Assembly (NCBI GenBank): GCA_021496505.1
Contig: CP053031.1
Location: forward strand, 3,092,001-3,156,000
Length of the DNA: 64,000 nt
Reading direction: 5' to 3'
Source: Thermoleophilia bacterium SCSIO 60948
GTDB taxonomy: Bacteria > Actinomycetota > Thermoleophilia > Solirubrobacterales > 70-9
The notes beneath the pieces were generated by a model. It searched no databases. It was not told the DNA's origin and saw only the letters and a program-made list of their open reading frames with translations. This document shows positions 1 to 64,000 of this stretch, in pieces (positions within the stretch are counted from its first letter, which is position 1; each line of letters opens with the position of its first letter). Position numbers and translations under genes: made by a program.

Positions 1-812
1 ACGCGGTGCTCTCCTCGACGCACAAGATCGTCGGGAGCCTCACCCAATCGGCGATCCTGCATCTCGGCCACACCGACCTGATCGACGAGCGGCTCGTCGA
101 CCGCGCCGTGACGCTGATCGAGTCGACGAGCCCGAACGGTCCGCTCACCGCCTCGCTCGACGCGGCTCGGCGCCAGGCCGCCACCCGGGGCGAGGAGCTG
201 CTCGCTGAGACGGTCACCTCGCTGGCCGCGCTGCGCGAGGAGATCCGCGGGATCGACGGCCTCGACGTGCTCGACGAGCGCCTCCTCGAGCGGCCGAGCG
301 TTCACGACTTCGACCCGCTCCGGCTCGTCGTCGACGTCCGCGGAACCGGGGTCACCGGGCACCGGATCGCCGAGCTGATGCGCGCCTCGCACGACATCAA
401 CCTCGAGCTGTTCTCCGAGAACGTCGTCGTCGCGGTGTTCGGGCTCGGTGAGCGCGCCCGCGAGACGGGCGCGCGGCTCGTCGAGGCGCTGCGCGCGGCG
501 ACCGCCTCGATCGGCGAGTCGGGAGAGCGTGAGGAGCGCGCGTTTGCCGAACCGCCGCAGTGGGGCCGGCCCGAGCTGACGCCGCGTGAAGCCTTCCTCG
601 CCGCCCATGACGTGGTCCCCTTCGACGAGGCCGAGGGACGGATCGCCGGCGAATCGCTCGCCGCCTACCCTCCGGGTGTGCCGAACGTGCTCCCAGGCGA
701 GCTGCTGACCCGCCAGACGCTCGACTACATCGCCGACTCGATCGGCCACGGCGGACTGGTCCGCGGCGCGAGCGACCGCTCGCTGAAGACGATCCGCGTG
801 GTGTCGCGATGA
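1..812 (+). CDS. Orn/Lys/Arg-type decarboxylase, C-terminal part (5' end outside window)
   Basis: PLP-dependent basic amino-acid decarboxylase of fold type I. The visible part opens with STHKIVGSLTQSAILHLG, the Ser-x-His-Lys segment whose lysine binds PLP, and continues through the small and C-terminal domains of the family. Expected activity is cytosolic decarboxylation of arginine, lysine or ornithine to agmatine, cadaverine or putrescine; the substrate cannot be read from this fragment. The frame is open from base 3, so the true start lies upstream of the window. The stop overlaps the next ATG (ATGA at 809-812), which implies translational coupling with the guanidino hydrolase that follows and slightly favours arginine as substrate. 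Confidence 0.85.
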   Translation, partial: AVLSSTHKIVGSLTQSAILHLGHTDLIDERLVDRAVTLIESTSPNGPLTASLDAARRQAATRGEELLAETVTSLAALREEIRGIDGLDVLDERLLERPSVHDFDPLRLVVDVRGTGVTGHRIAELMRASHDINLELFSENVVVAVFGLGERARETGARLVEALRAATASIGESGEREERAFAEPPQWGRPELTPREAFLAAHDVVPFDEAEGRIAGESLAAYPPGVPNVLPGELLTRQTLDYIADSIGHGGLVRGASDRSLKTIRVVSR

Positions 813-1708
813 GCCGCGACGGCGCGGCCGGGGTGGGGCCGGACGGGCGCTGGGGTTCGGACTCCGAGTACGCGACGCTCCACGACATCCTCCTCGGACC
901 GCCCGAGAACTACCGCTGGCGGGCGACGAGCATGATCTCGAAGGCGACGCTCGAGAGCGGGCGGACGTTCGACGGCGAGCTCGCGCTCGCCCAGCACCGC
1001 GAGCTGATGGCCGCATACGACCAAGCGGGCGTGCGCACCCACTTCCTCGAAGGCGACCCGGTGCTGCCCTACCAGGTGTTCTCGCGCGACTCGAGCGTGA
1101 TGACGCCGTGGGGCGGCTACGTGACGGCGCCGAAGCAGCAGTGGCGCCGCGGCGAGTACTCGGCGGTGCTCGACTTCTACGCCGCCAACGACATCCCGCT
1201 CTGGCGCCGCGCGACGGCCGGCGCGATCGAGGGCGGCGACGTCGTCGTGATCGAACCCGGGAAGATCCTGATCGGCAACGGCGAGGAGCGGACCGAGGTC
1301 CAGGCCGCCAACCAGCTCGCCGACTGGTTTCGGGCCGAGGGCTGGGAGGCGCGGGTCGAGCCGATCCCGGGCCACTTCATCCACATCGACGTGCTCGTCT
1401 CCGTGCTCGCCCCACGCGTCGCGGCCGTCTGCGTCGACGCGGCCCCCACGGGTCTCGTGCGCTGGCTGCGTGACGCCGACTACGAGATCCTCGAGGTGTC
1501 GGTGGCCGACGCCTTCGGGCTCGGGGTCAACGCGATCTCACTCGGGGACGAGCGCGTGATATCGGCGTCGGGATCGGCGGCGCTGAACGAGAAGCTCCGC
1601 GCGCTCGGGCTCGAGGTCTTCGACCCCGACCTGTCGATGTTCACGCTCGGCGGCGGCGGAGCTCACTGCCTCGGCCAGCCGCTGCGGCGCACCTACCTCA
1701 GCGCCTGA
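809..1708 (+). CDS. DDAH/agmatine-deiminase-fold guanidino hydrolase
   Basis: Member of the amidinotransferase/arginine deiminase-like pentein superfamily (299 aa, the normal length for dimethylarginine dimethylaminohydrolase). Visible catalytic elements are EGGD near residue 142, the His of GHFIHIDVLVS near 190, and the nucleophilic Cys of GGGGAHCLGQPLRR near the C-terminus. Such enzymes hydrolyse a guanidino C-N bond via a covalent thiouronium intermediate. It overlaps the decarboxylase by 4 bp and is followed 2 bp later by an M20 carbamoylase. The context suggests agmatine (or another guanidine) to N-carbamoyl product rather than dimethylarginine. The fold is certain, the substrate inferred. 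Confidence 0.85.
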   Translation: MSRDGAAGVGPDGRWGSDSEYATLHDILLGPPENYRWRATSMISKATLESGRTFDGELALAQHRELMAAYDQAGVRTHFLEGDPVLPYQVFSRDSSVMTPWGGYVTAPKQQWRRGEYSAVLDFYAANDIPLWRRATAGAIEGGDVVVIEPGKILIGNGEERTEVQAANQLADWFRAEGWEARVEPIPGHFIHIDVLVSVLAPRVAAVCVDAAPTGLVRWLRDADYEILEVSVADAFGLGVNAISLGDERVISASGSAALNEKLRALGLEVFDPDLSMFTLGGGGAHCLGQPLRRTYLSA

Positions 1709-1710
1709 AG

Positions 1711-2949
1711 ATGACCGAGGCTCGCGCGGCGATCGACGCGGCCCGCGTGATCGCCGAGCTGCGCGAGCTCGACCGGCTGACCGGTGGGCCGGGCGGAGCG
1801 TGGCGCGTCGCCTGGGGCCCTGTCTGGCGCGAGGCGCGCGAATGGCTTGGCGCCCTGACCGCCGAGCTCGGCTGCGAGACCTGGCGTGACTCGGCGGGCA
1901 ACGAGTTCCACCGGCTTCGCGGCGCCGCCGATGGTCACGCGGTCGCGGTCGGATCGCACCTCGACTCGGTCGCCGACGGTGGCTGGCTCGACGGCGCCCT
2001 CGGTGTCGTCGCCGGGCTCGGTTGCGTTCGTGCCTGGGCCGAGGCCGGCGGGCCGCCGCGCGACATCGTCCTCTGTGACTGGGCCGACGAGGAGGGCTCG
2101 CGATTCGGCCACTCACTGCTCGGCAGCTCGGCGGCCGCGGGCACGCTCGACGCGGGAGCGGCGGCGGAACTGACGGATGCCGACGGCGTCACGCTCGGGG
2201 AGGCGCTCGCCGAGAACGGACTCGACGCGGCGCGACTCGGCGATGCCGAATCGGAGCGACCGAACCTCGGCGCCTACCTCGAGCTGCACATCGAGCAGGG
2301 CCCGGTCCTCGAGTCGGAGGGGCTCGCCGCGTCGGCGGTTCGCGGAACCGCGGGCGTCGAGCGCTTCGGGCTGCGCTTCGGCGGCCGCGCCTCGCACGCG
2401 GGAACGACGCCGATGGACCAACGCCGCGATGCGGGTCTCGCGGCGGCAGGGACCGCGCTCGAGACCGAGCGCGTCGCGATCGACCTCGGTGGCGTCGCGA
2501 CCGCGGGGCGACTCGAGCTCAGCCCGGGCGCGACGACGATCATCCCCGGTGAGGCCGAGCTGCTCGTCGACCTGCGGCATCCCGACCCCGATCTGCTCGG
2601 CGAGATGCTCGCCCGAGTGCGCGGCTTCGCCGACCTCGCGGCGAGCGAGCGTGGATGCTCGGTCGCGATGGAGCCGATCTGGCGGATCGCACCGATCGCC
2701 TTCGACGCCGGACTCGTCGCGCTCGCCGGCGAGGCCGTCTGCGAGAGCGAGCGCGGCCGGGCCGAGCCGCTGACCAGCGGCGCGCTCCACGACGCAGCCA
2801 ACGTCGCGCTGTGGGCGCCGGTCGCGATGGTCTTCTCGAGCTCGATCGGCGGCCTCAGCCACAACCGTGACGAGGACACCTCCGAGGAGGACCTGCGGAT
2901 CGCGATCGAGGCCTACGGCGCCACCGTCGGGCGCGTTCTGGCCCGCTGA
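1711..2949 (+). CDS. M20-family N-carbamoyl-amino-acid/allantoate amidohydrolase
   Basis: Zn-dependent amidohydrolase of the M20/M28 hydantoinase/carbamoylase branch (412 aa, usual length). In order: first metal His/Asp in GSHLDSVADGGWLDGALG, the bridging/catalytic pair in DWADEEGSRFG, metal His in ELHIEQGPVLE, the dimerisation-domain motif GRASHAGTTPMDQRRDAG, and the last His in LSHNRDEDTSEEDL. The family releases NH3 and CO2 from N-carbamoyl (ureido) compounds. It starts 2 bp after the deiminase-like gene, so it could act on that enzyme's N-carbamoyl product, for example N-carbamoylputrescine. Allantoate or N-carbamoyl-L-amino acids remain possible. Confidence 0.85.
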   Translation: MTEARAAIDAARVIAELRELDRLTGGPGGAWRVAWGPVWREAREWLGALTAELGCETWRDSAGNEFHRLRGAADGHAVAVGSHLDSVADGGWLDGALGVVAGLGCVRAWAEAGGPPRDIVLCDWADEEGSRFGHSLLGSSAAAGTLDAGAAAELTDADGVTLGEALAENGLDAARLGDAESERPNLGAYLELHIEQGPVLESEGLAASAVRGTAGVERFGLRFGGRASHAGTTPMDQRRDAGLAAAGTALETERVAIDLGGVATAGRLELSPGATTIIPGEAELLVDLRHPDPDLLGEMLARVRGFADLAASERGCSVAMEPIWRIAPIAFDAGLVALAGEAVCESERGRAEPLTSGALHDAANVALWAPVAMVFSSSIGGLSHNRDEDTSEEDLRIAIEAYGATVGRVLAR

Positions 2950-3017
2950 GCTCTCAGCCCGGCCTCGGTGGAATCTCAGACCGGCCAGGACCGGCTCGAG
3001 CGTCCACCAGAGCCCGG

Positions 3018-3701
3018 CTAGCCGGTGTGGACGGGGTCGCCCCCGCTGTCCTCGAGCGTGTTGCCGATCGGCGGAATCGGGTTGTCGCGCAGGATTCGCG
3101 CCATGTGGAGCAGGTTGTGCGCGCACCACGAGCTCGTTCGCAGCGTGTAGGGGTGCTCGGGGCCGCCGGCGTCGAGGTATGACGGGCCCGGCCCGGCCGG
3201 GCCGACCCAGTAGGTGTCGGCGTTCGGCGGAACGACGCATCCGAGATGGGTCAGGTTGAACAGGGTCGATTCGGCCGAGGAGTGGGCGCCGTCCTCGTTG
3301 CCCGTCACGACGACTCCGGCGACCTTGTTGTAGAGCGGGTACTGCCCGTGCTCGTTCGTCTCGTTGTAGGTCCCATCGAGGCGTTCGATGACCATCTGGC
3401 AGACGGACGAGCGGTGGCCGAACCAGATCGACATCCCGACGAGCAGGATGTCGGCGGCGATGACCTTCTCGAGGATCCGCGGCCACTCGTCGCCGTCGCC
3501 CTCGTCGGAGCTGACGCCGAAAGGGATCCTGTAGTCGACGGGCCGCAGGATCTCCGTCTCGACCCCGTGGTCGTCGAGCAGCCCGAGCACGCGGTTCATC
3601 AGCGCCTCGGTGTGCGAGCGCTCGGGTGAGCGCTTCAGCGTGCAGTTGAGCCCCAGGGCGCGCAGCCCCGCACCCGCGTCGGCACTCAGTCCCTCGGTCA
3701 T
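3018..3701 (-). CDS. NAD(P)H-dependent FMN reductase / flavodoxin-like oxidoreductase
   Basis: 227 aa, flavodoxin-like fold. The N-terminus (LGLNCTLKRSPERSHTEALM) is the phosphate-binding beta1-loop region of the NADPH-dependent FMN reductase family. Later GMSIWFGHRSSVCQMVIERLDG and VAGVVVTGNEDGAHSSAEST are the two other flavin-binding loops. It probably reduces flavin or quinones in the cytoplasm. The ATG at 3701-3699 was chosen because the longer reading frame upstream is only the antisense of the permease gene. It is divergent from the APC permease and convergent with the carbamoylase. Confidence 0.75.
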   Translation of the reverse strand: MTEGLSADAGAGLRALGLNCTLKRSPERSHTEALMNRVLGLLDDHGVETEILRPVDYRIPFGVSSDEGDGDEWPRILEKVIAADILLVGMSIWFGHRSSVCQMVIERLDGTYNETNEHGQYPLYNKVAGVVVTGNEDGAHSSAESTLFNLTHLGCVVPPNADTYWVGPAGPGPSYLDAGGPEHPYTLRTSSWCAHNLLHMARILRDNPIPPIGNTLEDSGGDPVHTG

Positions 3702-3836
3702 CCTCGGCCTCCTCGCCTCGCCGTTGCCTCGCGTAAGTGTGGACGGTCTGGACAATTGCACCGAACGCTCGCTCGGGTAGGTTGGGCGCCGGTCGCGCGA
3801 CCCCCGCTCGGCCGCGAGGAGAGGAGCGGCCGGACG

Positions 3837-5396
3837 ATGGAGAGCGCGTCGATCGCAGCCTCGCCTGCGACTGGGGAGGACCACGTCGACAAGGGCCTCA
3901 AGAAGGGGTCGGTCGGCTTCGTCGACCAGCTGTCGATCGGGCTCGCGTCGACCGCGCCCGCCTACTCGCTCGCCGCGGTCATCGGCTCGATCGTCGTCCT
4001 GACCGGCGTCCATGCGCCGGGAACGCTGCTGCTCTCGTTCGTCCCGATGTTCTTCATCGCGACGGCCTTCCTCTACATGAACCGCGTCGATCCGGACTGC
4101 GGAACCACGTTCTCGTGGGTCACGCGCGCGCTCGGCCCGTACCTCGGTTGGATGGGCGGCTGGGCGATATCCGTGACCGGGATCCTCGTGATCGGATCGC
4201 TCGCCGACGTCTCGGCCTTTTACATCTTCGACCTGCTCGGCTTCGACGAGCTCAAGCGCGAGCGCTTCGCGATCGTGGGCCTCGCGCTCCTGATCATGGG
4301 CGTGATGACCGCGATCTGCGTGATCGGCACCGAGGCGTCGGCACGGCTGCAGCGCGTGCTGACGCTGGGACAGGTCGGGATCATGCTGCTGTTCGCCCTC
4401 GTCGCCTTCGTCCGGCTCGCGATCGGCGACGCGCCGGAGCGCGCGATCACCCCCGAGCTCAGCTGGATATCGCCGTTCGGCGAGGGCGTCGAATACTCCT
4501 CGCTGCTCAGCGGACTGCTGCTGGGCGTCTTCATCTACTGGGGCTGGGAGAGCGCGGTCAACCTCGCCGAGGAGTCCGACAACGAGACCGGCGCCGGCGT
4601 GGCGGGCCTGATGTCGACGCTGATCCTGCTCGGCACCTACGTCGCGGTGGCGATCGCGCTGATCGCGACGGCGGGCCTCGAGAAGATCGAGCGCTTCGAC
4701 GACAACGCCGGGGTGCTCGGCGCCGTCGCGCAGGACGTCCTCGGCCCGCTCGCCTTCCTCGTCGTCGTCGCGATCATCGTCTCCGGCATCTCCTCGGCGC
4801 AGACCACGATCCTGCCCGGATCTCGCACCTCGCTCTCGATGGCCGCCGCGGGCGCGCTGCCGAAGAAGTTCGCGCAGATCCATCCGCGCTTCCTAACGCC
4901 GGACTTCGGGACGATCACGATCGGCGTCCTCGCCGCGGTCTGGTACGTCGGCGCGAGCCTCGTCTCCGACAACTTCCTGTTCGACTCGCTGTCGGCGCTC
5001 TCGCTCCTGATCGCCTTCTACTACGCGCTGACCGGCATCGCCTGTGCGATCTACTGGCGCCGCGAGCTGCTGCGATCGGTCAAGAACTTCCTCTTCATCG
5101 GCCTCGCGCCGTTGATCGGGGCGCTGCTGCTCGCCTACCTGCTCGGGGCGTCGGCGATCGAGGTCGGTGACCCGGCGAACTCCTACACGGGGCAGTCGGT
5201 GTTCGGGATCGGCGTGCCGCTGTTCATCGCCCTCTTCTTCTTCGTGAGCGGGCTCGTGCTGATGATCCTCTGGCGGGTGTTCGCGCGGCCCGAGTACTTC
5301 TCGCGGCGGCCGTTCCAGGCGGTGCCGCGGGACGTGGCCGAAGGCAGACGACGGGTCGAGGCGATCGGCGCCTCGGAGGACGAGGTGCCGGGATGA
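3837..5396 (+). CDS. APC-family amino acid permease
   Basis: 519-aa polytopic inner-membrane protein with about 12 hydrophobic segments, typical of the amino acid-polyamine-organocation superfamily. It starts with the characteristic GLKKGSVGFVDQLSIGLAST and AYSLAAVIG of TM1 and has GWESAVNLAEE in the TM6 region. ATG at 3837 is preferred over the longer frame because GAGGAGAGGAG lies just upstream and the N-terminus then matches the family. It overlaps the following UspA gene by 4 bp (ATGA). It probably imports an amino acid or amine; the nearby decarboxylase and carbamoylase genes make such a substrate plausible. Confidence 0.85.
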   Translation: MESASIAASPATGEDHVDKGLKKGSVGFVDQLSIGLASTAPAYSLAAVIGSIVVLTGVHAPGTLLLSFVPMFFIATAFLYMNRVDPDCGTTFSWVTRALGPYLGWMGGWAISVTGILVIGSLADVSAFYIFDLLGFDELKRERFAIVGLALLIMGVMTAICVIGTEASARLQRVLTLGQVGIMLLFALVAFVRLAIGDAPERAITPELSWISPFGEGVEYSSLLSGLLLGVFIYWGWESAVNLAEESDNETGAGVAGLMSTLILLGTYVAVAIALIATAGLEKIERFDDNAGVLGAVAQDVLGPLAFLVVVAIIVSGISSAQTTILPGSRTSLSMAAAGALPKKFAQIHPRFLTPDFGTITIGVLAAVWYVGASLVSDNFLFDSLSALSLLIAFYYALTGIACAIYWRRELLRSVKNFLFIGLAPLIGALLLAYLLGASAIEVGDPANSYTGQSVFGIGVPLFIALFFFVSGLVLMILWRVFARPEYFSRRPFQAVPRDVAEGRRRVEAIGASEDEVPG

Positions 5397-5809
5397 ACAG
5401 AACGCTCGTCGTCGGCTTCGACGGCTCCGACTGCGCCGATGCGGCGCTCGATCACGCGATCGAGATCGCCTCCGAGCTCGGCGACCGGATCGTGATCACC
5501 TTCGGCTACGAGCCCTCGAACTACGGCGAGGAGCACGCCGCCCATCGCGAGGCGGTGCGAAAGCTCGGGGCCGAGGTCACCGAGAAGGCGATGGCGAAGG
5601 CGCGTGAGAGAAACGTCGACGCGGAGCTCGCGCTGGTTGCGAAGCGGCCGGTCGAGGCGCTGCTCGAGACGGCCGCCGCGCACGACGCCCGCGCGATCGT
5701 CATCGGCGGCTACGGCGAGCGACCGCTGAAGGGGGCGATCCTCGGCTCGACGCCGCACAAGCTCCTGCATCTCTCCGAGCGCCCGGTGCTCGTGGTCCCG
5801 GCCGACTGA
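5393..5809 (+). CDS. Universal stress protein, UspA domain
   Basis: Single-domain UspA (138 aa). It has the beta1 segment LVVGFDGSDCADAAL and the ATP-binding C-terminal motif GGYGERPLKGAILGSTPHKLL (G-x2-G-x9-G-S/T), so ATP binding is expected. It overlaps the end of the APC permease by 4 bp and is surely co-transcribed. UspA proteins are often partners or regulators of the transporter beside them. No membrane segment. Confidence 0.9.
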   Translation: MNRTLVVGFDGSDCADAALDHAIEIASELGDRIVITFGYEPSNYGEEHAAHREAVRKLGAEVTEKAMAKARERNVDAELALVAKRPVEALLETAAAHDARAIVIGGYGERPLKGAILGSTPHKLLHLSERPVLVVPAD

Positions 5810-5875
5810 CCCGCGCGCCCGTTTCGCGGACGGGGCACGCGGTACCTCCTCGATGGGGCGACGAGAGGAGAGACG

Positions 5876-7441
5876 ATGACTGTCGAGGCCGAGAGCGGGT
5901 TCGGCTCCTACGAGGAGGCGGTCGAGGGGCACACGTGGGACGTCCCGGAGCGCTTCAACATCGCCACCGCGGTCTGCGACGCCCACGATCCGGGCAAGCA
6001 GGCGATGATCTGGGAGCGCTTCGACGGCGAGCGCCGCGAGGTGAATTGGGGCGAGCTCCAGCGGCTCTCGAATCAGGCCGCCAACGCGCTGCGCGCCGAG
6101 GGGATCGAGCAGGGCGACCGCGTCGCGGTCGTATTGCCGCCGACGCCCGAGACGGCCGCGGTCTTCTTCGGCGTGTGGAAGTGCGGCGCGATCCTGCTCT
6201 CGATGTCGGTCCTCTACGGCGACGACGGGATCCGCCATCGGCTCGACGACTCGGGCGCGAAGCTCGTCGTGACCGACGAGGCCAACGCCCCGCGCTTCGA
6301 GGGGATGCCGGTCGGCAAGGTCGTCGTCCTCGACGAGGACTGGCTCGGCTCGCAGAGTGAGGAGTTCGACGCGGTCGACACCGCCGCCGACGATCCGGCC
6401 CAGCTCTACTACACGTCCGGCACGACCGGCCTCGCCAAGGGCATCGTCCACGCCCATCGCTACGTCCTCGCCCACAACGAGTTCGTCTACTGCCACGAGG
6501 TCCAAGAGGGCGAGCGCTTCCACGGGATGGGCGAGTGGGCCTGGGCGGCGGGCATCGCGCCGCTCCTCGGTCCGTGGCTCCACGGCGCCGTCCAGGTCGT
6601 GCTCCAGCGCGAGGGCGGCTTCGACCCGGAGCAGCAGCTCGACTTCCTGAGCCGCAACGAGGTCACGAACGTGTTCACCACGCCGACGGCGATGCGCTCG
6701 ATGATGAGCATCGAGAACGCGGGCGAGCGCTACCCGCAGCGGTTCCGCCGCGTCTGCTCGGCCGGCGAGCCACTCAACCCGGAGGCGATCCGCTGGTTCC
6801 GCGACGAGTACGGGATCACCGTGCTCGACTACTACGGCCTCACCGAGAGCTATCCGCTGTGCGCGAACTATCCGTTCATGGAGGTCCGCGAGGGCTCGAT
6901 GGGCAAGCCGGCGCCGGGCTGGGACGTCAAGATCCTCGACGAGGACGAGAAGCCCGTCGAGCAGGGGGACAAGGGTGAGATCTGTCTGCGCGCGCGGTCG
7001 AACCCGCACTGGCCGATCGGCTACTGGAACCGGCCCGAGGACACGGAGGCGGACTTCGGCGGCGCGTGGTTCCACACCAAGGACGCCGCCTCCCAGGACG
7101 AGGACGGGTACTTCTGGTACGAGGGCCGCGCCGACGACGTGATCATCTCCGCCGGCTACCGGATCGGTCCGTTCGAGGTCGAGTCGGCGTGCCTCGAGCA
7201 CGACGCGGTCGCCGAGGCCGCGGCGGTCGCCAAGCCGGACGAGCGGCGGGGCAACATCGTCAAGTGCTTCATCGTCCTCGGTGAGGGGCGCGAGGCCTCC
7301 GACGAGCTCGCCGACGAGATCTCGCAGTTCGTCCGCGGGCGGCTGTCCGCCTACGCCTACCCGCGCGAGATCGAGTTCGCGACCGAGCTGCCGAAGACCC
7401 TGACGGGCAAGATCCGCCGCATCGAGTTGCGCGAGGCCTGA
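5876..7441 (+). CDS. AMP-forming acyl-CoA synthetase (medium-chain/benzoate-CoA ligase-like)
   Basis: 521-aa ANL-superfamily ligase. P-loop YYTSGTTGLAKGIVHAH (about residues 180-196), A5 motif DYYGLTESYPLC (about 320), GRADDVIISAGYRIGPFEVE (A8 hinge, about 420), and A10 lysine in LPKTLTGKIRR at the C-terminus. It activates a carboxylate as acyl-AMP, then acyl-CoA. The A8 form YRIGPFEVES is typical of ACSM/propionate- and medium-chain ligases. An AGAGGAGAG ribosome site precedes the ATG by a few bases. It is monocistronic by spacing and ends before a GC-rich hairpin at 7480-7499. Confidence 0.88.
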   Translation: MTVEAESGFGSYEEAVEGHTWDVPERFNIATAVCDAHDPGKQAMIWERFDGERREVNWGELQRLSNQAANALRAEGIEQGDRVAVVLPPTPETAAVFFGVWKCGAILLSMSVLYGDDGIRHRLDDSGAKLVVTDEANAPRFEGMPVGKVVVLDEDWLGSQSEEFDAVDTAADDPAQLYYTSGTTGLAKGIVHAHRYVLAHNEFVYCHEVQEGERFHGMGEWAWAAGIAPLLGPWLHGAVQVVLQREGGFDPEQQLDFLSRNEVTNVFTTPTAMRSMMSIENAGERYPQRFRRVCSAGEPLNPEAIRWFRDEYGITVLDYYGLTESYPLCANYPFMEVREGSMGKPAPGWDVKILDEDEKPVEQGDKGEICLRARSNPHWPIGYWNRPEDTEADFGGAWFHTKDAASQDEDGYFWYEGRADDVIISAGYRIGPFEVESACLEHDAVAEAAAVAKPDERRGNIVKCFIVLGEGREASDELADEISQFVRGRLSAYAYPREIEFATELPKTLTGKIRRIELREA

Positions 7442-7479
7442 TCCGGGGCGGCACCGGGCGCCGTAGCCGCCACACCAGC

Positions 7480-7499
7480 GCGGGTCGAGAGCGACCCGC
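7480..7499. terminator. Perfect 8-bp stem-loop after the acyl-CoA synthetase
   Basis: GCGGGTCG-AGAG-CGACCCGC forms a perfect 8-bp stem with a tetraloop 39 bp after the stop of the ligase gene and just before the ferritin-like gene. There is no T tract. It could be a terminator or an mRNA-stabilising 5' hairpin of the next gene. Confidence 0.45.
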
Positions 7500-7522
7500 C
7501 GTCGAAATGACAGGTGGCAGCG

Positions 7523-8272
7523 ATGGCGAATCTGAAGATCGAGGACGTCGACGTCGACGGCGCGGTGCGCGACAGCGCCGAGCGCGCGAGCTTCGAGCTC
7601 GAACGCGAGGGCGATACCCGCGCCGCGTTCCTCAAGAAGGCCGGTCTCGCCGGAGGTGCGGCGATCGGCGGCGGCGCGCTGCTCGGCGGCCTGGTCCCGG
7701 GCTCGGCGCTCGCGGCACCGAAGGGCGGGCGTCCGCCGCGCAGCTTCGGTCGCGGCGACACCGGGATCCTGAACTACGCGCTCACGCTCGAGTACCTCGA
7801 GTCGGCGTTCTACAACCGGGCCCAGAAGAACCAGGACACGACGCCGTTCATCACAGACGACTCGACGCTCCGCTTCCTCGCCGCCACGGTCCGCGACGAG
7901 AAGGCGCACGTCAAGACGCTCCAGCAGGTGCTCGGCCGCAAGGCGGTCGACCGTCCGACGTTCGACTTCGGAAACACGGTCAGCGACCAGGACGCGTTCC
8001 AGCAGACGGCGTTCGCGCTCGAGAACACGGGCGTCTCGGCCTACCTCGGCCAGGCCTACAACATCAAGTCGCGCGCGGTCGGCGAGGCCGCGCTCTCGAT
8101 CGCGACGATCGAGGGACGCCACGCCGGATTGATCGGCGAGATCGTCGCCGCCGCCGCGGGTGACGACTACGAGGAGTCGGCGAACAGGATCGCCCCGGAC
8201 GGCCCGTTCGACAAGCCGCTGAGCGCCAAGCGCGTGCTGCGGATCGTGAAGAGCACCGGCTTCATCCAGTAG
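7523..8272 (+). CDS. Secreted ferritin-like domain protein (paralogue 1)
   Basis: 249-aa protein. A conserved polar N-terminus (about 30 aa) is followed by TRAAFLKKAGLAGG and an Ala/Gly hydrophobic stretch, a Tat-like signal with only one Arg, then a Ferritin_2/desiccation-related PCC13-62 type four-helix domain. ILNYALTLEYLESAFY and VRDEKAHVKTL carry the Glu and E-x2-H residues expected for a di-iron site. ATG 7523 is chosen over the upstream GTG because AGGTGG lies six bases before it. About 75% identical by eye to the next gene, so a tandem duplication. Role unknown; stress or desiccation protection is the usual inference. Confidence 0.75.
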   Translation: MANLKIEDVDVDGAVRDSAERASFELEREGDTRAAFLKKAGLAGGAAIGGGALLGGLVPGSALAAPKGGRPPRSFGRGDTGILNYALTLEYLESAFYNRAQKNQDTTPFITDDSTLRFLAATVRDEKAHVKTLQQVLGRKAVDRPTFDFGNTVSDQDAFQQTAFALENTGVSAYLGQAYNIKSRAVGEAALSIATIEGRHAGLIGEIVAAAAGDDYEESANRIAPDGPFDKPLSAKRVLRIVKSTGFIQ

Positions 8273-8291
8273 CGGCCGGCACCGGTGGGAG

Positions 8292-8326
8292 CCGCCGAGT
8301 CTTTAGGGGATCCAGAGACTCGGCGG
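8292..8326 (+). terminator. Strong hairpin between the ferritin-like paralogues
   Basis: CCGCCGAGTCT (8292-8302) pairs perfectly with AGACTCGGCGG (8316-8326) around a 13-nt loop, starting 20 bp after the stop of paralogue 1. An 11-bp GC-rich stem at this place is most simply a terminator or attenuator that lets the two paralogues be expressed at different levels. Confidence 0.65.
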
Positions 8327-8426
8327 TGATCCGCCGCCTCGTGGGTGGCCGTATCCCAACCGAAGGACCGACTCGCCTGGGAGCCGTGTGGCGGGTCGAG
8401 AACCGACAGAAGGTGGACCTCTCCAC

Positions 8427-9200
8427 ATGTCAGCTGAGCATCTCGATCTGGACAGCGTCGACGTCGACGGCGCCGTTCGTGAAAGCGCCGAGCGCGCGAG
8501 CTTCGAGCTCGACCGCGACGGTGACACCCGCGCCGACTTCCTCAAGAAGGCCGGCCTCGCCGGCGGTGCCGCCATCGGCGGCGGTGCGCTGCTGGGCGGC
8601 CTCGTCCCGAGCGCCGCGATGGGAGCCGATGCCCCGCCCGCGAGCAAGTTCGGTCGCGGCGACGTCGGAATCCTGAACTACGCCCTGACGCTCGAGTACC
8701 TCGAGGCCGAGTTCTACAAGGAGGCCCAGCGCAACCAGAACAACCCGCCCGAGACGATTCCGGGCGTTCCCGGGCAGCCGTTCATCACCGACGAGTCGAC
8801 GCAGAACTTCCTGCGCGCGGTCGTCCGTGACGAGAAGGCGCACGTCGCGTTCCTCAAGAAGGCGCTCGGCAACAAGGCCGCGAAGAAGCCGCGCTTCGAC
8901 TTCCGCAACACGACCTCCGACGAGCAGGCGTTCCAGCGGACGGCGTTCAAGCTCGAGAACACCGGTGTCTCGGCCTACCTGGGCCAGGCCTACAACATCA
9001 AGTCGAAGTCCGTCGGCAAGGCGGCGCTCTCGATCGCGACGATCGAGGGTCGCCACGCTGGTCTGATCGGCGAGATCCTCCGCGGCACCCCGAAGGGCAT
9101 CGCTCCCGACGGCCCGTTCGACAAGCCCGCGGGCGCCAAGGCGACCCTGCGCGCGGTCAAGCGCACCGGGTTCATCCAGGGCGGTGGCGGCGGCAACTGA
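8427..9200 (+). CDS. Secreted ferritin-like domain protein (paralogue 2)
   Basis: 257 aa, same layout as its upstream twin: N-terminal VDVDGAVRESAERASFELD, then TRADFLKKAGLAGGAAIGGG as signal/anchor, then the ferritin-like helices (GILNYALTLEYLEAEFY, VVRDEKAHVAFLKKALG, LENTGVSAYLGQAYNI). It differs by an insertion near residue 105 (NNPPETIPGVPGQ) and a Gly-rich C-terminal tail. ATG 8427 is chosen because AAGGTGGA precedes it. Own transcription is likely, since a strong hairpin separates it from paralogue 1. Confidence 0.75.
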   Translation: MSAEHLDLDSVDVDGAVRESAERASFELDRDGDTRADFLKKAGLAGGAAIGGGALLGGLVPSAAMGADAPPASKFGRGDVGILNYALTLEYLEAEFYKEAQRNQNNPPETIPGVPGQPFITDESTQNFLRAVVRDEKAHVAFLKKALGNKAAKKPRFDFRNTTSDEQAFQRTAFKLENTGVSAYLGQAYNIKSKSVGKAALSIATIEGRHAGLIGEILRGTPKGIAPDGPFDKPAGAKATLRAVKRTGFIQGGGGGN

Positions 9201-9311
9201 TCCGCCGGCGGCCCTGCGCCGCTACGAGATGTACCCAGGACCCGGCCGGCGCCCTCCTCCCGGGGCGTCGGTCGGCGTTCCGGGCCTTGCGCGTTCCTCT
9301 AGCGTCGAGGC

Positions 9312-10394
9312 ATGAGCCACTACGAGCGCCTCGCCTCGCTGCCGATCGAGATCTCCGGCTACGAGCTCTCCCAGCACGATGTCGAATACGGGAGCTTCAC
9401 CCGCGGGTCAACCGTCGTCGAGCTGAGCGGAGGAGGCCAGACCGGCCTCGGTGAGGACGTCGTATACGACGTCCTCGATCACATCGCCCATCGCGACGCC
9501 GGCCCGGTCCACGACTTCACGCACGTGCGGACGCTCGGCGAGTTCTGCGAGCTCGCCGGCGAGCTCGACATGTTCGGCGGCGCGCCACCGCTGATGGCCG
9601 CCTCGGCGCACTACCGCCGCTGGGCGTACGAGTCGGCGGCGCTCGACCTGGCGCTCCGCCAGGCGGGGATCCCACTGCACGAGGCGCTCGGGATCGATCC
9701 CAAGCCGCTCAACTTCATCTGCTCGACCCGGCTCTCCGGGATCCCGGACCCCGACGCGACCGATCGCCAGGCCTCCAACCTCGAGCCGATCACGAAGCGG
9801 CTCGAGCGCTATCCCGGCCTGCGCTTCAAGCTCGACCCGGAGAACGACTGGACGGCGGAGCTGATCGACGAGCTCAAGGGCCTGGCCGGGGTCGACGTCC
9901 TCGACATGAAGGGCCACTACAAGGGGACGCCCGTCGACGTCGAGACCGACCCGGAGCTCTACGCGCGCTCGATCGCCGCCTTCCCGGAGGCCTGGATCGA
10001 GGACGCAGACCTGACGCCCGAGACCCGCGAGGTCCTCGCCGGCCACGAGGACCGGCTGACCTGGGACGCGCCGATGCACTCTCTCGATGACGTGAAGGCA
10101 CTCGAGCGCGAGCCGAAGGCGATCAACTCGAAGCCGTCGCGCTGGGGCTCGATCGAGGAGCTGCTGAAGGTCGTCGAGTACTGCGCCGAGCGCGGAATCC
10201 AGGTCTACTCGGGTGGCCAGAGCGAGGTATCGGTCGGCCGCGGCCAGGTCCAGTACATCTCCTCGCTCTTCCACCCCGACTCGACGAACGACATCGCGCC
10301 GTCGGGCTTCAACGACCCCTCAGTGCCGGCCGGGCTGCCGACGCCGCCGATGGACCCGGTGCCGAGTGCGACCGGGTTTCGCTGGGGCGAGTAG
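9312..10394 (+). CDS. Enolase-superfamily (mandelate racemase/muconate-lactonising-like) enzyme
   Basis: 360 aa. The capping-domain-like N-terminus is followed by a TIM barrel. RFKLDPENDW carries the Lys of the second strand, LDMKGHYKG and AWIEDADL are the metal-ligand strands, and INSKPSRWGSIEELLKVVEYC is the strand carrying the second acid/base Lys. YSGGQSEVSVGRGQVQYI is the usual C-terminal loop. These enzymes abstract a proton alpha to a carboxylate; the substrate here is unknown. The gene stands alone, ending 15 bp before a convergent tRNA-Asp. Confidence 0.65.
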   Translation: MSHYERLASLPIEISGYELSQHDVEYGSFTRGSTVVELSGGGQTGLGEDVVYDVLDHIAHRDAGPVHDFTHVRTLGEFCELAGELDMFGGAPPLMAASAHYRRWAYESAALDLALRQAGIPLHEALGIDPKPLNFICSTRLSGIPDPDATDRQASNLEPITKRLERYPGLRFKLDPENDWTAELIDELKGLAGVDVLDMKGHYKGTPVDVETDPELYARSIAAFPEAWIEDADLTPETREVLAGHEDRLTWDAPMHSLDDVKALEREPKAINSKPSRWGSIEELLKVVEYCAERGIQVYSGGQSEVSVGRGQVQYISSLFHPDSTNDIAPSGFNDPSVPAGLPTPPMDPVPSATGFRWGE

Positions 10395-10409
10395 AGGTCG
10401 CGAGGGGCA

Positions 10410-10483
<74 letters not shown>

Positions 10484-10500
10484 TCGCGCGGCGGCGGATT

Positions 10501-12234
10501 CTAGACGGCGCGCGCCGGGTTCGGCGGGCGATGCTCCTCGCCGGTCCGGCCGAGCGCGGCGACCAAGAAGAACGGCAGGAACCAGACGACGTAGAAGAAG
10601 AACCAATGCGTCGCCGTGAGCTGGACGGCGAGGGTGACCGCGCAGGCGAGCGCGGCAACCTGGATCGGATCGCGGCGGCGCGGGATGAACGCGGCTGCCA
10701 CCGCGAGGCCGGCGGCCGCGACGCGCGCCACGGTCTGGAGTGGCTCGAGCGACGGCGCCTGGCCCCAGATCGAGAACGGCGAGGAGCGCGAGGCCTGGTA
10801 GCCGAAGGTCCGCTCGTAGACCTCCGAGATGCCCCCGTCGGGGATGAACGGGAGGAAGAGCGCGGCCGTGAGCAGCGCGAAGACGCCAGAGAAGACCGCG
10901 ATGTCGCGCCAGCGACGCTCGCCGGTGCCGGCGGCGAACAGCGGTCCCGTCGCGGCCGGACCGAACTTCGCCAGCGCCGCCAGCGCTACCGCCGCCCCGC
11001 GCCCGGCCGCCGATCCGATGCCGCGCCCGGAGACGAGCGCCAGCATCGCTCCGATCCCGAGAGCAGCGATCAGCGAGTCGTTGGCGCCCGCGTTCATCGC
11101 ATACAGCGTGAACGGGCAGGCGAGCCACGCGAACGCGAGGCACACCCCGAGCTCGCGGCCGCGCGGTCCGGCGCGCAGGCGCATGCCGAGCAGCAGCAGG
11201 CCGACCACGCAGAGCAGGTCGAACCCGATCGACGCGGCGTGGGCGGCCGGTAGCTCGTCCCACCCGCCGCTCCACGGAGACGCGAGCTCGAACGGGACGT
11301 AGGCGACATAGTTGAACGGCCCGTAGACGTCGCCGCGCAGGTCGATCCCGGGCGAGAAGCCGCCGTCGTAGAGCTCATCGCCCGAGGTGACCCGGTCGGC
11401 TCCGACGACGCCGGCGAGGCCGATGTCGATGACGCGCGAGTCGACGACGTTCAGAGCGATCCTCCCGGCGAGCAGCGCGATCGCCGCGACAGCGAGGAGC
11501 TTCACCCCGATCACCGGCAGCAGCGGCCCGTCGCCACTTCGCGGGCGCACGCCGAGCCACAACGAGCGGACCACGACGTAGGCGAGCACCGGAAGGCTCG
11601 CGAGCACCGACGCGGTGATGTCGGCGCGGTTGAAGAAGAACACCGAGACGCCGAGCAGCGCGATCGCCGCGAGGTCGAGGTGGAGGAGCCGGAGGGGACG
11701 CCGGGGGTCGTAGAACGGCGCCAGGAAGAGCGCGGTCAGCCCGATCCAGACCCAGGGCGAGTTGACGGCCTGCGCGACGGCACCGTCGTAGCCGCGCGCC
11801 AGCTCGCTGCCGACCTGCTGCCCGCCCCAGCCCTCGACGACCGATCCGTCGCGGTCGTCGACGACCGCGAACGCGACCCGCTCGGCGTCATCACCCTCGC
11901 CGACGACAAAGTCGACCTGCCACCCGAACTCGCCGCGCGCATAGACGACGGGTCGTGCATCGGGGGTCTCGGCCAGCTGCGCCGCGACCGCCGGAGCCGA
12001 CAACGCGAGGCCGTAGACCTCGCCGGCGGTGAACCTCCTCCCGGGCACCGGCCCCTTGCCCTCGACACGCTCGAGCTCCGGCGCGGGCTGGCCGCCGAAC
12101 GGCGACTGCAGCGACGGGTCGTCGCCGGGCAGGCTCTGCGCGAGAGCCGGCGTCGGCGAGACCGCGCCGAGGAGGCCGATCACGAGGGCCAGCGCCGCGA
12201 TGCGGGCGCGAGCGCACTGTCCCCCGTCGAGCAC
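10501..12234 (-). CDS. Polytopic membrane protein, glycosyltransferase (GT87/GT39-like) candidate
   Basis: 577 aa. Signal peptide (residues 1-32, ending ALAQ), a soluble domain of about 120 aa resembling a small alpha/beta domain, then about 11 hydrophobic segments. It contains GGFSPGIDLRGDVYGPFNYVAY, a loop resembling the acidic/aromatic first periplasmic loop of lipid-linked-sugar-dependent GT-C transferases, and NAGANDSLIAALGIGAML, also common in DUF2029/GT87 proteins. A role in transferring sugars outside the membrane is inferred. It starts with GTG and is divergent from the lipid operon at 12362. Confidence 0.55.
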   Translation of the reverse strand: MLDGGQCARARIAALALVIGLLGAVSPTPALAQSLPGDDPSLQSPFGGQPAPELERVEGKGPVPGRRFTAGEVYGLALSAPAVAAQLAETPDARPVVYARGEFGWQVDFVVGEGDDAERVAFAVVDDRDGSVVEGWGGQQVGSELARGYDGAVAQAVNSPWVWIGLTALFLAPFYDPRRPLRLLHLDLAAIALLGVSVFFFNRADITASVLASLPVLAYVVVRSLWLGVRPRSGDGPLLPVIGVKLLAVAAIALLAGRIALNVVDSRVIDIGLAGVVGADRVTSGDELYDGGFSPGIDLRGDVYGPFNYVAYVPFELASPWSGGWDELPAAHAASIGFDLLCVVGLLLLGMRLRAGPRGRELGVCLAFAWLACPFTLYAMNAGANDSLIAALGIGAMLALVSGRGIGSAAGRGAAVALAALAKFGPAATGPLFAAGTGERRWRDIAVFSGVFALLTAALFLPFIPDGGISEVYERTFGYQASRSSPFSIWGQAPSLEPLQTVARVAAAGLAVAAAFIPRRRDPIQVAALACAVTLAVQLTATHWFFFYVVWFLPFFLVAALGRTGEEHRPPNPARAV

Positions 12235-12361
12235 GTCGCGAGGATACGCGCGGGTCGGTCAACCGATCGACCCCCGCGTGCGTATGGGGGAGTAGCCCAC
12301 AGGCTGGGATCGGCCCTTCTCTAGTCTCCGAGAGGCCGGGGCCGGCCCCAGCGACGCAGAC

Positions 12362-13684
12362 TTGACGGACATCGCAGAAGAGAACCGACCCCCTGGCATC
12401 GACGACGGCGCGCGCCGTCGCGTCGCCGTGATCGGCGCCGGCGTGTCGGGGCTGACAGCCGCCCGGACGCTCGCCCCGCATGCCGAGGTGGTCGTGTTCG
12501 AGGCCGACGGACGCCTCGGCGGTCACGCGAACACGGTCGAGGTGCTCGATCCGCGGGCCGGCGCGCTCGGAGTCGACACGGGCTTCATCGTCCTCAACGA
12601 CACGAACTACCCGACCTTCCGCGGGATGCTGGAGGAGCTCGGCGTCCCGATCCAGGACTCGGAGATGGGGATGTCGATCGCGCGCGCCGACGGCTCGTTC
12701 GAGTTCGCCAACACGCGGCGCGGCCTGTTCGCGCAGCGCTCGAACCTCGCCAGCCGCGACTTCCTGCGCCTGATCGCCGACCAGCTGCGCTTCAACCGCG
12801 CCGTCAGGCTGCTGATCGGCGACCCTGAGGCGCCGACGGTCGGCGAGTTCCTGCGCGCGGGCGGCTACTCGGAGTTCTTCGCCCGCAACGCGATCTCGCC
12901 GCTCGTCTCGGCGGTCTGGTCGACCGGCCCCGACGGCTACGAGTCGTTCCCGCTCGGCTTCCTGGCCGAGTTCCTCGACAACCACGGGATGCTGAGCCAG
13001 GTCGGCAGGCCGGTCTGGCAGACGGTGACCGGGGGCTCGAGGACGTACGTCGAGGCGCTCGCGGCGGGGCTGCCGGACATCCGGCTGCGGGCACCGGTCG
13101 AGCGCGTCGAGCGCCACGCCGACCGCGTCGTGGTCCATCCCGCCGACGCCGCGCCCGAGAGCTTCGACGAGGTCGTCGTAGCGGCGCACTCCGACCAGGC
13201 GCTCGCGATGCTCGCCGAGCCGACGCCCGCCGAGCGCGAGGTCCTCGGCGCGATCGGGTACTCCGCCAACGAGGCGACCCTCCACACCGACGGCTCGCTG
13301 ATGCCGAGCCGTCGCCGCGCCTGGGCGAGCTGGAATTTCCACCTGCGAGACGAGCCGTCGGAATTGACCCGGGTCACATACTGGATGAACAACCTCCAGC
13401 GACTCGACGCCGAGCGCGACTACCTCGTCTCGCTGAATATGGCGCACGAGATCGACCCCGGGACGGTGATCGCGACGATCCCCTACGCACACCCGATCAT
13501 CGATCACGCCGCCGAGCGCGCGCAGGCGCGCTGGACGGAGATCTCGGGCGCCGACCGGATCCACTTCTGCGGCGCCTACTGGCGCTGGGCATTCCACGAG
13601 GACGGCTGCTGGAGCGGCCTTCGCGCCGCACACCGGCTGCTCGCGCAGGGTCGCGAGCGCGCCGCGATCGGAGTCGGCGGATGA
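12362..13684 (+). CDS. FAD-dependent amine-oxidase-like oxidoreductase of the Cfa/DUF1365 cluster
   Basis: 440 aa with an N-terminal Rossmann dinucleotide motif (VAVIGAGVSGLTAARTL) and FEADGRLGGHANTV, the ribose-binding and GG signatures of the flavin amine-oxidase/desaturase group. The C-terminal FAD segment is HFCGAYWRWAFHEDGCWSGL. It starts at TTG with a poor ribosome site and overlaps DUF1365 by 4 bp. This gene set (flavoprotein, DUF1365, Cfa-like methyltransferase) recurs in many bacteria and is expected to modify membrane fatty acyl chains. The exact reaction is not established. Confidence 0.75.
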   Translation: MTDIAEENRPPGIDDGARRRVAVIGAGVSGLTAARTLAPHAEVVVFEADGRLGGHANTVEVLDPRAGALGVDTGFIVLNDTNYPTFRGMLEELGVPIQDSEMGMSIARADGSFEFANTRRGLFAQRSNLASRDFLRLIADQLRFNRAVRLLIGDPEAPTVGEFLRAGGYSEFFARNAISPLVSAVWSTGPDGYESFPLGFLAEFLDNHGMLSQVGRPVWQTVTGGSRTYVEALAAGLPDIRLRAPVERVERHADRVVVHPADAAPESFDEVVVAAHSDQALAMLAEPTPAEREVLGAIGYSANEATLHTDGSLMPSRRRAWASWNFHLRDEPSELTRVTYWMNNLQRLDAERDYLVSLNMAHEIDPGTVIATIPYAHPIIDHAAERAQARWTEISGADRIHFCGAYWRWAFHEDGCWSGLRAAHRLLAQGRERAAIGVGG

Positions 13685-14487
13685 GCGTCGCCGAACGAGT
13701 CCGCACCGAGCCCGAATGGGGTCACCCGGTACCGAACCGGCCGGTGTCGGCGATCTACGAGGGCGTCGTCTCGCACCGCCGCTTCGACCCCGTCGAGCAC
13801 GCGTTCTCCTATCGCCACTACATGACGCTGCTCGACCTCGGCGAGCTGCCCGAGGTGCTCGACCCCTACCGAGGCTTCTCGGCCCGGGGGCCGGCCCTCG
13901 CATGGCTCAAGCGCGAGGACCACATCGGCGATCCGGCGACGTCGATAGCCGACACGGTGCGTGCGATCGTCGCCGAGCGGACCGGCGAGAGCGCGGACGG
14001 GCCGATCCGGATGCTGACCAGCCTGCGCACGTTCGGCCACAACTTCAACCCGGTCAGCTTCTTCTACTGCCACCGCGCCGGCGAGGAGTCGCCGTTCGCC
14101 GTTCTCGCGGAGGTCACGAACACCCCGTGGGGTGAGCGCCACGCCTACGTGGTCGAGCGCGCCGACGGCGATCCCGGCTCCCCGATCCGGGGTCGCCTCG
14201 AGAAGGGCTTTCACGTCTCGCCGCTGATGGGCATGGAGCAGACCTACGACTGGGAGACCTCGGTCCCCGGCTCCGAGCTGCGCGTCGACATCGGCTCGCG
14301 CGCGGGTGAGCGTCTGACGTTCTCGGCGACGCTGGCGCTTCGCCGCCGCGAGCTGTCGCGGGCGACGCTCAACCGGATGCTCGCCCGTTATCCGGCGATC
14401 AGCGTCCAGGTGATGGCGCGCATCTACTGGCAGGCCCTGCGCCTCAAGCTCAAGGGCGCCCCCTACTTCCCCCACCCCGAGCGATGA
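13681..14487 (+). CDS. DUF1365 family protein
   Basis: 268 aa, matching DUF1365 along its length. Family landmarks are SAIYEGVVSHRRFDP, HAFSYRHYMTLLDL, SLRTFGHNFNPVSFFYCH, the EVTNTPWGERHAYV segment and KGFHVSPLMGMEQTYDW. Biochemical function is unknown; it is almost always beside the flavoprotein and Cfa-like methyltransferase, here with 4-bp overlaps on both sides. That coupling suggests the three act on the same acyl-phospholipid substrate. Confidence 0.88.
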   Translation: MSVAERVRTEPEWGHPVPNRPVSAIYEGVVSHRRFDPVEHAFSYRHYMTLLDLGELPEVLDPYRGFSARGPALAWLKREDHIGDPATSIADTVRAIVAERTGESADGPIRMLTSLRTFGHNFNPVSFFYCHRAGEESPFAVLAEVTNTPWGERHAYVVERADGDPGSPIRGRLEKGFHVSPLMGMEQTYDWETSVPGSELRVDIGSRAGERLTFSATLALRRRELSRATLNRMLARYPAISVQVMARIYWQALRLKLKGAPYFPHPER

Positions 14488-15797
14488 CTGCGACGCGACC
14501 GACCCCGGCCGAGCGCGCGCGATCCGCGGCCGTGCGCCGCGCCGCACTCTCGCTCTTCGACCGCGCGCGAAGCGGCCGTCTCGAGATCACCGAGGCGGGA
14601 CGTCGCCACGAGTTCGGCGAGCCCGGCCACGGCCCGGTCGCGGAGGTCGAGATCCGCGACCTGCGCGCTTGGGGCAGCCTCCTGTCGGGAGGAGCCGGAC
14701 TGGCCGAGAGCTACGTCGAAGGCTGGTGGACGACGCCGGACCTGGTAGCCGTGATCCGATTCGCGGCTCGCAACCTCGCCCCGCTCGACGGCCTGCGCGC
14801 CCGCTTCCACCCGATCCTCGCCCCGCTCAAGCGGCTCTCCTCACGCGTGCCGCGCAACACGCGCTCGGGCGCGCGGGCCAACATCTCGGCCCACTACGAC
14901 ATCGGCAACGAGCTCTTCGAGTCGTTCCTCGACCCGACGATGATGTACTCGGCGGCCGTCTACGAGACGCCCGGTGCCACGCTCGAGCAGGCCCAGACCG
15001 CGAAGCTGGACCGGATCTGCCGGCGCCTCGAGCTCGGCCCGCGCGATCACCTGCTCGAGATCGGCACCGGCTGGGGCGGTCTCGCCATCCATGCCGCGAA
15101 GACGACCGGCTGCCGCGTCACGACGACGACGATCTCGCGCGAACAGCGCGCCTACGCGCTGGAGGCGATCGAGGCCGCGGGCCTCTCGGACCGGATCGAG
15201 GTCCTGCTCTGCGACTACCGCGATCTCGAAGGCCGCTACTCGAAGCTCGTCTCGATCGAGATGATCGAGGCCGTCGGCTGGCAGTACTTCGAGACCTACT
15301 TCGCCTGTTGCTCGGAGCTGCTCGAGCCCGACGGGCTGATGTTCCTCCAGGCGATCGTGATCGCCGACGAGCTGTATGAATCAGAGAAGGCGGCGCGGAG
15401 CTTCGCCAACACGCAGGTCTTCCCGGGCGGCTGCCTGCCGTCGCAGGAGCTGATCTCGAAGCTGATCCGCCGTGAGACCGACATGCGCACGATCTGGCTG
15501 GACGACATCTCCGGCGATTACGCGCTGACGCTCGCGGCGTGGCGCGAGCGCTTCGACGCGGCGCAGCCCGAGCTCGCCCCGCACGGCTACGACGGTCGCT
15601 TCACGCGGCTCTGGGACTTCTACCTCGCCTTCTCCGAGGCTGGATTCGCCGAGCGCCGGATCCGTGACCTCCAGCTCGTATTCGCCAAGCCGGCGTGGCG
15701 ACCGGAGCGCACGAGCCTCGGCAGCGCCTCCGTGGCGCCGGTCGCCTCGCGGGTCGCGACGCCGGTCGAGCCGACGGTCATGGCAGATTCCGAGTAG
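14484..15797 (+). CDS. Cyclopropane-fatty-acyl-phospholipid synthase family methyltransferase
   Basis: 437 aa. The N-terminal CFA domain (about 1-120, with GLAESYVEGWW) precedes a class I SAM methyltransferase: ANISAHYDIGNELFESFLDPTMMYS is the CFA-synthase signature, LEIGTGWGGLAIHAA binds SAM, and VSIEMIEAVGWQYFETYF is the active-site region. It transfers a methyl(ene) group from SAM to a double bond in a phospholipid acyl chain at the membrane. The product (cyclopropane, methyl-branched or other) may depend on the coupled flavoprotein. Confidence 0.88.
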   Translation: MTATRPTPAERARSAAVRRAALSLFDRARSGRLEITEAGRRHEFGEPGHGPVAEVEIRDLRAWGSLLSGGAGLAESYVEGWWTTPDLVAVIRFAARNLAPLDGLRARFHPILAPLKRLSSRVPRNTRSGARANISAHYDIGNELFESFLDPTMMYSAAVYETPGATLEQAQTAKLDRICRRLELGPRDHLLEIGTGWGGLAIHAAKTTGCRVTTTTISREQRAYALEAIEAAGLSDRIEVLLCDYRDLEGRYSKLVSIEMIEAVGWQYFETYFACCSELLEPDGLMFLQAIVIADELYESEKAARSFANTQVFPGGCLPSQELISKLIRRETDMRTIWLDDISGDYALTLAAWRERFDAAQPELAPHGYDGRFTRLWDFYLAFSEAGFAERRIRDLQLVFAKPAWRPERTSLGSASVAPVASRVATPVEPTVMADSE

Positions 15798-16700
15798 ATG
15801 GAGCTCAACCACGTCCGCCGCGGCTCGGGTGAGCCGCTCCTGCTGATCCACGGCCTCGGCGCCACCGCGACGATGTGGGCGCCGGTCCTCGACCGGCTCG
15901 CCGCCGAGCGCGACGTGCTCGCGGTCGACATGCCGGGCTTCGGTCGCTCCCCCGAGCTCCCGGCCGGCCGGCGCGCGACGCCGGCGAACCTCGCCCGTGC
16001 GGTCGCCGACTTCGCGGCGTCGCAGGGGCTGGAGCGCCCGCACGTCGTCGGCAACTCACTCGGCGGCTGGGTCGCGCTCGAGATCGGCAAGGCCGGCGAC
16101 GCGAGCGGCGTCCTCGCGCTCTCTCCGGCAGGCCTGTTCAAGCGCCCGCTCGGCGACCGGCCCGGGACCGCGCGCAAGGTCGGCCAGACGCTGCGGCCGC
16201 TGCTGCCGGCGGTGATGAGCGTCAAGCCGATGCGCGAGGCTCTGATCCGCACTTCGCTGAACCGCCCCGACCGACTGACGAAGGAGGAGGCGACCGATCT
16301 GATCGCCGCCTGGCTCGACTCGCCCGGGTACGCCGCCGCCAACCACGAGATGCGCTCCGCCGTGTTCGAGCACGGCGAGCTCGTCGGGGTGCCGGTGACG
16401 ATCGCCTGGGGGGAGGCCGACCGGCTGCTCGGACCACCCGAGCCGTCGCGGATGCCTCCGGGCACCGACTACCTGACGCTGCCGGGCGCGGGGCACGTCC
16501 CGACCTGGGATGAACCCGAGTTGGTCGCCGGCCTGATCCTGCGGACGTCGGGAGGGAGTAAGGCCGACGAACCGGTCGAGACGACCGAGTCCGAGCCCGT
16601 CGAGGTCGACCTGGAGGCACACGACACCGTCGGGGGCGCCGAGAACGACGTGCCGGGTGAGGCGCCCGAGCGGGTCGCCTCACCCGACCGCGACGCCTAA
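15798..16700 (+). CDS. Alpha/beta hydrolase
   Basis: 300 aa. Oxyanion-hole segment LLLIHGLGATATMW, nucleophile elbow VVGNSLGGWVAL (Ser in GNSLGG), and a late His in LPGAGHVPTWDEP, so a complete catalytic triad is likely. The last 50 residues are acidic and low complexity. It starts directly after the Cfa-like gene stop (zero gap), so it is the fourth gene of the lipid operon. Esterase or lipase action on the modified lipids is plausible but not shown. Confidence 0.8.
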   Translation: MELNHVRRGSGEPLLLIHGLGATATMWAPVLDRLAAERDVLAVDMPGFGRSPELPAGRRATPANLARAVADFAASQGLERPHVVGNSLGGWVALEIGKAGDASGVLALSPAGLFKRPLGDRPGTARKVGQTLRPLLPAVMSVKPMREALIRTSLNRPDRLTKEEATDLIAAWLDSPGYAAANHEMRSAVFEHGELVGVPVTIAWGEADRLLGPPEPSRMPPGTDYLTLPGAGHVPTWDEPELVAGLILRTSGGSKADEPVETTESEPVEVDLEAHDTVGGAENDVPGEAPERVASPDRDA

Positions 16701-17428
16701 CCGTTCAGGAACTTCCCGATCCCGCCGGAGCTTCCGCCGGTGGCGCCGCCCGTCGCCGTCGTCGCGCCCTTCGGCGGAGCCTCCGAGGGCTGGACGAGAA
16801 CCCAGCCCTGGCCCGAGAACGACATCTGGATCGTCTCGCCCGAGCTGCGCCCGATCAGCGTCTTCAGGTTGACGTCGGTCTTGATGTCGGTCCGCAGGCC
16901 ACTGGACCAGGTGATTGCCGAATTCGGGTCGGCGAACGTGCCCTCGCCGTTGACCTCGAGCATCATCGGGGTGCCGTTGGAGACCAGGGCGACCCACCCC
17001 GTGCCCTTGAGCTCCATGTTGTAGAGCCCGCCGCCGAGCATCCCCGAAACGCCCTCGACCCGCTTGACGTCCCAGTCGATGCCGGCGTCGAAGGCGAGCA
17101 CGTTGGCGCCGTTGGCAGTGATGAAGTCGTCTTGGAGGTGGACCAGCTGGATCTCCTGCGCGAGGTCGGCGAGGAAGACCTCACCCGAGCCCGAGACCTT
17201 CATCAGGTCGAGACCCTCGTTGGTCATCGCCTTCTTCGCCATCCGCATCAGACCGCCGGATCCGGCGTGCTCGAACTTGACGTCGCCCTGGTAGGCGATC
17301 ATCGACCCGAGCTTCGCCTGGATGGTCACGTCGGCGAGCTCGACCTTGAGCAGCTTGGAGTTCTGGAGGCTGAAGGCCTCGTTCGTCTCGGTCTCGCGGA
17401 ACTGGGCCAGCGATTGCTGGACTGACAT
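16697..17428 (-). CDS. AIM24/TIGR00266 family protein
   Basis: 243-aa AIM24 family beta-prism protein. Recognisable are SKLLKVELADVTIQAKLGSMIAYQGDV-like N-terminal strands, GEVFLADLAQEIQLVHL, ITANGANVLAFDAGIDWDV and GLRTDIKTDVNLKTLIGRSSGE. The C-terminal 25 residues are Gly/Thr-rich. Bacterial function is unknown. It converges on the hydrolase, the two stop codons overlapping by 4 bp. The upstream leader (17429-17541) shares its space with the end of the next minus-strand gene. Confidence 0.85.
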   Translation of the reverse strand: MSVQQSLAQFRETETNEAFSLQNSKLLKVELADVTIQAKLGSMIAYQGDVKFEHAGSGGLMRMAKKAMTNEGLDLMKVSGSGEVFLADLAQEIQLVHLQDDFITANGANVLAFDAGIDWDVKRVEGVSGMLGGGLYNMELKGTGWVALVSNGTPMMLEVNGEGTFADPNSAITWSSGLRTDIKTDVNLKTLIGRSSGETIQMSFSGQGWVLVQPSEAPPKGATTATGGATGGSSGGIGKFLNG

Positions 17429-17541
17429 GGGTCCCTCCCTTGGTGGTTCGTGACTTCTCAGATGCGGAGCGTGCGCAGACTACGCCCGCTCCGCATCGGC
17501 CGAAAGAGGGATTTCCCGCCGTTCACCTCCGCCGATCGTCC

Positions 17542-20073
17542 CTACGGGAGACCGGTCTCGCCATCCCAGCCGTTCGAGAAGCACGGCTCGCCGCCGCAAC
17601 CGGAGAACTCGCCGTCGACCTGGAGGAAGTCCGACTTCTGGACCCGCGCGGCGACGTCGCGGCGCGGATAGGAGTGCGGGTCGTCTCCGAAGCCGTCGAT
17701 TTCACGCGGCGGCAGGTTGACGAGCGGCGCCGGGTCCGTCCCGAGCCCGATCGTGCCCTCGTACGCCTTCGGGCCGCCATCCCAGTAGACGAGCGCGGAC
17801 CCGGTCGAGCCCTCGGCGATCGGGTCGAGCCCGAACAGGTCCTCGTCGGCCCAGTGGCGGCCCGGCACGAGCGTCGGCGAGTAGTACTCGGCGCCGATCG
17901 TCCGCGCCTCGACCTCCGCGGTCAGGTTCGAGACCTGGTGGTCGCCGTAGGCGAGCTGCATCAGCACCTGGTGCTCCGGTGTGTTCGGGTACGGCTCGTC
18001 GGTCATGTGCTGCGCGAAGCCGTTCGAGTCCGCGCGGTCCCACATCATCTGGGTGACCGACAGGACGAGCGGCAGCTCGAGCTGGTCGTCGTAGTTGTCG
18101 TAGAGGCCGAAGTCGGTGTCGGTGCTGCCGTCGAACACACCCTCGGCGTACTCGTCGAAGTCGACGCTGCGCTGGATCAGCGTCGAGTAGTTCATCCCGG
18201 GCACGCCGAGCGACGCACGGGTGAAGTCCGGCGCGAGCGCGGTCAGCGCGCCGCCCAGGATCCCGCCCTGGCTGTTGCCGTCGTAGAACAGCTCGGTCGT
18301 GTCGAAGACGGATCCCGCCGATGTCGGCCCGCCGTCATCGGGGTCGACCTGGAAGGCCGGGTCCGACCCCAGCCCGTCGGGATGGATCATCGCCCGCCCG
18401 AGGTACATGAAGTTGACGTAGCCCTGCTGGACGCGGTCGGCGATCCGGGGGAAGTTCGACAGATCCGTCAGCGAGGCGACGACCGAACCCTGGTCGTCTG
18501 AGGAGAACCCGTCCCAGTTGACGGCGCAGAACGAGAAGTTGTGCTCGTTCGCCATCAGGCTGATGTTCTGACCGGTGCCGCCCCCGACCTCGTTCCGGCT
18601 GCCGAGCAGGCCATGGCCGTAGAGCGAAGGCCGCGCCGGATCGAGCGTCCCGTTGTCGACGACGCTGCGCGGGATCGTGCAGACGAAGGGCACCTGAACG
18701 CGGAAGGCGTCGTTGAACGTCGGCACGACCGCGTCGTCGCTCGCCCAATCGAAGGTCGCACCGGGCGGGCACCCGTCCACGTTGAGGTAGCAGGGCACGT
18801 CGATCGTCCCCTCGACCCTGCGCAGCAGATTGGCGTTGGCCTCCGGCGTGTAGTCGGTGACCGAGGTGACCTGGAAGTCCGGCGAGTCGCCCTGGACGAT
18901 GCCGTCGGCGAGGTTCGTGTCGCCGAGCTCGGCGAACGCGTCGTCGCGCATCTCGAGAACGCGGTTGCCGGCCAGGGACTCGCCGCTCGCGACGGTGAAG
19001 TCCCAGGCCAGGTAGAGGGTCTTCCGCTGGATCCCGGAGTCCTGGAGGGTCGCGATGATGTCGTCCATCGCCGGGCGACGATCCTCGATCGCCTCCTGGG
19101 TGGTGATGAGACGATCCCGCAGCACCTTGAAGGCCGGCGAGGGCTCGATCACGTCGCCGTCCGCGTCGCGCAGGTCGCGCAGGGCGACGATGTAGCGGTG
19201 GCCCTCGAGAAAGTTGGTCGCCGGGCGGATCCACAGGACCCGGTCCGCGTCGTCCTCGGCGACGGCGTCCATCTCGGTGAAGATCGGATGGCGCTCACCG
19301 GTATCGGCGTCGATCACGACGATGCGCTGAGCGGCCTCGCGATAGGCGCCCAGGTCGGTGATGTCGACGGTGCCGTTCGCGTCGAGCGTGGCCTGGTCAT
19401 CGAGTCCGGGGACCTTGAGGACGATCGGCTGGCCCGGCGAGAAGCCGTCGGCGCGGTTGATGTCGGTCGGATCGATCTCGTTCCCGCGGACGTTGTCGGG
19501 CATCGACCGCTCGTCGATCGCGACGCGTCGACCGGTCTCGGTGTCGGGATCCTCGACGGTGTAGAAGTCGTTCGGGAACGGCTGCAGGCAGAAGCGCGTC
19601 TCGATCACGTCGCAACGGCTCGAGTTCGGCGTATCGATCTCCGGCCCCGTGTAGGGCTTCGGCTTCGGGCACTCCTTCGGGTCGTTGACGAGCGTCCCGG
19701 ACCCGCGGTAGGTCTTCTTACCGACCTTCGCCCCGAGTGCGATGGTGTGCTTGGAGCAGCCCGAGATGGCCTGGGCCCCGCTCTTCGTGAGCGTGAGCGA
19801 GACCGTCTTCGGCCGCTTCCCGATCCTGCCCTTCGCCGGACGGGCGATCGCCTTGCCGCCCTTCTTGGCGGTGACCGCGTACCTGCCCGGACCGATCTTC
19901 CCGAGCTTCACCTTGAGCTTGTTCGTCTCGAGCGCCTTGGCCTGGCTCTTGTCGGCGAGGCTGACCTTCGGCGCGGCCGCGGCCTGCGACGGAACGACGA
20001 GGCAAGCTAGGACGGGGAGCAGTGCGGCGGCGATCGCGAACGGCGCGAACGGCCTCGAACGGACGGCAGACAT
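17542..20073 (-). CDS. Large secreted protein with lipase/peptidase-like alpha/beta-hydrolase region
   Basis: 843 aa. Signal peptide at residues 1-34 (ending AAAA), a Lys-rich beta region (35-130) like other secreted actinobacterial repeat domains, then a long domain with paired cysteines. PFNDFY-like FPNDFYTVEDPDT opens the conserved part. TELFYDGNSQGGILGGALT holds a G-N-S-Q-G-G nucleophile elbow of an alpha/beta hydrolase, and LMQLAYGDHQVSNLTAEV a likely acidic/His part of the triad. It is probably exported and acts outside the cell; the substrate is unknown. Long for a hydrolase, with disulfide-ready C-terminal CGGEPCF. Confidence 0.6.
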   Translation of the reverse strand: MSAVRSRPFAPFAIAAALLPVLACLVVPSQAAAAPKVSLADKSQAKALETNKLKVKLGKIGPGRYAVTAKKGGKAIARPAKGRIGKRPKTVSLTLTKSGAQAISGCSKHTIALGAKVGKKTYRGSGTLVNDPKECPKPKPYTGPEIDTPNSSRCDVIETRFCLQPFPNDFYTVEDPDTETGRRVAIDERSMPDNVRGNEIDPTDINRADGFSPGQPIVLKVPGLDDQATLDANGTVDITDLGAYREAAQRIVVIDADTGERHPIFTEMDAVAEDDADRVLWIRPATNFLEGHRYIVALRDLRDADGDVIEPSPAFKVLRDRLITTQEAIEDRRPAMDDIIATLQDSGIQRKTLYLAWDFTVASGESLAGNRVLEMRDDAFAELGDTNLADGIVQGDSPDFQVTSVTDYTPEANANLLRRVEGTIDVPCYLNVDGCPPGATFDWASDDAVVPTFNDAFRVQVPFVCTIPRSVVDNGTLDPARPSLYGHGLLGSRNEVGGGTGQNISLMANEHNFSFCAVNWDGFSSDDQGSVVASLTDLSNFPRIADRVQQGYVNFMYLGRAMIHPDGLGSDPAFQVDPDDGGPTSAGSVFDTTELFYDGNSQGGILGGALTALAPDFTRASLGVPGMNYSTLIQRSVDFDEYAEGVFDGSTDTDFGLYDNYDDQLELPLVLSVTQMMWDRADSNGFAQHMTDEPYPNTPEHQVLMQLAYGDHQVSNLTAEVEARTIGAEYYSPTLVPGRHWADEDLFGLDPIAEGSTGSALVYWDGGPKAYEGTIGLGTDPAPLVNLPPREIDGFGDDPHSYPRRDVAARVQKSDFLQVDGEFSGCGGEPCFSNGWDGETGLP

Positions 20074-20256
20074 GCGGATGACGATCTCCTTCGGCCGCCG
20101 CGGCGGCCTTTCCTCGCGACATGCGTCGCAACAGGCCTCGGGCCCTCACCCTCGGCACCTCTCCCGCCGCAACGGCGCGGCGCGGCCAATGTAGCGGGCG
20201 GGTCAAACGGTCCTTCGCTGATCCGAGACCTGCCGGCGCGGGTAGAAGGGTTGTCC

Positions 20257-20646
20257 ATGACCGAAGCGAAGCCCGAATCGAAGGCCGCCGGCAAGCTCGC
20301 GCAGCTCCAGGAGTTCGTCGAGCGCGAGCGCGAGCGCTACGAGGAGCGCGGCCTGGCGTTCCGGGTCGCATGGATCACCGCCGCGGTGATCGTGCTGTTG
20401 GCGGGCATCGCGATGATGGTCTTCCCCGGCCCGGCCTTCATCGTCATTCCGGTCGGCCTGGCGATGCTGTCGCTGCAGTTCGCGTGGGCCGGCTGGGTGC
20501 TCGACACGGGGCTCGAGAAGGGCCAGATCGCCGTCGACAGGGTCGCCAACGCGAGCCTGCGCGTGAAGATCCTGATCGGTGCTGCGGTCGTGACGGGGGC
20601 GGTCTGCGTCGGTCTGCTCGCCTATCAGGTTGTCCTGGTCAAGTAG
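20257..20646 (+). CDS. PGPGW/TIGR02611-like small transmembrane protein
   Basis: 129 aa. A charged coiled N-terminus is followed by two or three membrane helices around VFPGPAFIVIPVGLAMLS, the hallmark Pro-Gly-Pro segment of the putative transmembrane PGPGW family, then ASLRVKILIGAAVV. ATG 20257 follows GAAGGG by six bases and is preferred over TTG 20251. Function unknown. Confidence 0.7.
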   Translation: MTEAKPESKAAGKLAQLQEFVERERERYEERGLAFRVAWITAAVIVLLAGIAMMVFPGPAFIVIPVGLAMLSLQFAWAGWVLDTGLEKGQIAVDRVANASLRVKILIGAAVVTGAVCVGLLAYQVVLVK

Positions 20647-20655
20647 GGCGCGCGG

Positions 20656-21237
20656 TCAGCCCCCGGCGCTCCGGACGCGTCGTCTCATCGTCACGAGCAT
20701 CCCGGCCGCCGAGGCGACTCCCGCAGCCGCGCCGGCGATCGCCTCGGCCCGACGCTCGCCGCCGGCCAGCAGGCGCCTCATGCCGACGATCCCCAGCGGC
20801 GCAAAGAGCAGCGCACTCGTAGCCGAACCGGGGTTGTAGCGGCGGCGGCGGGCGACCTGGCTGAGGTGAAGGCCGGCGTTGCCGAGGTGCATCGCAAGTT
20901 GAGCGGCGGCGGGGCCGGGGCGATCCGGCCCCGCCAGGACGGCCGCCGCCGCGGTACCCCAGCCGAGGCCGGCGTTGATGGCCAGCCCGTCGCGACGCGT
21001 GATCGGGAACTCGTCAGCGCCCGACTCCATGACCTCGCGGTTGAACCATGGGAGGAAGCCGCCGGGCTTCACCCACTCCTCGGTCTGGTGTGCGAGCAGC
21101 GCCACGGCCGGCAGCAGGCCGGTCAGCTCGGCGTCCGAGGTCAGGCTCTCGCGCCGGCTCCAGAGGATCGGCAGGCTCGCAAGCAGTCCCGCCGCCGAGG
21201 CCAGCGGCCAGCGTCCATGTCGGTCCGGCCACCGCAT
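20656..21237 (-). CDS. HXXEE domain membrane protein
   Basis: About 193 aa, five to six hydrophobic segments. VALLAHQTEEWVKPGGFLPW carries the H-x2-E-E motif, and MHLGNAGLHLSQV a second conserved His cluster in a helix. Both are features of the HXXEE family, which is thought to be membrane-embedded and possibly metal-binding. The start is uncertain: ATG 21237 or GTG 21258. It is convergent with the PGPGW gene. Confidence 0.7.
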   Translation of the reverse strand: MRWPDRHGRWPLASAAGLLASLPILWSRRESLTSDAELTGLLPAVALLAHQTEEWVKPGGFLPWFNREVMESGADEFPITRRDGLAINAGLGWGTAAAAVLAGPDRPGPAAAQLAMHLGNAGLHLSQVARRRRYNPGSATSALLFAPLGIVGMRRLLAGGERRAEAIAGAAAGVASAAGMLVTMRRRVRSAGG

Positions 21238-21467
21238 CGGCTCATCGTGACACGGCACCGACAGTGGTTCCGAGAAGCGGCCGATCGCACAGACGCGAAT
21301 GACGAGGGCGGCGCCGGGAAGGCCGGACCCTCACGGGCGGCAAGTCATGCCTGTCCGGCGGGCGCGCGTCGCAACTCGGACTTGCGAGGGGCGGCGCGTG
21401 AACGTCGGCCTTTCGCTCTATGGCCTCAGTCGAGCTGCCCGGAGCCGGTCTGTAGCCTTGTGCTGCC

Positions 21468-21833
21468 TTGACCGACCTCCGAGAGCCACCCGTCAACGGT
21501 GACGTCCTGTCCCGGATCTCGGACGAGATGGTCGGCCTGCACAAAGAGTTCCACGGTGTCGGACCGAGCGAAGCGCGAACCGTCTGGCAGGGTGACGTCC
21601 TCGTCTGCGTTCTCCAGGGCGGCGACACCCGCGCCGAGCGCACGCTCCGCGACGCCGGTCGCTCCGACGCCGTGATCGAGCAGCGGTCCCAGTGGCAGGA
21701 GGCGATGCGCTCGCGGTTCATCGACTGCGTCGAGTCGATCACCGGCCGCCGGGTCCGCGCCTTCATGAGCGGCAACCAGGTCGACCCGCCGCACATGATC
21801 TCCGAGGTCTTCGTCCTCGAGCCCGAGGACTGA
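21468..21833 (+). CDS. MpsC-like (DUF2294) protein
   Basis: 121 aa from a TTG start. DEMVGLHKEFHGVGPSEART, VLVCVLQGG-TRAERTLRDAG, MRSRFIDCVESITGRRVRAFMSG and the last EVFVLEPED match the Na-Trans/MpsC-like DUF2294 domain over its full length. The family name comes from a staphylococcal membrane-potential system, but stand-alone actinobacterial copies like this one have no proven role. It is the last chromosomal gene before the tRNA fragment and island. Confidence 0.75.
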   Translation: MTDLREPPVNGDVLSRISDEMVGLHKEFHGVGPSEARTVWQGDVLVCVLQGGDTRAERTLRDAGRSDAVIEQRSQWQEAMRSRFIDCVESITGRRVRAFMSGNQVDPPHMISEVFVLEPED

Positions 21834-21862
21834 TCCGCCGACGAGCTCGCGCCCGTCAGCAG

Positions 21863-21910
21863 TGCGCGGTACCGGGCTCGAACCAGTGACCCCCTGCTTG
21901 TAAGGCAGGT
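21863..21910 (-). tRNA. 3' half of a tRNA-Val(TAC) gene (attachment-site remnant)
   Basis: Reading minus strand: anticodon arm CCTGC-CTTACAA-GCAGG (anticodon TAC), variable loop, T-arm ACTGG-TTCGAGC-CCGGT and acceptor ACCGCGC with discriminator A are all intact. The 5' acceptor, D-arm and position-26 region are absent: upstream sequence (21911 onward) does not pair with the acceptor. A clean break within or just before the anticodon arm is what an integrase using a tRNA gene leaves behind. It is not expected to give a functional tRNA. Confidence 0.75.
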
Positions 21911-22027
21911 CTTTTCAACGTCGCTATACGGACGAACTTGGCTTGGATAAGCGACGCCTGTTCGTCGTGCGCGCAGAGAGAAATAGGGTGGGATTAGGCC
22001 CATTTATCGCACTTCCCCACGGATTAA

Positions 22028-22050
22028 GGCACCGAGCGTATGTCGGTGCC
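22028..22050 (-). terminator. Hairpin after the ABC-3C operon
   Basis: GGCACCGA (22028-22035) and TCGGTGCC (22043-22050) form a perfect 8-bp stem with a 7-nt loop, about 60 bp beyond the stop of the leftward-reading ATPase gene. Its position fits a terminator for that operon. Confidence 0.6.
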
Positions 22051-22111
22051 CGATCGCTAAGGTAGGCCCACGATCGCCGGTGACGGGATCACGTTACTAG
22101 GGGTCCGCGGT

Positions 22112-24042
22112 CTACTTCTCCCGCCAGCCTGGCGGAACCAGTTTGGTGCCGGAGTGCCAGTCTTCGACGAGTGCTTCGTCGAACCACGGCTCGCCGGCGA
22201 AAGTGGCATGGTCCGTGATGAGCACCTGGAGCGAGCCGCCCAAATCTTTGACGACCCGGTCGGCGAGCTGCATCATTGCTCGGACCGCCTCCCAATCCAC
22301 GTCCTTCATCGCCGCGTCGCGGTCGACGTTCTGCGGAAAGAACGGCAGGCTCGGCTGATCGAATACCACGAAGCGAGGAACGGGCCGCGCTTCCTGCACG
22401 AAGTGCCGATGCAAGGCCAAATGGGACACGAGGTGATAGCCGACGTGGTTAGCCCCCGAACCCATCCGAGCGAGGCCTATCCGTCCTCGTCCCGTGCCGA
22501 TCGCAACGTTGAGCGTTCGGCGGTCGATGTAGACGCTGCCTTCATTGGCGACTTCGAGCTCCAGCTGGCGAGCCCAGGCCGTCATGTCAACAGACATCGC
22601 CCCCAAACGCGCCTCTAGTTCGTCGTCGATTGTGTTGATCTCGCCGGTTGATTCGATCGCGGCGAGCTCCTCCGACACAGTCCGTACTCGGTCGGCTAGC
22701 TCCACGCGCGTTGCGGCACCTTCTGAACCCACCGTCCGCAGATACTCCTCGATTACTCCTAAGAGCCGCGCCCGGATCTGCCCGTCCTCCACCAGTCGCC
22801 TGGCGGCCGAGTCAGCAGCAAGAACGGCCTCCAACCGCTGGCGAGTGCGGTCGTAGTGGGCATCCGCAGCGACGATAGCTGCGTCGAGCTCGCGCTCGGC
22901 TGGTCCGATGTCACGCTTCGCCGAACTCATCGCCTGTAGCTGTGAGTCGAGTTGATTGACGTCTCGCGCCAGATCGGCGAGCGGACTATCGCGGTCCTCG
23001 AGTTGAGCACCGCACGCGGGACATGACGCCCAATCCCCACCGGCGTCGTCAAGATGATCGATCATGCCCAGACGTCCCAGCTGAGTACTGACGGCCGCCG
23101 CGTGTTCGCCGCGATCTCGATCGAGCTGGTCGAGCGCGGCTCGACGCTCCCTGAGCTCACGCGTCACGGCTCGCGCTCGCCGAGCTCTGAGCGGGCTTCG
23201 GCTAGTGGCGTCTCAACCTGATCGGTCTCGGACTCGCCGAGCGCGTCTGGAAGAGACTTCAGAAGGTCGGCCAGCACGACTCTCGGCTCTCCATCAGCAT
23301 CACTCGCCGGGATCAAGCCGCGTTCAACAGCCTCGCTGACCAACACGCTGTCCCGCGCTTGATCCCTCTCAAGGCGAGCATCCAACCGATCGAGCCGCCG
23401 CTTCGCGTCCGCAAGCCTTCTGCGAAGCCGTGCCGCTTCGCGTCGGGTCGCCACCATTCGCTCGTCGACCGCGCCGAGGAAGTAGGGAAACAGCTCTGCG
23501 AAATCGTCTGCGACAACATCTTCATCGCCGCGGTGAAACAGATGCTGAGGCGAGATCAGCTCCGTCTGAAACTGAAGGCAGAACTGGATCGCGTGGCTCA
23601 CCGACGCCCTGAGACGTTCGCGAGAGCCCCCGTTCTCTTCGACGTCGTAGCGGCCCAGGCCCAGCAGGTCGTCGAGAGCACCGCGGACAGTCCCCGCGGT
23701 GGCGTTGATCTCGATCGACGAGCTGTCCGGAGGCAAGTCGACCCCGCGGCCGTACGCGACCATCGCCGTCGATACGGAGGATCCTTGGGGCTGCGGGCGG
23801 ACTGCGAGAACTCGACGCCCATCCGCCGTTTGGAAGAGCGCGGCGAAGAACGCCACTTTGTTGGTAATCGGCCCGGGCGCCAGATTTGGGGTCTTTCGTC
23901 CGGCGCAGAAATCGATGATCTTGAGGAGTTCAGACTTGCCCGTCCGTGACAAGCCCGAGATGACATTCAGCGATCCCGCGCGAAAACGCAGCGAACGTAG
24001 CTCTCCGTCGTGGCTGTAGAGACCGATTGCTAGAAGCTGCAT
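22112..24042 (-). pseudogene. ABC-3C ATPase (DUF3732, SMC-like), broken by a -1 frame shift
   Basis: The N-terminal part (24042 to 23164) begins MQLLAIGLYSHDGELRSLRF and carries Walker A in ISGLSRTGKSELLKIIDFCAG. The C-terminal part (23167 to 22112) has coiled coil, a zinc-hook-like SCPACGAQL and a late GSGANHVGYHLVSHLALHR / FVVFDQPSLPFFPQNVD, the signature/Walker B region of SMC-like ATPases. Joined, they give about 643 aa, the size expected for DUF3732 ATPases of ABC-three-component systems. The first frame stops at TGA 23166-23164, and the second can begin at GTG 23167, overlapping it (GTGA). Either a lesion, a programmed -1 shift, or a split two-subunit ATPase. Confidence 0.8.
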
Positions 24043-24047
24043 TCTGC

Positions 24048-24554
24048 TTAGGGCCGCATCCCAAGAAGGGCCAAGACCGTTGCGGGCGGCCCCGACCGAG
24101 GCAACCAACGGCCAAGCCGTTCTGCCTTTGTCCAGCAGTCCCTCGCGTCGGCGCTTTTCGGCACGGGCGCTCGCGCCAGCGCTGGACCTTCTTCTATTCC
24201 AGCCGAAAGTAGCTCGATGAGCTGACAACGAATCCCGAATCTGAGGGCGCGACGGGTCACCGAGGCCAGGTGCGGAGCGCGCCAGCGCAGTTCAGCCCGC
24301 AACAACTGGTGATCATCCGCCCACTTAGCAAGGCGAGCGTTGACCCGAGGGAGCTCATCGCGTGTCGCTCCGTGCAAGACCATTGGCGCAACTAGATACG
24401 CCAAAGCGAGGGGGAGAGCCGCACCCTTCTCGTTCTAATGTCCCACGGCCGCTCGGCCGACGAGTGCGGCGACGAAGGCCGGGTTGAAGAGAGCACGCGC
24501 GTCCAACCCAAAGCGTGTGTGTGGGACCTCCATGAGCTCCGAGTCTGAGTTCAC
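24048..24554 (-). pseudogene. ABC-3C middle component with an in-frame amber codon
   Basis: Translation from GTG 24554 gives RALFNPAFVAALVGRAAVGH, then TAG (24437-24435), then NEKGAALPLALAYLVAPMVL through to LGRWLPRSGPPATVLALLGM and a normal stop at 24048. Both sides match the ABC-3C middle-component family (N-PAF/L at the start, L-P-LVLH, R-E-ALRFG, A--LGRW, P-T--ALLG-RP at the end), and the total of 168 codons is the family length. The GTG overlaps the effector stop (GTGA), and the end abuts the ATPase start. One base change would restore it, so it is a recent null allele, a sequencing error, or suppressed. Confidence 0.8.
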
Positions 24555-25591
24555 GACATCCCTCTTGCTCGGCGAAACATCTGGTCAGTGCTAGCGCCCG
24601 AGACCACTTTTTCTACCACGCGCTGCATGCGAGCTCGAAAGTCCGGGTGCCACCCTATGCGGCAGACATCGGCCATGCCGTTGAGCGTCCCAACGTGCAG
24701 AAACCGGTCTCTCCCATCCCGTAGCGGATTCAGAGAAGAAGCTTCCATCTCCCCGTAGAGCCGTTTGCCAGCTTCCGAGTGAGCCGGCTCCTCGATCGGA
24801 TCCTGCAGTTCGTCGAGCATCCGCAGCCACGCGTGATTCCATTCATCAAAGAGTCGGGCCTCCCATTCGGCGAGTTCCTCTGGCAGCAAGACTCCCTGCT
24901 CGAGCCACTGGGACCGCTGCGCATACGCGCGGTGGTAGTCACTCACGGCCAGCTGGACCCGTTCATCGTGCATCGCGATGAGCTCGAGTTGCCGTACGAA
25001 CGGGGCGTCGGCGTAGGCTCTGAGCAGAGTCTCGCTCAGCTCCTCGGCCAGCGCAGGGTCGGCCGCCGGCAAACGGCCGGTCCCGTACTCATCTCGAAGC
25101 CGAACCACTTCCTCGATTACCTCTGCCCTGGTCACTGCCCGACGCCGTCGCAACAGAAGGTCGACCGCCCGCCGCTCCCACCAGCCGACGAGCTTGTCCA
25201 AGCACTCTTCCGTGCCGACCGAAGGCAAAGCAAACGGACCAAGCGCTCGACGCAGTTCCGGGCGAAAGTTCCCTACACCGCTGGTCGAGTCCCGGACGTC
25301 GATCTTGGCTAGAAGAAGCTTCCGGTCTTTCGGGTCGGCCTCACGAAACCGCTCCCGAGACTCCGCGGTGCTCTTGGGTCCCGGATCCTCGGTCGCAACG
25401 TCAAGGAGTAGCCGCTCGGCGCTTTCGACATCGCGATCATCGCCGGCCCGGAGGAGCGCACTCGCAGTGCCCTCCGGAGCGATGTCGGTGGTCACCAGAA
25501 TCAGTTTGTTGATGTCGGGAAGGGTCCCGTCATCGATCCGATCCATCCAAACGTCGAGCGCAGACCACAATGGTCTGGCTCGGTCTGTCAG
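24551..25591 (-). pseudogene. ABC-3C effector C-terminal domain, N-terminus missing
   Basis: An open frame runs from just after TAG 25594-25592 (LTDRARPLWSALDVWMDRID) to 24551; the first usable start is TTG 25570. Recognisable ABC-3C CTD stretches are LILVTTDIAPEGTASALL, LVGWWERRAVDLLLRR, FVRQLELIAMHDERVQLAV, DYHRAYAQRSQWLEQG and the final CRIGWHPDFRARM. In intact relatives, an N-terminal effector (usually nuclease-like) precedes the L-TD---LW-TL-VW segment. Here a stop sits right before it, and no nuclease-like sequence was found in any frame upstream. First gene of the three-gene operon. Confidence 0.7.
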
Positions 25592-25906
25592 CTACCGCCG
25601 CCGGATCCTTGGCGCTGTATTGGCCCGGCACTGCCCTCCGAGCGATGCTTCGGGTCGAAGTCGAGTCGAGCGATCAGCGCTCAGACCGACGGGCGCTTTG
25701 TGGACGCCGGCCGCCTGGCCCGTTCTTTTGCCTGGCCGGCAGCACCGGCCAGGACCCACGACGGCGTAGGTATTCAGCCGAGTCCATCGGGCGCTCCGGG
25801 ATCCAGTCGACCATCGGCACCTTGCGCTGAACGCCGTCCGAACGATCTGCATCCGATCTGCTCACGGGACCAGCCTACGCGAGCCCGGGCACACCGGCCC
25901 ACTCGA
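25592..25906. other. Gap upstream of the ABC-3C effector remnant
   Basis: 315 bp with no recognisable gene. A minus-strand 63-codon frame (25865-25674, MSRSDADRSDGVQ, then MVDWIPERPMDSAEYL) begins 40 bp after the XRE gene and has protein-like sequence at first, then turns Arg/Pro-rich. It may be the start of a truncated gene. This is where the lost effector N-terminus would have been. Confidence 0.4.
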
Positions 25907-26119
25907 CTACCGGATTCCGTCAAATAACCGACTTGGCGAGACCTCAAGCGCTCGCGCGAGTCGCAGCACCGTGTCGAACCTTGGCTGCCGCCGGCCAGCC
26001 TCCACGCCCGAGACGTTGGTCGGATGAAGGTCCGCGCGATGTCCGAGCTCCTCCTGGGACCAACCGCGACGCTCCCGCTCGCGCCGGACGTTGTGCCCGA
26101 ACACGGCAGCAGGTTCCAC
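25907..26119 (-). CDS. XRE-family HTH regulator
   Basis: 70 aa from GTG 26119: VFGHNVRRERERRGWSQEEL, then HRADLHPTNVSGVEAGRRQP and FDTVLRLARALEVSPSRLF form the five-helix Cro/C1-type DNA-binding domain (Pfam HTH_3). There is no other domain. It is encoded upstream of, and in the same direction as, the ABC-3C remnants, and divergent from the S26-like gene with about 75 bp between starts. It probably regulates itself and the island cargo. Confidence 0.8.
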   Translation of the reverse strand: MEPAAVFGHNVRRERERRGWSQEELGHRADLHPTNVSGVEAGRRQPRFDTVLRLARALEVSPSRLFDGIR

Positions 26120-26193
26120 GCGTCGGATCGTCTTCGAGCAGCACCGCAGTTGGCCATAGCGTTTCTGACAAGTCCTGGCTAGTCTGCGCCGCC

Positions 26194-27045
26194 GTGCACG
26201 CAAAGCCTCCTCTCACCAGATCGGTCGTCTCGACTCGAACCCAAGCGGCCGGTCTGGCGCTGCTGATCCTCGCGACCGTCGGCTGCGGGAAAGGGCCGAG
26301 CTTCGAGCAGCGCACTGAGTCCATGACGCCGACCTATGAGCCGGGGGACGTGTTGTCCTACGACGAGGACGCCGCCCCGGAGGCAGGTGATCCGATCATC
26401 TACCTCGCCCGTGATGCGGACCCGACCGCCGATGCCTGTGACGACCGGATCACCGTGGGCGGCGAGGGGACGGTCTGCGCAGATCTTTCGACCGATCGGA
26501 CCGACGAGGAGTTTCTGCACCGCGTCGTGGGCGTCGCCGGCGACGAAGTGCGTCTCGAGGACGGCGCGCTGTTCGTCAACGACGAGCCGGAGAGCAGCGC
26601 CTACGAGACGACACCGTGCGGCCGAGTCGCCTGCACCACGCCGGAGATCACGGTTCCGGACGGGGGCCTCTTCGTTCTCGGCGATAACCGAGCCAGTGCG
26701 AATGACAGTCGATTCGTTGGCTTCGTTCCAGAGGATGCAGTCGTTGGCGTAGTGACCGATGCCGGCGACCCACCGCCGCCCGACTACCAGAGCGCGGCCG
26801 AACTCCGTGTCTCGGTGGACGAACTACTCGAGCCGATCGAGGAGCGGCTCGAGACGGGGGTGTCCTTGTCGTCCGCAAAGCTCGATTACATCAGCGAGCG
26901 AGTCGAGGCGGCCCCCGAAGCGATTCGAGACGATCTGATCGAGGGGGTCATCGGCGACGTGCAAGCGCTCAGCGAGGACGGATATTTGCCCGCGGGCGCG
27001 ACGGTGCGTGTCTACGAGGCGTTGAAGGGTCCGATCACCGAGTAG
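26194..27045 (+). CDS. S26 signal-peptidase-like lipoprotein
   Basis: 283 aa from GTG 26194. N-terminal hydrophobic stretch LALLILATVGC with a near-lipobox, then the SPase I elements: ESMTPTYEPGDVLSY (catalytic Ser), EEFLHRVVGVAGDEVRLEDG (box D) and FVLGDNRASANDSRFVGFV (box E). The usual box-D Lys is His here (L-H-R-V-V), as in ER-type or SipW-like enzymes, and the TM anchor is replaced by a lipoprotein-like signal. The C-terminal 100 residues are a helical tail without family match. It may process island proteins or be a non-proteolytic relative. Confidence 0.7.
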   Translation: MHAKPPLTRSVVSTRTQAAGLALLILATVGCGKGPSFEQRTESMTPTYEPGDVLSYDEDAAPEAGDPIIYLARDADPTADACDDRITVGGEGTVCADLSTDRTDEEFLHRVVGVAGDEVRLEDGALFVNDEPESSAYETTPCGRVACTTPEITVPDGGLFVLGDNRASANDSRFVGFVPEDAVVGVVTDAGDPPPPDYQSAAELRVSVDELLEPIEERLETGVSLSSAKLDYISERVEAAPEAIRDDLIEGVIGDVQALSEDGYLPAGATVRVYEALKGPITE

Positions 27046-27104
27046 CCGTCCTCGACCGATGGCAGCCAACGCGCCGAGGTGGCTCAGGGCTGTCGGGCAG
27101 CCAT

Positions 27105-27709
27105 TCAGCTGGTTTCGCGGCGCGCCTCTTGCCCCCAGGCCTGGCAGGCGTTCTGGAACGCGATGTAGGCGTCGTTGATGGCCCCGGTCGCGGGCGGTAG
27201 ACAGGGCCTCGGCGGGAGCGGAGGAAATCGTCCTCCATCACGTTCACCAAGTCTTGGAACGCTTCGGGCACGTCGTGCCCATGCTCGAAGCGGAGGATGA
27301 GCCGCAGTCGGTCCGCTTCGCTGTGGCGTGACTGAACGCGGCGTACTGCTCCTCGTTCGACGAGACCGGCTCCCCCGCTTTCTGGCGCTGGAAAATTGAG
27401 ACCAGGTCGTCGTTGCCCTCAATCAAGTCGGAGCCAGACCAGCGCGCTGAAGGTGATCACGGTGCGCTTGGCTACATCGTCGAGGATGGCCCGGGTTGAG
27501 TCGTCCGCCCTGACGGCGCGATCGTGCTCGAGCTGCTCGCGGTGGGTCGCCCTGTCGTGATCGAGCTGCTCGCGCTGGCGCTCCTGGGTCTTGCTCGCTG
27601 TGTAGAGGCCCACGAAGACGGCGGTGCTGCCTACAACGAGCGCAGCGAGTAACGGTGTCAGGGCCTTAAGGATCCGGACTACGCAGTCGAGCGTCGTGGG
27701 GTCGTCCAC
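27105..27709 (-). pseudogene. Decayed small membrane coiled-coil protein, copy 1
   Basis: The frame from GTG 27709 gives DDPTTLDCVVRILKALTPL, a TM helix (LLAALVVGSTAVFVGLY) and a charged coil with repeated LDHDRATHREQLEHDRA up to LRLD. Coding then shifts frame to LIEGNDDLVSIFQRQKAGEP, again to HSEADRLRLILRFEHGHDVP and EAFQDLVNVMEDDFLR, and again to AINDAYIAFQNACQAW before the stop at 27105. At least three frame shifts in one otherwise continuous protein-like sequence mark a pseudogene. Function unknown; the layout resembles small membrane partners near phage/defence loci. Confidence 0.65.
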
Positions 27710-27764
27710 CCGCCGGATCCAACACGATTCGCGACCCCAGCGCGCAAGGGGGGTGACGTGGCCG

Positions 27765-28132
27765 CTATCGCTTCGGCTTGGCGGCGGTGAGGTACTGGCG
27801 GCAGCCCGTCCTGAACCCAGCGCGCCCTGCCTGCCAGAGCTGAAAGGTCTCGCTGTCGCTTCTCAGTTCGTCGAGGCGCGCGCCGGCACTACCAACTGAG
27901 GTTCGCTGACCACGACCCGCCCCTCGAAGGGGTCGATGAGTGGTTCGCTGCCGTCAAGGATGCCGCAAAGCTGGCTGGTCGTGATCGAGCTCGTCGCCCA
28001 AGCGCTCCCGCGTCTTCTTCGCGGTGTACCGGCCGACTGAGATCGCGGCCCCGGCGACGGGGATTGCCGCGAGAACCGGAACGAGATCCTCAGGACCCTG
28101 ATCGCGGTGTCGAGCGTGGTGGGATCGTCCAC
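27765..28132 (-). pseudogene. Decayed small membrane coiled-coil protein, copy 2
   Basis: GTG 28132 begins DDPTTLDTAIRVL, the same N-terminus as the preceding copy (DDPTTLDCVVRIL). After a frame shift it continues LVPVLAAIPVAGAAISVGRY, then TAKKTRERLGDELDHDQ. A C-terminal piece, FQLWQAGRAGFRTGCRQYL, ends at TAG 27767-27765 and resembles FQNACQAWGQEAR of copy 1. The middle is deleted. So two diverged tandem copies have both decayed. Confidence 0.6.
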
Positions 28133-28423
28133 GCGTGTGATCCAACAAGATCGGTGCGCGCAGTGCGCAAGCTCTGCACTGACTGAGTGTCGCGTTCGCC
28201 GCCGCGATGCACCCGTCAACATCGCGTGTTCGCCGCCGTCTCATCGAAGGCACGGGTGCTGGCGAGCGCCCGTCGCGACCATTCGCTGCGACCCAGAACC
28301 CTGAGCGGAAGGCCACGTCCGAAATCCCGACTTCTTCACGGACTTGGCTGGGACTGCCTTCGGGGTCCGGACTGCTGTCGCTCGAGTATTCGAGACCGAC
28401 CCGCCGCCGCGGCTCTCGCGGTG

Positions 28424-28449
28424 GTGACGCGTGCAAGTGACGCGTGCAA
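28424..28449. repeat. Tandem 13-bp direct repeat
   Basis: GTGACGCGTGCAA occurs twice head to tail without mismatch (28424-28436, 28437-28449), 30 bp from the palindrome CTCGAGTATTCGAG. Two units only; it could be replication slippage or a protein-binding site. Confidence 0.55.
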
Positions 28450-28918
28450 GCCAATTCCAGATTCCTCGGTCCCGTCGCTCTTGGTGACCCGACCGGTCCG
28501 GCGGTGATGCCGTGCGCCCCGACGGAAGCCGAACTTCCGCGAGCCGGGGGGACCCCGGGGCGCTATCGCGTGAAGACACTCCGCGGTGGGACTGAAGACC
28601 ACGCCGTGATCGCGATAGAGAACCTCGAAGCGATCGCGGCGGCGCCGCACTTGCCCCGGCGTCCGAAGCCAAAGGCCGAAGCCAGCCGGCCGGCTCGGGG
28701 TCAATTAGCCAGGAGGCGCATCGAAGGTCAGTCGCCACCCGCCAGAAATGGCCGTCCTCGTGAAGAAGTCCTGGCCGCCGGATCCCGTATCGGCTGCACC
28801 AGAAAGCCTCCGCGCCTGCTCGCACCGGCGTACTTGTCAAATCAACAAAAGCGGTATTTGCGAAAACTTCTTTTCAACCGCTTTCCGAGCTTGTGCAGGG
28901 TGGACAAGCAGCAGCAGA

Positions 28919-28959
28919 GCGAAGCTAGGCTTACCCCGTCGGGGGTAAGTCGGCTTCGC
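28919..28959. promoter_or_regulatory. Large two-part palindrome upstream of the island operon
   Basis: GCGAAGC (28919-28925) pairs with GCTTCGC (28953-28959), and inside it CTTACCCC (28930-28937) pairs with GGGGTAAG (28942-28949), leaving small internal and apical loops. The inner part, TTACCCC-GTCG-GGGGTAA, resembles CsoR/RcnR-type operators. It lies 110 bp before the first ORF of the rightward operon. Operator, recombination site or terminator are all possible; no T tract follows. Confidence 0.5.
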
Positions 28960-29069
28960 GCATGGCCTCTCGTTTCGGACAAGGCGGGGCGCTAACTCTG
29001 TAGACACTCGCCGAATTTTCTGCCCTGAGCAGGGTCTCCGGACGAAAACCGGTGGCAAGGTGCCGCGCC

Positions 29070-29489
29070 ATGGCACCTCGACACAAGCGCCCCGCCGTCC
29101 CTGTCACCCGCCGCGAGCGCAAGACCGTCCGCGCCGCCTACGAGATCGTGCGCCACTACGCGGAAGCGCACGGACTTGCCGCCACCGACGTCGAGACCGT
29201 CGCGCTCGCCGCGATCGTCGACCACGTATACGACGGCGACCTCAACGCGATGGTCCGAGCGGAGCTCCGCGCCGGCCATCGTCTCGCCTCGGGCACGGGC
29301 ACGTCGCAGATAGCCGGTCCGGCCCACGTCCCGGGACCATGCACTCGAGACCGTGCACCACGCGCGCGGCGCCGTCGTCCGCCGCCAAGCGCTGAGGCAG
29401 ACGGTGGTGAAGAAGGCCCGAGTCCGGCAACAACAACGACCCTCCGCATGTCCCGGCAGCCCGCCTCCGTGGAAGGCGAGCTGGCATGA
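29070..29489 (+). CDS. Small hypothetical protein, island operon gene 1
   Basis: 139 aa. The first 75 residues (MAPRHKRPAVPVTRRERKTV, then helical YEIVRHYAEAHGLAATDVETVALAAIVDHVY) look like a folded helical domain. The rest is Arg/Pro-rich and low complexity. ATG 29070 is chosen over an in-frame start 18 bp earlier. It overlaps the next gene by 4 bp (ATGA), so the two are coupled. No family recognised. Confidence 0.5.
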   Translation: MAPRHKRPAVPVTRRERKTVRAAYEIVRHYAEAHGLAATDVETVALAAIVDHVYDGDLNAMVRAELRAGHRLASGTGTSQIAGPAHVPGPCTRDRAPRARRRRPPPSAEADGGEEGPSPATTTTLRMSRQPASVEGELA

Positions 29490-30349
29490 GCGGTTCGACT
29501 TGCGCCATCTGTGGCCGGGACGATCTGCCCGTCGAGCTCTCACATGCGGACGGTCTTTACACCTGCCTCGACTGTCTCGGAGACCCCACAGAGATATCCA
29601 GAGAGAGATCCTCAGAGAAGCCCGGAGAGAAGTCAGCAGTTCCTCCGTCGGTGCCCCGACATCTCTCTGGGCCGATCCGTCGGCGCCAGGTTTCGCGGGT
29701 GGCCGGCAAGAACGTCGACGCGACCGCTCTGCGCGCGATGGCTCTCGGAGTTCGTCCACCGAAACAGGGTGCGGGTCCCTGTGTGCTTCCCGGCCACGCC
29801 GTACACCCGCACGCGTCGTGGCTGATTTACCTGGCGCACTGGGAGCTGTGGTGCCCGTGGGCCGACCGCTCATTCAGTCTCGCCGCCGTTCGTGCGGCGC
29901 TCGCGTATGACAGCGCCGCAGCGCCGCACGAGCGCGCGTCGGACCACTCGGCCTTCGAGCGCCTCTGGCTGCCGGGCGGCGTTGAGATCTCGCGCTGGGC
30001 CGAGTTTCTCGATTGGGAGATCGGCCTTCTCGAGCCCAGCGACGGAGCCTTCCTGCACGTGCCGGGCGACCTCTCGCTGACGGCTCGGCGCGTCGCCGAG
30101 TCGATCGAGCTCCTGCTTCGTCTTCGCAGCACCGAGCGCTGGCGGGATCGGGATCAGTTCACGTTCGCTCGCCGTTTCTGTCGTGCCGTCACCGGCCTGG
30201 CGGAGGATCGCGCCCGCGCTGGCGTCGATGAGCTCCGAACCATCGGAGTGATCGTCGCGGTTGACAGACAGGGCAAAGCGATTGTCTACCGGCCCGGCCC
30301 CCGGACCGACGGGCGTCAGATCCTTTCGATCGAGGATGGGCGAGCGTGA
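29486..30349 (+). CDS. Zinc-ribbon-containing hypothetical protein, island operon gene 2
   Basis: 287 aa. The N-terminus has C-A-I-C then, 18 residues on, C-L-D-C, a treble-clef or ribbon-like Zn site. A polar linker with GAGA-rich DNA (encoding TEISRERSSEKPGEKS) follows, then a helical region with Trp-rich SWLIYLAHWELWCPWADRSF and a C-terminal winged-helix-like end (ARAGVDELRTIGVIVAV). This is like phage/plasmid proteins that combine a Zn finger with a replication or HTH domain. No exact family. Overlaps its neighbours on both sides. Confidence 0.5.
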   Translation: MSGSTCAICGRDDLPVELSHADGLYTCLDCLGDPTEISRERSSEKPGEKSAVPPSVPRHLSGPIRRRQVSRVAGKNVDATALRAMALGVRPPKQGAGPCVLPGHAVHPHASWLIYLAHWELWCPWADRSFSLAAVRAALAYDSAAAPHERASDHSAFERLWLPGGVEISRWAEFLDWEIGLLEPSDGAFLHVPGDLSLTARRVAESIELLLRLRSTERWRDRDQFTFARRFCRAVTGLAEDRARAGVDELRTIGVIVAVDRQGKAIVYRPGPRTDGRQILSIEDGRA

Positions 30350-30678
30350 TGGCCCGGGCGAACACCCGCTTGGTTGATGCGTCCGAGCTCGCGTACCGGC
30401 TCGGTGTCAGCCGCTCTTGGGTCTACGAGCACGCCGACGAGCTCGGCGCAGTTCGCCTCGGAACAGGGTCGCGCCCCCGTCTGCGATTTGACCCTGCGAG
30501 AACCGTCGACCTGCTGGCCACCTGCTCTTCACGCAGGGGGTCGCGATCGCCGCCAAGTCGCTCTGAGAAGCCGGTTCCGAGCCACCGTCGCAAGCGAGGT
30601 TCGGGCACCACCGTAGATCTGCTGCCCATAAAGGGCTGCAACGACAGCCGTCAGCCGACGGCGGGAGAAAGTCTGTGA
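30349..30678 (+). CDS. Excisionase/AlpA-like HTH protein, island operon gene 3
   Basis: 109 aa. LVDASELAYRLGVSRSWVYEHADELGAV is a MerR/AlpA-like winged helix as in excisionases, followed by RPRLRFDPARTVDLL, the typical wing that ends this domain, and a basic low-complexity tail. ATG 30349 overlaps the previous TGA. In a tRNA-associated island beside an integrase, the natural reading is a recombination directionality factor or a small repressor. Confidence 0.65.
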   Translation: MARANTRLVDASELAYRLGVSRSWVYEHADELGAVRLGTGSRPRLRFDPARTVDLLATCSSRRGSRSPPSRSEKPVPSHRRKRGSGTTVDLLPIKGCNDSRQPTAGESL

Positions 30679-31400
30679 CCAGTAAGCCGCTCCATAAGGA
30701 TCCGTTCGATCGCCTAATCCAGACCCTGCAATGCCTGAGAGGCCGTCGCCTCGGCATTGAGCTCAGGTCGCTCGCCGCGGACACTTCGGTCGGGGTGCTG
30801 GCGGACGGCTGGATCCGAGAGCTCAACGAAGACCCGGCTGACGGACGGGCCTCGGACCAACGAATCGCTCGGGTCGATCTGGTGAACGCGTCAGACGAGC
30901 ACCTGATGGAGCTTGTCGTCTTCGAAGACATGCTGGACCACTTCGCCGGAAACGGCGACGGTTTTGATGCCGAACTCGCCGACGTTCAGGTGTCGGTCGT
31001 CGCGTACGCACGGAAGGACGGAGGGGAACCGGGCGACTCCTGGACCGGGCTACAGCAGCGTCAAGCGCTGGAGTTGCTGCAGGAGCAGGCCTGGACCGAG
31101 GTTGATGGGGATCTCCGTGTCGTCGAGACCGCTCTACGGCGTGCCCTCGACGCGACGACCCACGATCTCGACCGGTGGGAGAAGTCGGAAGTCCTGCCGG
31201 GGTGGAAGGACGAGTTCTCACTCTCGCCCGAGGAGGTTGCCCGGCTCGATCCGTATCGCCGTCTCGAGTACGTCGCTCGGCTGCTCGCCACGATCGAGAC
31301 GATGTACGGCCTGAAGGACTGGCCCTCCCGGAAGGATGGCGGACGGATCTCGGACATTCTTCGGGGCCTCAACGACATCAGTCTCGGCATTCGTCCATGA
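30675..31400 (+). CDS. Hypothetical protein, island operon gene 4
   Basis: 241 aa, acidic, no signal peptide or membrane helix. It is predominantly helical, with VVETALRRALDATTHDLDRW and LDPYRRLEYVARLLATIETMY as the best amphipathic stretches. It overlaps gene 3 by 4 bp. No recognised domain. 230 bp separate it from the integrase; that gap holds hairpins such as CCGGAG-ATCAAG-CTCCGG near 31540-31560. Confidence 0.5.
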   Translation: MTSKPLHKDPFDRLIQTLQCLRGRRLGIELRSLAADTSVGVLADGWIRELNEDPADGRASDQRIARVDLVNASDEHLMELVVFEDMLDHFAGNGDGFDAELADVQVSVVAYARKDGGEPGDSWTGLQQRQALELLQEQAWTEVDGDLRVVETALRRALDATTHDLDRWEKSEVLPGWKDEFSLSPEEVARLDPYRRLEYVARLLATIETMYGLKDWPSRKDGGRISDILRGLNDISLGIRP

Positions 31401-31632
31401 CCGCTCGTTCGAATCCTGGAGCCGTCTCGGTGACGGCTGGGCGCGAGTCCCCGACGGGGCCGCGAAACCAGCGCGATCCTATGATCGGCCAAGCACCAAG
31501 AGTGGCCGGGCGGCGCGGTAACGCCCCCGGCCGCGGCACCGGAGATCAAGCTCCGGCGCGGCTCCAGGCTACCTCCATTTTGGGGGCGTCCCGCATCGTC
31601 GTGCCGGCGTTCTCGCGACGAGGGAGGTAGAG

Positions 31633-32841
31633 ATGTCACGACCAGCCACGGGTCAGGTCGTCGTTCGGGAGCGACGACGAGGAAAGGTCTATGCGCTTCG
31701 CTTTCGCGCCTACGGGAAGCGCCGCTACGTGACCCTGGGAGCGACTCCGGCGGGATGGACGCAGCGACTCGCCGAGGAAGAACTCGCGAACGTCTTGGCC
31801 GACGTCCGCCGCGGCATATGGCGACCGCCGGTAGCGGAGCCGGCGCCGGCAGCGCTTGCGGAGCCGAACTTCCACGAGTTTTCGAGCAGTTGGTACGCCC
31901 GGCGGGAGCTCGAGGGCCTCCGCCCGCGGAGCCTGGAGTACCTGAAGTGGGCGCTCTCCGACCACCTGCTTCCCCACCTGAAGGATCACCTTCTGAGCGA
32001 GATCACCATTCAGGAGGTCGACCGATATGCAGCGGCGAAGGTCGCCGAGGGACGTCTGTCACACGATTCGATCAACAAGACTCTGTCGGTACTGGCCAGC
32101 GTGCTCGAGCTTGCGGTCGAGTACGAGATCATCGTCTCGAACCCGGCGCGGGGCCGACGTCGCCGGTTGCCAGCGCAGGCTCCGCATCGAGCGTATTTGG
32201 AGCCGGGACAGGTGCTAGCGCTGCTCGATGCCGCGGCCGCGCTCGACTCTGAGGATCGCGCCAGGCGGCGGTATCGGGCGGCGGCGTTGGCGACGCTTGG
32301 CTTCGCCGGACTTCGTGTTGGAGAGTTGCTCGCCTTGAGGTGGCGGGACGTGGACCTCGCCAATGGTGCGATCCAGGTGCGCCAGTCAAAGACGTCAGCC
32401 GGGGTGAGACGAGTAGACATCCAGCCCGAGCTCAGGGAATACCTCGTTGTTTGGAAGGCTGAAACTGGGTTCGCCGGCAATGACGATCGCGTCTTTCCGA
32501 CCGGGACCGGCAACCCAGAGAACAGAAGCAACCTACGTCGACGCGTTCTGTTGCGGGCCGTAGCAAAGGCGAACGAGGCCCTGCCCGCTGGTGCCCCGGA
32601 ACGCCTTCCAGAGCGTCTCTCGCCCCACGTGCTCCGGCGGTCGTTCGCCTCGTTCCTCATCGCCGAGGGCGAAGACGTGGCATACGTGATGGGTCAGCTG
32701 GGTCACACCGACCCGAAAATGACTTTGGGTCTGTACGCGAAGGCGCTTCGCTCGAAACGGAGACGGTCGAGCTTCACTCTCGCCGAGGCCGCCGATGTCG
32801 AAGCGGTCGAACCGGGCTCGGCGGGGTCCGCGTTCGCGTGA
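31633..32841 (+). CDS. Tyrosine recombinase (phage-type integrase)
   Basis: 402 aa. AP2-like N-terminal DNA-binding region (VYALRFRAYGKRRYVTLG), SAM-like core-binding domain (about 85-165) and catalytic domain: Arg in GFAGLRVGELLALRW, His-x-x-Arg in LSPHVLRRSFASF, second His in QLGHTDPKMT and nucleophile Tyr in LGLYAKAL. All needed residues are present, so it should be active. GGGAGG lies five bases before ATG. It sits at the right edge next to a tRNA-like remnant, consistent with tRNA-targeted integration. Confidence 0.9.
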   Translation: MSRPATGQVVVRERRRGKVYALRFRAYGKRRYVTLGATPAGWTQRLAEEELANVLADVRRGIWRPPVAEPAPAALAEPNFHEFSSSWYARRELEGLRPRSLEYLKWALSDHLLPHLKDHLLSEITIQEVDRYAAAKVAEGRLSHDSINKTLSVLASVLELAVEYEIIVSNPARGRRRRLPAQAPHRAYLEPGQVLALLDAAAALDSEDRARRRYRAAALATLGFAGLRVGELLALRWRDVDLANGAIQVRQSKTSAGVRRVDIQPELREYLVVWKAETGFAGNDDRVFPTGTGNPENRSNLRRRVLLRAVAKANEALPAGAPERLPERLSPHVLRRSFASFLIAEGEDVAYVMGQLGHTDPKMTLGLYAKALRSKRRRSSFTLAEAADVEAVEPGSAGSAFA

Positions 32842-32920
32842 GTCGCGGCACCCCGAACTCAAGCCGACAGCGTCAACATCGCCGTCGACGGAGAGGCTTC
32901 GCCCCGTGCTGCCGACGTCC

Positions 32921-32957
32921 CGCGCGGATACTCGAACCAGGACCTACTACGCCGCGA
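32921..32957 (-). repeat. Shrunken tRNA-like remnant, possible attachment site
   Basis: The minus strand reads CGCGGCGTAGTAGG, then TCCTGGTTCGAGTATCCGCG: a 5' acceptor-like start with TAG, joined directly to a T-arm-like CTGGTTCGAG (10 bp identical to the tRNA-Val fragment at 21863) and a CCGCGC acceptor end. The anticodon arm is missing. It lies 80 bp after the integrase stop. Weak, but it is where an att site is expected. Confidence 0.35.
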
Positions 32958-32986
32958 GAGCTGGCCTTCGACTCAATCGTCAACCG

Positions 32987-33208
32987 CTATCGCGCTCGAC
33001 CGATGAGTTCATAACCGGCTTCTTCGACCGCTTGCCGTACCTGTTCGTCGGTGTAGCCGCTCCCCGCTACTTCGACCCGTCCTGTCGGCAGGTCGACCCG
33101 GACTTCGGTGACCGGGTCCAGACTCTCGATCCTCTCGCTCACCGACGTGGCGCAGTGACTGCAACTCATACCCTTGACGGTGTAGGTGGCAATGGCTCGT
33201 CTACTCAT
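32987..33208 (-). CDS. copZ: CopZ-like heavy-metal-associated domain chaperone
   Basis: 73 aa. A single HMA domain with TVKGMSCSHCATSVSERIES (C-x2-C copper site) and the usual beta-alpha-beta pattern through AVEEAGYELIG. It carries Cu(I) in the cytoplasm. ATG 33208 has GAGGAGA eight bases upstream. It follows the DUF4396 gene by 60 bp in the same direction, downstream of a CsoR-like operator, so it is probably copper-induced. No CopA ATPase lies nearby. Confidence 0.9.
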   Translation of the reverse strand: MSRRAIATYTVKGMSCSHCATSVSERIESLDPVTEVRVDLPTGRVEVAGSGYTDEQVRQAVEEAGYELIGRAR

Positions 33209-33268
33209 TTGCACCGTCTCCTCGACGTCCTTCGACTGCCTGACTGCTTACGATCCGGAGCGGTCGGG

Positions 33269-33862
33269 TCACCCGAAGACTTCGATGATCAAGACCGACG
33301 AGCCGAAAACGAACGCCAAGGCCGTGATCGCGCCGACCAGCTTGGGCGGCAGCCCGCCGTGGATCCCGGTCTCGTGCACGGCTGTGTGACCTTTGCCTCG
33401 CCTGATCAGCCACATGTTCACCGGCACAGTGACGATAAACGCGATGGCGAGGGCGAAAGACAGCGCGCCCCAGAACAGAATGTCGCCAAGGCCGGAATCC
33501 ATCGCCCCGGGAATCACGACCATGATCAAGTTGTCGATGATCTCCATCGTGGCGATCGAGAGGGTGTCCGCAGCCAGAGCCACCGGAACAACGGCCGACA
33601 GCGCCATGCCGGCACGAAGGAGAGGCAGGCTGGTCAGGAGGTATCCGAAGAAGAAGGCCAACGCGACTGCCAGGGCAACGGTGGCAAGGTCTGAGAAACC
33701 CAGCGCGGTGCCGATCGCCATACCCGAGACCTCGCCAATGGCACAACCCGTGAGGCAGTGCAGGGTCGCGCTGACGGCGACCCCTCTGAGCGCGCTCCCA
33801 TGTGTTGGCATCTCGTGGCGGACCTGGTGGCCGACGTGTTGACCCTGGCGACCCGCCTCCAC
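33269..33862 (-). CDS. DUF4396 membrane protein
   Basis: About 197 aa, five membrane helices. SATLHCLTGCAIGEVSGMAIG is the DUF4396 hallmark with two Cys and a His that could bind metal. ATMEIIDNLIMVVIPGAM and FIVTVPVNMWLIRRGKGHT complete the domain. GTG 33862 is taken because GGAGGA lies four bases ahead; GTG 33880 is possible. First gene after the CsoR-like site, and co-transcribed with copZ. Probably linked to copper handling, function unproven. Confidence 0.75.
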   Translation of the reverse strand: MEAGRQGQHVGHQVRHEMPTHGSALRGVAVSATLHCLTGCAIGEVSGMAIGTALGFSDLATVALAVALAFFFGYLLTSLPLLRAGMALSAVVPVALAADTLSIATMEIIDNLIMVVIPGAMDSGLGDILFWGALSFALAIAFIVTVPVNMWLIRRGKGHTAVHETGIHGGLPPKLVGAITALAFVFGSSVLIIEVFG

Positions 33863-33882
33863 AATTCCTCCGTGCGTCACAA

Positions 33883-33899
33883 TTACCCTCCGGGGGTAT
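33883..33899. promoter_or_regulatory. CsoR-type operator
   Basis: TTACCCTCCGGGGGTAT: TACCC and GGGTA arms around a G/C centre, almost the same as the Bacillus subtilis copZA operator recognised by CsoR. It lies just upstream of the DUF4396-copZ unit and 90 bp before the divergent DUF4396-like gene, so it may serve both. No csoR gene is in the window. Confidence 0.65.
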
Positions 33900-33990
33900 C
33901 GTAACGACTGCCCGGACTAGGAGCGGGGACGGGCAATTCCCTACGATCTCATCGCAGTAGCGCACGGCGACCCGAGGGATACGAAGGATC

Positions 33991-34689
33991 ATGGAAGACA
34001 TGGGGGCCGGGCTGCCGGCTTGGCTCACAACGTTGTCATGGATCTACATCGCCGTAGCTCTCGCGAGCGCCGCGGCGATCCTCTACGACATTCGCCGTCG
34101 CAAGTCTCCTTCGTCCCGCCGAGGGATGGAGGCCGTGTGGCCGCTCGCGGCGTTGTACCTCGGGCCGCTGGCCTTTCCGGTCTACAGGCGCTTCGGACGC
34201 GAGGCCGGCTCCGTCCGCGAGCCTGACGGCATCTCAGCAGACGAGCCCGCAACCTCCTCCGCGGTTCACTCGGGCCTGTTCGGAGGCGTCTCATCGGGCT
34301 TGGCGCACATCGTGGCCGTGCCCTTCGTGGTAGCAACGGGCCTGACGATTGCGAACATGGATATGTGGGCGATGGTCGTGATCATCGCGTTGCTCGCCGC
34401 CGTCAGCATCTTCTTGTTCGAGTACGTGTCCTCCGCCTCTGCCAACCGCGGGGTCCCCGGTCTCATCCGAGTGCGCTCGGCGCTCGTGGTCGCGGCCCTC
34501 ACCGTCGCTGCTTTCGACCTCGGAATGCTCAGCTGGATGCTGATCCTCCACTACACGGAGAACATGCCGGCGGCCGGCGACGTGCGCTTCACCTTCCTCA
34601 TGCAGATAGGGCTCATCCTCGGAACGTTGACTGTCTACCCCGCCGCGCGCTGGCTCGTGGGCCGTGGCCGGAGGGCGCCGGCCAGCTGA
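33991..34689 (+). CDS. Second DUF4396-like membrane protein
   Basis: 232 aa. The N-terminal LPAWLTTLSWIYIAVALASA and VWPLAALYLGPLAFPVYRRFG, and the C-terminal MQIGLILGTLTVYPAARWLV, match long DUF4396 proteins. The Cys/His motif of the centre (HC--GC in the neighbour) is lost and replaced by GVSSGLAHIVAVPF. About six membrane helices. It faces the short DUF4396-copZ operon across the CsoR-like site. A paralogue that has lost its presumed metal site. Confidence 0.6.
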   Translation: MEDMGAGLPAWLTTLSWIYIAVALASAAAILYDIRRRKSPSSRRGMEAVWPLAALYLGPLAFPVYRRFGREAGSVREPDGISADEPATSSAVHSGLFGGVSSGLAHIVAVPFVVATGLTIANMDMWAMVVIIALLAAVSIFLFEYVSSASANRGVPGLIRVRSALVVAALTVAAFDLGMLSWMLILHYTENMPAAGDVRFTFLMQIGLILGTLTVYPAARWLVGRGRRAPAS

Positions 34690-35060
34690 TACGTGCATCC
34701 GGGGTCGGTGCCTAGGGCGCCGTGAAGTCGCGTCCTGTCCCCTACCGCCTCGTGCGCGTGGCGAGGCATGCTCTTCGCCGCTTTCGCTCCAGAGGGGGCT
34801 GAGCACGATCCGGCGTGCGATCGCCGGAGCGCCGATAGAGGAGCCGGGGCCTCCCCCACACCGACGGCCTGGGACAGGCGGCAAGTCCGCGACTCACCCA
34901 GTGGGGGGTGGGCGCAGACCATTCGCGGATTGGTCCCCCAAGGGTCGGTAGCTCCCCCTTCTCGCCTCGAGGCCCGGCAGGCCGGAGCCTGATACTACGC
35001 ATTGTAGGATGTGGGGATGCTTGCCTTTGGCCCCTGCTTCAATCGCACCGGCACAAGCGC
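34690..35060. other. Intergenic region with palindrome A
   Basis: 370 bp without a recognisable gene; frames on both strands are Arg/Pro-rich. It ends with the palindrome at 34994-35008 in front of the acetyltransferase gene. Confidence 0.5.
34994..35008. promoter_or_regulatory. Palindrome A (BlaI-like operator candidate)
   Basis: ACTACG-CAT-TGTAGG, 52 bp before the GNAT start. With its flanks, TACTACGCATTGTAGGA resembles BlaI/MecI operators (TAC/GTA core). It is the most divergent of four matching sites in the window (others at 39216, 41239, 42561). Confidence 0.5.
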
Positions 35061-35969
35061 ATGAGCTTCGCCCTCGGCGACGGCAGCCGTAGTCGCCTTC
35101 GAGGCGAACTGCCAGTTCGCGCCGTGGTCGTCGGTACGGCCCTCGGCGCGGCGGCCTTGACTTTCGCTTTGCATCATCTTCCGCCGCTTGCCGGCCACGC
35201 TCTCGAGGCGATCGCACTGGCGCTCGGGATCGTTGGGCTGAGCGCGATGATCGCGGCCCGACTCTGGGCCACCCCCAGCGCTGCCGTCGAAGACGTTGTC
35301 GTGATCGAAGCGACGGCAACGAACTCGCTGCGCTGCGCGACGCCGGCCGATGTTGATTTCATGGCCCGCCTGCACGCGGAGACCCTGCCGCAGGCGTTCT
35401 TCGTCTCCCTGGGGCAGAAGTTCATGCGCCGTTACTACGCGACCTTCATCGAGTCGCCCTACGCCGAGGCGCTCGTCGCTGCGGTCTCCGACCACCGAGC
35501 CGGGATGATCGTCGGCGTGCTCGATCCGCCCCTGCATGTCCGTTGGATCGCGCGCAACCGTGCGATAGCGCTGGCGCTCTCGGCGCTGTCGGCGCTCGTC
35601 GTTCGGCCCGCGGCGGCATCCATGTTTCTCAGGACCCGCGCCCGCCGCTATGCGGGCGCCTGGCGTCGTCACCGTCGAAGCCGCAGCGCGCAGGCCCCGG
35701 CGACCGACGGAGCCATCCGCCCGGCGGTCCTGAGTCACGTGTCGGTTCCTTCGGGCGCGAGACACCGTGGGATTGGACAGAGCCTGGTGTGCGGCTTCGA
35801 GACGAGCGCTTGGAGCTACGGAGCTGACTGGATCACGCTGACCACCCTCGCGGGTTCCGATGGCGCAAGCGACTTCTACGAGTCGCTGGGTTGGCGATAC
35901 CGCGGTCCAGTCCACACATTCGACGGGACCCGAGTTGTCGAGTGGTCGATCGCGCGGAGCGCGCGGTGA
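35061..35969 (+). CDS. GNAT-type acetyltransferase with N-terminal membrane helices
   Basis: 302 aa. Two hydrophobic stretches (residues 20-70), then a GNAT fold: LRCATPADVDFMARLHAETL at the start, acetyl-CoA loop region VPSGARHRGIGQSLVCGFE (R-G-x-G-x-x-L) and ITLTTLAGSDGASDFYESLGWRY at the end. Substrate unknown; the membrane anchor suggests a lipid, wall precursor or membrane protein. ATG 35061 is chosen over an upstream frame extension. It overlaps the next gene by 4 bp (GTGA). Confidence 0.7.
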   Translation: MSFALGDGSRSRLRGELPVRAVVVGTALGAAALTFALHHLPPLAGHALEAIALALGIVGLSAMIAARLWATPSAAVEDVVVIEATATNSLRCATPADVDFMARLHAETLPQAFFVSLGQKFMRRYYATFIESPYAEALVAAVSDHRAGMIVGVLDPPLHVRWIARNRAIALALSALSALVVRPAAASMFLRTRARRYAGAWRRHRRSRSAQAPATDGAIRPAVLSHVSVPSGARHRGIGQSLVCGFETSAWSYGADWITLTTLAGSDGASDFYESLGWRYRGPVHTFDGTRVVEWSIARSAR

Positions 35970-36940
35970 AGCGCCGCGCCACGCTTCTCGCCTTATGTCT
36001 CATCGCTGTTCTGGCGGGTTTGGTCGGTGCCCTGGCCAGCGAGGGCCCGGACCCGCCGTCGCCGCAGTCGGTCCTCGCCGAGGTCGAGCGGACCGCGGAC
36101 GTGCCCGACCGCAGGCCATCGCCCGACCCCTACACGTCGCCGCGCTACGAGCCGTACGCGGATGGCAAGAAGGTCGCCGCCCGCGCCGCCCAGCGCGCCC
36201 TCACCTACAGTCGAAACGAGATGCCGGCGGCGATCGCCGAGCGCGTTCGGGCTCGGGTCGACGACGGTCTCGCCCGGGTGCTTGCGCCTGCGATCGAACG
36301 TGACGTGCGTTCAGCCGGGACCGTGGTCTACCCGCAGCTCTCCGGTCTGACCGAGAGCTCGATGGGCGTCATGGTGGTGGCTCGTCAACGATTGCAGGAT
36401 GCGGCCGGCCGGTGGACCTCTGTGACACGCACGGTCGATGTCCGCTTGACCGGCGTCGACGGCGCCTGGCAGGTCGAGTCGATCTCATCGGTCGGCGGAC
36501 CGCCTGCGAGACGGCCCGACGAGCTGTCGGTGGCCGCGACAGCCGTCGTCGACAACCCTGCTATCGAACTACCGGACACCGCGCGATGGGACATCTATCG
36601 CGGCTTGGTGGATCCGACGTTGCTCGAGGCAATGGCCTCCGCCGCCGAGCGGGCGCCGATCGCGGTTGCGGTTCTTGACTCGGGCCATCCGACGAATGTC
36701 TGGGCGACGTCCACGCCCAGCGCTCATTCCAGCGGAGCGGCGGTCGACATATGGGCCGTCGACGGAACGCCCGTTGCAGAGCAGGTTGAAACTGGCAGCG
36801 CGGCGTACGAAATGGCTTCGGCCTTCGTCTCCGGTGGGGCGGCTCAGGTCGGAAGTCCGTGGGTGCTAGGACCCGGGGGGGCGACGTCGTTCACCGATGA
36901 GGTCCACCGCGATCACGTCCATCTGCAGCAGTCGGGCTGA
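35966..36940 (+). CDS. Secreted M15-like peptidase domain protein
   Basis: 324 aa from GTG 35966. Signal anchor at residues 8-25, an unknown middle domain, and a C-terminal M15/VanY-type core: STPSAHSSGAAVDIWAVDG (H-x3-G-x-A-x-D, Zn His and Asp) and FTDEVHRDHVHLQQSG (H-x2-H-x-H). Zn-dependent D,D- or L,D-carboxypeptidase activity on peptidoglycan is the expected role. Coupled to the GNAT gene by overlap. Part of a run of wall-related genes up to 41.2 kb. Confidence 0.75.
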   Translation: MKRRATLLALCLIAVLAGLVGALASEGPDPPSPQSVLAEVERTADVPDRRPSPDPYTSPRYEPYADGKKVAARAAQRALTYSRNEMPAAIAERVRARVDDGLARVLAPAIERDVRSAGTVVYPQLSGLTESSMGVMVVARQRLQDAAGRWTSVTRTVDVRLTGVDGAWQVESISSVGGPPARRPDELSVAATAVVDNPAIELPDTARWDIYRGLVDPTLLEAMASAAERAPIAVAVLDSGHPTNVWATSTPSAHSSGAAVDIWAVDGTPVAEQVETGSAAYEMASAFVSGGAAQVGSPWVLGPGGATSFTDEVHRDHVHLQQSG

Positions 36941-36976
36941 GCCCCGTCGCCGCCGTCGCACGAAGCCGAAGGCCAG

Positions 36977-37576
36977 CTACATCCGAAATCGCGCGAAGTA
37001 GCCGAAGGGGGTACCGAGGCGGCGGTCGTAGCTCATCCCACTCGCCTCCGCGCGCTCGATCAACCGTCTCGGCCGTACCCAGTGCGGGTCACCGAAGAGC
37101 TCTCCGACGACCAGCCTCCCGCCAGGACGAACCACGCGGGCGAGCTCACGAAGCGCCCGTTCCTGGTCGGGGACCTCGCCGAGCACCGCCACTAGGAAGG
37201 CGGCGTCGAAGCGGTTCGTTTCGAACGGCAGCTCGAGAGCATCACCGACGGTGGCAGCCACGTTGTCGATGCCAGCCGAGGCCAGGCGTGCCACCGTGTG
37301 CTTCAGCATCTCGTTCTGCTGATCGAGCAGCTCGAGGCATCCCGGCGGTCCAAGGGCCTCAGCGACTTCGCCCGAATAGTGGCCCGTACCGGGTCCAACC
37401 TCGAGGATCCGTTCACCGCGCTTCGGCTCGAGGACCCTGCGGAGCCGAGCGCGTGTGATCAGTGGGTGGGGTGGCCGCAACCAGAAGCGCTGTCCGTAGG
37501 GGCAGGCGGAGGGATGGCGTCGCCACCACAGCGCGGCGGCCAGGATGCCGAGCGTCGCGGCGGCGGCCACCTGCAT
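36977..37576 (-). CDS. Class I SAM-dependent methyltransferase
   Basis: 199 aa from ATG 37576 (MQVAAAATLGILAAALWW, an N-terminal membrane helix). The MT core follows: RILEVGPGTGHYSGEVAEAL (SAM motif I), CLELLDQQNEML, VGDALELPFETNRFDAAFLV (motif II) and LARVVRPGGRLVVGE. It is of the type often annotated as methylase in menaquinone biosynthesis. It ends in FGYFARFRM. The start was placed after the stop of the M23 gene (37645), so both could share a transcript. Confidence 0.75.
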   Translation of the reverse strand: MQVAAAATLGILAAALWWRRHPSACPYGQRFWLRPPHPLITRARLRRVLEPKRGERILEVGPGTGHYSGEVAEALGPPGCLELLDQQNEMLKHTVARLASAGIDNVAATVGDALELPFETNRFDAAFLVAVLGEVPDQERALRELARVVRPGGRLVVGELFGDPHWVRPRRLIERAEASGMSYDRRLGTPFGYFARFRM

Positions 37577-37644
37577 GGACGCCGGCGTGAAGGCGCGCAA
37601 TCGAGTCGTTGGACGCCTCGTACCGAGCTCGACCCCGGAAGGCT

Positions 37645-38205
37645 TCAATTGGCTCGATCCCAGCGTCGCAGGCGAGGCGTCGGGTCTATCGCACGCCCGC
37701 CCTTGTACCAGCCGGGACCGGACCAAATCTCGAAGTGCAGGTGACAAGCGGTTGAGCTTCCGCTTGAACCGACGAGCCCGATCGGCTCTCCAGCGCGGAC
37801 ACGCTCGCCCTTGCGAACTTCCAGCCGTTTGCGCATGTGCATGTAGACGGTCTCGAGGCGTGTGTCGCTGCCGCTGATCACGACGAAGTTCCCGGCCCCG
37901 CCGGCCTCGTAGTCGACGACTCGAACCCGCCCACTCTGCGACGCGACAACCTTCTTCCGGCAGTCAGCAAGCAGGTCCTGACCCCTGTGGCCACGACCGG
38001 CGCCGAACCCGTCCCCATATGTGTGCTTCCCTCGGACCGGAAAACTGTTCTCTCCGTCCGATCCTCCCCCACCGCTGCCGACCCCTCCGCCGCCCGCTCC
38101 AGTGCTCGTCCCCGGAATCAGGAGGAATCCGACCAGTAGCAGGCCGATTAGCTTGATAGCTCCGATCCGTGGGCTCTGGATCGCATGCGCCCGCGATTTC
38201 GACAT
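37645..38205 (-). CDS. M23 family metallopeptidase (c-di-AMP riboswitch controlled)
   Basis: 186 aa. Signal peptide (residues 12-36, ending STGAG), Gly-rich linker, then a compact LytM domain: FGAGRGHRGQDLLADC (Zn H-x3-D), VYMHMRKRLEVRKGERVRAG and ACHLHFEIWSGPGWY (H-x-H). All Zn ligands are present. It should cleave peptidoglycan cross-links outside the membrane. GGAG lies five bases before ATG. Its leader carries a c-di-AMP riboswitch, and the whole unit is duplicated at 55257-55965. Confidence 0.85.
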   Translation of the reverse strand: MSKSRAHAIQSPRIGAIKLIGLLLVGFLLIPGTSTGAGGGGVGSGGGGSDGENSFPVRGKHTYGDGFGAGRGHRGQDLLADCRKKVVASQSGRVRVVDYEAGGAGNFVVISGSDTRLETVYMHMRKRLEVRKGERVRAGEPIGLVGSSGSSTACHLHFEIWSGPGWYKGGRAIDPTPRLRRWDRAN

Positions 38206-38227
38206 CGCTGCTCCGCCTCTCTTCTCG

Positions 38228-38345
38228 AGCCTGCGGAGTTAGCTGACGGGCTCGCGCATGTCGAAGAGGTCGCGCTAGGGATACGTAGGCATCCCATTCG
38301 CCCCGGAACGATTGGTTCCTCCGCTCCGCCGCCTCGGACGGCGGA
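38228..38345 (-). ncRNA. c-di-AMP (ydaO/yuaA) riboswitch 1
   Basis: In the leader of the M23 gene, minus strand: AGGAACCAATCGTTCCGGGG, then CGAATGG, a hairpin GGGATGCCTACGTATCCC, then CGCGAGCCCGTCAGCTAAC and CTCCGCAGGC. The blocks GGAACC-N-GGGGCGAAT and GAGCCCGtCAGCTAAC are the conserved cores of the ydaO motif. Such switches usually turn off wall hydrolase genes at high c-di-AMP. Limits are approximate. Confidence 0.85.
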
Positions 38346-38367
38346 TTCGGCTATGGCGCGGCGCAGC

Positions 38368-39207
38368 TTAGCGCGATCTCCGACGGACCGTCGGATCACC
38401 TGGTGGGGCGCGGTCTTCTCGGGGGCGTCGACCGCGGAAAAGCCCCAAAGCGAGAAGACTCGTCGCTATGAGTAGGACACTGATCCACTGGGTCGCGCTC
38501 AGGCCAACCGCCAACTCGGCGCTGTCGGAGCGGACGAAGAACATCGCGAAGCGACCGCTCGCGTAGAGGCCAACGACGGTCGCCGCAAAGGACCCCGGCT
38601 GGTTGAGCCGAGATTTGAGCGGCCAAATGATGCACAGGATCAGGAGCGCGAGGAGAATCTCATAGAGCCCTCCTGAGTGATAGGCGATCGCGGCGTCAGG
38701 CACCGACGCGTCCGGATGAGAGTTGCGCACGGCCCATGGAAGTTGAGACGGAGGGCCGAAGTGCTCGCCATTGATCAAATCTCCGACGCGGCCGATCGCC
38801 ATGCCGAGCGGCAGGCCGAGCGCAGCGGCGTCGAGGTAACCGAGGCTCAGGTTTCGGCGCCTGATCACCAGGACGATCGCGACGGCCCCGGCAATCAGGC
38901 CGCCGTAGACCGAGAACCCACCTGTGCCGAGCCAGTCTGCCGGACTCAGCAGCGCCCCAGCGTCGTTCTCGAGTAGGTACAAGAGCCTCGCACCGACCAA
39001 GCCGGCCAGCGCGGCCACTACGGCGAGCGTCAGGATTTCCTCGGGATCAAGCTCGAGGCGTTTTGCGCGCCATGCTGCGAGGAGGCTGCCGGCGACTATG
39101 CCGAGCGAGGTCGTGATCCCATGCCACGAAAGCGAGATCGGCCCGAGGTCGATGAATGGATCGATGCTGATTGTTATCTGCGCAAGGGAGGGAATGCTTC
39201 GGAGAAT
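38368..39207 (-). CDS. lgt: Prolipoprotein diacylglyceryl transferase homologue, likely ATT start
   Basis: About 279 aa, seven membrane helices. ISIDPFIDLGPISLSWHGI at the N-terminus, ALAGLVGARLLYLLEN, and the Lgt signature LGMAIGRVGDLINGEHFG. Transfers diacylglycerol from phosphatidylglycerol to prolipoprotein Cys. No ATG, GTG, TTG or CTG occurs in frame between the stop at 39234 and GTG 39018, which would cut off the family's first helix. ATT 39207 has a perfect GGAGG five bases upstream and gives a full-length protein. Palindrome B overlaps this ribosome site. Confidence 0.75.
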   Translation of the reverse strand: MLRSIPSLAQITISIDPFIDLGPISLSWHGITTSLGIVAGSLLAAWRAKRLELDPEEILTLAVVAALAGLVGARLLYLLENDAGALLSPADWLGTGGFSVYGGLIAGAVAIVLVIRRRNLSLGYLDAAALGLPLGMAIGRVGDLINGEHFGPPSQLPWAVRNSHPDASVPDAAIAYHSGGLYEILLALLILCIIWPLKSRLNQPGSFAATVVGLYASGRFAMFFVRSDSAELAVGLSATQWISVLLIATSLLALGLFRGRRPREDRAPPGDPTVRRRSR

Positions 39208-39215
39208 AGGAGCCT

Positions 39216-39230
39216 CCGACGCAACGTAGG
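39216..39230. promoter_or_regulatory. Palindrome B
   Basis: CCGACG-CAA-CGTAGG, between the divergent lgt and cyclase-YHS genes, touching the GGAGG of lgt. It matches the 6-3-6 pattern of the sites at 34994, 41239 and 42561 with one arm position changed. Confidence 0.5.
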
Positions 39231-39291
39231 ACTAAGGTGCCCTGATTCCCGCCCCCAGAAGAACATCGTCACGGCGGTCGGCGAGATTCCG

Positions 39292-39969
39292 GTGACCTCA
39301 GGCCGCAGCACGTTCGTCTTTGCCGACCTCGTCGGCTTCAGTGCCTTGACCGAGGCTCACGGCGACCAGTTCGCCGTAAATGTCGTCGAGCATTTCGCCG
39401 GTCGAGTCGAAGCATGGCTGCCGGCGTTTGGTGATGGCTCGTTAAAGCTTGTCGGCGACGCAGTCATGATTCGCTGCATCGAGCCGCGCGGCGCAGTAGA
39501 GCTCTCGCTGGCGTTGATCGCCCGTTCAGCCGAAGTAGCGCGGTTTCCGTTGATCCGTATCGGCATGCATTCGGGAACCGCGGTCGAACGGGGCGGGGAC
39601 TGGTACGGATTCTCCGTCAACCTCGCGGCCCGCGTCTCTCGCCGGGCGGGAGCGAACGAGGTCCTGCTCACGGAGCAGACGGTCCTCGACGCCGGAGCCC
39701 TCCCAAGGGTTCGGTTGACGACGCTGGGAGCTCAGAGGTTCCACAACCTCGCCACGCGAATCGAGGTGTACCGCGCCGAGCGCCCAGACCCTCCGATCGC
39801 CAAGCGAATCGACCCCGTCTGCCGTATGCCACTCTCGGAGGGCGAGGCGCTGCGCCGTCAGGAGCACGACGGAATCGAGTACGCGTTCTGCTCGCGGCGG
39901 TGCGAGCGCGCGTTTCTCGCCGATCCGGACGACTTCGTCAATCCGACCGACATTCGAGGTCGCTTCTAG
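39292..39969 (+). CDS. Class III adenylate/guanylate cyclase fused to a YHS domain
   Basis: 225 aa. Cyclase homology domain: FVFADLVGFSALTE (first metal Asp), LKLVGDAVMIR (second metal Asp), FSVNLAARVSRRAG (Asn and Arg of the transition state). Then a YHS domain, DPVCRMPLSEGEALRRQEHDG and YAFCSRRCERAFLADPDDF, with three Cys that fit a metal-binding TRASH/YHS site. GTG 39292 is preferred because it is close to the domain start and avoids the lgt overlap. A metal-sensing cyclase is a natural inference. Its stop overlaps the convergent M23 stop. Confidence 0.8.
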   Translation: MTSGRSTFVFADLVGFSALTEAHGDQFAVNVVEHFAGRVEAWLPAFGDGSLKLVGDAVMIRCIEPRGAVELSLALIARSAEVARFPLIRIGMHSGTAVERGGDWYGFSVNLAARVSRRAGANEVLLTEQTVLDAGALPRVRLTTLGAQRFHNLATRIEVYRAERPDPPIAKRIDPVCRMPLSEGEALRRQEHDGIEYAFCSRRCERAFLADPDDFVNPTDIRGRF

Positions 39970-41215
39970 AGGTATTGCATTGGATCGGCGGGGGTTCCGT
40001 CCATACGAACCTCGAAGTGCAGATGATCACCAAACGACGCGCCGGTGTTGCCAACCGTTCCGATTACGTCGCCCTGGGAAACCGACTGGCCGGTGGCGAC
40101 ACCGATCGAGTTCTGGTGGGCGTAACAGGTCGAGACCCCACCGCCGTGGTCGATGCAGGTGTAGTTGCCGTAGCCGCCCGATACACCGGCTTGAATTACC
40201 TCGCCCGACGCGGCGGCCTGGATCGGCGTTCCGTTGGGCGCGGCGATGTCGATGCCGGCGTGTAGGCGCCCCCAGCGCTGGCCGAAGGGTGACGTGAGCG
40301 TCCCGTCGATCGGCCAGATGTAGGCGGAGGAGCTCTCCTGCGACGGACCGCTCGGCGCTGGCTCAGCCGGCGCGGGGGCGGGCGCGGACTCGGCCTCGGC
40401 GGCCTCTGCGGCCTCGGCGGCGGCAGCGGCCTCTGCGGCCTCCTGGCGCTCCTGCGCAGCTTGGATGCGCGCCTGGATCTCACCCTGGATGGAGCTGACG
40501 TCGCCCTCGAGCTGATCGATGTTCGCCTCGACCTGGTCGAGGGCGTCCGCCTTCTGTGAGCGCGCGCCGAGTCCAGCTGGGCCTCTTGCTGCTCGAGGCT
40601 CGCGCGGGTCTGCTCGAGCTCGGCCTTGCGGGCGGCGATCTCGTCGCGGGCCGCGCTGATCCGCTCGACCGCCTCGGCGGACTCGCGACGCAGGTCGTCG
40701 ACGCGCGTGAAGATCGCATCGTCCTGGTCGGAGATCTGCTTCAGGTAGTCGTAGCGCTGCATCATGTCGTCGAAGCCGTCGGCCTCGAGGATCACGGTGA
40801 TCGCGTCCGGCTCATCGGACTTGTAGATCTCGATGAGGCGCTTTCGAAGCGTCTTGCGGGCGACGGCGAGGCGCTTCTCGAGCCGCTCGAGGCGGGCCTT
40901 CTCGGCCTGGAGCTCGGCCCGTACCTCGGCGAGGCGATCAGCGACGACGGCCTCCTTGTTGCGGAGCTCGGCGACCCGCGCGGCGAGGGCGTCGATCTGG
41001 GCCGAGTACTCCTGGATCTCCGAGGTCAGTACGCCGGCTTCATCGCGCTTCTGCCCGAGCTCGGACTCCTTCGCATCGAGCTGGGACTGCAGGTCCTGGG
41101 CTTGCGCGCCGCCGGCGGCCAGGACGACCGCGATCGCGGCGGCGAGTACGGCCGTCAGGATTGCAAGCGCTCGCGGGCGCGACGATCGGGGTACGGATGG
41201 TCCAGTTCGAAGCAC
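39966..41215 (-). pseudogene. M23 metallopeptidase with coiled coil, frameshifted
   Basis: Signal peptide (1-40, ending GAQAQ), long coiled coil (40-230; e.g. ELRNKEAVVADRLAEVRAEL), then a frame break in GCGCGCGC (plus 40560-40567). In the other frame the protein continues SQKADALDQVEANIDQLEG, an Ala/Pro linker, IWPIDGTLTSPFGQRWG, LHAGIDIAAPNGTPI (H-x3-D), CYAHQNSIG and GDHLHFEVRMDG (H-x-H), ending at 39966. So an EnvC/RipA-like hydrolase of about 416 aa, fully intact except for a 2-bp gain or 1-bp loss. Mutation, sequencing error or slippage-controlled gene. Confidence 0.8.
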
Positions 41216-41238
41216 GGCGGGGGACCCTAGGAAGAAGT

Positions 41239-41253
41239 CTTACGATTCGTAGG
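41239..41253. promoter_or_regulatory. Palindrome C
   Basis: CTTACG-ATT-CGTAGG, 24 bp before the M23 coiled-coil gene (minus) and 27 bp before the divergent membrane protein gene. Nearly identical to palindrome D (CCTACG-ATA-CGTAGG). It probably controls one or both of the diverging units. Confidence 0.55.
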
Positions 41254-41279
41254 ATCAATGAGGTGACCCGCAATCGAGT

Positions 41280-41732
41280 TTGCAGCTCAACGGCCGTGAC
41301 CAAGCTAAGCGGGGGGTCAGTGCAGGCGGCGGCGGTCGATCTAGCGCCGTCCTTGCCGCTGCGAGGCACGGGGCCGACGATCTCGTGCTGACGATCAGAT
41401 CGTGGTTGAGCCGCGACCGTCGCCGACCGTGGCTCGCCGTCGCCGTTCTCGCCGCGGCGATCGTCCTCTGGTGGGCGCACAGCACGCCACAGGCTCACGA
41501 CATGCACGACGGGTCAATGGAGGGGTCGCTCGCTACCGCGATGTCAATCTGCCTCGCGATCGCTACGACGTACGCTGGCGTCAAGCGGATCGGCGGGGGT
41601 CTTCCCAAGCGCCGATGGTTCGGAGCGCGCGAGCTTCTCGAGTCGAAGGTGGGCGGCGGGCCCTGGACTCGTGTCCCCGACCGCGCGACAGCGCGCGCGG
41701 GACCGGTCCTGCTGGGAGTTCTACGGCTCTGA
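41280..41732 (+). CDS. Small membrane protein with His/Met-rich loop
   Basis: 150 aa from TTG 41280 (an internal start is possible). One clear helix (WLAVAVLAAAIVLWW), then AHSTPQAHDMHDGSMEG, a His/Met-rich loop suited to metal binding, then a second helix (LATAMSICLAIATTYAGV) and a basic tail. Directly upstream of the DUF305 gene and behind palindrome C. No named family; a copper-linked role is guessed from the loop and the neighbour. Confidence 0.55.
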   Translation: MQLNGRDQAKRGVSAGGGGRSSAVLAAARHGADDLVLTIRSWLSRDRRRPWLAVAVLAAAIVLWWAHSTPQAHDMHDGSMEGSLATAMSICLAIATTYAGVKRIGGGLPKRRWFGARELLESKVGGGPWTRVPDRATARAGPVLLGVLRL

Positions 41733-41805
41733 GCCGAGAGCCGTGACCTAGGCGCTTCGGCGCCACGAGCACACCCACACTCTCAGCGAGAGAAAGGACC
41801 CCAGC

Positions 41806-42405
41806 TTGAATATCAAGTGGCTGGCAGCTGCGGCTATCGCAGCGATCGTCGTCATCGCCGGACTCGTCTTCTTCGTGAGTGAGAAGGACGAGACGTCGGC
41901 TATCGAGAACGTCGACGGCGCCTTTGCGACAGAGATGATTCCGCACCATCAGATGGCCATCGAGATGGCCGAGATGGCCCTAGAGCGGGGCCGGCACCCC
42001 GAGATCGCACGACTCGCGCGCGCGATCGTTGAAGCACAGGAGAGCGAGATATCAAAGCTCGAAGGCATCCACGAGCGCCTGTTCGACGAACCTGTCGGCT
42101 CGATCGATTTTGTCTCGTTGCCGCTCTCGGACGAGGACTCCGGTATGGACATGGACATGACGATGCTCGCCGACGCGCGGCCGTTCGACCGCGCGTTCAT
42201 CGACATGATGATTCCGCACCACCAAGGTGCAATCGAGATGGCGCAGATCGAGCTCGAAGACGGATCCGACCCGGAGGCCAAGCGTCTCGCCGAGAAGATC
42301 ATCGCCGAGCAGTCCGATGAGATCGCTGAGATGATCGAGTGGCGAGCGGATTGGTACGGCGCGCCGTCGCCGGCAGGAGGCGTGCCCCCCGCTGATGCCA
42401 ACTGA
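41806..42405 (+). CDS. DUF305 protein (CopM-like)
   Basis: 199 aa from TTG 41806 with AGAAAGGA upstream. N-terminal membrane anchor (residues 6-24), then two ferritin-like helical repeats, each with the family motif: EMIPHHQMAIEMAEMALE and MMIPHHQGAIEMAQIELE, separated by a Met/Asp-rich loop (GMDMDMTM). Exported DUF305 proteins such as cyanobacterial CopM bind copper or silver outside the membrane. Fits the copper genes nearby. Confidence 0.85.
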   Translation: MNIKWLAAAAIAAIVVIAGLVFFVSEKDETSAIENVDGAFATEMIPHHQMAIEMAEMALERGRHPEIARLARAIVEAQESEISKLEGIHERLFDEPVGSIDFVSLPLSDEDSGMDMDMTMLADARPFDRAFIDMMIPHHQGAIEMAQIELEDGSDPEAKRLAEKIIAEQSDEIAEMIEWRADWYGAPSPAGGVPPADAN

Positions 42406-42560
42406 GCTACTCGGCTCACCGGTCCCGGCGCTGAGCTCGATCGGACCTGGCCCCGCTCGGTCCCGGATGACTTTCCGGGGCCGGGTCGGTGCCGGGGGTG
42501 GGCGGATCTTCGACCCAGGGCTGACAGCGGCCATCGGCCGCCCCATGCGCTGCGGCTTAC

Positions 42561-42575
42561 CCTACGATACGTAGG
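42561..42575. promoter_or_regulatory. Palindrome D
   Basis: CCTACG-ATA-CGTAGG, perfect 6-bp arms, ending two bases before ATG 42578, so a bound protein would block the start of the small membrane gene. Best copy of the four-site motif. Confidence 0.55.
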
Positions 42576-42577
42576 AG

Positions 42578-42796
42578 ATGGCGAGAGGAACCGGGCCACC
42601 GCACGAGCGCGAAGAGCGCTTCAATCACAAGCGCGGTGGCGTCTCTGGCGCACATCCTCCGCCGAGGGGGCCTGCATTCACGTTGATCGACACGCTCACT
42701 GGATCCCAGCTCTCCAGGCTCAGTTACATCCTGGCGCTCCTCGCCGGCGTTCTCGTAGCAACGGTCGTCGTCTTCGTTCTGTTGCAGGTCCGCTAA
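42578..42796 (+). CDS. Small single-pass membrane protein
   Basis: 72 aa; the last 30 residues are one membrane helix (YILALLAGVLVATVVVFVLLQV), while the first 40 are polar and may be untranslated if TTG 42681 is used. Its start is covered by palindrome D. No family recognised. Small membrane peptides of this size are often toxins or subunit-like regulators; nothing here decides it. Confidence 0.4.
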   Translation: MARGTGPPHEREERFNHKRGGVSGAHPPPRGPAFTLIDTLTGSQLSRLSYILALLAGVLVATVVVFVLLQVR

Positions 42797-42902
42797 GCGA
42801 CACCACCACGGGCCACGCAACGGTACGAGCGGTCCACTGTGCTGAGCTGTCGGCCGTCTGGTCCGACGGCGGGCTGTGCCGCTTACGTCACGGTTCGCTC
42901 AG

Positions 42903-43868
42903 CTAGGCGCAGTCAGTCGTAGGTGCGTCGGCGTTGGCGCGTAGCTCTTGGAAGCCGGATGAGCCGAGGGCGGGGATGCTGATTGCCAGCGTCATCGCCA
43001 TGCCGACGGCGGCGGTGGTCAGCGCTATGCCTAGCCCACGCGGCCACCTTCTCGCGGTGCGCCCCGGAGGCCGCCCGTCGATGAGCATCGACAGCCTCTC
43101 CGAGACGCCGCTCCCCGAAAGCGCGAGACCCATCGCGGGCGTCGTGCTGGCCGCTTTGCAGATAGCACTTGCCAGGGCAAGGGGGTTGCCTGTCTTTCGC
43201 ACGGCGTATTCATCGGCGTTTCGTTCGAGATGAAAAGCGAGCGTGTCGAGGGCTCGCTGCCCACCCGGCAGAAGTCGAGACGCGCCAAGACATAGCTGGC
43301 CAAAGACCCTGGCTAGACCGTGCTTTCGAACAGCGTGCCCCCGCTCGTGGTGCAGGCTGGCACTGAGTTCGGCCTCGTCGAGTACGGCGAGCGCGCCGGC
43401 CGATACGACGACCTTCGGCTGCCGCACCCCGGCACAGGCGACCAACACCTCGGAGCCCCTCACCAGCAAACTGCTCTGCGGGCCGGGCCCCAACGAACTC
43501 TGCCGAACCCACTCCGAGACGAGGCGGGCGCCTCTCCAGGTCGCAAATAGCGCGGCGAACGCAGAAACGCCGAGTAGCGCGAGGGGGAGAATCAACGCCA
43601 TGCCGCCGAGGCGGTGTCCGTCGAAGCCCAGATGGGATTCGAGAAACGGAACTACAGCGTGCAGACACCAGTGGGTCACGAACGTGAATAGGCCGGTCGA
43701 CGGTACGAGCAAGACGACCATCAAGACCATGGCTATTGCGAAGACGGCCCGCAGCGCTAGTACCGCCAGCCAGAGGCACGCCCCGATCGTCGAGGGCAGA
43801 CCTGACTGGTTGATTGCATGGGGGACGCTCACCAGCAACGCCGCGAACAACGCCAGCCAAGCGGTCAT
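42903..43868 (-). CDS. M56/BlaR1-like membrane metallopeptidase
   Basis: 321 aa, four to five helices. Zn motif H-E-R-G-H in SASLHHERGHAVRKHGLA with third ligand in HLERNADEYAVRKTG, flanked by membrane segments, as in BlaR1/MecR1 and HtpX-like M48/M56 proteins. No penicillin-binding sensor domain. It overlaps the BlaI-family gene by 4 bp, so the pair is a sensor-protease/repressor module: the peptidase would cleave the repressor on a signal. Confidence 0.85.
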   Translation of the reverse strand: MTAWLALFAALLVSVPHAINQSGLPSTIGACLWLAVLALRAVFAIAMVLMVVLLVPSTGLFTFVTHWCLHAVVPFLESHLGFDGHRLGGMALILPLALLGVSAFAALFATWRGARLVSEWVRQSSLGPGPQSSLLVRGSEVLVACAGVRQPKVVVSAGALAVLDEAELSASLHHERGHAVRKHGLARVFGQLCLGASRLLPGGQRALDTLAFHLERNADEYAVRKTGNPLALASAICKAASTTPAMGLALSGSGVSERLSMLIDGRPPGRTARRWPRGLGIALTTAAVGMAMTLAISIPALGSSGFQELRANADAPTTDCA

Positions 43869-44257
43869 CCCCGACCCTCGGTCCGCATCCGGGCGATGCG
43901 ATCGGCCATCGAGCGGATCTCATCGACCTCTCCGGGCTCCAGCTCGCCGACGAGTCGAGCGAGAGCGCTTAAGCGAGCGCCGTCCGAAGCTACGGCGAGC
44001 GTCTGGTGAATCGAACGCGAGACGTAATCGGCCTCCGACATCGCGGGCTCGTAGATAAACGCTTTGCCCGCCTTCTCTCGAACCAGCAGTTCCCTGTCCA
44101 CAAGCCGGTTCAGCACAGTCTGAATCGTTGTATAGGCGCCCCGATAGTGACCGGGTAGGGCGCTGCGAACGTCTTCGACGGACCCTCGCCCCAGCGCCCA
44201 GAGCGCGCGTATCACCTGCAGTTGCAGGTCACCCCGTACCACGTCCCCGCCGGTCAA
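43865..44257 (-). CDS. BlaI/MecI/CopY-family transcriptional repressor
   Basis: 130 aa. Winged helix: VIRALWALGRGSVEDVRSAL, then AYTTIQTVLNRLVDRELLVREKAGKAFIYEP, the exact shape of the BlaI DNA-binding domain (T-V-T-L-N-RL-KG). The helical dimerisation tail ends with DEIRSMADRIARM. Co-encoded with the M56 peptidase. It is the best candidate in the window to bind the CYTACG-N3-CGTAGG palindromes, since known BlaI operators share the TAC-GTA core. No such site lies at its own promoter. Confidence 0.88.
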   Translation of the reverse strand: MTGGDVVRGDLQLQVIRALWALGRGSVEDVRSALPGHYRGAYTTIQTVLNRLVDRELLVREKAGKAFIYEPAMSEADYVSRSIHQTLAVASDGARLSALARLVGELEPGEVDEIRSMADRIARMRTEGRG

Positions 44258-44561
44258 CCCGGCCAGGGTACACGTCCGGTTCGATACTTAGTGCGTCGCA
44301 AGGCACTCGGCCGGACCGCGGTGATAGGTATGGGCACCGCTTCAGCGCTCGATACAGCCGCGAGGGGCTGGTTTCGAGGCCGCGAGGGCGCCGGCGCGCC
44401 GGCGCATGGGAACCTTGTCGCGCGTTCGTCTGGAGCCTTGGCAGGACACTGCTGCAAGGAGCGCAAGCCGCAACCGCCTCGAAGCTTGGCAGCTGGCGTC
44501 CGGCTCCAGGGCAGACGGCGAAGCTCGCCGGCGTGGCGACGATGGATCGCCTAGCCACGCC
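44258..44561. other. Intergenic region, no gene seen
   Basis: 304 bp between the BlaI-family start and the glycosyl-hydrolase-like gene end. All frames are low-complexity; no palindrome of the regulon type and no RNA gene recognised. Confidence 0.5.
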
Positions 44562-45665
44562 CTATGGGGCGACCCGCTCGGTCCAGGTAGCTCCGCCGTC
44601 GGTCGAGCGTTGGACCGTGTTGTCGGCCAACGCGGCAAACAGCTCCCGCTGACCGGCGACGAAGGCGGCCGGCTGCCCGCCAGCGTCGCCTACAACCTTC
44701 CACTGGGTTCCGCCGTCGGCGCTTCGGTGGGTCGCGCCGTCAGCATCGATCGTATAGAGCGAATCTTCGCTAGTCCAGGCCAAGAGCCCAAGCGGGTCGC
44801 GCCCGAGAAAACTCCAACTCGTACCCGCATCCGAAGAGGAGAACAAACCCTCCTCTGTCGCCGCAACGATGCTTTCGGAGTCGCGCGGATCGATGACGAG
44901 ATCGAACATCGGCGCGGGGGGCTCGCGCTCCTCCCAGGTCTCCCCTCCATCGTTGGAGACGAGAAGAAGGCTTCGCGCCCCGTCGAAGCCATAAACCTTC
45001 GCACCGGCGGACTCGAGCACGTGGAAGTCCACGTCGCCGAGTAGCGCAATGTTCTCCCAGGTTTCGCCGGCGTCGCGCGACTCGATCAGACCGAGGTTGG
45101 TCGGGAGGTCCTGGCCTGGACCTGGATGCCCTGAGCCGATGAAGCGGTCGGGGCCGACGACGGAGAAACCCATCACGTCCTGCTGAGGGCCAACCGGTAG
45201 GGGCGTGGTCTCGTCGTCCGCCGCCGAGAACACGCCGTTATGGGTAGCGATGAAGAGGTCGCCGTCAGCCGGATTGACGCCGAGCCCATGGATGTGCTCA
45301 AAGTCGGGTGCGCTCGCGGTGCCCGAATCCGTGGCTCCCTCACCGCAGCCCACCGGCAGAGCAACGGTGATCGCCGCGACGAACGGGAGTAGGCAACGGG
45401 CGTTTGCGACCAGACCGATTGCCCGAGGACGACGTCGCGAGGCGCCGGATCCCCGTCGTTTCCTGCTGGGCCCGCCTCGCTTCCCAGGCACCGTGGCAAG
45501 CGCTCGCTCGAGCTCGCGGCGTTCGCTAATCAACTCGGTCAGGCGTGCTTGCATGATCGCGATCGCTCGGTCGCCAGTCTCGCCCATCCCCTCAGCCGTT
45601 ACGCACTCGACCGGGAGCGGCCCTCTCACGGGCGGTTCGGTTCGACTACAGGCGCCCGTCATCAA
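44562..45665 (-). CDS. F510_1955-type beta-propeller (BNR repeat) lipoprotein
   Basis: Up to 367 aa. The C-terminal 260 residues form a beta-propeller with Asp-box/BNR repeats (SRDAGETWE, SNDGGETWEE, SSDAGTSW, STDGGATWTE) and open with HIHGLGVNPADGDLFIATHN, typical of F510_1955 family glycosylhydrolase-like proteins. A lipobox-like AITVALPVGC precedes it. The 85-residue stretch before that, with coil LTELISERRELERALATV, is unusual for a lipoprotein, so the real start is unclear. Family often found with metal-resistance genes; reaction unknown. Confidence 0.65.
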   Translation of the reverse strand: MMTGACSRTEPPVRGPLPVECVTAEGMGETGDRAIAIMQARLTELISERRELERALATVPGKRGGPSRKRRGSGASRRRPRAIGLVANARCLLPFVAAITVALPVGCGEGATDSGTASAPDFEHIHGLGVNPADGDLFIATHNGVFSAADDETTPLPVGPQQDVMGFSVVGPDRFIGSGHPGPGQDLPTNLGLIESRDAGETWENIALLGDVDFHVLESAGAKVYGFDGARSLLLVSNDGGETWEEREPPAPMFDLVIDPRDSESIVAATEEGLFSSSDAGTSWSFLGRDPLGLLAWTSEDSLYTIDADGATHRSADGGTQWKVVGDAGGQPAAFVAGQRELFAALADNTVQRSTDGGATWTERVAP

Positions 45666-45764
45666 TCGTGCCCGCCCAACTAAGTCACTCTTCGCGCACC
45701 GGAGCCTTGAACTTGCGCCGCTTGGCGGTCCTCACGTCGGGCATGCCGAGCCTACTCTTACAAG

Positions 45765-45836
45765 AGCGTCGATCCCGCCGAGCTCGAGGTCGGCGACGTC
45801 ATCTCGATCCATCCGTTGAGCGGGTTGCCGACCGCT
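45765..45836 (+). pseudogene. Fossil fragment of a P1B-type ATPase gene
   Basis: SVDPAELEVGDVISIHP in frame, identical at 16 of 17 residues to the actuator-domain segment of the intact ATPase at 52726-54795 (SVDPAELEVGDVISIRP). The first 49 bases differ from that gene at only about six places. The similarity then continues with a frame shift and fades. No flanking ATPase sequence remains: a deleted copy within the 370-bp gap between 45665 and 46036, which holds no other gene. Confidence 0.7.
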
Positions 45837-46035
45837 TCGGTCCTCACTTCCGCCGATCAACACCAGCGCGGCGCTTTCGATCACGGCCGACCGCGGGCCG
45901 AGCAGCACCGGCTCGTCCCTGAAGCTCGGCGGTCTCACGTTGGGCCGCGGCGGCGCCCGTGTGAGGACCCACAGCGACTCTCTTCACCGCCTATCTAAGT
46001 AAGCCGCATAGATGTGCGGACGTTAGTCTTGCCCG

Positions 46036-47277
46036 ATGCCCGCCGGCGGCAGCGCTGCTCGAACAAGTCCCCTCGGAAGCCGGAGCTATCGCCACCTCTT
46101 CGCCGCACAGGTGGCGTCCCTGGTCGGCACGGGCGTGACGACAGTCGCCCTCGGACTGCTCGCATTTGAGCTCTCCGGCGCGAACGCCGGCGCGGTCCTC
46201 GGCATAGCGCTCGCGCTGAAGATGGTGGCCTACGTCGGTCTCGCGCCGGTCATCGCCGCCTTCGCCCACAAGCTCCCGCGCCGGGCGCTGTTGGTGGGCC
46301 TCGATCTTGCCCGCATCCCGATCGTGATCGCGATGGTCTTCGTCACTGAGGCCTGGCAGGTATTCGTCCTGATCTTTCTCCTGAACGCGTGCGCTGCAGG
46401 CTTCACGCCGGCCTACCAGGCGACACTCCCCGATGTGCTCCCCGACGAGCGTCGCTACACGCAAGCCCTCTCGTTCTCGCGGGTGGCATACGACCTACAG
46501 GAACTCCTCAGCCCATTGCTCGCAGCGGCGCTGCTCCTGCTGATCGACTTTCATGGCCTGTTCGCTCTCGACGCGCTGACGTTCGCGATCTCGGCCGGGC
46601 TCGTGATCACTGCGCAGCTGCCGGACACGGGCCGCCACCCGATATCGGAGCGCTCGGCCTCGAGGATCACCGAGGGAGTTCGGATCTATCTCGCGACTCC
46701 GCGCCTGCGGGGCCTGCTGGCGCTCAACCTCGCCGTTGCCGCGGCGAGCGCGACCACCGTCGTCAACACAGTCGTCCTGGTTCGCGACCGCTTCGAGGCG
46801 GGTGAGTCCGCCGTCGGTCTCGCGCTCGCCTTGGCCGGTCTTGGCTCGGTGGCCGTGGCGCTCGCCCTGCCTCGCCTTCTCGAGCGCATCCGCGACCGAA
46901 GCGTGATGCTGATGGGCGGCGCCCTGCTGGCGCCCGCACTCGCTCTGATCCCGATCCTCCCGAGCTACGTGAGCCTGCTGGCCGTTTGGGCGCTTCTCGG
47001 CGTCGGACTCTCCCTCGTTCAGACACCCGCTGGGCGACTGATCCAACGCTCCGGCAAGCTCGCGGAGCGGCCGTCCCTGTTTGCGGCGCAGTTCTCGCTC
47101 TCGCACGCCTGCTGGCTTTTCACTTACCCGATCGCCGGCGTCGCCGGCGTCGCGCTCGGCGTCGGCACCGTTTCGCTGATCCTTGCCGGGATCGCCCTGA
47201 TCGCGGTGATCACCGCTGCCGCGGTCTGGCCGGGCCAGAGAGAAGCAGGGCGTTCGATCGCGGTGCCTACCCGTTGA
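46036..47277 (+). CDS. MFS transporter
   Basis: 413 aa, 12 membrane helices. The N-terminal RSYRHLFAAQVASLVGTGVT and FTPAYQATLPDVLPDERRYT (loop after TM4) resemble drug/macrolide-efflux and enterobactin-exporter-type MFS proteins of the MFS_1/MFS_3 families. An exporter role is likely; substrate unknown. Followed 185 bp later by an ArsR-type regulator, which may control it. Confidence 0.8.
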   Translation: MPAGGSAARTSPLGSRSYRHLFAAQVASLVGTGVTTVALGLLAFELSGANAGAVLGIALALKMVAYVGLAPVIAAFAHKLPRRALLVGLDLARIPIVIAMVFVTEAWQVFVLIFLLNACAAGFTPAYQATLPDVLPDERRYTQALSFSRVAYDLQELLSPLLAAALLLLIDFHGLFALDALTFAISAGLVITAQLPDTGRHPISERSASRITEGVRIYLATPRLRGLLALNLAVAAASATTVVNTVVLVRDRFEAGESAVGLALALAGLGSVAVALALPRLLERIRDRSVMLMGGALLAPALALIPILPSYVSLLAVWALLGVGLSLVQTPAGRLIQRSGKLAERPSLFAAQFSLSHACWLFTYPIAGVAGVALGVGTVSLILAGIALIAVITAAAVWPGQREAGRSIAVPTR

Positions 47278-47437
47278 GAGCGGGGCCGACCGCAGACTCG
47301 CCGATTCCCATGGGCCTCGGCCGACCTGCAAGAGGCGAGGAGCGTAAGGCGCAAGGAAGGCCCCCACCGAACGCACGGGCGGTTGTGTGATCCGACGCAT
47401 GAGATCCCTAGCCAGCCAATCGGCATTTCTGGGCATT

Positions 47438-47452
47438 CCTATTGGGGATAGG
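47438..47452. promoter_or_regulatory. Inverted repeat before the ArsR-type gene
   Basis: CCTAT-TGGGG-ATAGG, ending 10 bp before GTG 47463. Size and place fit an autoregulatory ArsR operator, though arms are only five bases. Confidence 0.35.
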
Positions 47453-47462
47453 CTGACGGCCC

Positions 47463-47840
47463 GTGCCGCACCCGTCCGAACACGGCGACGCATACCGTCC
47501 TCTCGCGCGCGGCGAGGCCGCGGAGATCGCGGAGGACATGCGAGCATTTTCAGCTGAGAGCCGCGTGTTACTGCTCTACGCGATGCTGACCGGCGAACAG
47601 ACCGTCGAGGAGCTCGCGATCGGGGTGGGCCAGGCACCCGGTGCCGTCTCACAGCAGCTTCGCATCCTCAGAGCGCTTCGCTACGTGCGGGCCACGCGCA
47701 ACGGGCGTCACGTCAGCTACAGCCTTCACGATCATCACGTCGCTGAGCTTCTCGCCGCGGTCCGCCATCATCATGAGCACCTTCGCGGCTTCGAACCAGA
47801 CCAGACCACGGACGCCGAACGCGAGAGGACCGCGCCTTGA
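47463..47840 (+). CDS. ArsR/SmtB-family regulator
   Basis: 125 aa. AFSAESRVLLLYAMLTGEQTVEELA, then GQAPGAVSQQLRILRALRYV (recognition helix) and TRNGRHVSYSLHDHHVAELL (wing), the classical ArsR winged helix. The C-terminal HDHHVAELLAAVRHHHEHL holds D/H-x-H clusters at the alpha5 position, where Zn-type SmtB/CzrA/KmtR sensors bind metal. It likely senses Zn, Ni or Co and controls itself and nearby transporters. Confidence 0.85.
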   Translation: MPHPSEHGDAYRPLARGEAAEIAEDMRAFSAESRVLLLYAMLTGEQTVEELAIGVGQAPGAVSQQLRILRALRYVRATRNGRHVSYSLHDHHVAELLAAVRHHHEHLRGFEPDQTTDAERERTAP

Positions 47841-47957
47841 TGCTCTAGCGCGGCTCTCTTCGCAGCGCCGCGGCGAAGTCGGATCGTCAGCCTCGATAGA
47901 GGTTCAGCGGGATCGACCCACCCGCACCAGGCGCCGACCAGATGATCTCGGCGAAAC

Positions 47958-48140
47958 TCAAGAAGGATCGGGTCCCGGTGCCGAAAAATCGTTGTCAGGT
48001 TCTCTGCTCGCGTCGGCTCGTCGCTGGCGGAAGGTGCTGGCGACGATCGCGCCGACAACGATCGCCGGCGGGGCAAGGTAAAGCACGTAGAGACCCCAGT
48101 GGTCCGCGCCCAGATGGGCGATGGGAAGCAAGTCCTGCAT
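47958..48140 (-). CDS. Small membrane protein, paralogue of 60271-60468
   Basis: 60 aa: LLPIAHLGADHWGLYVLYLA, then PPAIVVGAIVASTFRQRRAD. One clear helix with a His/Trp-rich N-terminal loop (HLGADHW). It aligns well with the small protein at 60271 (HLATDHWYGFLMYLAPVAIV). Two independent copies show that it is a real gene. Function unknown; both lie near redox or metal genes. Confidence 0.65.
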   Translation of the reverse strand: MQDLLPIAHLGADHWGLYVLYLAPPAIVVGAIVASTFRQRRADASREPDNDFSAPGPDPS

Positions 48141-48249
48141 GTCAGCATCATGGTCGCCGCGCTGGTCGCGAAGGCGACGCGCGGCACCGCGTAGCCTCCT
48201 CGCTAATATCTCGATACTCGTTGGAACGTCCGCTCAGCGCCCGCCGCCA

Positions 48250-48903
48250 ATGACCCGAAACTCGAAGCTCTCGATCTCGATCTTGCTGTTCGCGGCCATC
48301 GTCGCCGCCGTCATCGCGCTCGGTGCGGGTGGGGGACCTTTCACCTCGGCGCCTGAGCCGACTGCTGATGCGACCGTCGTCCGCGACTCATCTCACCGGC
48401 TCAGCCCGGCCCCCGACAGCGATGTGACCGTCGTCGAGTTCCTCGACTTCGAGTGCGAAGCCTGCGGCGCGCTCTACCCGGTGATGGAGCAGCTGCGAGA
48501 GGAATACGACGGCGAAGTCGAGTTCGTGATCCGCTACTTCCCGCTGCCGAGCCACTTCAACTCGACCAATGCCGCCTTGGCGGTCGAGGCCGCCTCCAAG
48601 CAGGGCAAGCTCGAGGAGATGTACAAGCTGATGTTCGAGACACAAGAGAGCTGGGGCGAGCAGCAGAGCTCTGCCGAGCCCCTGTTCCGGCAGTTCGCCA
48701 CAGAGCTTGAGCTCGACATGGAGCAGTTCGACGCCGACGTCGCCTCAGGGGAAACCCTCGAGCGCGTCGAGCTCGACAAGCAGGATGGCGAGGACCTCGG
48801 CATCCAGGGCACGCCGGCCCTCTATCTGAACGGCGAGGAACTCCAGCCGGGCAGCTTTGAGCAGATGAGCGCCGAGATCGACAAGGCGCTTGAAGGCAGC
48901 TGA
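48250..48903 (+). CDS. DsbA-like thioredoxin-fold protein
   Basis: 217 aa from ATG 48250. N-terminal membrane anchor (residues 8-27), then DSDVTVVEFLDFECEACGAL with active-site C-E-A-C, IRYFPLPSHFNSTNAALAVEAA and cis-Pro loop IQGTPALYLNGEEL: a DsbA/BdbD-type oxidoreductase facing outside. It overlaps the VKOR gene by 14 bp, so the two form a disulfide-generating pair in which VKOR reoxidises DsbA. Confidence 0.88.
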   Translation: MTRNSKLSISILLFAAIVAAVIALGAGGGPFTSAPEPTADATVVRDSSHRLSPAPDSDVTVVEFLDFECEACGALYPVMEQLREEYDGEVEFVIRYFPLPSHFNSTNAALAVEAASKQGKLEEMYKLMFETQESWGEQQSSAEPLFRQFATELELDMEQFDADVASGETLERVELDKQDGEDLGIQGTPALYLNGEELQPGSFEQMSAEIDKALEGS

Positions 48904-49543
48904 CCTGGGCGCAGACGGGGCCGCCCAACCCGGCGCGAGCGCGAATCCGGCCACGGTTGCCTTCCTGGATCGCATCGTCGGTCCGGTCATGGTTGGGTCA
49001 GGCCTCCTCGGCCTCGGAGCCGCCGGGCTGCTGACCGTTGAGAAGTTCCGGGTCCTCGAGGATCCGAGCTACGTGCCGGCGTGCACGATCGACGCCGTTC
49101 TCTCGTGCGGCTCGGTGATGACCTCGGCACAGTCGGAGGCCTTCGGGTTCCCCAACCCGCTGATCGGCATCGCGGGCTTCGCGGCGCTCGCAGCGCTCGG
49201 GGTCGTGGTCACCGCCGGCGCGCAGCTTCCTCGCGCTCTATGGCTCGTCATCCAGGCGGGGATGGTGCTGGCCATGGGGTTCGTCGGCTGGCTCTTCTTC
49301 CAGAGCGTCTACCGCATCGGCGCACTTTGTCCGTACTGCATGCTCGTCTGGCTCGCGACGATCATCGGCCTCGTCTACGTCACGGTGGCGAATCTCGGGT
49401 CGGGACGGATCGCTGGTCCGGCGGCACTGCGGCGCACGGCTGACACCGTGGTCCGCTACCACGGCGTCGCCGCGGTCCTGATCGTCCTAGTAGCGGCCGC
49501 GCTGATTGCACAGGCCTTCTGGGATTACTGGGTGGGCGCATGA
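48890..49543 (+). CDS. Vitamin K epoxide reductase (VKOR) family protein
   Basis: 217 aa from TTG 48890. Four or five helices with CTIDAVLSCGSVMTSAQSEAFG (loop Cys pair and first part of the VKOR signature), PNPLIGIAGF, and the active-site CPYC in IGALCPYCMLVWLATIIG. It passes electrons from a DsbA-like partner to quinone, making disulfides in exported proteins. Overlaps both neighbours. Confidence 0.9.
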   Translation: MKAADLGADGAAQPGASANPATVAFLDRIVGPVMVGSGLLGLGAAGLLTVEKFRVLEDPSYVPACTIDAVLSCGSVMTSAQSEAFGFPNPLIGIAGFAALAALGVVVTAGAQLPRALWLVIQAGMVLAMGFVGWLFFQSVYRIGALCPYCMLVWLATIIGLVYVTVANLGSGRIAGPAALRRTADTVVRYHGVAAVLIVLVAAALIAQAFWDYWVGA

Positions 49544-50184
49544 AGCAGGCGGACCCGCCGGAAGCCGGGCGCGGCGGGGTGCGCGTCGCTGGGCGCCGCC
49601 GAAAGCTTGTTGCCACTGTGAGCTCGGCTGTCGCCATCCTCGGAGCGGCGGCAGTGACACTGTTATCGACGGGCGCCAGCAGCCAGCGCGAATCCCCTGA
49701 GGCCTTGAGCAGGGCCTTCAATTACGAGCGCGCCCTGAACGATGCGCCCCCGCCGCTGGCCCGCCTCTACTCCGCGGGCAATACTCTGATCCCCGGGGGC
49801 CCGGGGGGCCTGGAAGAGCAACTCAGTTCGCTCAGGGGTCACCCAGTTGTCGTGAACGAATGGGCCTCGTGGTGTGGTCCGTGCAGGCTCGAGTTCCCGG
49901 TCTTTCAGCGCGCCTCCGCTCGGCATGGGGAGCGAATCGCCTTCCTAGGAGTTCTCTCGGGCGACTCCGAGGAGGCCGCGGAGACCTTCCTGCGTGAGGT
50001 TCCCGTGCCCTATCCGAGCGTCACAGACCCGCAGCAGGACATCGCTACAGAGCTCTGGAGGAGTCGACCCGCTCTGCCAAAGACCGCGTTCTACGACCGC
50101 ACCGGGACCCTCATCAATGTCCGCATCGGCCCGTACGAGTCCGTTGCACAGCTCGAGGCCGATATCGATCGCTACCTCAGGTGA
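49540..50184 (+). CDS. TlpA-like membrane-anchored thioredoxin
   Basis: 214 aa. Membrane anchor (residues 22-42), then VVNEWASWCGPCRLEFPVFQ with C-G-P-C and cis-Pro region RPALPKTAFYDRTGTLIN: TlpA/ResA/CcmG group. It overlaps the VKOR gene by 4 bp and converges with ccdA. Extracytoplasmic thiol:disulfide oxidoreductase, probably reduced by CcdA. Confidence 0.88.
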   Translation: MKQADPPEAGRGGVRVAGRRRKLVATVSSAVAILGAAAVTLLSTGASSQRESPEALSRAFNYERALNDAPPPLARLYSAGNTLIPGGPGGLEEQLSSLRGHPVVVNEWASWCGPCRLEFPVFQRASARHGERIAFLGVLSGDSEEAAETFLREVPVPYPSVTDPQQDIATELWRSRPALPKTAFYDRTGTLINVRIGPYESVAQLEADIDRYLR

Positions 50185-50197
50185 TTGACGCCCCGCG

Positions 50198-50926
50198 TCA
50201 CACCGATTTGAAGAAGTTCAGCCCGACGGCGTCCAGAAGCTCCTGAGCTCGAAGGCTCAGGCGAAACAGCTCGCCGCTCGCAACCAGGATCCCCATCGCC
50301 ACGAGCACCAGTCCGGAGGCGACCTGAATCGCGGCATGATGGTTCTTGATCCAGGCGAGGCTTCTCTGGGCACCGCCAAATGCCACCGCGGAGGCGATGA
50401 ACGGCAGCGCCAGGCCGGCTGAGTAGATCGCCAGGAGACCGGCACCCGCGGCAACCGAGGTCTCCAGGCTGGCGAGGCTCAGGATGGCGCCGAGAGTCGG
50501 GCCGATACACGGCGTCCACGCGAAAGCAAATGCGACGCCAGCGATCAGCGGACCGCCGCGCGCGGATCTCTCCAGCAAGCCGGGAGGCCGAAAATCACGG
50601 TTGAGACGAACCACGAGTACCGAAGCGATGAAGAACAGGCCCATCGCGATGATGACCACCCCGGCGATCTTCTCTAGCAATCCGGAGTTCGCGACGAGAA
50701 AGCCACCCAGCGCCGTGGCACCCAGACCGAGGAGTATGAAGACCATCGAGAACCCGGCGACGAATACGATGCTCCGCCGCAGCACCGCCGGATCGAACCC
50801 CCCTTCCTCGACGGGCCTGCCGCATACTGTCGCCAGATAGCCGGGGACCAGCGGTAGACAGCATGGCGAGACGAACGAGACCACTCCGGCCGCGAACGCC
50901 AGGGTCAGCGTCGGCGCCTCAATCAT
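50198..50926 (-). CDS. ccdA: Cytochrome c biogenesis protein CcdA
   Basis: 242 aa, six helices. GVVSFVSPCCLPLVPGYLAT and VAFAFAWTPCIGPTLGAILS are the two membrane Cys-containing P-C and P-C motifs that shuttle electrons from cytoplasmic thioredoxin to outside partners. The first has an extra Cys (SPCCLP). The lipoprotein and TlpA proteins around it are likely partners. Divergent from the second tlpA-like gene. Confidence 0.92.
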   Translation of the reverse strand: MIEAPTLTLAFAAGVVSFVSPCCLPLVPGYLATVCGRPVEEGGFDPAVLRRSIVFVAGFSMVFILLGLGATALGGFLVANSGLLEKIAGVVIIAMGLFFIASVLVVRLNRDFRPPGLLERSARGGPLIAGVAFAFAWTPCIGPTLGAILSLASLETSVAAGAGLLAIYSAGLALPFIASAVAFGGAQRSLAWIKNHHAAIQVASGLVLVAMGILVASGELFRLSLRAQELLDAVGLNFFKSV

Positions 50927-51075
50927 CGCGACGCGCCCCAGTCAGCCAATCGCCGGTTGGGCGCTGCCGACCCGAGGCTGGTGCGTGAACCCACGTCCGT
51001 AACGTCCTCTGTCTCGGGCCTAAGGCGTCGCTTTGCCGCGGTCGCTGACGGGATTCGGCGGTCAACCGGTTAGCA

Positions 51076-51089
51076 ACATAGCGATATGT
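51076..51089. promoter_or_regulatory. Inverted repeat ACATA-GCGA-TATGT
   Basis: A perfect 5-bp-arm palindrome in the 190-bp divergent region between ccdA and the tlpA-like gene. Similar to ArsR/SmtB-type operators and to ATATAGCGACATAC at 61924. An ArsR regulator at 47463 or 54792 could bind it. Confidence 0.4.
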
Positions 51090-51117
51090 CAACACCCGTA
51101 AGAGTAGCCTCTGCCTC

Positions 51118-51690
51118 GTGGGATATCGCTCGATCTCGGTATTGGTTCTTGCCGCCGCATTCGTCGGCCTCCTTGGCTGGGGCCTCTCGCAGAGCAGCCC
51201 GACCGCTCTAGAGATCGGAGAGCAGATCGGCGATGAGCAGGAACCCGGCGGACCGGCGCTTCCGGTGCTAGACGGAACTGAGCGCGCAGTTGGCGTCGAT
51301 GGGGCTGAGGAGCTGTCGCTCCCCGACTTTCGCGGCCAGTGGGTCCTCGTCAACGTCTGGGCCTCCTGGTGCGTTCCGTGCGAGGAGGAGGCGCCCGAGC
51401 TTGAGCGTTTCTATCGGCACAACGGAGGTGGCGAGGGGAAGTTCCAAATCGTCGGCATCGATACGAAGGACGCGGTCTCCGACGGCCGCGAGTTCGTCGA
51501 GGAGTTCGACCTGACCTACCCCCAGCTCCACGACGGAGGCGGCACCTTCGCCGATGATGTGCTGAAGGCGACCGGGGTTCCCGAGAGCTACCTCCTCGAT
51601 CCCGACGGCGCGCTCGTCACCTACGTCCGCGGCCCAGTTGATGCGAGATACCTTCGAACGGAGATCCAGCCGCTCCTCGGTGGCAGCTGA
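51118..51690 (+). CDS. TlpA-like thioredoxin 2
   Basis: 190 aa from GTG 51118. Signal anchor (5-22), then LPDFRGQWVLVNVWASWCVPCEEEAPELERF with active-site C-V-P-C, VVGIDTKDAVSDGREFVEEF and cis-Pro GVPESYLLDPDG: TlpA/ResA family, redoxin subgroup. Extracytoplasmic; likely a CcdA client, and divergent from ccdA over a shared regulatory gap. Confidence 0.88.
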   Translation: MGYRSISVLVLAAAFVGLLGWGLSQSSPTALEIGEQIGDEQEPGGPALPVLDGTERAVGVDGAEELSLPDFRGQWVLVNVWASWCVPCEEEAPELERFYRHNGGGEGKFQIVGIDTKDAVSDGREFVEEFDLTYPQLHDGGGTFADDVLKATGVPESYLLDPDGALVTYVRGPVDARYLRTEIQPLLGGS

Positions 51691-51760
51691 CGCTGGTTCT
51701 TGCGAAGTCTGAAAGCGAGCAGACCGTGGAGGAGGTAGATGATCAATGCGGTCGTCACCC

Positions 51761-52729
51761 TCAACCGGTTCGTTCCGCTTCGCGAAGCGCAGCCTCGAGT
51801 TCCTCGGCGGAGAACGCGCCCTCGATCCGGGTGCTGACGCGACCGTCGCGGTCGAAGACGAAGAGCCAGGGCTCCGTCCTGAGACCGAAGGCGCGGAGCT
51901 GGCTTCGCAGCCCCTCGGCGGGGTTGTTGTCCTCCCAGACCTCCATGTGGATGAAGGCCGCGTCGCCCTCCCACTCCTGCTTGACCTGCTCGGCGATATC
52001 CACGACCGGCCCGCAGACTCTGCTCTCACACAACGCAGGCGTAGCGATCACGAGCGCTACCGGCTTCTCGCCGATCGCATCGGCGAAGTCGACCTCGTGC
52101 ATCGTGTCGGCCGGGACGCGCGTCTCGATCTCCTCGATCTTGCCGACGTCCTCGACGGTCGGCGTGTTGATCGGGGGCGGGCGCTCGCCGACCTGGGGTA
52201 CTGGCGGATCGTCGGTGATCTCGATGCCCCGAATGCCCGCGACCCGCGGTTCCTCACCGCCGAGCACCGCTATGAAGCGCCACTCGCCGGGTTGGCCGAA
52301 CCGGGCGTCGACGACATAGAGCCCCTTGGCGGCGTCCGGATCGAGGCCGGTCGAGCGTGCGACAAAGGGCGCGTCGGTGGCGAGGCTCTCGGTTCTAGCG
52401 GGCAACGGCCCGAGGATCGGTCCTTTCCCCCGTGCCGCGTAGATCGCGACGTCCTCGTCGATCGCCTGTGAGCCCGAGACGTTGTAGAGAGCGAAACCGA
52501 AGCGCTGATCGCCCGGCGGCAGGAAGCTCTGTGTCGGAACGAGAACGAAGTTGTCGTCCTTCGGCAGGCCGGAATAGAAGTCGATCAGCGAGCCCGAGGG
52601 CCGGGGGAAATCAGACCTGGCAGGGGCAGCGCGCGCGACGCCGTCCTCGGGCTCCTCGGCACCCCCGCAGGCCGCGCCGATGAGCCCAAGAGCGAGCACG
52701 ATCGCGCTGGCGACACCCCTGAGGCTCAA
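51761..52729 (-). CDS. Lipoprotein with C-terminal thioredoxin-like domain
   Basis: 322 aa from TTG 52729, which overlaps the ATPase TGA (TTGA). Lipobox LIGAACGG at residue 20, a beta-rich central domain (about 60-190) and a thioredoxin-like end: VALVIATPALCESRVCGPVVD (Cys-x4-Cys in place of CxxC) and RTEPWLFVFDRDGRVSTRIEG. The C-x4-C spacing recalls SCO/TlpA-like copper carriers but is not the standard redox motif. Translationally coupled to the P-type ATPase; possibly it receives or traps the exported metal. Confidence 0.7.
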   Translation of the reverse strand: MSLRGVASAIVLALGLIGAACGGAEEPEDGVARAAPARSDFPRPSGSLIDFYSGLPKDDNFVLVPTQSFLPPGDQRFGFALYNVSGSQAIDEDVAIYAARGKGPILGPLPARTESLATDAPFVARSTGLDPDAAKGLYVVDARFGQPGEWRFIAVLGGEEPRVAGIRGIEITDDPPVPQVGERPPPINTPTVEDVGKIEEIETRVPADTMHEVDFADAIGEKPVALVIATPALCESRVCGPVVDIAEQVKQEWEGDAAFIHMEVWEDNNPAEGLRSQLRAFGLRTEPWLFVFDRDGRVSTRIEGAFSAEELEAALREAERTG

Positions 52730-54795
52730 CGCGTCGACTCGGCCAACGCCCCTTCCTCGGAGCGGGGTCGCTCCGAGGAGCAGCAGTCGTCCTCGCAGCA
52801 TGCGTCAGAGGCAGGCTCCTGAACCATCTGCGCGAGCGGAAGAGGCGCCGGGTCCGACGTCAGGGGTCGAGGCTCGCGGCCGCTTTCGAGCTCGGGAGCG
52901 AAGCTCGTTCGACGGCCCGCCCGAACCCCGTTGGCGATCACGATGATCTCGGCCAGCTCGTGGATCGATACGACCGCCGCGAGTCCCAGGACGCCCGTCG
53001 CGGCGAGCGGCACGAGGGCAACGAGTATCGCGCCGGAGAGAGCCAGGTTCTGGCGCATGATCGCGCCGGCGCGCCGCGCGTGGGCGAGGGTGTCGGGCAG
53101 ATGGCGAAGGTCATCGCCCATCAGCGCGACGTCCGCTGTCTCGATGGCGACGTCGGTCCCGATCGCTCCCATCGCGACCCCGACGTCGGCGCTCGCGAGT
53201 GCCGGAGCATCGTTGATCCCGTCGCCGACCATCGCCACTCGCGCCTCGGCACCCAAGCGCCGCACGGCCTCGAGCTTGTCCTCGGGAAGGAGTTCGGACT
53301 CGACACGATCGATTCCGATCTCGCCGGCGAGGGCGTCAGCGGTGCGGCTGTTGTCGCCGGTCATCATCACGATCTCGCGAACGCCGACCCGCCTCAGCCG
53401 CTCGATCGCCTCGCGCGCCTCGGGCCGCGGATCGTCGCGAACCGCGATCAGGCCGAGTAGCTGTCCGCCGCGCTCGACGGCGACGATGCTGGCCCCTTGC
53501 TCCTGTAGGCGGGAGACCTGACCGGAGAGCTCGCCGACGTCGACGAAGCCCGGCTTGCCGAGTCGAAGCGATCCGTTCTCTCCGCTGCCGGTCAGCCCGT
53601 GTCCGGGGACCGCCTCGACGTCGGACGCCCTTGGGACCCTCGGTGCCGCGGCGAGGATCGCTGCGGCCAGAGGATGCTCCGAGCGTGCCTCGAGCGCGGC
53701 GGCGCTCTTGATGACGTCGGCCTCCTCGACGCCGTCCGCGGCGACGATGGCCGTGACGCGCGGCGCGTTCTCGGTGAGCGTTCCGGTCTTGTCCAACGCG
53801 ACGGCACGGATTCGCGACAGCGCCTCGAGAGCTGCACCGCCCTTGATCAGCACTCCGGACTTTGTCGCCGCCCCGATCGATGCAACCACCGTGACGGGGA
53901 CCGAGATCGCAAAGGCGCAGGGAGCCGCGGCTACGAGCACGACCAGCGAGCGTTCGATCCACAGGTCCGGTGAACCGAGAATGCTGCCGAGCAGCGCCAT
54001 CAGTCCCGCGGCGAGCAGCACCCCCGGGACCAGCGGCCTGGCGATCCGCTCGGCGAGGCGCTGGCTTCGGCCCTTGCGCTCCTGGGCCTCCTCGACGATC
54101 CGGACGATCCGCGCCAGCGAGTTGTCCTCGACTACCGCGCTCACCTCGACCTCGAGCGCACCGGAGCCGTTGACCGCCGCGGCGTAGATCGTGTCGCCCT
54201 CTCCGAGCTCGACGGGGACCGACTCTCCGGTGATCGCCGCGAGGTCTACGGCTGAGCGACCCGAGGCGATGACGCCGTCGGTCGCAACTCGCTCGCCCGG
54301 ACGGATCGAGATGACGTCCCCAACCTCGAGCTCAGCTGGGTCGACGCTCTCCTCGGAGCCGTCGACGATCCGCGTGGCGCGGCTCGGGACGAGATCGAGC
54401 AGGGCGCGAAGACCCTGGCGGGTCCGGGTGAGCGCGTAGTGCTCGAGCGCTTCGGAGATCGAGAACAGGAAGGCGAGCGTCGCCGCCTCGCCCCACTCGC
54501 CCAGGACCATGGCACCGATCGCGGCGATCGCCATCAGCGTGTCGACGCCCAGCCTGCGGTCGAGGAGACCGCGTGCCGCACCCGGAATGAAGGTCAGCCC
54601 GCCGGCGAGGATCGCCGCGATGAAGAGAACCATCGCCGCTGTTACTGCTTCAGTCAGAACCGAAACGATCAGCCCCGCGGCGAGCGCGACCCCGGCGAGC
54701 GCCGAAAGCCGGATCTCCCGCACATCGATCAGCCGCGGTGCGCCACCATCAGGCTCGCCGGCGGGCGCGGACGGCGCGCAGCACGCATCGCTCAT
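52726..54795 (-). CDS. Heavy-metal P1B-type ATPase (CadA/ZntA-like)
   Basis: 689 aa. Actuator TGES in LAAITGESVPVELG, phosphorylation site ALDKTGTLTENAPRV, SEHPLAAAIL, hinge GDGINDAPALASADVG, and TM8-like SIHELAEIIVIANGVR. The TM6 metal motif is A-P-C (LVAAAPCAFAISVP) rather than C-P-C. There is no N-terminal HMA domain, but MSDACC starts the protein and DACCEDDCCSS ends it. Start ATG 54795 overlaps the CadC-like stop. Exports Zn/Cd/Pb-type ions under CadC control. Confidence 0.88.
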   Translation of the reverse strand: MSDACCAPSAPAGEPDGGAPRLIDVREIRLSALAGVALAAGLIVSVLTEAVTAAMVLFIAAILAGGLTFIPGAARGLLDRRLGVDTLMAIAAIGAMVLGEWGEAATLAFLFSISEALEHYALTRTRQGLRALLDLVPSRATRIVDGSEESVDPAELEVGDVISIRPGERVATDGVIASGRSAVDLAAITGESVPVELGEGDTIYAAAVNGSGALEVEVSAVVEDNSLARIVRIVEEAQERKGRSQRLAERIARPLVPGVLLAAGLMALLGSILGSPDLWIERSLVVLVAAAPCAFAISVPVTVVASIGAATKSGVLIKGGAALEALSRIRAVALDKTGTLTENAPRVTAIVAADGVEEADVIKSAAALEARSEHPLAAAILAAAPRVPRASDVEAVPGHGLTGSGENGSLRLGKPGFVDVGELSGQVSRLQEQGASIVAVERGGQLLGLIAVRDDPRPEAREAIERLRRVGVREIVMMTGDNSRTADALAGEIGIDRVESELLPEDKLEAVRRLGAEARVAMVGDGINDAPALASADVGVAMGAIGTDVAIETADVALMGDDLRHLPDTLAHARRAGAIMRQNLALSGAILVALVPLAATGVLGLAAVVSIHELAEIIVIANGVRAGRRTSFAPELESGREPRPLTSDPAPLPLAQMVQEPASDACCEDDCCSSERPRSEEGALAESTR

Positions 54796-55154
54796 GCGTG
54801 CGAGCGCTCCGATGAGCCGATAATCGCGGAGACCAGAGTCGAACCGATTTCGGTCAGCGAGTAGAGGACCATCTTTCCGTCGCGCCGCGAACTGACGAGT
54901 CCATCGGTGCGAAGGCGGCGCAGATGATGCGAGACCAGATTCTCCGGGCGCTCGGCGATCCACGCCAGATCGCAGACGCACAGCTGGTCGGTGCGAGCGA
55001 GCGTCGCCGCGAGCATCAATCGCGTCGGGTCGCCGAGGGCGGCACCGCGAGCCGCCGCGGTCTCGGCCTCGGTCAGGGAGAGGCGAGTGCTTCGCAGCGA
55101 CTCGGCTCGGGGCAAATCAAGGCAGAGCAGATCGCATCGATCGGAGCCGGGCAT
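54792..55154 (-). CDS. cadC: CadC-like ArsR/SmtB metal-responsive repressor
   Basis: 120 aa. Winged helix (LGDPTRLMLAATLARTDQLC, ENLVSHHLRRLRTDGLV, RRDGKMVLYSL). Cys7, Cys11, Cys59 and Cys61 (SDRCDLLC and LCVCDLAW) reproduce the alpha3N four-Cys site of staphylococcal CadC (7, 11, 58, 60), which senses Cd, Pb and Bi. It overlaps the P-type ATPase gene by 4 bp and represses that operon. A palindrome lies right upstream. Confidence 0.9.
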   Translation of the reverse strand: MPGSDRCDLLCLDLPRAESLRSTRLSLTEAETAAARGAALGDPTRLMLAATLARTDQLCVCDLAWIAERPENLVSHHLRRLRTDGLVSSRRDGKMVLYSLTEIGSTLVSAIIGSSERSHA

Positions 55155-55165
55155 GTCCTCATCCT

Positions 55166-55175
55166 AACGTACGTT
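55166..55175. promoter_or_regulatory. Palindrome AACGTACGTT before cadC
   Basis: A perfect 10-bp palindrome 11 bp upstream of the cadC-like ATG, in the position of a CadC autoregulatory operator. Confidence 0.45.
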
Positions 55176-55256
55176 GCAATGTGCGCGAGGACGGGCGCCC
55201 TCGGGGAGTTACGCGGACGTATGAGCGACAGGCCCGCCGAGCGGGCCGGCGCTGCG

Positions 55257-55823
55257 CTAGCCCCCGTGCCGGCCGTCCAGACGCCGCAACTGCCGCCTCG
55301 GGTCCTTTGCTCGACCGCCGGAATACCACCCCGGCTCGGTCCATGATTCGTAGTGCAGCAGGCAGGCGGTGGCGTTGCCCGTGTCGCCGACGACGCCGAT
55401 CTGCTCGCCAGCGTCTACGCGTTCGCCTTCTCGGACGCTCGCCCGCTTCTTTAGATGCATGTACACGGCGTCGAGCTTGCTGCCGCGTCGCCGGATGACA
55501 ACGTAGTTTCCGGCCGCGCTCGCCTGTCGGTCGACCAAACGCACGCGACCGGGCGTTGCCGCGACGACGGGTTGACGGCACCCGGCGAGCAGGTCCTGGC
55601 CCTGATGACCGCGCCCGGCTCCGAAGCCCTGGCCCCATTCGTGCTTGCCCTTGACGGGGAACGAGTTCTTGCCGGACACGCCGCCCGAGCCACCGCCCGT
55701 TCCCACGCCGCCTCCGCCGTCGGCGATTGCGAACACCGGCACCGCGCCGAGGGTCAACACCGTACCGAGGCCCATCAAAGCGAGCCTTGCCCGACTCCAC
55801 GCCCGGAACATCGATCCGATCAA
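55257..55823 (-). CDS. M23 (LytM) domain protein with altered H-x-H motif
   Basis: 188 aa from TTG 55823 with AGGAG before it. Signal peptide (13-33), Gly-rich linker and LytM domain parallel to the protein at 37645. GAGRGHQGQDLLAGC keeps H-x3-D, but ATACLLHYESW stands where the paralogue has CHLHFEIW, so the first His of H-x-H is Leu. Loss of a metal or catalytic His suggests a non-hydrolytic LytM factor (activator or wall binder). Controlled by its own c-di-AMP riboswitch. Confidence 0.8.
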   Translation of the reverse strand: MIGSMFRAWSRARLALMGLGTVLTLGAVPVFAIADGGGGVGTGGGSGGVSGKNSFPVKGKHEWGQGFGAGRGHQGQDLLAGCRQPVVAATPGRVRLVDRQASAAGNYVVIRRRGSKLDAVYMHLKKRASVREGERVDAGEQIGVVGDTGNATACLLHYESWTEPGWYSGGRAKDPRRQLRRLDGRHGG

Positions 55824-55839
55824 CCTGAGCTCCTCTTCG

Positions 55840-55965
55840 CTTACGCCTTCGGGGTTAGCTGACGGGCTCGCGCAGGAAGAGCAGCGCTAGGGCCTCTGAA
55901 AAAGGCCGCATTCGCCCCAAACCGGTGGGTCCCCCGATCACACGGCTTTCCGCATGACTCGGCAT
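55840..55965 (-). ncRNA. c-di-AMP (ydaO/yuaA) riboswitch 2
   Basis: Minus strand: ATCGGGGGACCCACCGGTTT, then GGGGCGAATGCGGCC, a hairpin GGCC-TTTTTCAGA-GGCC, CGCGAGCCCGTCAGCTAACC and CCGAAGGCGTAAGCG. The conserved GGGGGACCC, GGGGcGAAT, GAGCCCGtCAGCTAACC and TAAGCG blocks match the Bacillus ydaO riboswitch closely. It sits directly before the second M23 gene. Confidence 0.9.
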
Positions 55966-56058
55966 TTGATCGCGCCACTCTAGTCGAGTCGAGGCCCGAA
56001 CTGAAGATGGCGGTCGAGGCAGAACCTCTTCGAGCCGGGGGCCGTAAGATCGGCTCGC

Positions 56059-56652
56059 GTGCGGCCCGTCGTGGCAACTCCGGGCATCTCAGCTCTGCGG
56101 GGGGCCTCCCTCGTAGCCCTCGGGTCTTTCGTTCTGCACGAGCTTCGCTACCTGCTGGATCCGGCAGCGAAGAGCACCGTCTGGGCCGGAGGGCACGGCT
56201 ACGTGGAAGCCGTGCTTCCACTCGTGGCCGCAACGGCGCTTGTGCTCATAGCCGTCTCCCTCTTTCGCCGGGTGCTTCCGCACTCCGCGCGCAGACGGGC
56301 GCGACGCATCGATCGAACCGGCGTCTACGCGACGGCGCTGCTCGGCGTCCATCTGAGCCAGGAAACGATCGAGGCGGTTGTCGGCGGTGGGTTCGGGCCG
56401 CATCTGATCCTCAACCTGCTCGTCGCCGCCGCCTTCTCGATCCCTCTGGCGCTTGGCCTTGGATGTATCGCTGCGCTCATCGCGGCCTGGCTTGATCGGA
56501 TCGAGTCTCGAATCGGCTTCGCTCTCGCCATCCGACCGAGAGCGGCGGCGCCGTCCGCTCCGCTTGCGCCGGTGATCGTCATCCTCCGGGGCTTCGAAGT
56601 CTCCAGCCACCGCTTGGCCCGGGGACCGCCGAAGCCTTCCGGTCGAGCCTGA
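56059..56652 (+). CDS. Multi-pass membrane protein of unknown family
   Basis: 197 aa from GTG 56059; four hydrophobic segments. HELRYLLDPAAKSTVWAGGHGYVEAVLP and GVHLSQETIEAVVGGGFGPH hold conserved-looking His/Glu residues between helices, and the end is basic and low complexity. First of three genes leading to 58714. No family named with confidence; a metal or small-molecule transport role is only a guess. Confidence 0.5.
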   Translation: MRPVVATPGISALRGASLVALGSFVLHELRYLLDPAAKSTVWAGGHGYVEAVLPLVAATALVLIAVSLFRRVLPHSARRRARRIDRTGVYATALLGVHLSQETIEAVVGGGFGPHLILNLLVAAAFSIPLALGLGCIAALIAAWLDRIESRIGFALAIRPRAAAPSAPLAPVIVILRGFEVSSHRLARGPPKPSGRA

Positions 56653-56759
56653 CGGCTCGCGACCAGTCGAAGGTAGGGAGACCTGTCCGCCGGCCGGCGG
56701 CCTCAGGTCGTCTGAACGATGGGCTCTGACTCCGCGAGCCCCGTCGATAGGAGCACCGT

Positions 56760-57260
56760 ATGAATTTCAGGAAAGGTCCCGCGATCCTCGGCGTCGTCGT
56801 CGCGATCGCCGCAATCGTTGTTGTCGTCGTGGTCGGCGGTGGCGACGACGCGAAGACTCCGACCACGTCACCGACCGATGAGATCGCCGACGAGGGTGCG
56901 GCGTCAGGCCGCGAAGCGGATCCCGATCGACGGAAGCCGGGCGACTCGACTCAGGGAGGCGAATCTGATCCCGGCCCCCAGAGCGAGGCGCCGAAGCCGG
57001 AGCAGCCCGTGATCGAGTTGGAGGAGGGCCAGCCGGTCGGAGGTGTGCGCGAACTCGCCTACTCACCTGGTGACACGATTCGATTCGCGGTCGACTCCGA
57101 CGTCGACGACGAGATTCACTTCCACGGCTACGACGTTTCCGTTCCGGTGAAGGCCGGCGAGCAGTCGCAGGTCGTCGCGATAGCGACGCTCGAGGGCGTC
57201 TTCGAGGTCGAGCTCGAAGATCGTGTGATCCCCATCGCGGAAGTGACCGTTAGCCCGTGA
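56760..57260 (+). CDS. Membrane-anchored cupredoxin-like protein
   Basis: 166 aa. N-terminal anchor (7-28), a long disordered Asp/Pro/Ser linker (30-90), then a short beta domain with DTIRFAVDSDVDDEIHFHGYDVSVPVKAG and a terminal FEVELEDRVIPIAEVTV, the layout of cupredoxin_1/EfeO N-domain-like proteins (HFHGYD supplies possible metal His). Copper or iron binding outside the cell is inferred. It overlaps the next gene by 4 bp. Confidence 0.65.
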   Translation: MNFRKGPAILGVVVAIAAIVVVVVVGGGDDAKTPTTSPTDEIADEGAASGREADPDRRKPGDSTQGGESDPGPQSEAPKPEQPVIELEEGQPVGGVRELAYSPGDTIRFAVDSDVDDEIHFHGYDVSVPVKAGEQSQVVAIATLEGVFEVELEDRVIPIAEVTVSP

Positions 57261-58714
57261 CGGCGAGGAAGATGCGCGCCGCGGCGGCCATGGCGGCGGC
57301 GGTCGCAGTCGCGCTTTGCATGCCCGCGGCAGCCTGGGCGCATGCCGGGCTAGTCCAGTCGGAGGATGTGCCGCTTCCGACCCAGGCCGCCCTCGGCGCC
57401 GCCGGGGCGGTCCTCGTCGTTTCGTTCTTCGCGCTCTCCGTCGCGTGGAAAAAGCCGCTCTTCGAAGACGGCCGCTGCCGGCCGCTGCCCACGGTCGTCT
57501 CGAGCCTCCTGCTGAATCGATTCGTTGCCGCGATCGCCGGTGCGATCGGAGTGTTTCTGCTCGGCCTGACGATCTACGCGGGGCTGCGGGGAACGATCGC
57601 CCCCGACCGCAACTTCGCCGTCGGCTTCACGTTCGTGACCTTCTACCTCGGGCTCGTGCTGCTGAGCGTGCTCTTCGGCGATGTGTTTCGCGCCTTCAAC
57701 CCCTGGCGTGCGATAGCGCGCGTCGTCGCCGGCGGCTTCAAGCTGATCGCGGGCCAGTCGGCGCCGGCACCTCTCACGCTGCCCGAGCGCGTCGGGCGCT
57801 GGCCGGCGGTCGGCGGCATCGTCGCCTTCGTCTGGCTCGAGCTCGTCTGGGGCCAGGGGCTTCAGAGCCTGTCGGTGACCCCGTACGACACCGCACTCGC
57901 GGCCCTGATCTACAGCGTCTACACGTTCGTGATGATGGCGCTGTTCGGTATCGAGCGCTGGCTCGAGCGCGGCGAGGCATTCTCGGTCTACTTCAGCATG
58001 TTCGCCCGCCTGTCAACCTTTGCGGTGCGCGGGGGCCGGGTCGTAATCCAGCGGCCGCTAAGCGGGCTGCGCGACTGGGCCGGCGAGATCGCGGGCTCGG
58101 TCGCGCTGGTACTCGTCTCGATCGGACTGACCCTTTTCGACGGCTCGACCGAGGGGCTTTATCAGGAGCCGATCGCTCTCCTACGCGATGGTTGGTTCGC
58201 GGGCCTCGGGCCGGCTTGGTCCGCGCGCCTTGCGCTGACGATCTTCATGGCCGCCTCGCTCGCGTTCGTGCTCGGGATCTACTGGCTCGGGATCGCGGGC
58301 ATGCGGACGGTCAAGCCGGATCTCACGACGCGCGAGCTCGGACAACGGTTCTGTCACAGCTTCGTGCCGATCGCGCTGGCGTATCTGGTGGCTCACTACT
58401 TCTCGTACTTCGTGCTGCTCGAGCAGGCTCAGTTCGGGTTCCTGTTGTCCGATCCGCTCGGCACCGGGATCGATCTGTTCGGGACCGCCGACAACGGCAT
58501 CGACTACGCCGTTCTCAGCGCGACCTTGGTCTGGTGGGTCCAGCTGATTTCTCTCGTCACGGGCCACGTGATAGCCCTGGCGCTTGGCCACGATCGCGCC
58601 CTCGCGGTGTTCGGCGATCAGCGGACCGCGGTTCGATCCCAGTACTGGATGCTCGCGCTGATGGTCGGTTTCACCTACACCGGGATCTGGCTGTTATCGC
58701 TGGCGAACGCTTGA
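57257..58714 (+). CDS. Large multi-pass membrane protein (fenitrothion-hydrolase-annotated family)
   Basis: 485 aa with a signal-like N-terminus (CMPAAAWAHAG) and about 11 helices. FGDVFRAFNPWRAI and FCHSFVPIALAYLVAHYFSY are the most motif-like parts; His/Cys in the latter could bind a metal. Similar actinobacterial proteins tend to be annotated as fenitrothion hydrolase on weak grounds. Coupled to the cupredoxin-like gene, it could be a copper/haem-linked membrane component. Confidence 0.5.
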   Translation: MTARKMRAAAAMAAAVAVALCMPAAAWAHAGLVQSEDVPLPTQAALGAAGAVLVVSFFALSVAWKKPLFEDGRCRPLPTVVSSLLLNRFVAAIAGAIGVFLLGLTIYAGLRGTIAPDRNFAVGFTFVTFYLGLVLLSVLFGDVFRAFNPWRAIARVVAGGFKLIAGQSAPAPLTLPERVGRWPAVGGIVAFVWLELVWGQGLQSLSVTPYDTALAALIYSVYTFVMMALFGIERWLERGEAFSVYFSMFARLSTFAVRGGRVVIQRPLSGLRDWAGEIAGSVALVLVSIGLTLFDGSTEGLYQEPIALLRDGWFAGLGPAWSARLALTIFMAASLAFVLGIYWLGIAGMRTVKPDLTTRELGQRFCHSFVPIALAYLVAHYFSYFVLLEQAQFGFLLSDPLGTGIDLFGTADNGIDYAVLSATLVWWVQLISLVTGHVIALALGHDRALAVFGDQRTAVRSQYWMLALMVGFTYTGIWLLSLANA

Positions 58715-58928
58715 GCCTGCTCGTCCGGACCGCGAGAGCGTTCGGCGGTTCGATGAGTGGCTGACTCGGTACCGATTCGCATTCCCGGTTCGGCCCGCAT
58801 GGCGGCGGCATACTCGAGACCTTGACCTCCTCGGCGCCCACGCAAACGATCGCACTGTCCGCGACCGACGAGCGGTGCGCGCCGCGGGGCCTACGCGGCG
58901 GCGCAGCTAGTGCCCGAGTCGACACCTG

Positions 58929-59897
58929 ATGAGCCACGGTCACGACCACTCGCATAGCGGCGCCGGCGCGGGGGAAGACGCGGAGGGACGGCGTGCGCGC
59001 CGCAGGGCGCTCGCCATCGCGTTCGGCCTCACGGCGGGCTTCATGGGCGCCGAGGTGGTTGGTGGTTTGCTCACTGGCAGCCTGGCGCTGCTCGCCGACG
59101 CCGGGCACATGCTCTCGGACGCACTCTCACTCGCCGTGGCGCTGTTCGCCGTGCGACTGGCCGACCGGCCTGCCACCCCGGATCGCACCTTCGGCTTCAA
59201 GCGAGCCGAGATCCTCGCGGCCCTCTTCAACGGAGTGACGTTGATCCTGATCTCCGCGTGGATCTTCTATGAGGCGATCAGTCGCCTGTCCGATCCCCCC
59301 GAAGTCCTGGGCGGACCGATGCTGGTCGTGGCGCTGCTGGGCTTGGCGGTCAACTTTGCGGCTTTTCGCGTGTTGCACGCGGGCTCGGGCTCCGAGAGCA
59401 TCAACATGTCGGCCGCGATCCGGCACGTCGTCGCCGACATCATGGGTTCGGTCGGAGTGCTCATCGCGGCTGGGGTGATCCTGCTGACGGGCTTCGAGGC
59501 GGCCGATCCGATCATCTCCTTCTTGATCGCACTGCTGATCCTCTTCAGCGCCTGGCCCGTCCTGCGCGACGCGTCAAGGGTCCTGCTCGAAGCCGCGCCT
59601 CGCGACATCGACGTAGCGAGACTCGGCACTGCGATCGCGGGCATAGACGGTGTGCGCGATGTGCATGACCTACACGTCTGGACCATCACATCCGGCTTTC
59701 CGGCGATGTCGGCCCACGTCGTCGTCGCCGCGGAGGCGAACTGCCATCGAAAGCGTCTGGAGATCGAGGCGCTGCTCGACGATCGGTACTCGATCACTCA
59801 CACGACCCTGCAGGTCGATCATGCCGCTACCAATGCTCCGCTTCAGCTGGCCCGGCTCGATTCCGGGACCGGCACGCTGGCAAGCGACCAACGCTGA
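58929..59897 (+). CDS. Cation diffusion facilitator (CzcD/ZitB-like) transporter
   Basis: 322 aa. His-rich start MSHGHDHSHSGAG, six helices, TM2 site LLADAGHMLSDALSLAVAL (the HxxxD-type D-x2-x-D set), TM5 site RHVVADIMGSVGVLI, and cytoplasmic domain with VRDVHDLHVWTITSGFPAMSAHV. Zn/Cd/Co:proton antiporter in the membrane. The spacing to neighbours suggests its own promoter in the 213-bp gap upstream, which otherwise shows no feature. Confidence 0.92.
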   Translation: MSHGHDHSHSGAGAGEDAEGRRARRRALAIAFGLTAGFMGAEVVGGLLTGSLALLADAGHMLSDALSLAVALFAVRLADRPATPDRTFGFKRAEILAALFNGVTLILISAWIFYEAISRLSDPPEVLGGPMLVVALLGLAVNFAAFRVLHAGSGSESINMSAAIRHVVADIMGSVGVLIAAGVILLTGFEAADPIISFLIALLILFSAWPVLRDASRVLLEAAPRDIDVARLGTAIAGIDGVRDVHDLHVWTITSGFPAMSAHVVVAAEANCHRKRLEIEALLDDRYSITHTTLQVDHAATNAPLQLARLDSGTGTLASDQR

Positions 59898-59916
59898 CCG
59901 ACGTCCGGGGAGCGGG

Positions 59917-60234
59917 TTGAACCTCTTGAATCGCTTCATGGCCCAGGCAGATGGAGATCGGCGGGTTCCCGACCGCTCGGAAAGCGACGACTCGGAGGTT
60001 TCGGGCGAGACGAGCGGGCTGGCCATCGCATCGCTCTTCCTCTCGATCATCTGGTTGTTCGGCATCGGATCAGCTGCCGGTATCTGGCTCGGATTCAAGA
60101 GCCTGCGGTCGATCAAGCGCTCCAGCGGGACCGAGGGCGGGCGGGTGCTGGCGATCGCCGGGGTGGTCATCGGTCTGGTGGGGTTCGCGAGCTTGGGCCT
60201 CGTCGTCGTCTTCGCCCTCTACTCGGCTCGCTGA
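59917..60234 (+). CDS. DUF4190 membrane protein
   Basis: About 105 aa from TTG 59917 (GGGGAG just upstream; ATG 59938 also possible). GLAIASLFLSIIWLFGIGSAAGIWLGFKSL and GRVLAIAGVVIGLVGFASLGLVV are the paired helices of DUF4190. Function unknown; follows the CDF gene by 20 bp, so perhaps co-transcribed. Confidence 0.7.
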   Translation: MNLLNRFMAQADGDRRVPDRSESDDSEVSGETSGLAIASLFLSIIWLFGIGSAAGIWLGFKSLRSIKRSSGTEGGRVLAIAGVVIGLVGFASLGLVVVFALYSAR

Positions 60235-60270
60235 GTCGCGAAGTCGCCAAGCCGAGCTAGATTGACGGCG

Positions 60271-60468
60271 ATGGGCTTTCTGGTACCGGTCGCGCATCTC
60301 GCCACCGACCATTGGTACGGCTTCCTGATGTACCTGGCGCCGGTGGCGATCGTGGTCGCCTCGATCGCGGTAAGCACGATCCGCCAGCGCCGCGAGCTCG
60401 CTGCAAAGGATGCCCTCGCGGACGAGAGTCCCGAGCGGCACCGTGACGCTTCCGCAAGCGAGACTTAG
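60271..60468 (+). CDS. Small membrane protein, paralogue of 47958-48140
   Basis: 65 aa. MGFLVPVAHLATDHWYGFLM, then YLAPVAIVVASIAVSTIRQRRE, closely parallel to the small protein at 47958. ATG 60271 is chosen because it lines up with the paralogue start. One helix with a His/Trp N-terminal loop. Unknown function. Confidence 0.65.
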   Translation: MGFLVPVAHLATDHWYGFLMYLAPVAIVVASIAVSTIRQRRELAAKDALADESPERHRDASASET

Positions 60469-60546
60469 ACTCTTGGGGCGCTCGGAGTAAGGGGCTCGCG
60501 CCCGGTCGATCGACCCTCGGCCCATTACAAGGGTCCCGAGGGGGTT

Positions 60547-61101
60547 TCAGTCGCCGCTGACGACCCTCGTCGCGTGCCAGGACGCGCAAGCCCCGAACTG
60601 GTTTCCACGGTCTGCGCGGTAGAGCTGGACCGGTACCTCGATTCCTGGCAGCCGTCTCGCTGTGCGACGGGTGTAGCTGAAACCGTCCGCGTCGGGCGCG
60701 GCGGAGCGGACCGACTCGGTTACGAGCACCGACCCCTCTTCCGCTACTGCGACCACTCTTGCGGCGCGGTTTATGGTCGATCCGAACCAGTCGCTTCCGC
60801 GCCTCACCGCTGTGCCTGTGTCGATGCCTACTCGGACCCGCGGCAGACCCTGTGAAGGCCCGACGGCCTCAACTATCTCCAGACCGAGTTCGACGGCGCA
60901 GACAGGCGACGGGACACGAACCATGCAGGCGTCGCCGAGCGCTTTTATCTCTTCGGCGGCGTGACCTGTGTTGAGTCTGCACACCCGAGCACAGAAGGTC
61001 TGCGCAAGGTCTGCGGCAGCTTCGTCCCCGTGGCGTTCCGTGAACGCCGTGAAGCCGACAAGGTCGGCGAAGAGGAAGGTGGCCGCAGTAGTGCTCGTCA
61101 T
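60547..61101 (-). CDS. Class III cyclase domain protein
   Basis: 184 aa from ATG 61101, which overlaps the methyltransferase stop (ATGA). LFADLVGFTAFTERHGDEAA (first Asp), EIKALGDACMVRVPSPV (second Asp), WFGSTINRAARVVAVAEEGS (Asn and Arg). It has all core catalytic residues, but no YHS or other sensor domain, unlike its relative at 39292. Cyclic-nucleotide synthesis coupled to a methyltransferase gene; signal unknown. Confidence 0.8.
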   Translation of the reverse strand: MTSTTAATFLFADLVGFTAFTERHGDEAAADLAQTFCARVCRLNTGHAAEEIKALGDACMVRVPSPVCAVELGLEIVEAVGPSQGLPRVRVGIDTGTAVRRGSDWFGSTINRAARVVAVAEEGSVLVTESVRSAAPDADGFSYTRRTARRLPGIEVPVQLYRADRGNQFGACASWHATRVVSGD

Positions 61102-61754
61102 GAACTCTTGATCGCCTCGACGAGTTCGAGGCTGCCCCAAACGGTTCGCAGCTTTGCGTAGCTGATGACTCCTATTAGCCCCGCCTCGCGCACGAGTAGC
61201 GGAAGTCTTCCTGCCGCGTGGTCCCGCGTGTTCTCGAAGCCGTCGAGCGTCTGGAGAATGAGAAACGCGCCTCGCATCACGATGTCATGGGGCCGTCCCC
61301 AGTCAGCGATGTGCAGGCGACCTCCGGGGCGGAGGATGCGGAGTGCCTCCGCCAGAGCCGCGTTCTTAGCGGACCGATCCAGATGGTGCAGCAGCAAGGA
61401 CATCGCAATGGCGTCGGCGGACTCGTCCGACAAGTCAAGTTCTCCGGCCAGACCCTCGCGCCAGCTGACCCGGTCGGCGCCCGGCTTCGACTTAGCTCTG
61501 GACAAGACATCAACGTCACCATCGATCCCTATTACTTCAACATCCGATCTGGCGCTCGCCAAGCTGATCGCGAAGGTGCCGGTGCCGCAGCCGACATCGA
61601 CCACGGTGCCGTCTAGCGGCAGGAACGCACTGAGCCGTTCTTGGAGGAGGGAGCGAAAGTGCCTCTCGCGTACCGTCAGCGCGAGCGCAGGGTCGTACAA
61701 CCGCGCGAAGACCCTGCGGCCGGCGGCGGGGACGTACCGTGCCTCAGCGCCCAT
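61098..61754 (-). CDS. Class I SAM-dependent methyltransferase
   Basis: 218 aa. LDGTVVDVGCGTGTFAISLA (SAM motif), VIGIDGDVDVLSRAKSKPGA, ADAIAMSLLLHHLDRSAKNAAL and LRILRPGGRLHIADWGRPHD. The group resembles UbiE/arsenite-type methyltransferases, but no conserved Cys triad of ArsM is seen. Coupled to the cyclase gene by a 4-bp overlap. Substrate unknown. Confidence 0.75.
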   Translation of the reverse strand: MGAEARYVPAAGRRVFARLYDPALALTVRERHFRSLLQERLSAFLPLDGTVVDVGCGTGTFAISLASARSDVEVIGIDGDVDVLSRAKSKPGADRVSWREGLAGELDLSDESADAIAMSLLLHHLDRSAKNAALAEALRILRPGGRLHIADWGRPHDIVMRGAFLILQTLDGFENTRDHAAGRLPLLVREAGLIGVISYAKLRTVWGSLELVEAIKSS

Positions 61755-62052
61755 CAGATGAGCAGCTTGAGGACGGGCGCGACTGGAGACCAGTCGCGCA
61801 GTCCTCCTCGAGCGAGTTCACAGGGACAGTGGCTCGACTCGCGCACGAGCCGCAGAGGGGCGCTCGATTGTGGAACCGTTCTGCCAGCCGAGCTCTATGC
61901 CGAGTAGATCGCGCGGTCCTCGCATATAGCGACATACTAACGCCTGTTGCTATGACCGCCCGTAGGTTGGCGCGGGCCACTGCTCGAACTACCGAGCACC
62001 ATGGGTACGGATCACCCGGTCGGTCGGCCTACGGCGAGTCGGCTGGATCTGA
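61755..62052. other. Intergenic region, no gene seen
   Basis: 298 bp upstream of the methyltransferase and beyond the ynfA end. It holds ATATAGCGACATAC (61924-61937), similar to the palindrome at 51076. Small frames on both strands lack protein character. Confidence 0.4.
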
Positions 62053-62382
62053 TCAGCCGCGCGACGCGTACATGATCACGGCCACCCCCACCAAGCAGAT
62101 CGCTGCCCCAGCGATGTCGTAACGGTCGGGCTTGAAACCGTCGAACACCATCCCCCAGAGAAGGGAACCGACGATGAAAACGCCGCCATAGGCCGCCAAG
62201 ACTCGTCCGAAGTTCGTTTCGGGCTGCAAAGCGGCGACAACCCCGTAGATGCCGAGGGCAATGATCCCCAAGGCGGCGACGCCCACGCCCTTGTCCTCCT
62301 TGATGGCTATCCAGACCAAATAGGCCCCGCCGATCTCGGCGAGTGCCGCAGCGGCGAAAAAGAGGATGGAGCGACCCGTCAC
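62053..62382 (-). CDS. YnfA/UPF0060 small membrane protein
   Basis: 109 aa, four helices. [66 protein letters not shown] and the end [10 protein letters not shown] are the family pattern of UPF0060 (SMR-like fold). Possible small drug or cation exporter. Its GTG overlaps the preceding stop. Confidence 0.9.
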
Positions 62383-62777
62383 GACTTCAATCTTGCCGGA
62401 CAGGTCGCCCGGATTTCAGCAGGCCGGGGTCGCGAGCCTGGTCCGCCAGGTCGTCCTGCTCGTACCAGGCCACCCCATCCCGCCGCGAACCCGGCCACCA
62501 AGCCGCGCACAGCCCAATCGCCGCCGTCCGGCGCTGACACCGAGAGCTCTAGGTCGTCCCCTTCGGCGAGCGAAAACTCAAAGAACGGGCAGCATGATGA
62601 CTCCGCCCGGATGAAGTCCTCAACATCGTTCCGACGCGAGATCGGGAAGCTGAGCTTCGCCTCGCGGCCATCGGCTTCCATCGCGGTCATCATTTGACCG
62701 AGTTCGGCCATCTGCTCTCCGCGGTCCGGGAGCTTCGCCGGATCGACCGAGCAGGCAATCGGGATTGCCTCGGGCAT
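62379..62777 (-). CDS. Small Cys-containing protein beside merR (mercury-locus type)
   Basis: 132 aa from ATG 62777. [51 protein letters not shown] and [11 protein letters not shown]. The family with E-x2-CCPFF is common next to MerR-type regulators and in mercury or metal loci. The vicinal Cys pair may bind a soft metal. Divergent from merR and overlapping ynfA by 4 bp. Molecular role unknown. Confidence 0.65.
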
Positions 62778-62842
62778 TTCAGGCCTCCTTCCTTGCGAGT
62801 CGCAATAGCCTGGATGCTCAACCCAACTTGAGGTCAAACTCG
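62778..62842. promoter_or_regulatory. Divergent promoter with MerR-type inverted repeat
   Basis: 65 bp between two divergent starts contain CTCAA-CCCAAC-TTGAG (62817-62832), a dyad resembling SoxR/MerR operators (CTTGAGG half-site). The regulator at 62843 likely controls both directions. Confidence 0.5.
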
Positions 62843-63268
62843 ATGTCAGAAATCGAAACGATGCGGATCGGCGAGGTTGCTCAGCGGTCGGGGCTACGCA
62901 AGAGTGCCATCCGCTACTACGAGTCCATCGGCCTGCTTCCGAACCCAAATCGGGTGTCGGGTCAGCGCACCTACGAGCCGACGGTGCTTCGTCGTCTCGC
63001 CCTCATCGATGTGTCGCAACGCGCGGGCCTCTCCTTGGATGAAATCCGTGACCTTCTCGACGCCGGGACGGCCCCGATTTCGGACCGAATCCAAGACATC
63101 GCCGCCCGTAAAATGCCTGAGGTAGAGGCGCTGATCGAGCGGGCCGTGGCGATGCGCGAGTGGCTCTCCGCCGCGAGAGGCTGCGAGTGCGAGTCGATAG
63201 ACGAGTGCGGACTCTTCGACCTCCAAGCAGTCAGCCCGGCCGCGGCCGGGCTGCCGATGGCGCGGTAG
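62843..63268 (+). CDS. MerR-family transcriptional regulator
   Basis: 141 aa from ATG 62843. MRIGEVAQRSGLRKSAIRYYESIGLL is the MerR DNA-binding helix-turn-helix, followed by the usual wing, then a dimerisation helix, and a metal loop SAARGCECESIDECGLF with C-x-C-x5-C. SoxR has an added Cys three residues before the first of these for its [2Fe-2S] cluster; here it is Ala, so a metal sensor is more likely than an iron-sulfur one. Activates the small Cys gene and perhaps ynfA. Confidence 0.85.
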   Translation: MSEIETMRIGEVAQRSGLRKSAIRYYESIGLLPNPNRVSGQRTYEPTVLRRLALIDVSQRAGLSLDEIRDLLDAGTAPISDRIQDIAARKMPEVEALIERAVAMREWLSAARGCECESIDECGLFDLQAVSPAAAGLPMAR

Positions 63269-63303
63269 CTGCGCTCAAGAACTCCGCTCGGGGCGCTCCT
63301 CCC

Positions 63304-63915
63304 TCACGCCTTCAAGAAATGGCAGTAGAGGAACTGCTGCTCTTGGCCGCCGGGCGTCGTATGCGTCTCGAGACCGCTCGAGACAGGTTGATAGTCCGGC
63401 CCGAGCATCTCCGTCAGCTCTCGGGCGGAGTAGCGAACGGTCGGTAGCCCGCTACACCGCGTCGGCCCCTGCGGGCCGAACGTGGCGAGGATCAGATGGC
63501 CACCGGGTCGCAGCGTTCTTCCCAGCGTCTTCAGATAGGCGGCGCGGTCCTCGGTGGTCGTCATGAAGTGGAACACCGCACGGTCGTGCCAGAGGTCGAA
63601 GCGCCTTCCGAAGTCGTGGACTCTGACATCGGCTTCGACCCATTCGATCTCGCCGGCGTTCGTACTCTTCGCCTGCGCCTCCGCGAGGGCCGCAACTGAT
63701 AGATCCGCCACGGTCACGTCTGTGAAGCCTGCTCGAACCAGCTCGCTCGCCAGGGTCGATGCTCCTCCACCAAGATCGAGGATGCTTGCGTGGCAAGGCA
63801 GATCGGCGGCTTCGATCAAGGCTAGGGACGTGGCCGGGACCGACTCGTACCAGCTGACCTCGGTCGGGTTCTTCTGCGAGTAGACCGTGTCCCAATGCGG
63901 CTGAACTGATCTCAC
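63304..63915 (-). CDS. Class I SAM-dependent methyltransferase
   Basis: 203 aa from GTG 63915. PHWDTVYSQKNPTEVSWYES at the start, SILDLGGGASTLASELVRAG (SAM motif with G-G-G), VADLSVAALAEAQAKS, WHDRAVFHFMTTTEDRAAYL and LRPGGHLILATFGPQGPTRCSGLP. This end and the VHDFG motif fit the thiopurine/tellurite-type small-molecule methyltransferases common in actinobacteria. Convergent with merR. After it (63916-64000) nothing is seen. Confidence 0.8.
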   Translation of the reverse strand: MRSVQPHWDTVYSQKNPTEVSWYESVPATSLALIEAADLPCHASILDLGGGASTLASELVRAGFTDVTVADLSVAALAEAQAKSTNAGEIEWVEADVRVHDFGRRFDLWHDRAVFHFMTTTEDRAAYLKTLGRTLRPGGHLILATFGPQGPTRCSGLPTVRYSARELTEMLGPDYQPVSSGLETHTTPGGQEQQFLYCHFLKA

Positions 63916-64000
63916 CCGATGGATTGTGACGTTCGCCCTCAGCCTCGACCCGCGCTGATCAGGTGCGGCCCGACGCTCTACTCCACCCAACGCGCGCGCC

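What the first reader, a model, noticed from the sequence alone, without database searches (positions are those of the whole stretch)
29070..31400. Four-gene unrecognised operon feeding into the integrase
Genes overlap by 1-4 bp: a small helical protein, a Zn-ribbon protein with winged-helix-like end, an AlpA/excisionase-like HTH and an acidic helical protein. No named families except the HTH. This could be the replication/excision core of a poorly described actinobacterial element.
Basis: partly seen in the sequence, partly recalled or inferred. Interest (0 to 1): 0.5.

Follow-up and report, generated by a model that had tools for sequence, protein, structure and literature searches.

The report
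Stripped replication–excision module in tRNA island
Four small overlapping genes next to an integrase look like the control module of a mobile DNA island inserted at a valine tRNA gene of an actinobacterium; one gene is the DNA-binding half of a known primase-polymerase whose catalytic half is missing.

Summary
The four ORFs exist as described, overlapping by 4 bp each, 232 bp before a tyrosine integrase (Int). ORF3 belongs to an AlpA/excisionase-like family found upstream of 21 of 38 related integrases. ORF2 matches the C-terminal zinc-finger plus winged-helix half of Prim-Pol primases; four of its five relatives carry the Prim-Pol domain, which ORF2 lacks and a search of its whole genome did not find. 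ORF4 ends in a domain shared with three small proteins elsewhere in this chromosome; ORF1 stays an orphan. Related integrases abut a tRNA gene in 20 of 39 loci; one (L059) has all the AICE modules sought: FtsK-like Tra, RepSA, ORF3 family, Int, tRNA-Val repeat. The operon lies in a 42.3-kb island bounded by a tRNA-Val(TAC) 3'-half repeat (46/47 identical; right copy just outside the window), with an apparently broken Lamassu system and metal/redox genes. But Int lies 31 kb from that tRNA, so the island may be composite. Best reading: integration/excision plus a catalysis-free initiator/regulator module of an AICE-like integrative element, probably stranded or helper-dependent. New variant of a known kind. 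All functions are inferred; nothing was shown to move.

The parts
21863..21909 (-). left attachment-site repeat: 3' half of tRNA-Val(TAC); partner is the intact tRNA-Val at window-equivalent 64151-64223, outside the window
   Evidence: Rfam RF00005 30.4 bits; genome match; intact tRNA; 46 of 47 identical, then 9 of 26
22115..25570 (-). Lamassu (LmuA/LmuB) defence genes, LmuB split over reading frames (apparently broken)
   Evidence: PADLOC LmuB 4.9e-44 and 1.9e-15 in two ORFs, LmuA 1.5e-33; DUF3732 and CTD7
28786..28985 (.). AT-rich, hairpin-bearing stretch upstream of ORF1: candidate promoter/operator or origin (weak)
   Evidence: 28786-28931 ties for lowest GC of 576 windows (0.55); 28840-28985 folds at z -4.16 with bounds I chose, but 28859-29004 only -2.3 in the unselected scan
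29070..29489 (+). ORF1, 139 aa, orphan
   Evidence: frame best of six; no families; no accepted relatives
29486..30349 (+). ORF2, 287 aa: CxxC/CxxC ribbon + CHC2-like zinc finger + winged helix; matches the C-terminal half of Prim-Pol primases, without the catalytic domain
   Evidence: phmmer 8e-10 to L082; a profile of three Prim-Pol fusions, built without ORF2, matches at positions 211-377 of 418, 9e-12; model
30346..30678 (+). ORF3, 110 aa, AlpA/excisionase-like HTH with C-terminal LLPIK
   Evidence: alignment A10 of 13 members; phrog_66; family upstream of 21 of 38 related integrases
30675..31400 (+). ORF4, 241 aa; residues 130-213 match three small proteins elsewhere in the same genome
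   Evidence: profile of the three paralogs alone finds ORF4 at 4e-9
31633..32841 (+). Int, tyrosine recombinase, 402 aa
   Evidence: Phage_integrase 79.9 bits; tree of 40
32922..32944 (-). possible decayed tRNA 3'-end remnant 80 bp after Int (weak)
   Evidence: score 28 to the tRNA-Val half, reached by 9 of 2000 shuffles; 6 of 11 other tRNA halves score 28 or more there too; equal or higher scores elsewhere in the window
32987..64000 (.). metal/redox and other cargo of the island (HMA, DUF4396, DUF305, P-type ATPase + ArsR, LGT, MerR and others)
   Evidence: a selection of the genes; homologues downstream of the related integrases in L088 and L089

Best explanation
ORF1-ORF4 and Int are the integration/excision and replication-control module of an AICE-like integrative element of Solirubrobacterales (order inferred from named relatives). 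Int, by its family, recombines the element with half of a tRNA gene, here most likely tRNA-Val(TAC), giving a 42.3-kb island. ORF3 is its AlpA/Xis-type partner: it binds att or promoter DNA, sets the direction of recombination and probably regulates the operon. ORF2 is the DNA-binding half (zinc finger + winged helix) of a Prim-Pol-type primase/initiator from which the catalytic domain has been lost and a short Zn-ribbon stands in its place; it most likely binds the element's origin or operator, perhaps the AT-rich stretch upstream of ORF1, so any replication after excision must use host or helper enzymes. ORF1 and ORF4 are co-translated accessory proteins of unknown role. Shown here: operon, homologies, tRNA repeat, missing catalytic domain. 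Inferred: every activity.
For: L082 has the order Prim-Pol/Zn/wH - ORF3 family - Int - tRNA-Val. Three intact Prim-Pol fusions, L082, L112, L114 (57.8, 60.6, 82.8 bits), and L113 in two overlapping frames (by my own profile) carry the ORF2-like half. No PF09250 match in the genome. ORF3-family gene within 4 kb upstream of 21 of 38 related integrases. Integrase 3' end within 60 nt of, or overlapping, a tRNA in 20 of 39 loci; exact 38-44-nt half-tRNA repeats in 8 of these 20. Island repeat and GC step 0.705/0.662/0.709; no other relative of Int on the island. L060, the nearest integrase by path length in the tree, sits at a tRNA-Val(TAC) with a 44-nt repeat. L059: FtsK-like Tra, RepSA 455 bits, ORF3-family frame 12 bp before Int, tRNA-Val with a 44-nt repeat.
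Against: Int lies 31.3 kb from the intact tRNA-Val, whereas in 20 of 39 related loci it abuts the tRNA, so Int may not have made the outer repeat. In Int's smallest well-supported clade (10 rows) the 8 other integrases with an abutting tRNA use Gln, Asp, Gly, Arg or Met, none Val; L060 lies outside it. The four-gene set is not conserved in the loci examined. No functional data; ORF2's model is usable only in the winged helix (mean pLDDT 52.4). The search for an empty site through the left-flank gene was uninformative. 12 of 20 tRNA-abutting loci showed no repeat.
Confidence: 0.6

Rival explanations
1. Composite island: a smaller element (Lamassu, ORF1-4, Int, right end near 32.9 kb) entered the tRNA first, and the metal/redox segment accreted later between Int and the tRNA by another route.
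For: Related integrases often sit at the tRNA (20 of 39); a weak tRNA-like remnant lies 80 bp after Int (score 28; 9 of 2000 shuffles).
Against: No second relative of Int is on the island; the remnant is not specific for tRNA-Val (6 of 11 other tRNA halves score as well) nor exceptional in the window, as 58 kb scores 30 and the tRNA-Asp region 37; two related loci (L088, L089) also have homologues of the cargo downstream of their Int.
Confidence: 0.4
2. The operon is a decaying remnant: the Prim-Pol domain was deleted and nothing in it still works.
For: No catalytic replication gene or FtsK-like Tra on the island by the tests made; the neighbouring LmuB is split over frames; ORF2's zinc-finger ligands look partly lost.
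Against: All four frames and Int are open with tight 4-bp overlaps; coding scores are positive for ORF1, ORF2 and ORF4; ORF3 keeps the HTH and the C-terminal LLPI motif of its family; a stand-alone wH relative exists elsewhere (L115).
Confidence: 0.3
3. It is a phage satellite (PICI-like: int, AlpA, primase remnant, defence cargo) mobilised by a helper phage.
For: Sister loci with the same integrase family carry HK97-type capsid genes (L015, L062) or a terminase plus D5 primase (L076); int, alpA and pri are the essential genes of Gram-negative PICIs (passages of PMC10111431); a defence system is present.
Against: Capsid and terminase proteins of sister loci find nothing among 645 island frames (single-sequence test); the cargo is largely metal/redox, 42 kb is long for such satellites (recalled), and L059 shows the same integrase family in a conjugative-type element.
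Confidence: 0.2

Closest known systems
AICEs (pSAM2-type actinomycete integrative and conjugative elements)
   Same: tyrosine integrase with an excisionase-like gene, tRNA 3'-half repeat, Prim-Pol-related gene; sister L059 has Tra, RepSA, the ORF3 family and Int at a tRNA-Val
   Different: no Prim-Pol domain in the genome; no RepSA, DUF3631 or FtsK-like Tra found on the island by single-sequence tests; Int is internal
Prim-Pol (PF09250) primases of integrative elements and phages
   Same: C-terminal zinc finger + winged helix homologous to ORF2
   Different: ORF2 lacks the catalytic domain and has an extra N-terminal CxxC/CxxC ribbon
PICI/P4-like phage satellites
   Same: integrase, AlpA-like regulator, primase-derived gene, defence cargo; capsid-bearing sister loci
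   Different: no capsid or terminase gene found; largely metal/redox cargo
AlpA/Xis excisionases (HTH_17, TIGR01764, phrog_66)
   Same: HTH, size and position before int
   Different: ORF3 falls below the curated thresholds; 5 of 13 aligned members, ORF3 included, share a C-terminal LLPI(R/K) motif

Membership tests
AICE | site-specific recombinase acting at a tRNA 3' end | tested here: inconclusive
   46/47 tRNA-Val repeat bounds the island, but Int is 31 kb from the tRNA
AICE | Prim-Pol (PF09250) replication gene | tested here: not met
   no PF09250 match at E<=0.001 in the genome; only ORF2's frame answers a Prim-Pol protein, through the non-catalytic half
AICE | RepSA or RepAM (DUF3631) initiator | tested here: inconclusive
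   sister RepSA, DUF3631 and AAA_25 proteins find nothing among 645 island frames; the family profiles were not run over the whole island
AICE | FtsK/SpoIIIE-type Tra | tested here: inconclusive
   the FtsK-like Tra of L059 finds nothing among 645 island frames at E<=1; PF01580 itself was not run
Prim-Pol primase | catalytic domain PF09250 | tested here: not met
Prim-Pol primase | homologous C-terminal Zn finger + winged helix | tested here: met
AlpA/Xis excisionase | AlpA/HTH_17-type HTH above the curated threshold | tested here: not met
   ORF3: HTH_17 13 bits against 27, TIGR01764 15.7 against 28.8; 2 of 13 family members match HTH_17 at E<=0.01
AlpA/Xis excisionase | directionality factor for its integrase | not testable with these tools
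   position and PHROG match only
Phage satellite (PICI/P4-like) | capsid, packaging or helper-interference genes | tested here: inconclusive
   no match to sister capsid or terminase proteins; distant homologues could be missed

The most novel reading that the evidence does not exclude
A domain-swapped, catalysis-free initiator: the element kept the origin-recognition half of a Prim-Pol primase, put a Zn-ribbon where the polymerase was, and lets the host or a helper replicate the excised circle under the control of ORF2 and ORF3.
Probability: 0.25. Interest if true: 0.5.

Novelty: new variant of a known kind. Interest (0 to 1): 0.4.

Why it matters
The loci outline a tRNA-associated integrase/AlpA-like backbone in this class of actinobacteria that exchanges replication modules (RepSA, DUF3631, AAA_25, Prim-Pol) and goes with conjugation, capsid or metal/defence cargo. 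Here a primase has been cut down to its DNA-binding half: a testable case of how integrative elements become dependent on others. In the listings no title or abstract start described mobile elements of this class; the papers themselves were not opened.

Tried and rejected
Direct searches for ORF2 gave nothing accepted: viral contigs, phages, plasmids, genome contigs, 60 relatives. 396 phylum genomes (19) gave 6 weak hits besides the window (2.4e-4 to 0.0087), rejected because they lie in frames or genes that do not read like ORF2. In one search the sixth genome (G245, 8.6e-5) was dropped because the hit falls in a 1206-aa frame where my caller reads a large ATPase-like protein. 346 phylum genomes with a five-row profile gave only the window. 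These genome searches score only the best candidates per genome. L082's primase found no viral relative, and in phages and plasmids only matches to its Prim-Pol half. ORF3 and ORF4 found nothing in viral contigs or phages, ORF4 nothing in plasmids, ORF1 nothing in viral contigs. Int found nothing in phages or plasmids at 1e-10.

Fold comparison of ORF2 tested mainly the winged helix: no Foldseek match at 1e-3 (96); VIA ranks entries titled initiator/Rep first (4pql Z 7.7, 4pt7 7.2, 5kbj 7.1) but tied with unrelated winged helices at 6.9 (97), so a lead only. ORF4's model is too poor to use (mean pLDDT 42.6). Solved-structure profile searches for ORF2 and ORF3 gave only weak matches (best 0.32 and 0.048), taken as chance. 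Promoter and terminator scans were at chance level (80). A repeat search inside 20-36 kb gave no att pair (59); Int's 3' flank gave no convincing second copy in the genome (58). ORF1 has two weak own-genome matches (0.024, 0.079), taken as chance.

The hairpin stretch before ORF1 was first folded with bounds I chose (79); an unselected scan gave -2.3 there and stronger values elsewhere, among them 28421-28712 (-3.1 to -3.6) (100), so I make no origin claim. The 868-aa protein of L088 matched no Pfam family at 1e-3 and no solved structure at 0.01 (104, 126). Nine rows were not fetched with flanks and are not in the counts.

Full report
What is there. Four + strand ORFs overlap by 4 bp each and end 232 bp before a tyrosine integrase. 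Over the whole ORF, each one's own frame scores best of six in a hexamer model trained on this genome, though the score is negative for ORF3. The genome is a single 3.42-Mb contig. The 27 loci with a related integrase are mostly titled Solirubrobacterales or Solirubrobacteraceae, with Thermoleophilaceae, Conexibacter, Gaiellasilicea and unplaced Actinomycetota records; that the window's genome is of this order, class Thermoleophilia, is inferred.

Integrase. Int is a Phage_integrase (79.9 bits). 249 class genomes (21 with a match at 1e-40, own included; 24 of the 33 listed rows were fetched with flanks), genome contigs (27 loci) and viral contigs (1 locus) gave, after merging duplicates, 41 distinct relatives at 1e-40. 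Of 39 with at least 150 nt downstream, 20 have a tRNA gene overlapping or within 60 nt of the integrase 3' end. Of these 20, 8 show an exact 38-44-nt repeat of half the tRNA 3.8-11.1 kb away (L058, L059, L060, L061, L062, L067, L076, L084); 12 do not, some because little upstream sequence is held. In 6 of the 8 the repeat runs from the anticodon region to the tRNA 3' end; in L058 and L067 it is the 5' half.

Island. Rfam finds a tRNA 3' half with a degenerate 5' half at 21863-21924 (-). Its best partner in the genome is an intact tRNA-Val(TAC) at window-equivalent 64151-64223, 151 bases past the window end. The two are identical in 46 of 47 positions and then in 9 of 26. GC is 0.705 left of it, 0.662 inside, 0.709 to the right. 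The island is therefore 42.3 kb. Int is the only place on it found with Int as query at 1e-5, but it sits 31.3 kb from the tRNA; whether Int made this island or an inner, smaller element is open. A tRNA-like stretch 80 bp after Int scores 28 (9 of 2000 shuffles), but 6 of 11 other tRNA halves score as well there and other stretches of the window score as high or higher. In L088 and L089, homologues of several metal/redox genes of the island lie downstream of the related integrase. The empty-site test with the left-flank MpsC gene failed: of 30 loci scanned, one had any tRNA, a tRNA-Thr.

ORF3. One pass of phmmer and an iterated search that may drift find an ORF3 family. By the iterated search a member lies within 4 kb upstream of 21 of 38 integrases with at least 1.5 kb upstream. 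Thirteen members align through the HTH (LVDAxELA...VYxHAxELGA...RPRLRFD), and 5 of 13, ORF3 among them, have a C-terminal LLPI(R/K) motif. ORF3 is below the curated cut-offs for HTH_17 and TIGR01764 and matches phrog_66, excisionase and transcriptional regulator, at 3e-4. An excisionase/regulator role is inferred.

ORF2. Single-sequence searches gave nothing accepted, but the gene directly before the ORF3-family gene and Int in L082 matches it (phmmer 8e-10). That protein has an N-terminal Prim-Pol domain (PF09250, 57.8 bits). A two-row profile then found L112 and L114 (Prim-Pol 60.6 and 82.8 bits), L113 and L115 among 299 class genomes, plus one hit dropped as chance. A profile of the three intact fusions, built without ORF2, matches ORF2 at 9e-12 over positions 211-377 of 418, i.e. 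just after the catalytic domain; it finds L113 in two overlapping frames (Prim-Pol part and wH part) and L115 as a winged helix without the rest. An HK97-type capsid gene lies 3.8 kb downstream of L115's gene on the same strand. The Zn finger (C-x4-H ... C-x2-C in L114) is CHC2-like (name recalled) and only partly kept in ORF2. AlphaFold gives a winged helix at about 191-270 (block pLDDT 62-89), 60-67 over the first 30 residues and low confidence between. The genome has no PF09250 match, so the catalytic half is missing, not displaced.

ORF4 and ORF1. Residues 130-213 of ORF4 match three 121-122-aa proteins elsewhere in this genome; a profile of those three alone finds ORF4 at 4e-9 with the search space set to 3000. 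No other frame of the 10,413 in the loci searched matches at E<=1. ORF1 has no accepted relatives.

Known relatives. [quoted passage not shown] L059 shows all of these modules. The window's island fails the Prim-Pol test, and RepSA, DUF3631 and Tra proteins of sister loci find nothing on it (single-sequence tests), so it is not filed as an AICE; it works like the integration/excision part of one. Other sisters carry HK97-type capsid genes (L015, in this same genome; L062) or a terminase and D5 primase (L076), which recalls the capsid-forming PICIs described in passages read of PMC10690885. So one integrase family, often with an ORF3-like gene, serves conjugative-type and satellite-type loci in this class.

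Verdict. In the listings (titles and abstract starts) no paper described such elements in Thermoleophilia; the library is limited and most of those papers were not opened.

Noticed in passing
window 22115-25570 (-): Lamassu LmuA/LmuB genes (DUF3732, CTD7) inside the island, with LmuB split over reading frames.
   Followed up: partly
L015 (own genome 1609000-1623000): Second locus of this integrase family in the same genome: HK97-type capsid, Xre, AAA_25, ORF3 family, Int overlapping a tRNA-Arg; no left repeat found within 7.7 kb.
   Followed up: partly
L062 and L076: 9.6- and 10.5-kb stretches between 44-nt tRNA-Gly repeats, one with capsid and a Toprim/AAA_25 protein, one with terminase and D5 primase: candidate phage satellites.
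   Followed up: partly
L065: The small-gene and integrase set upstream of a tRNA-Val appears twice in tandem, the first integrase shorter (rows, where the locus heading was cut from the output).
   Followed up: no
L012 6649-7017, L013 7054-7422, L014 7783-8148: Three small uncharacterised proteins share a domain with ORF4; two stand beside similar RidA-like genes (name recalled), suggesting a chromosomal duplication.
   Followed up: partly
L016, L074, L075/L094, L088, L089, L096, L097: Sister loci share a 650-880-aa protein (weakly in L074; L088's copy has no Pfam match) upstream of the integrase; most also have a DNA-methylase-like gene (by eye, DPPY motif) and an ORF3-family gene.
   Followed up: no
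window 21468-21833: An MpsC-domain gene ends 30 bp before the left att repeat; the genome has six matches to it, itself included.
   Followed up: partly
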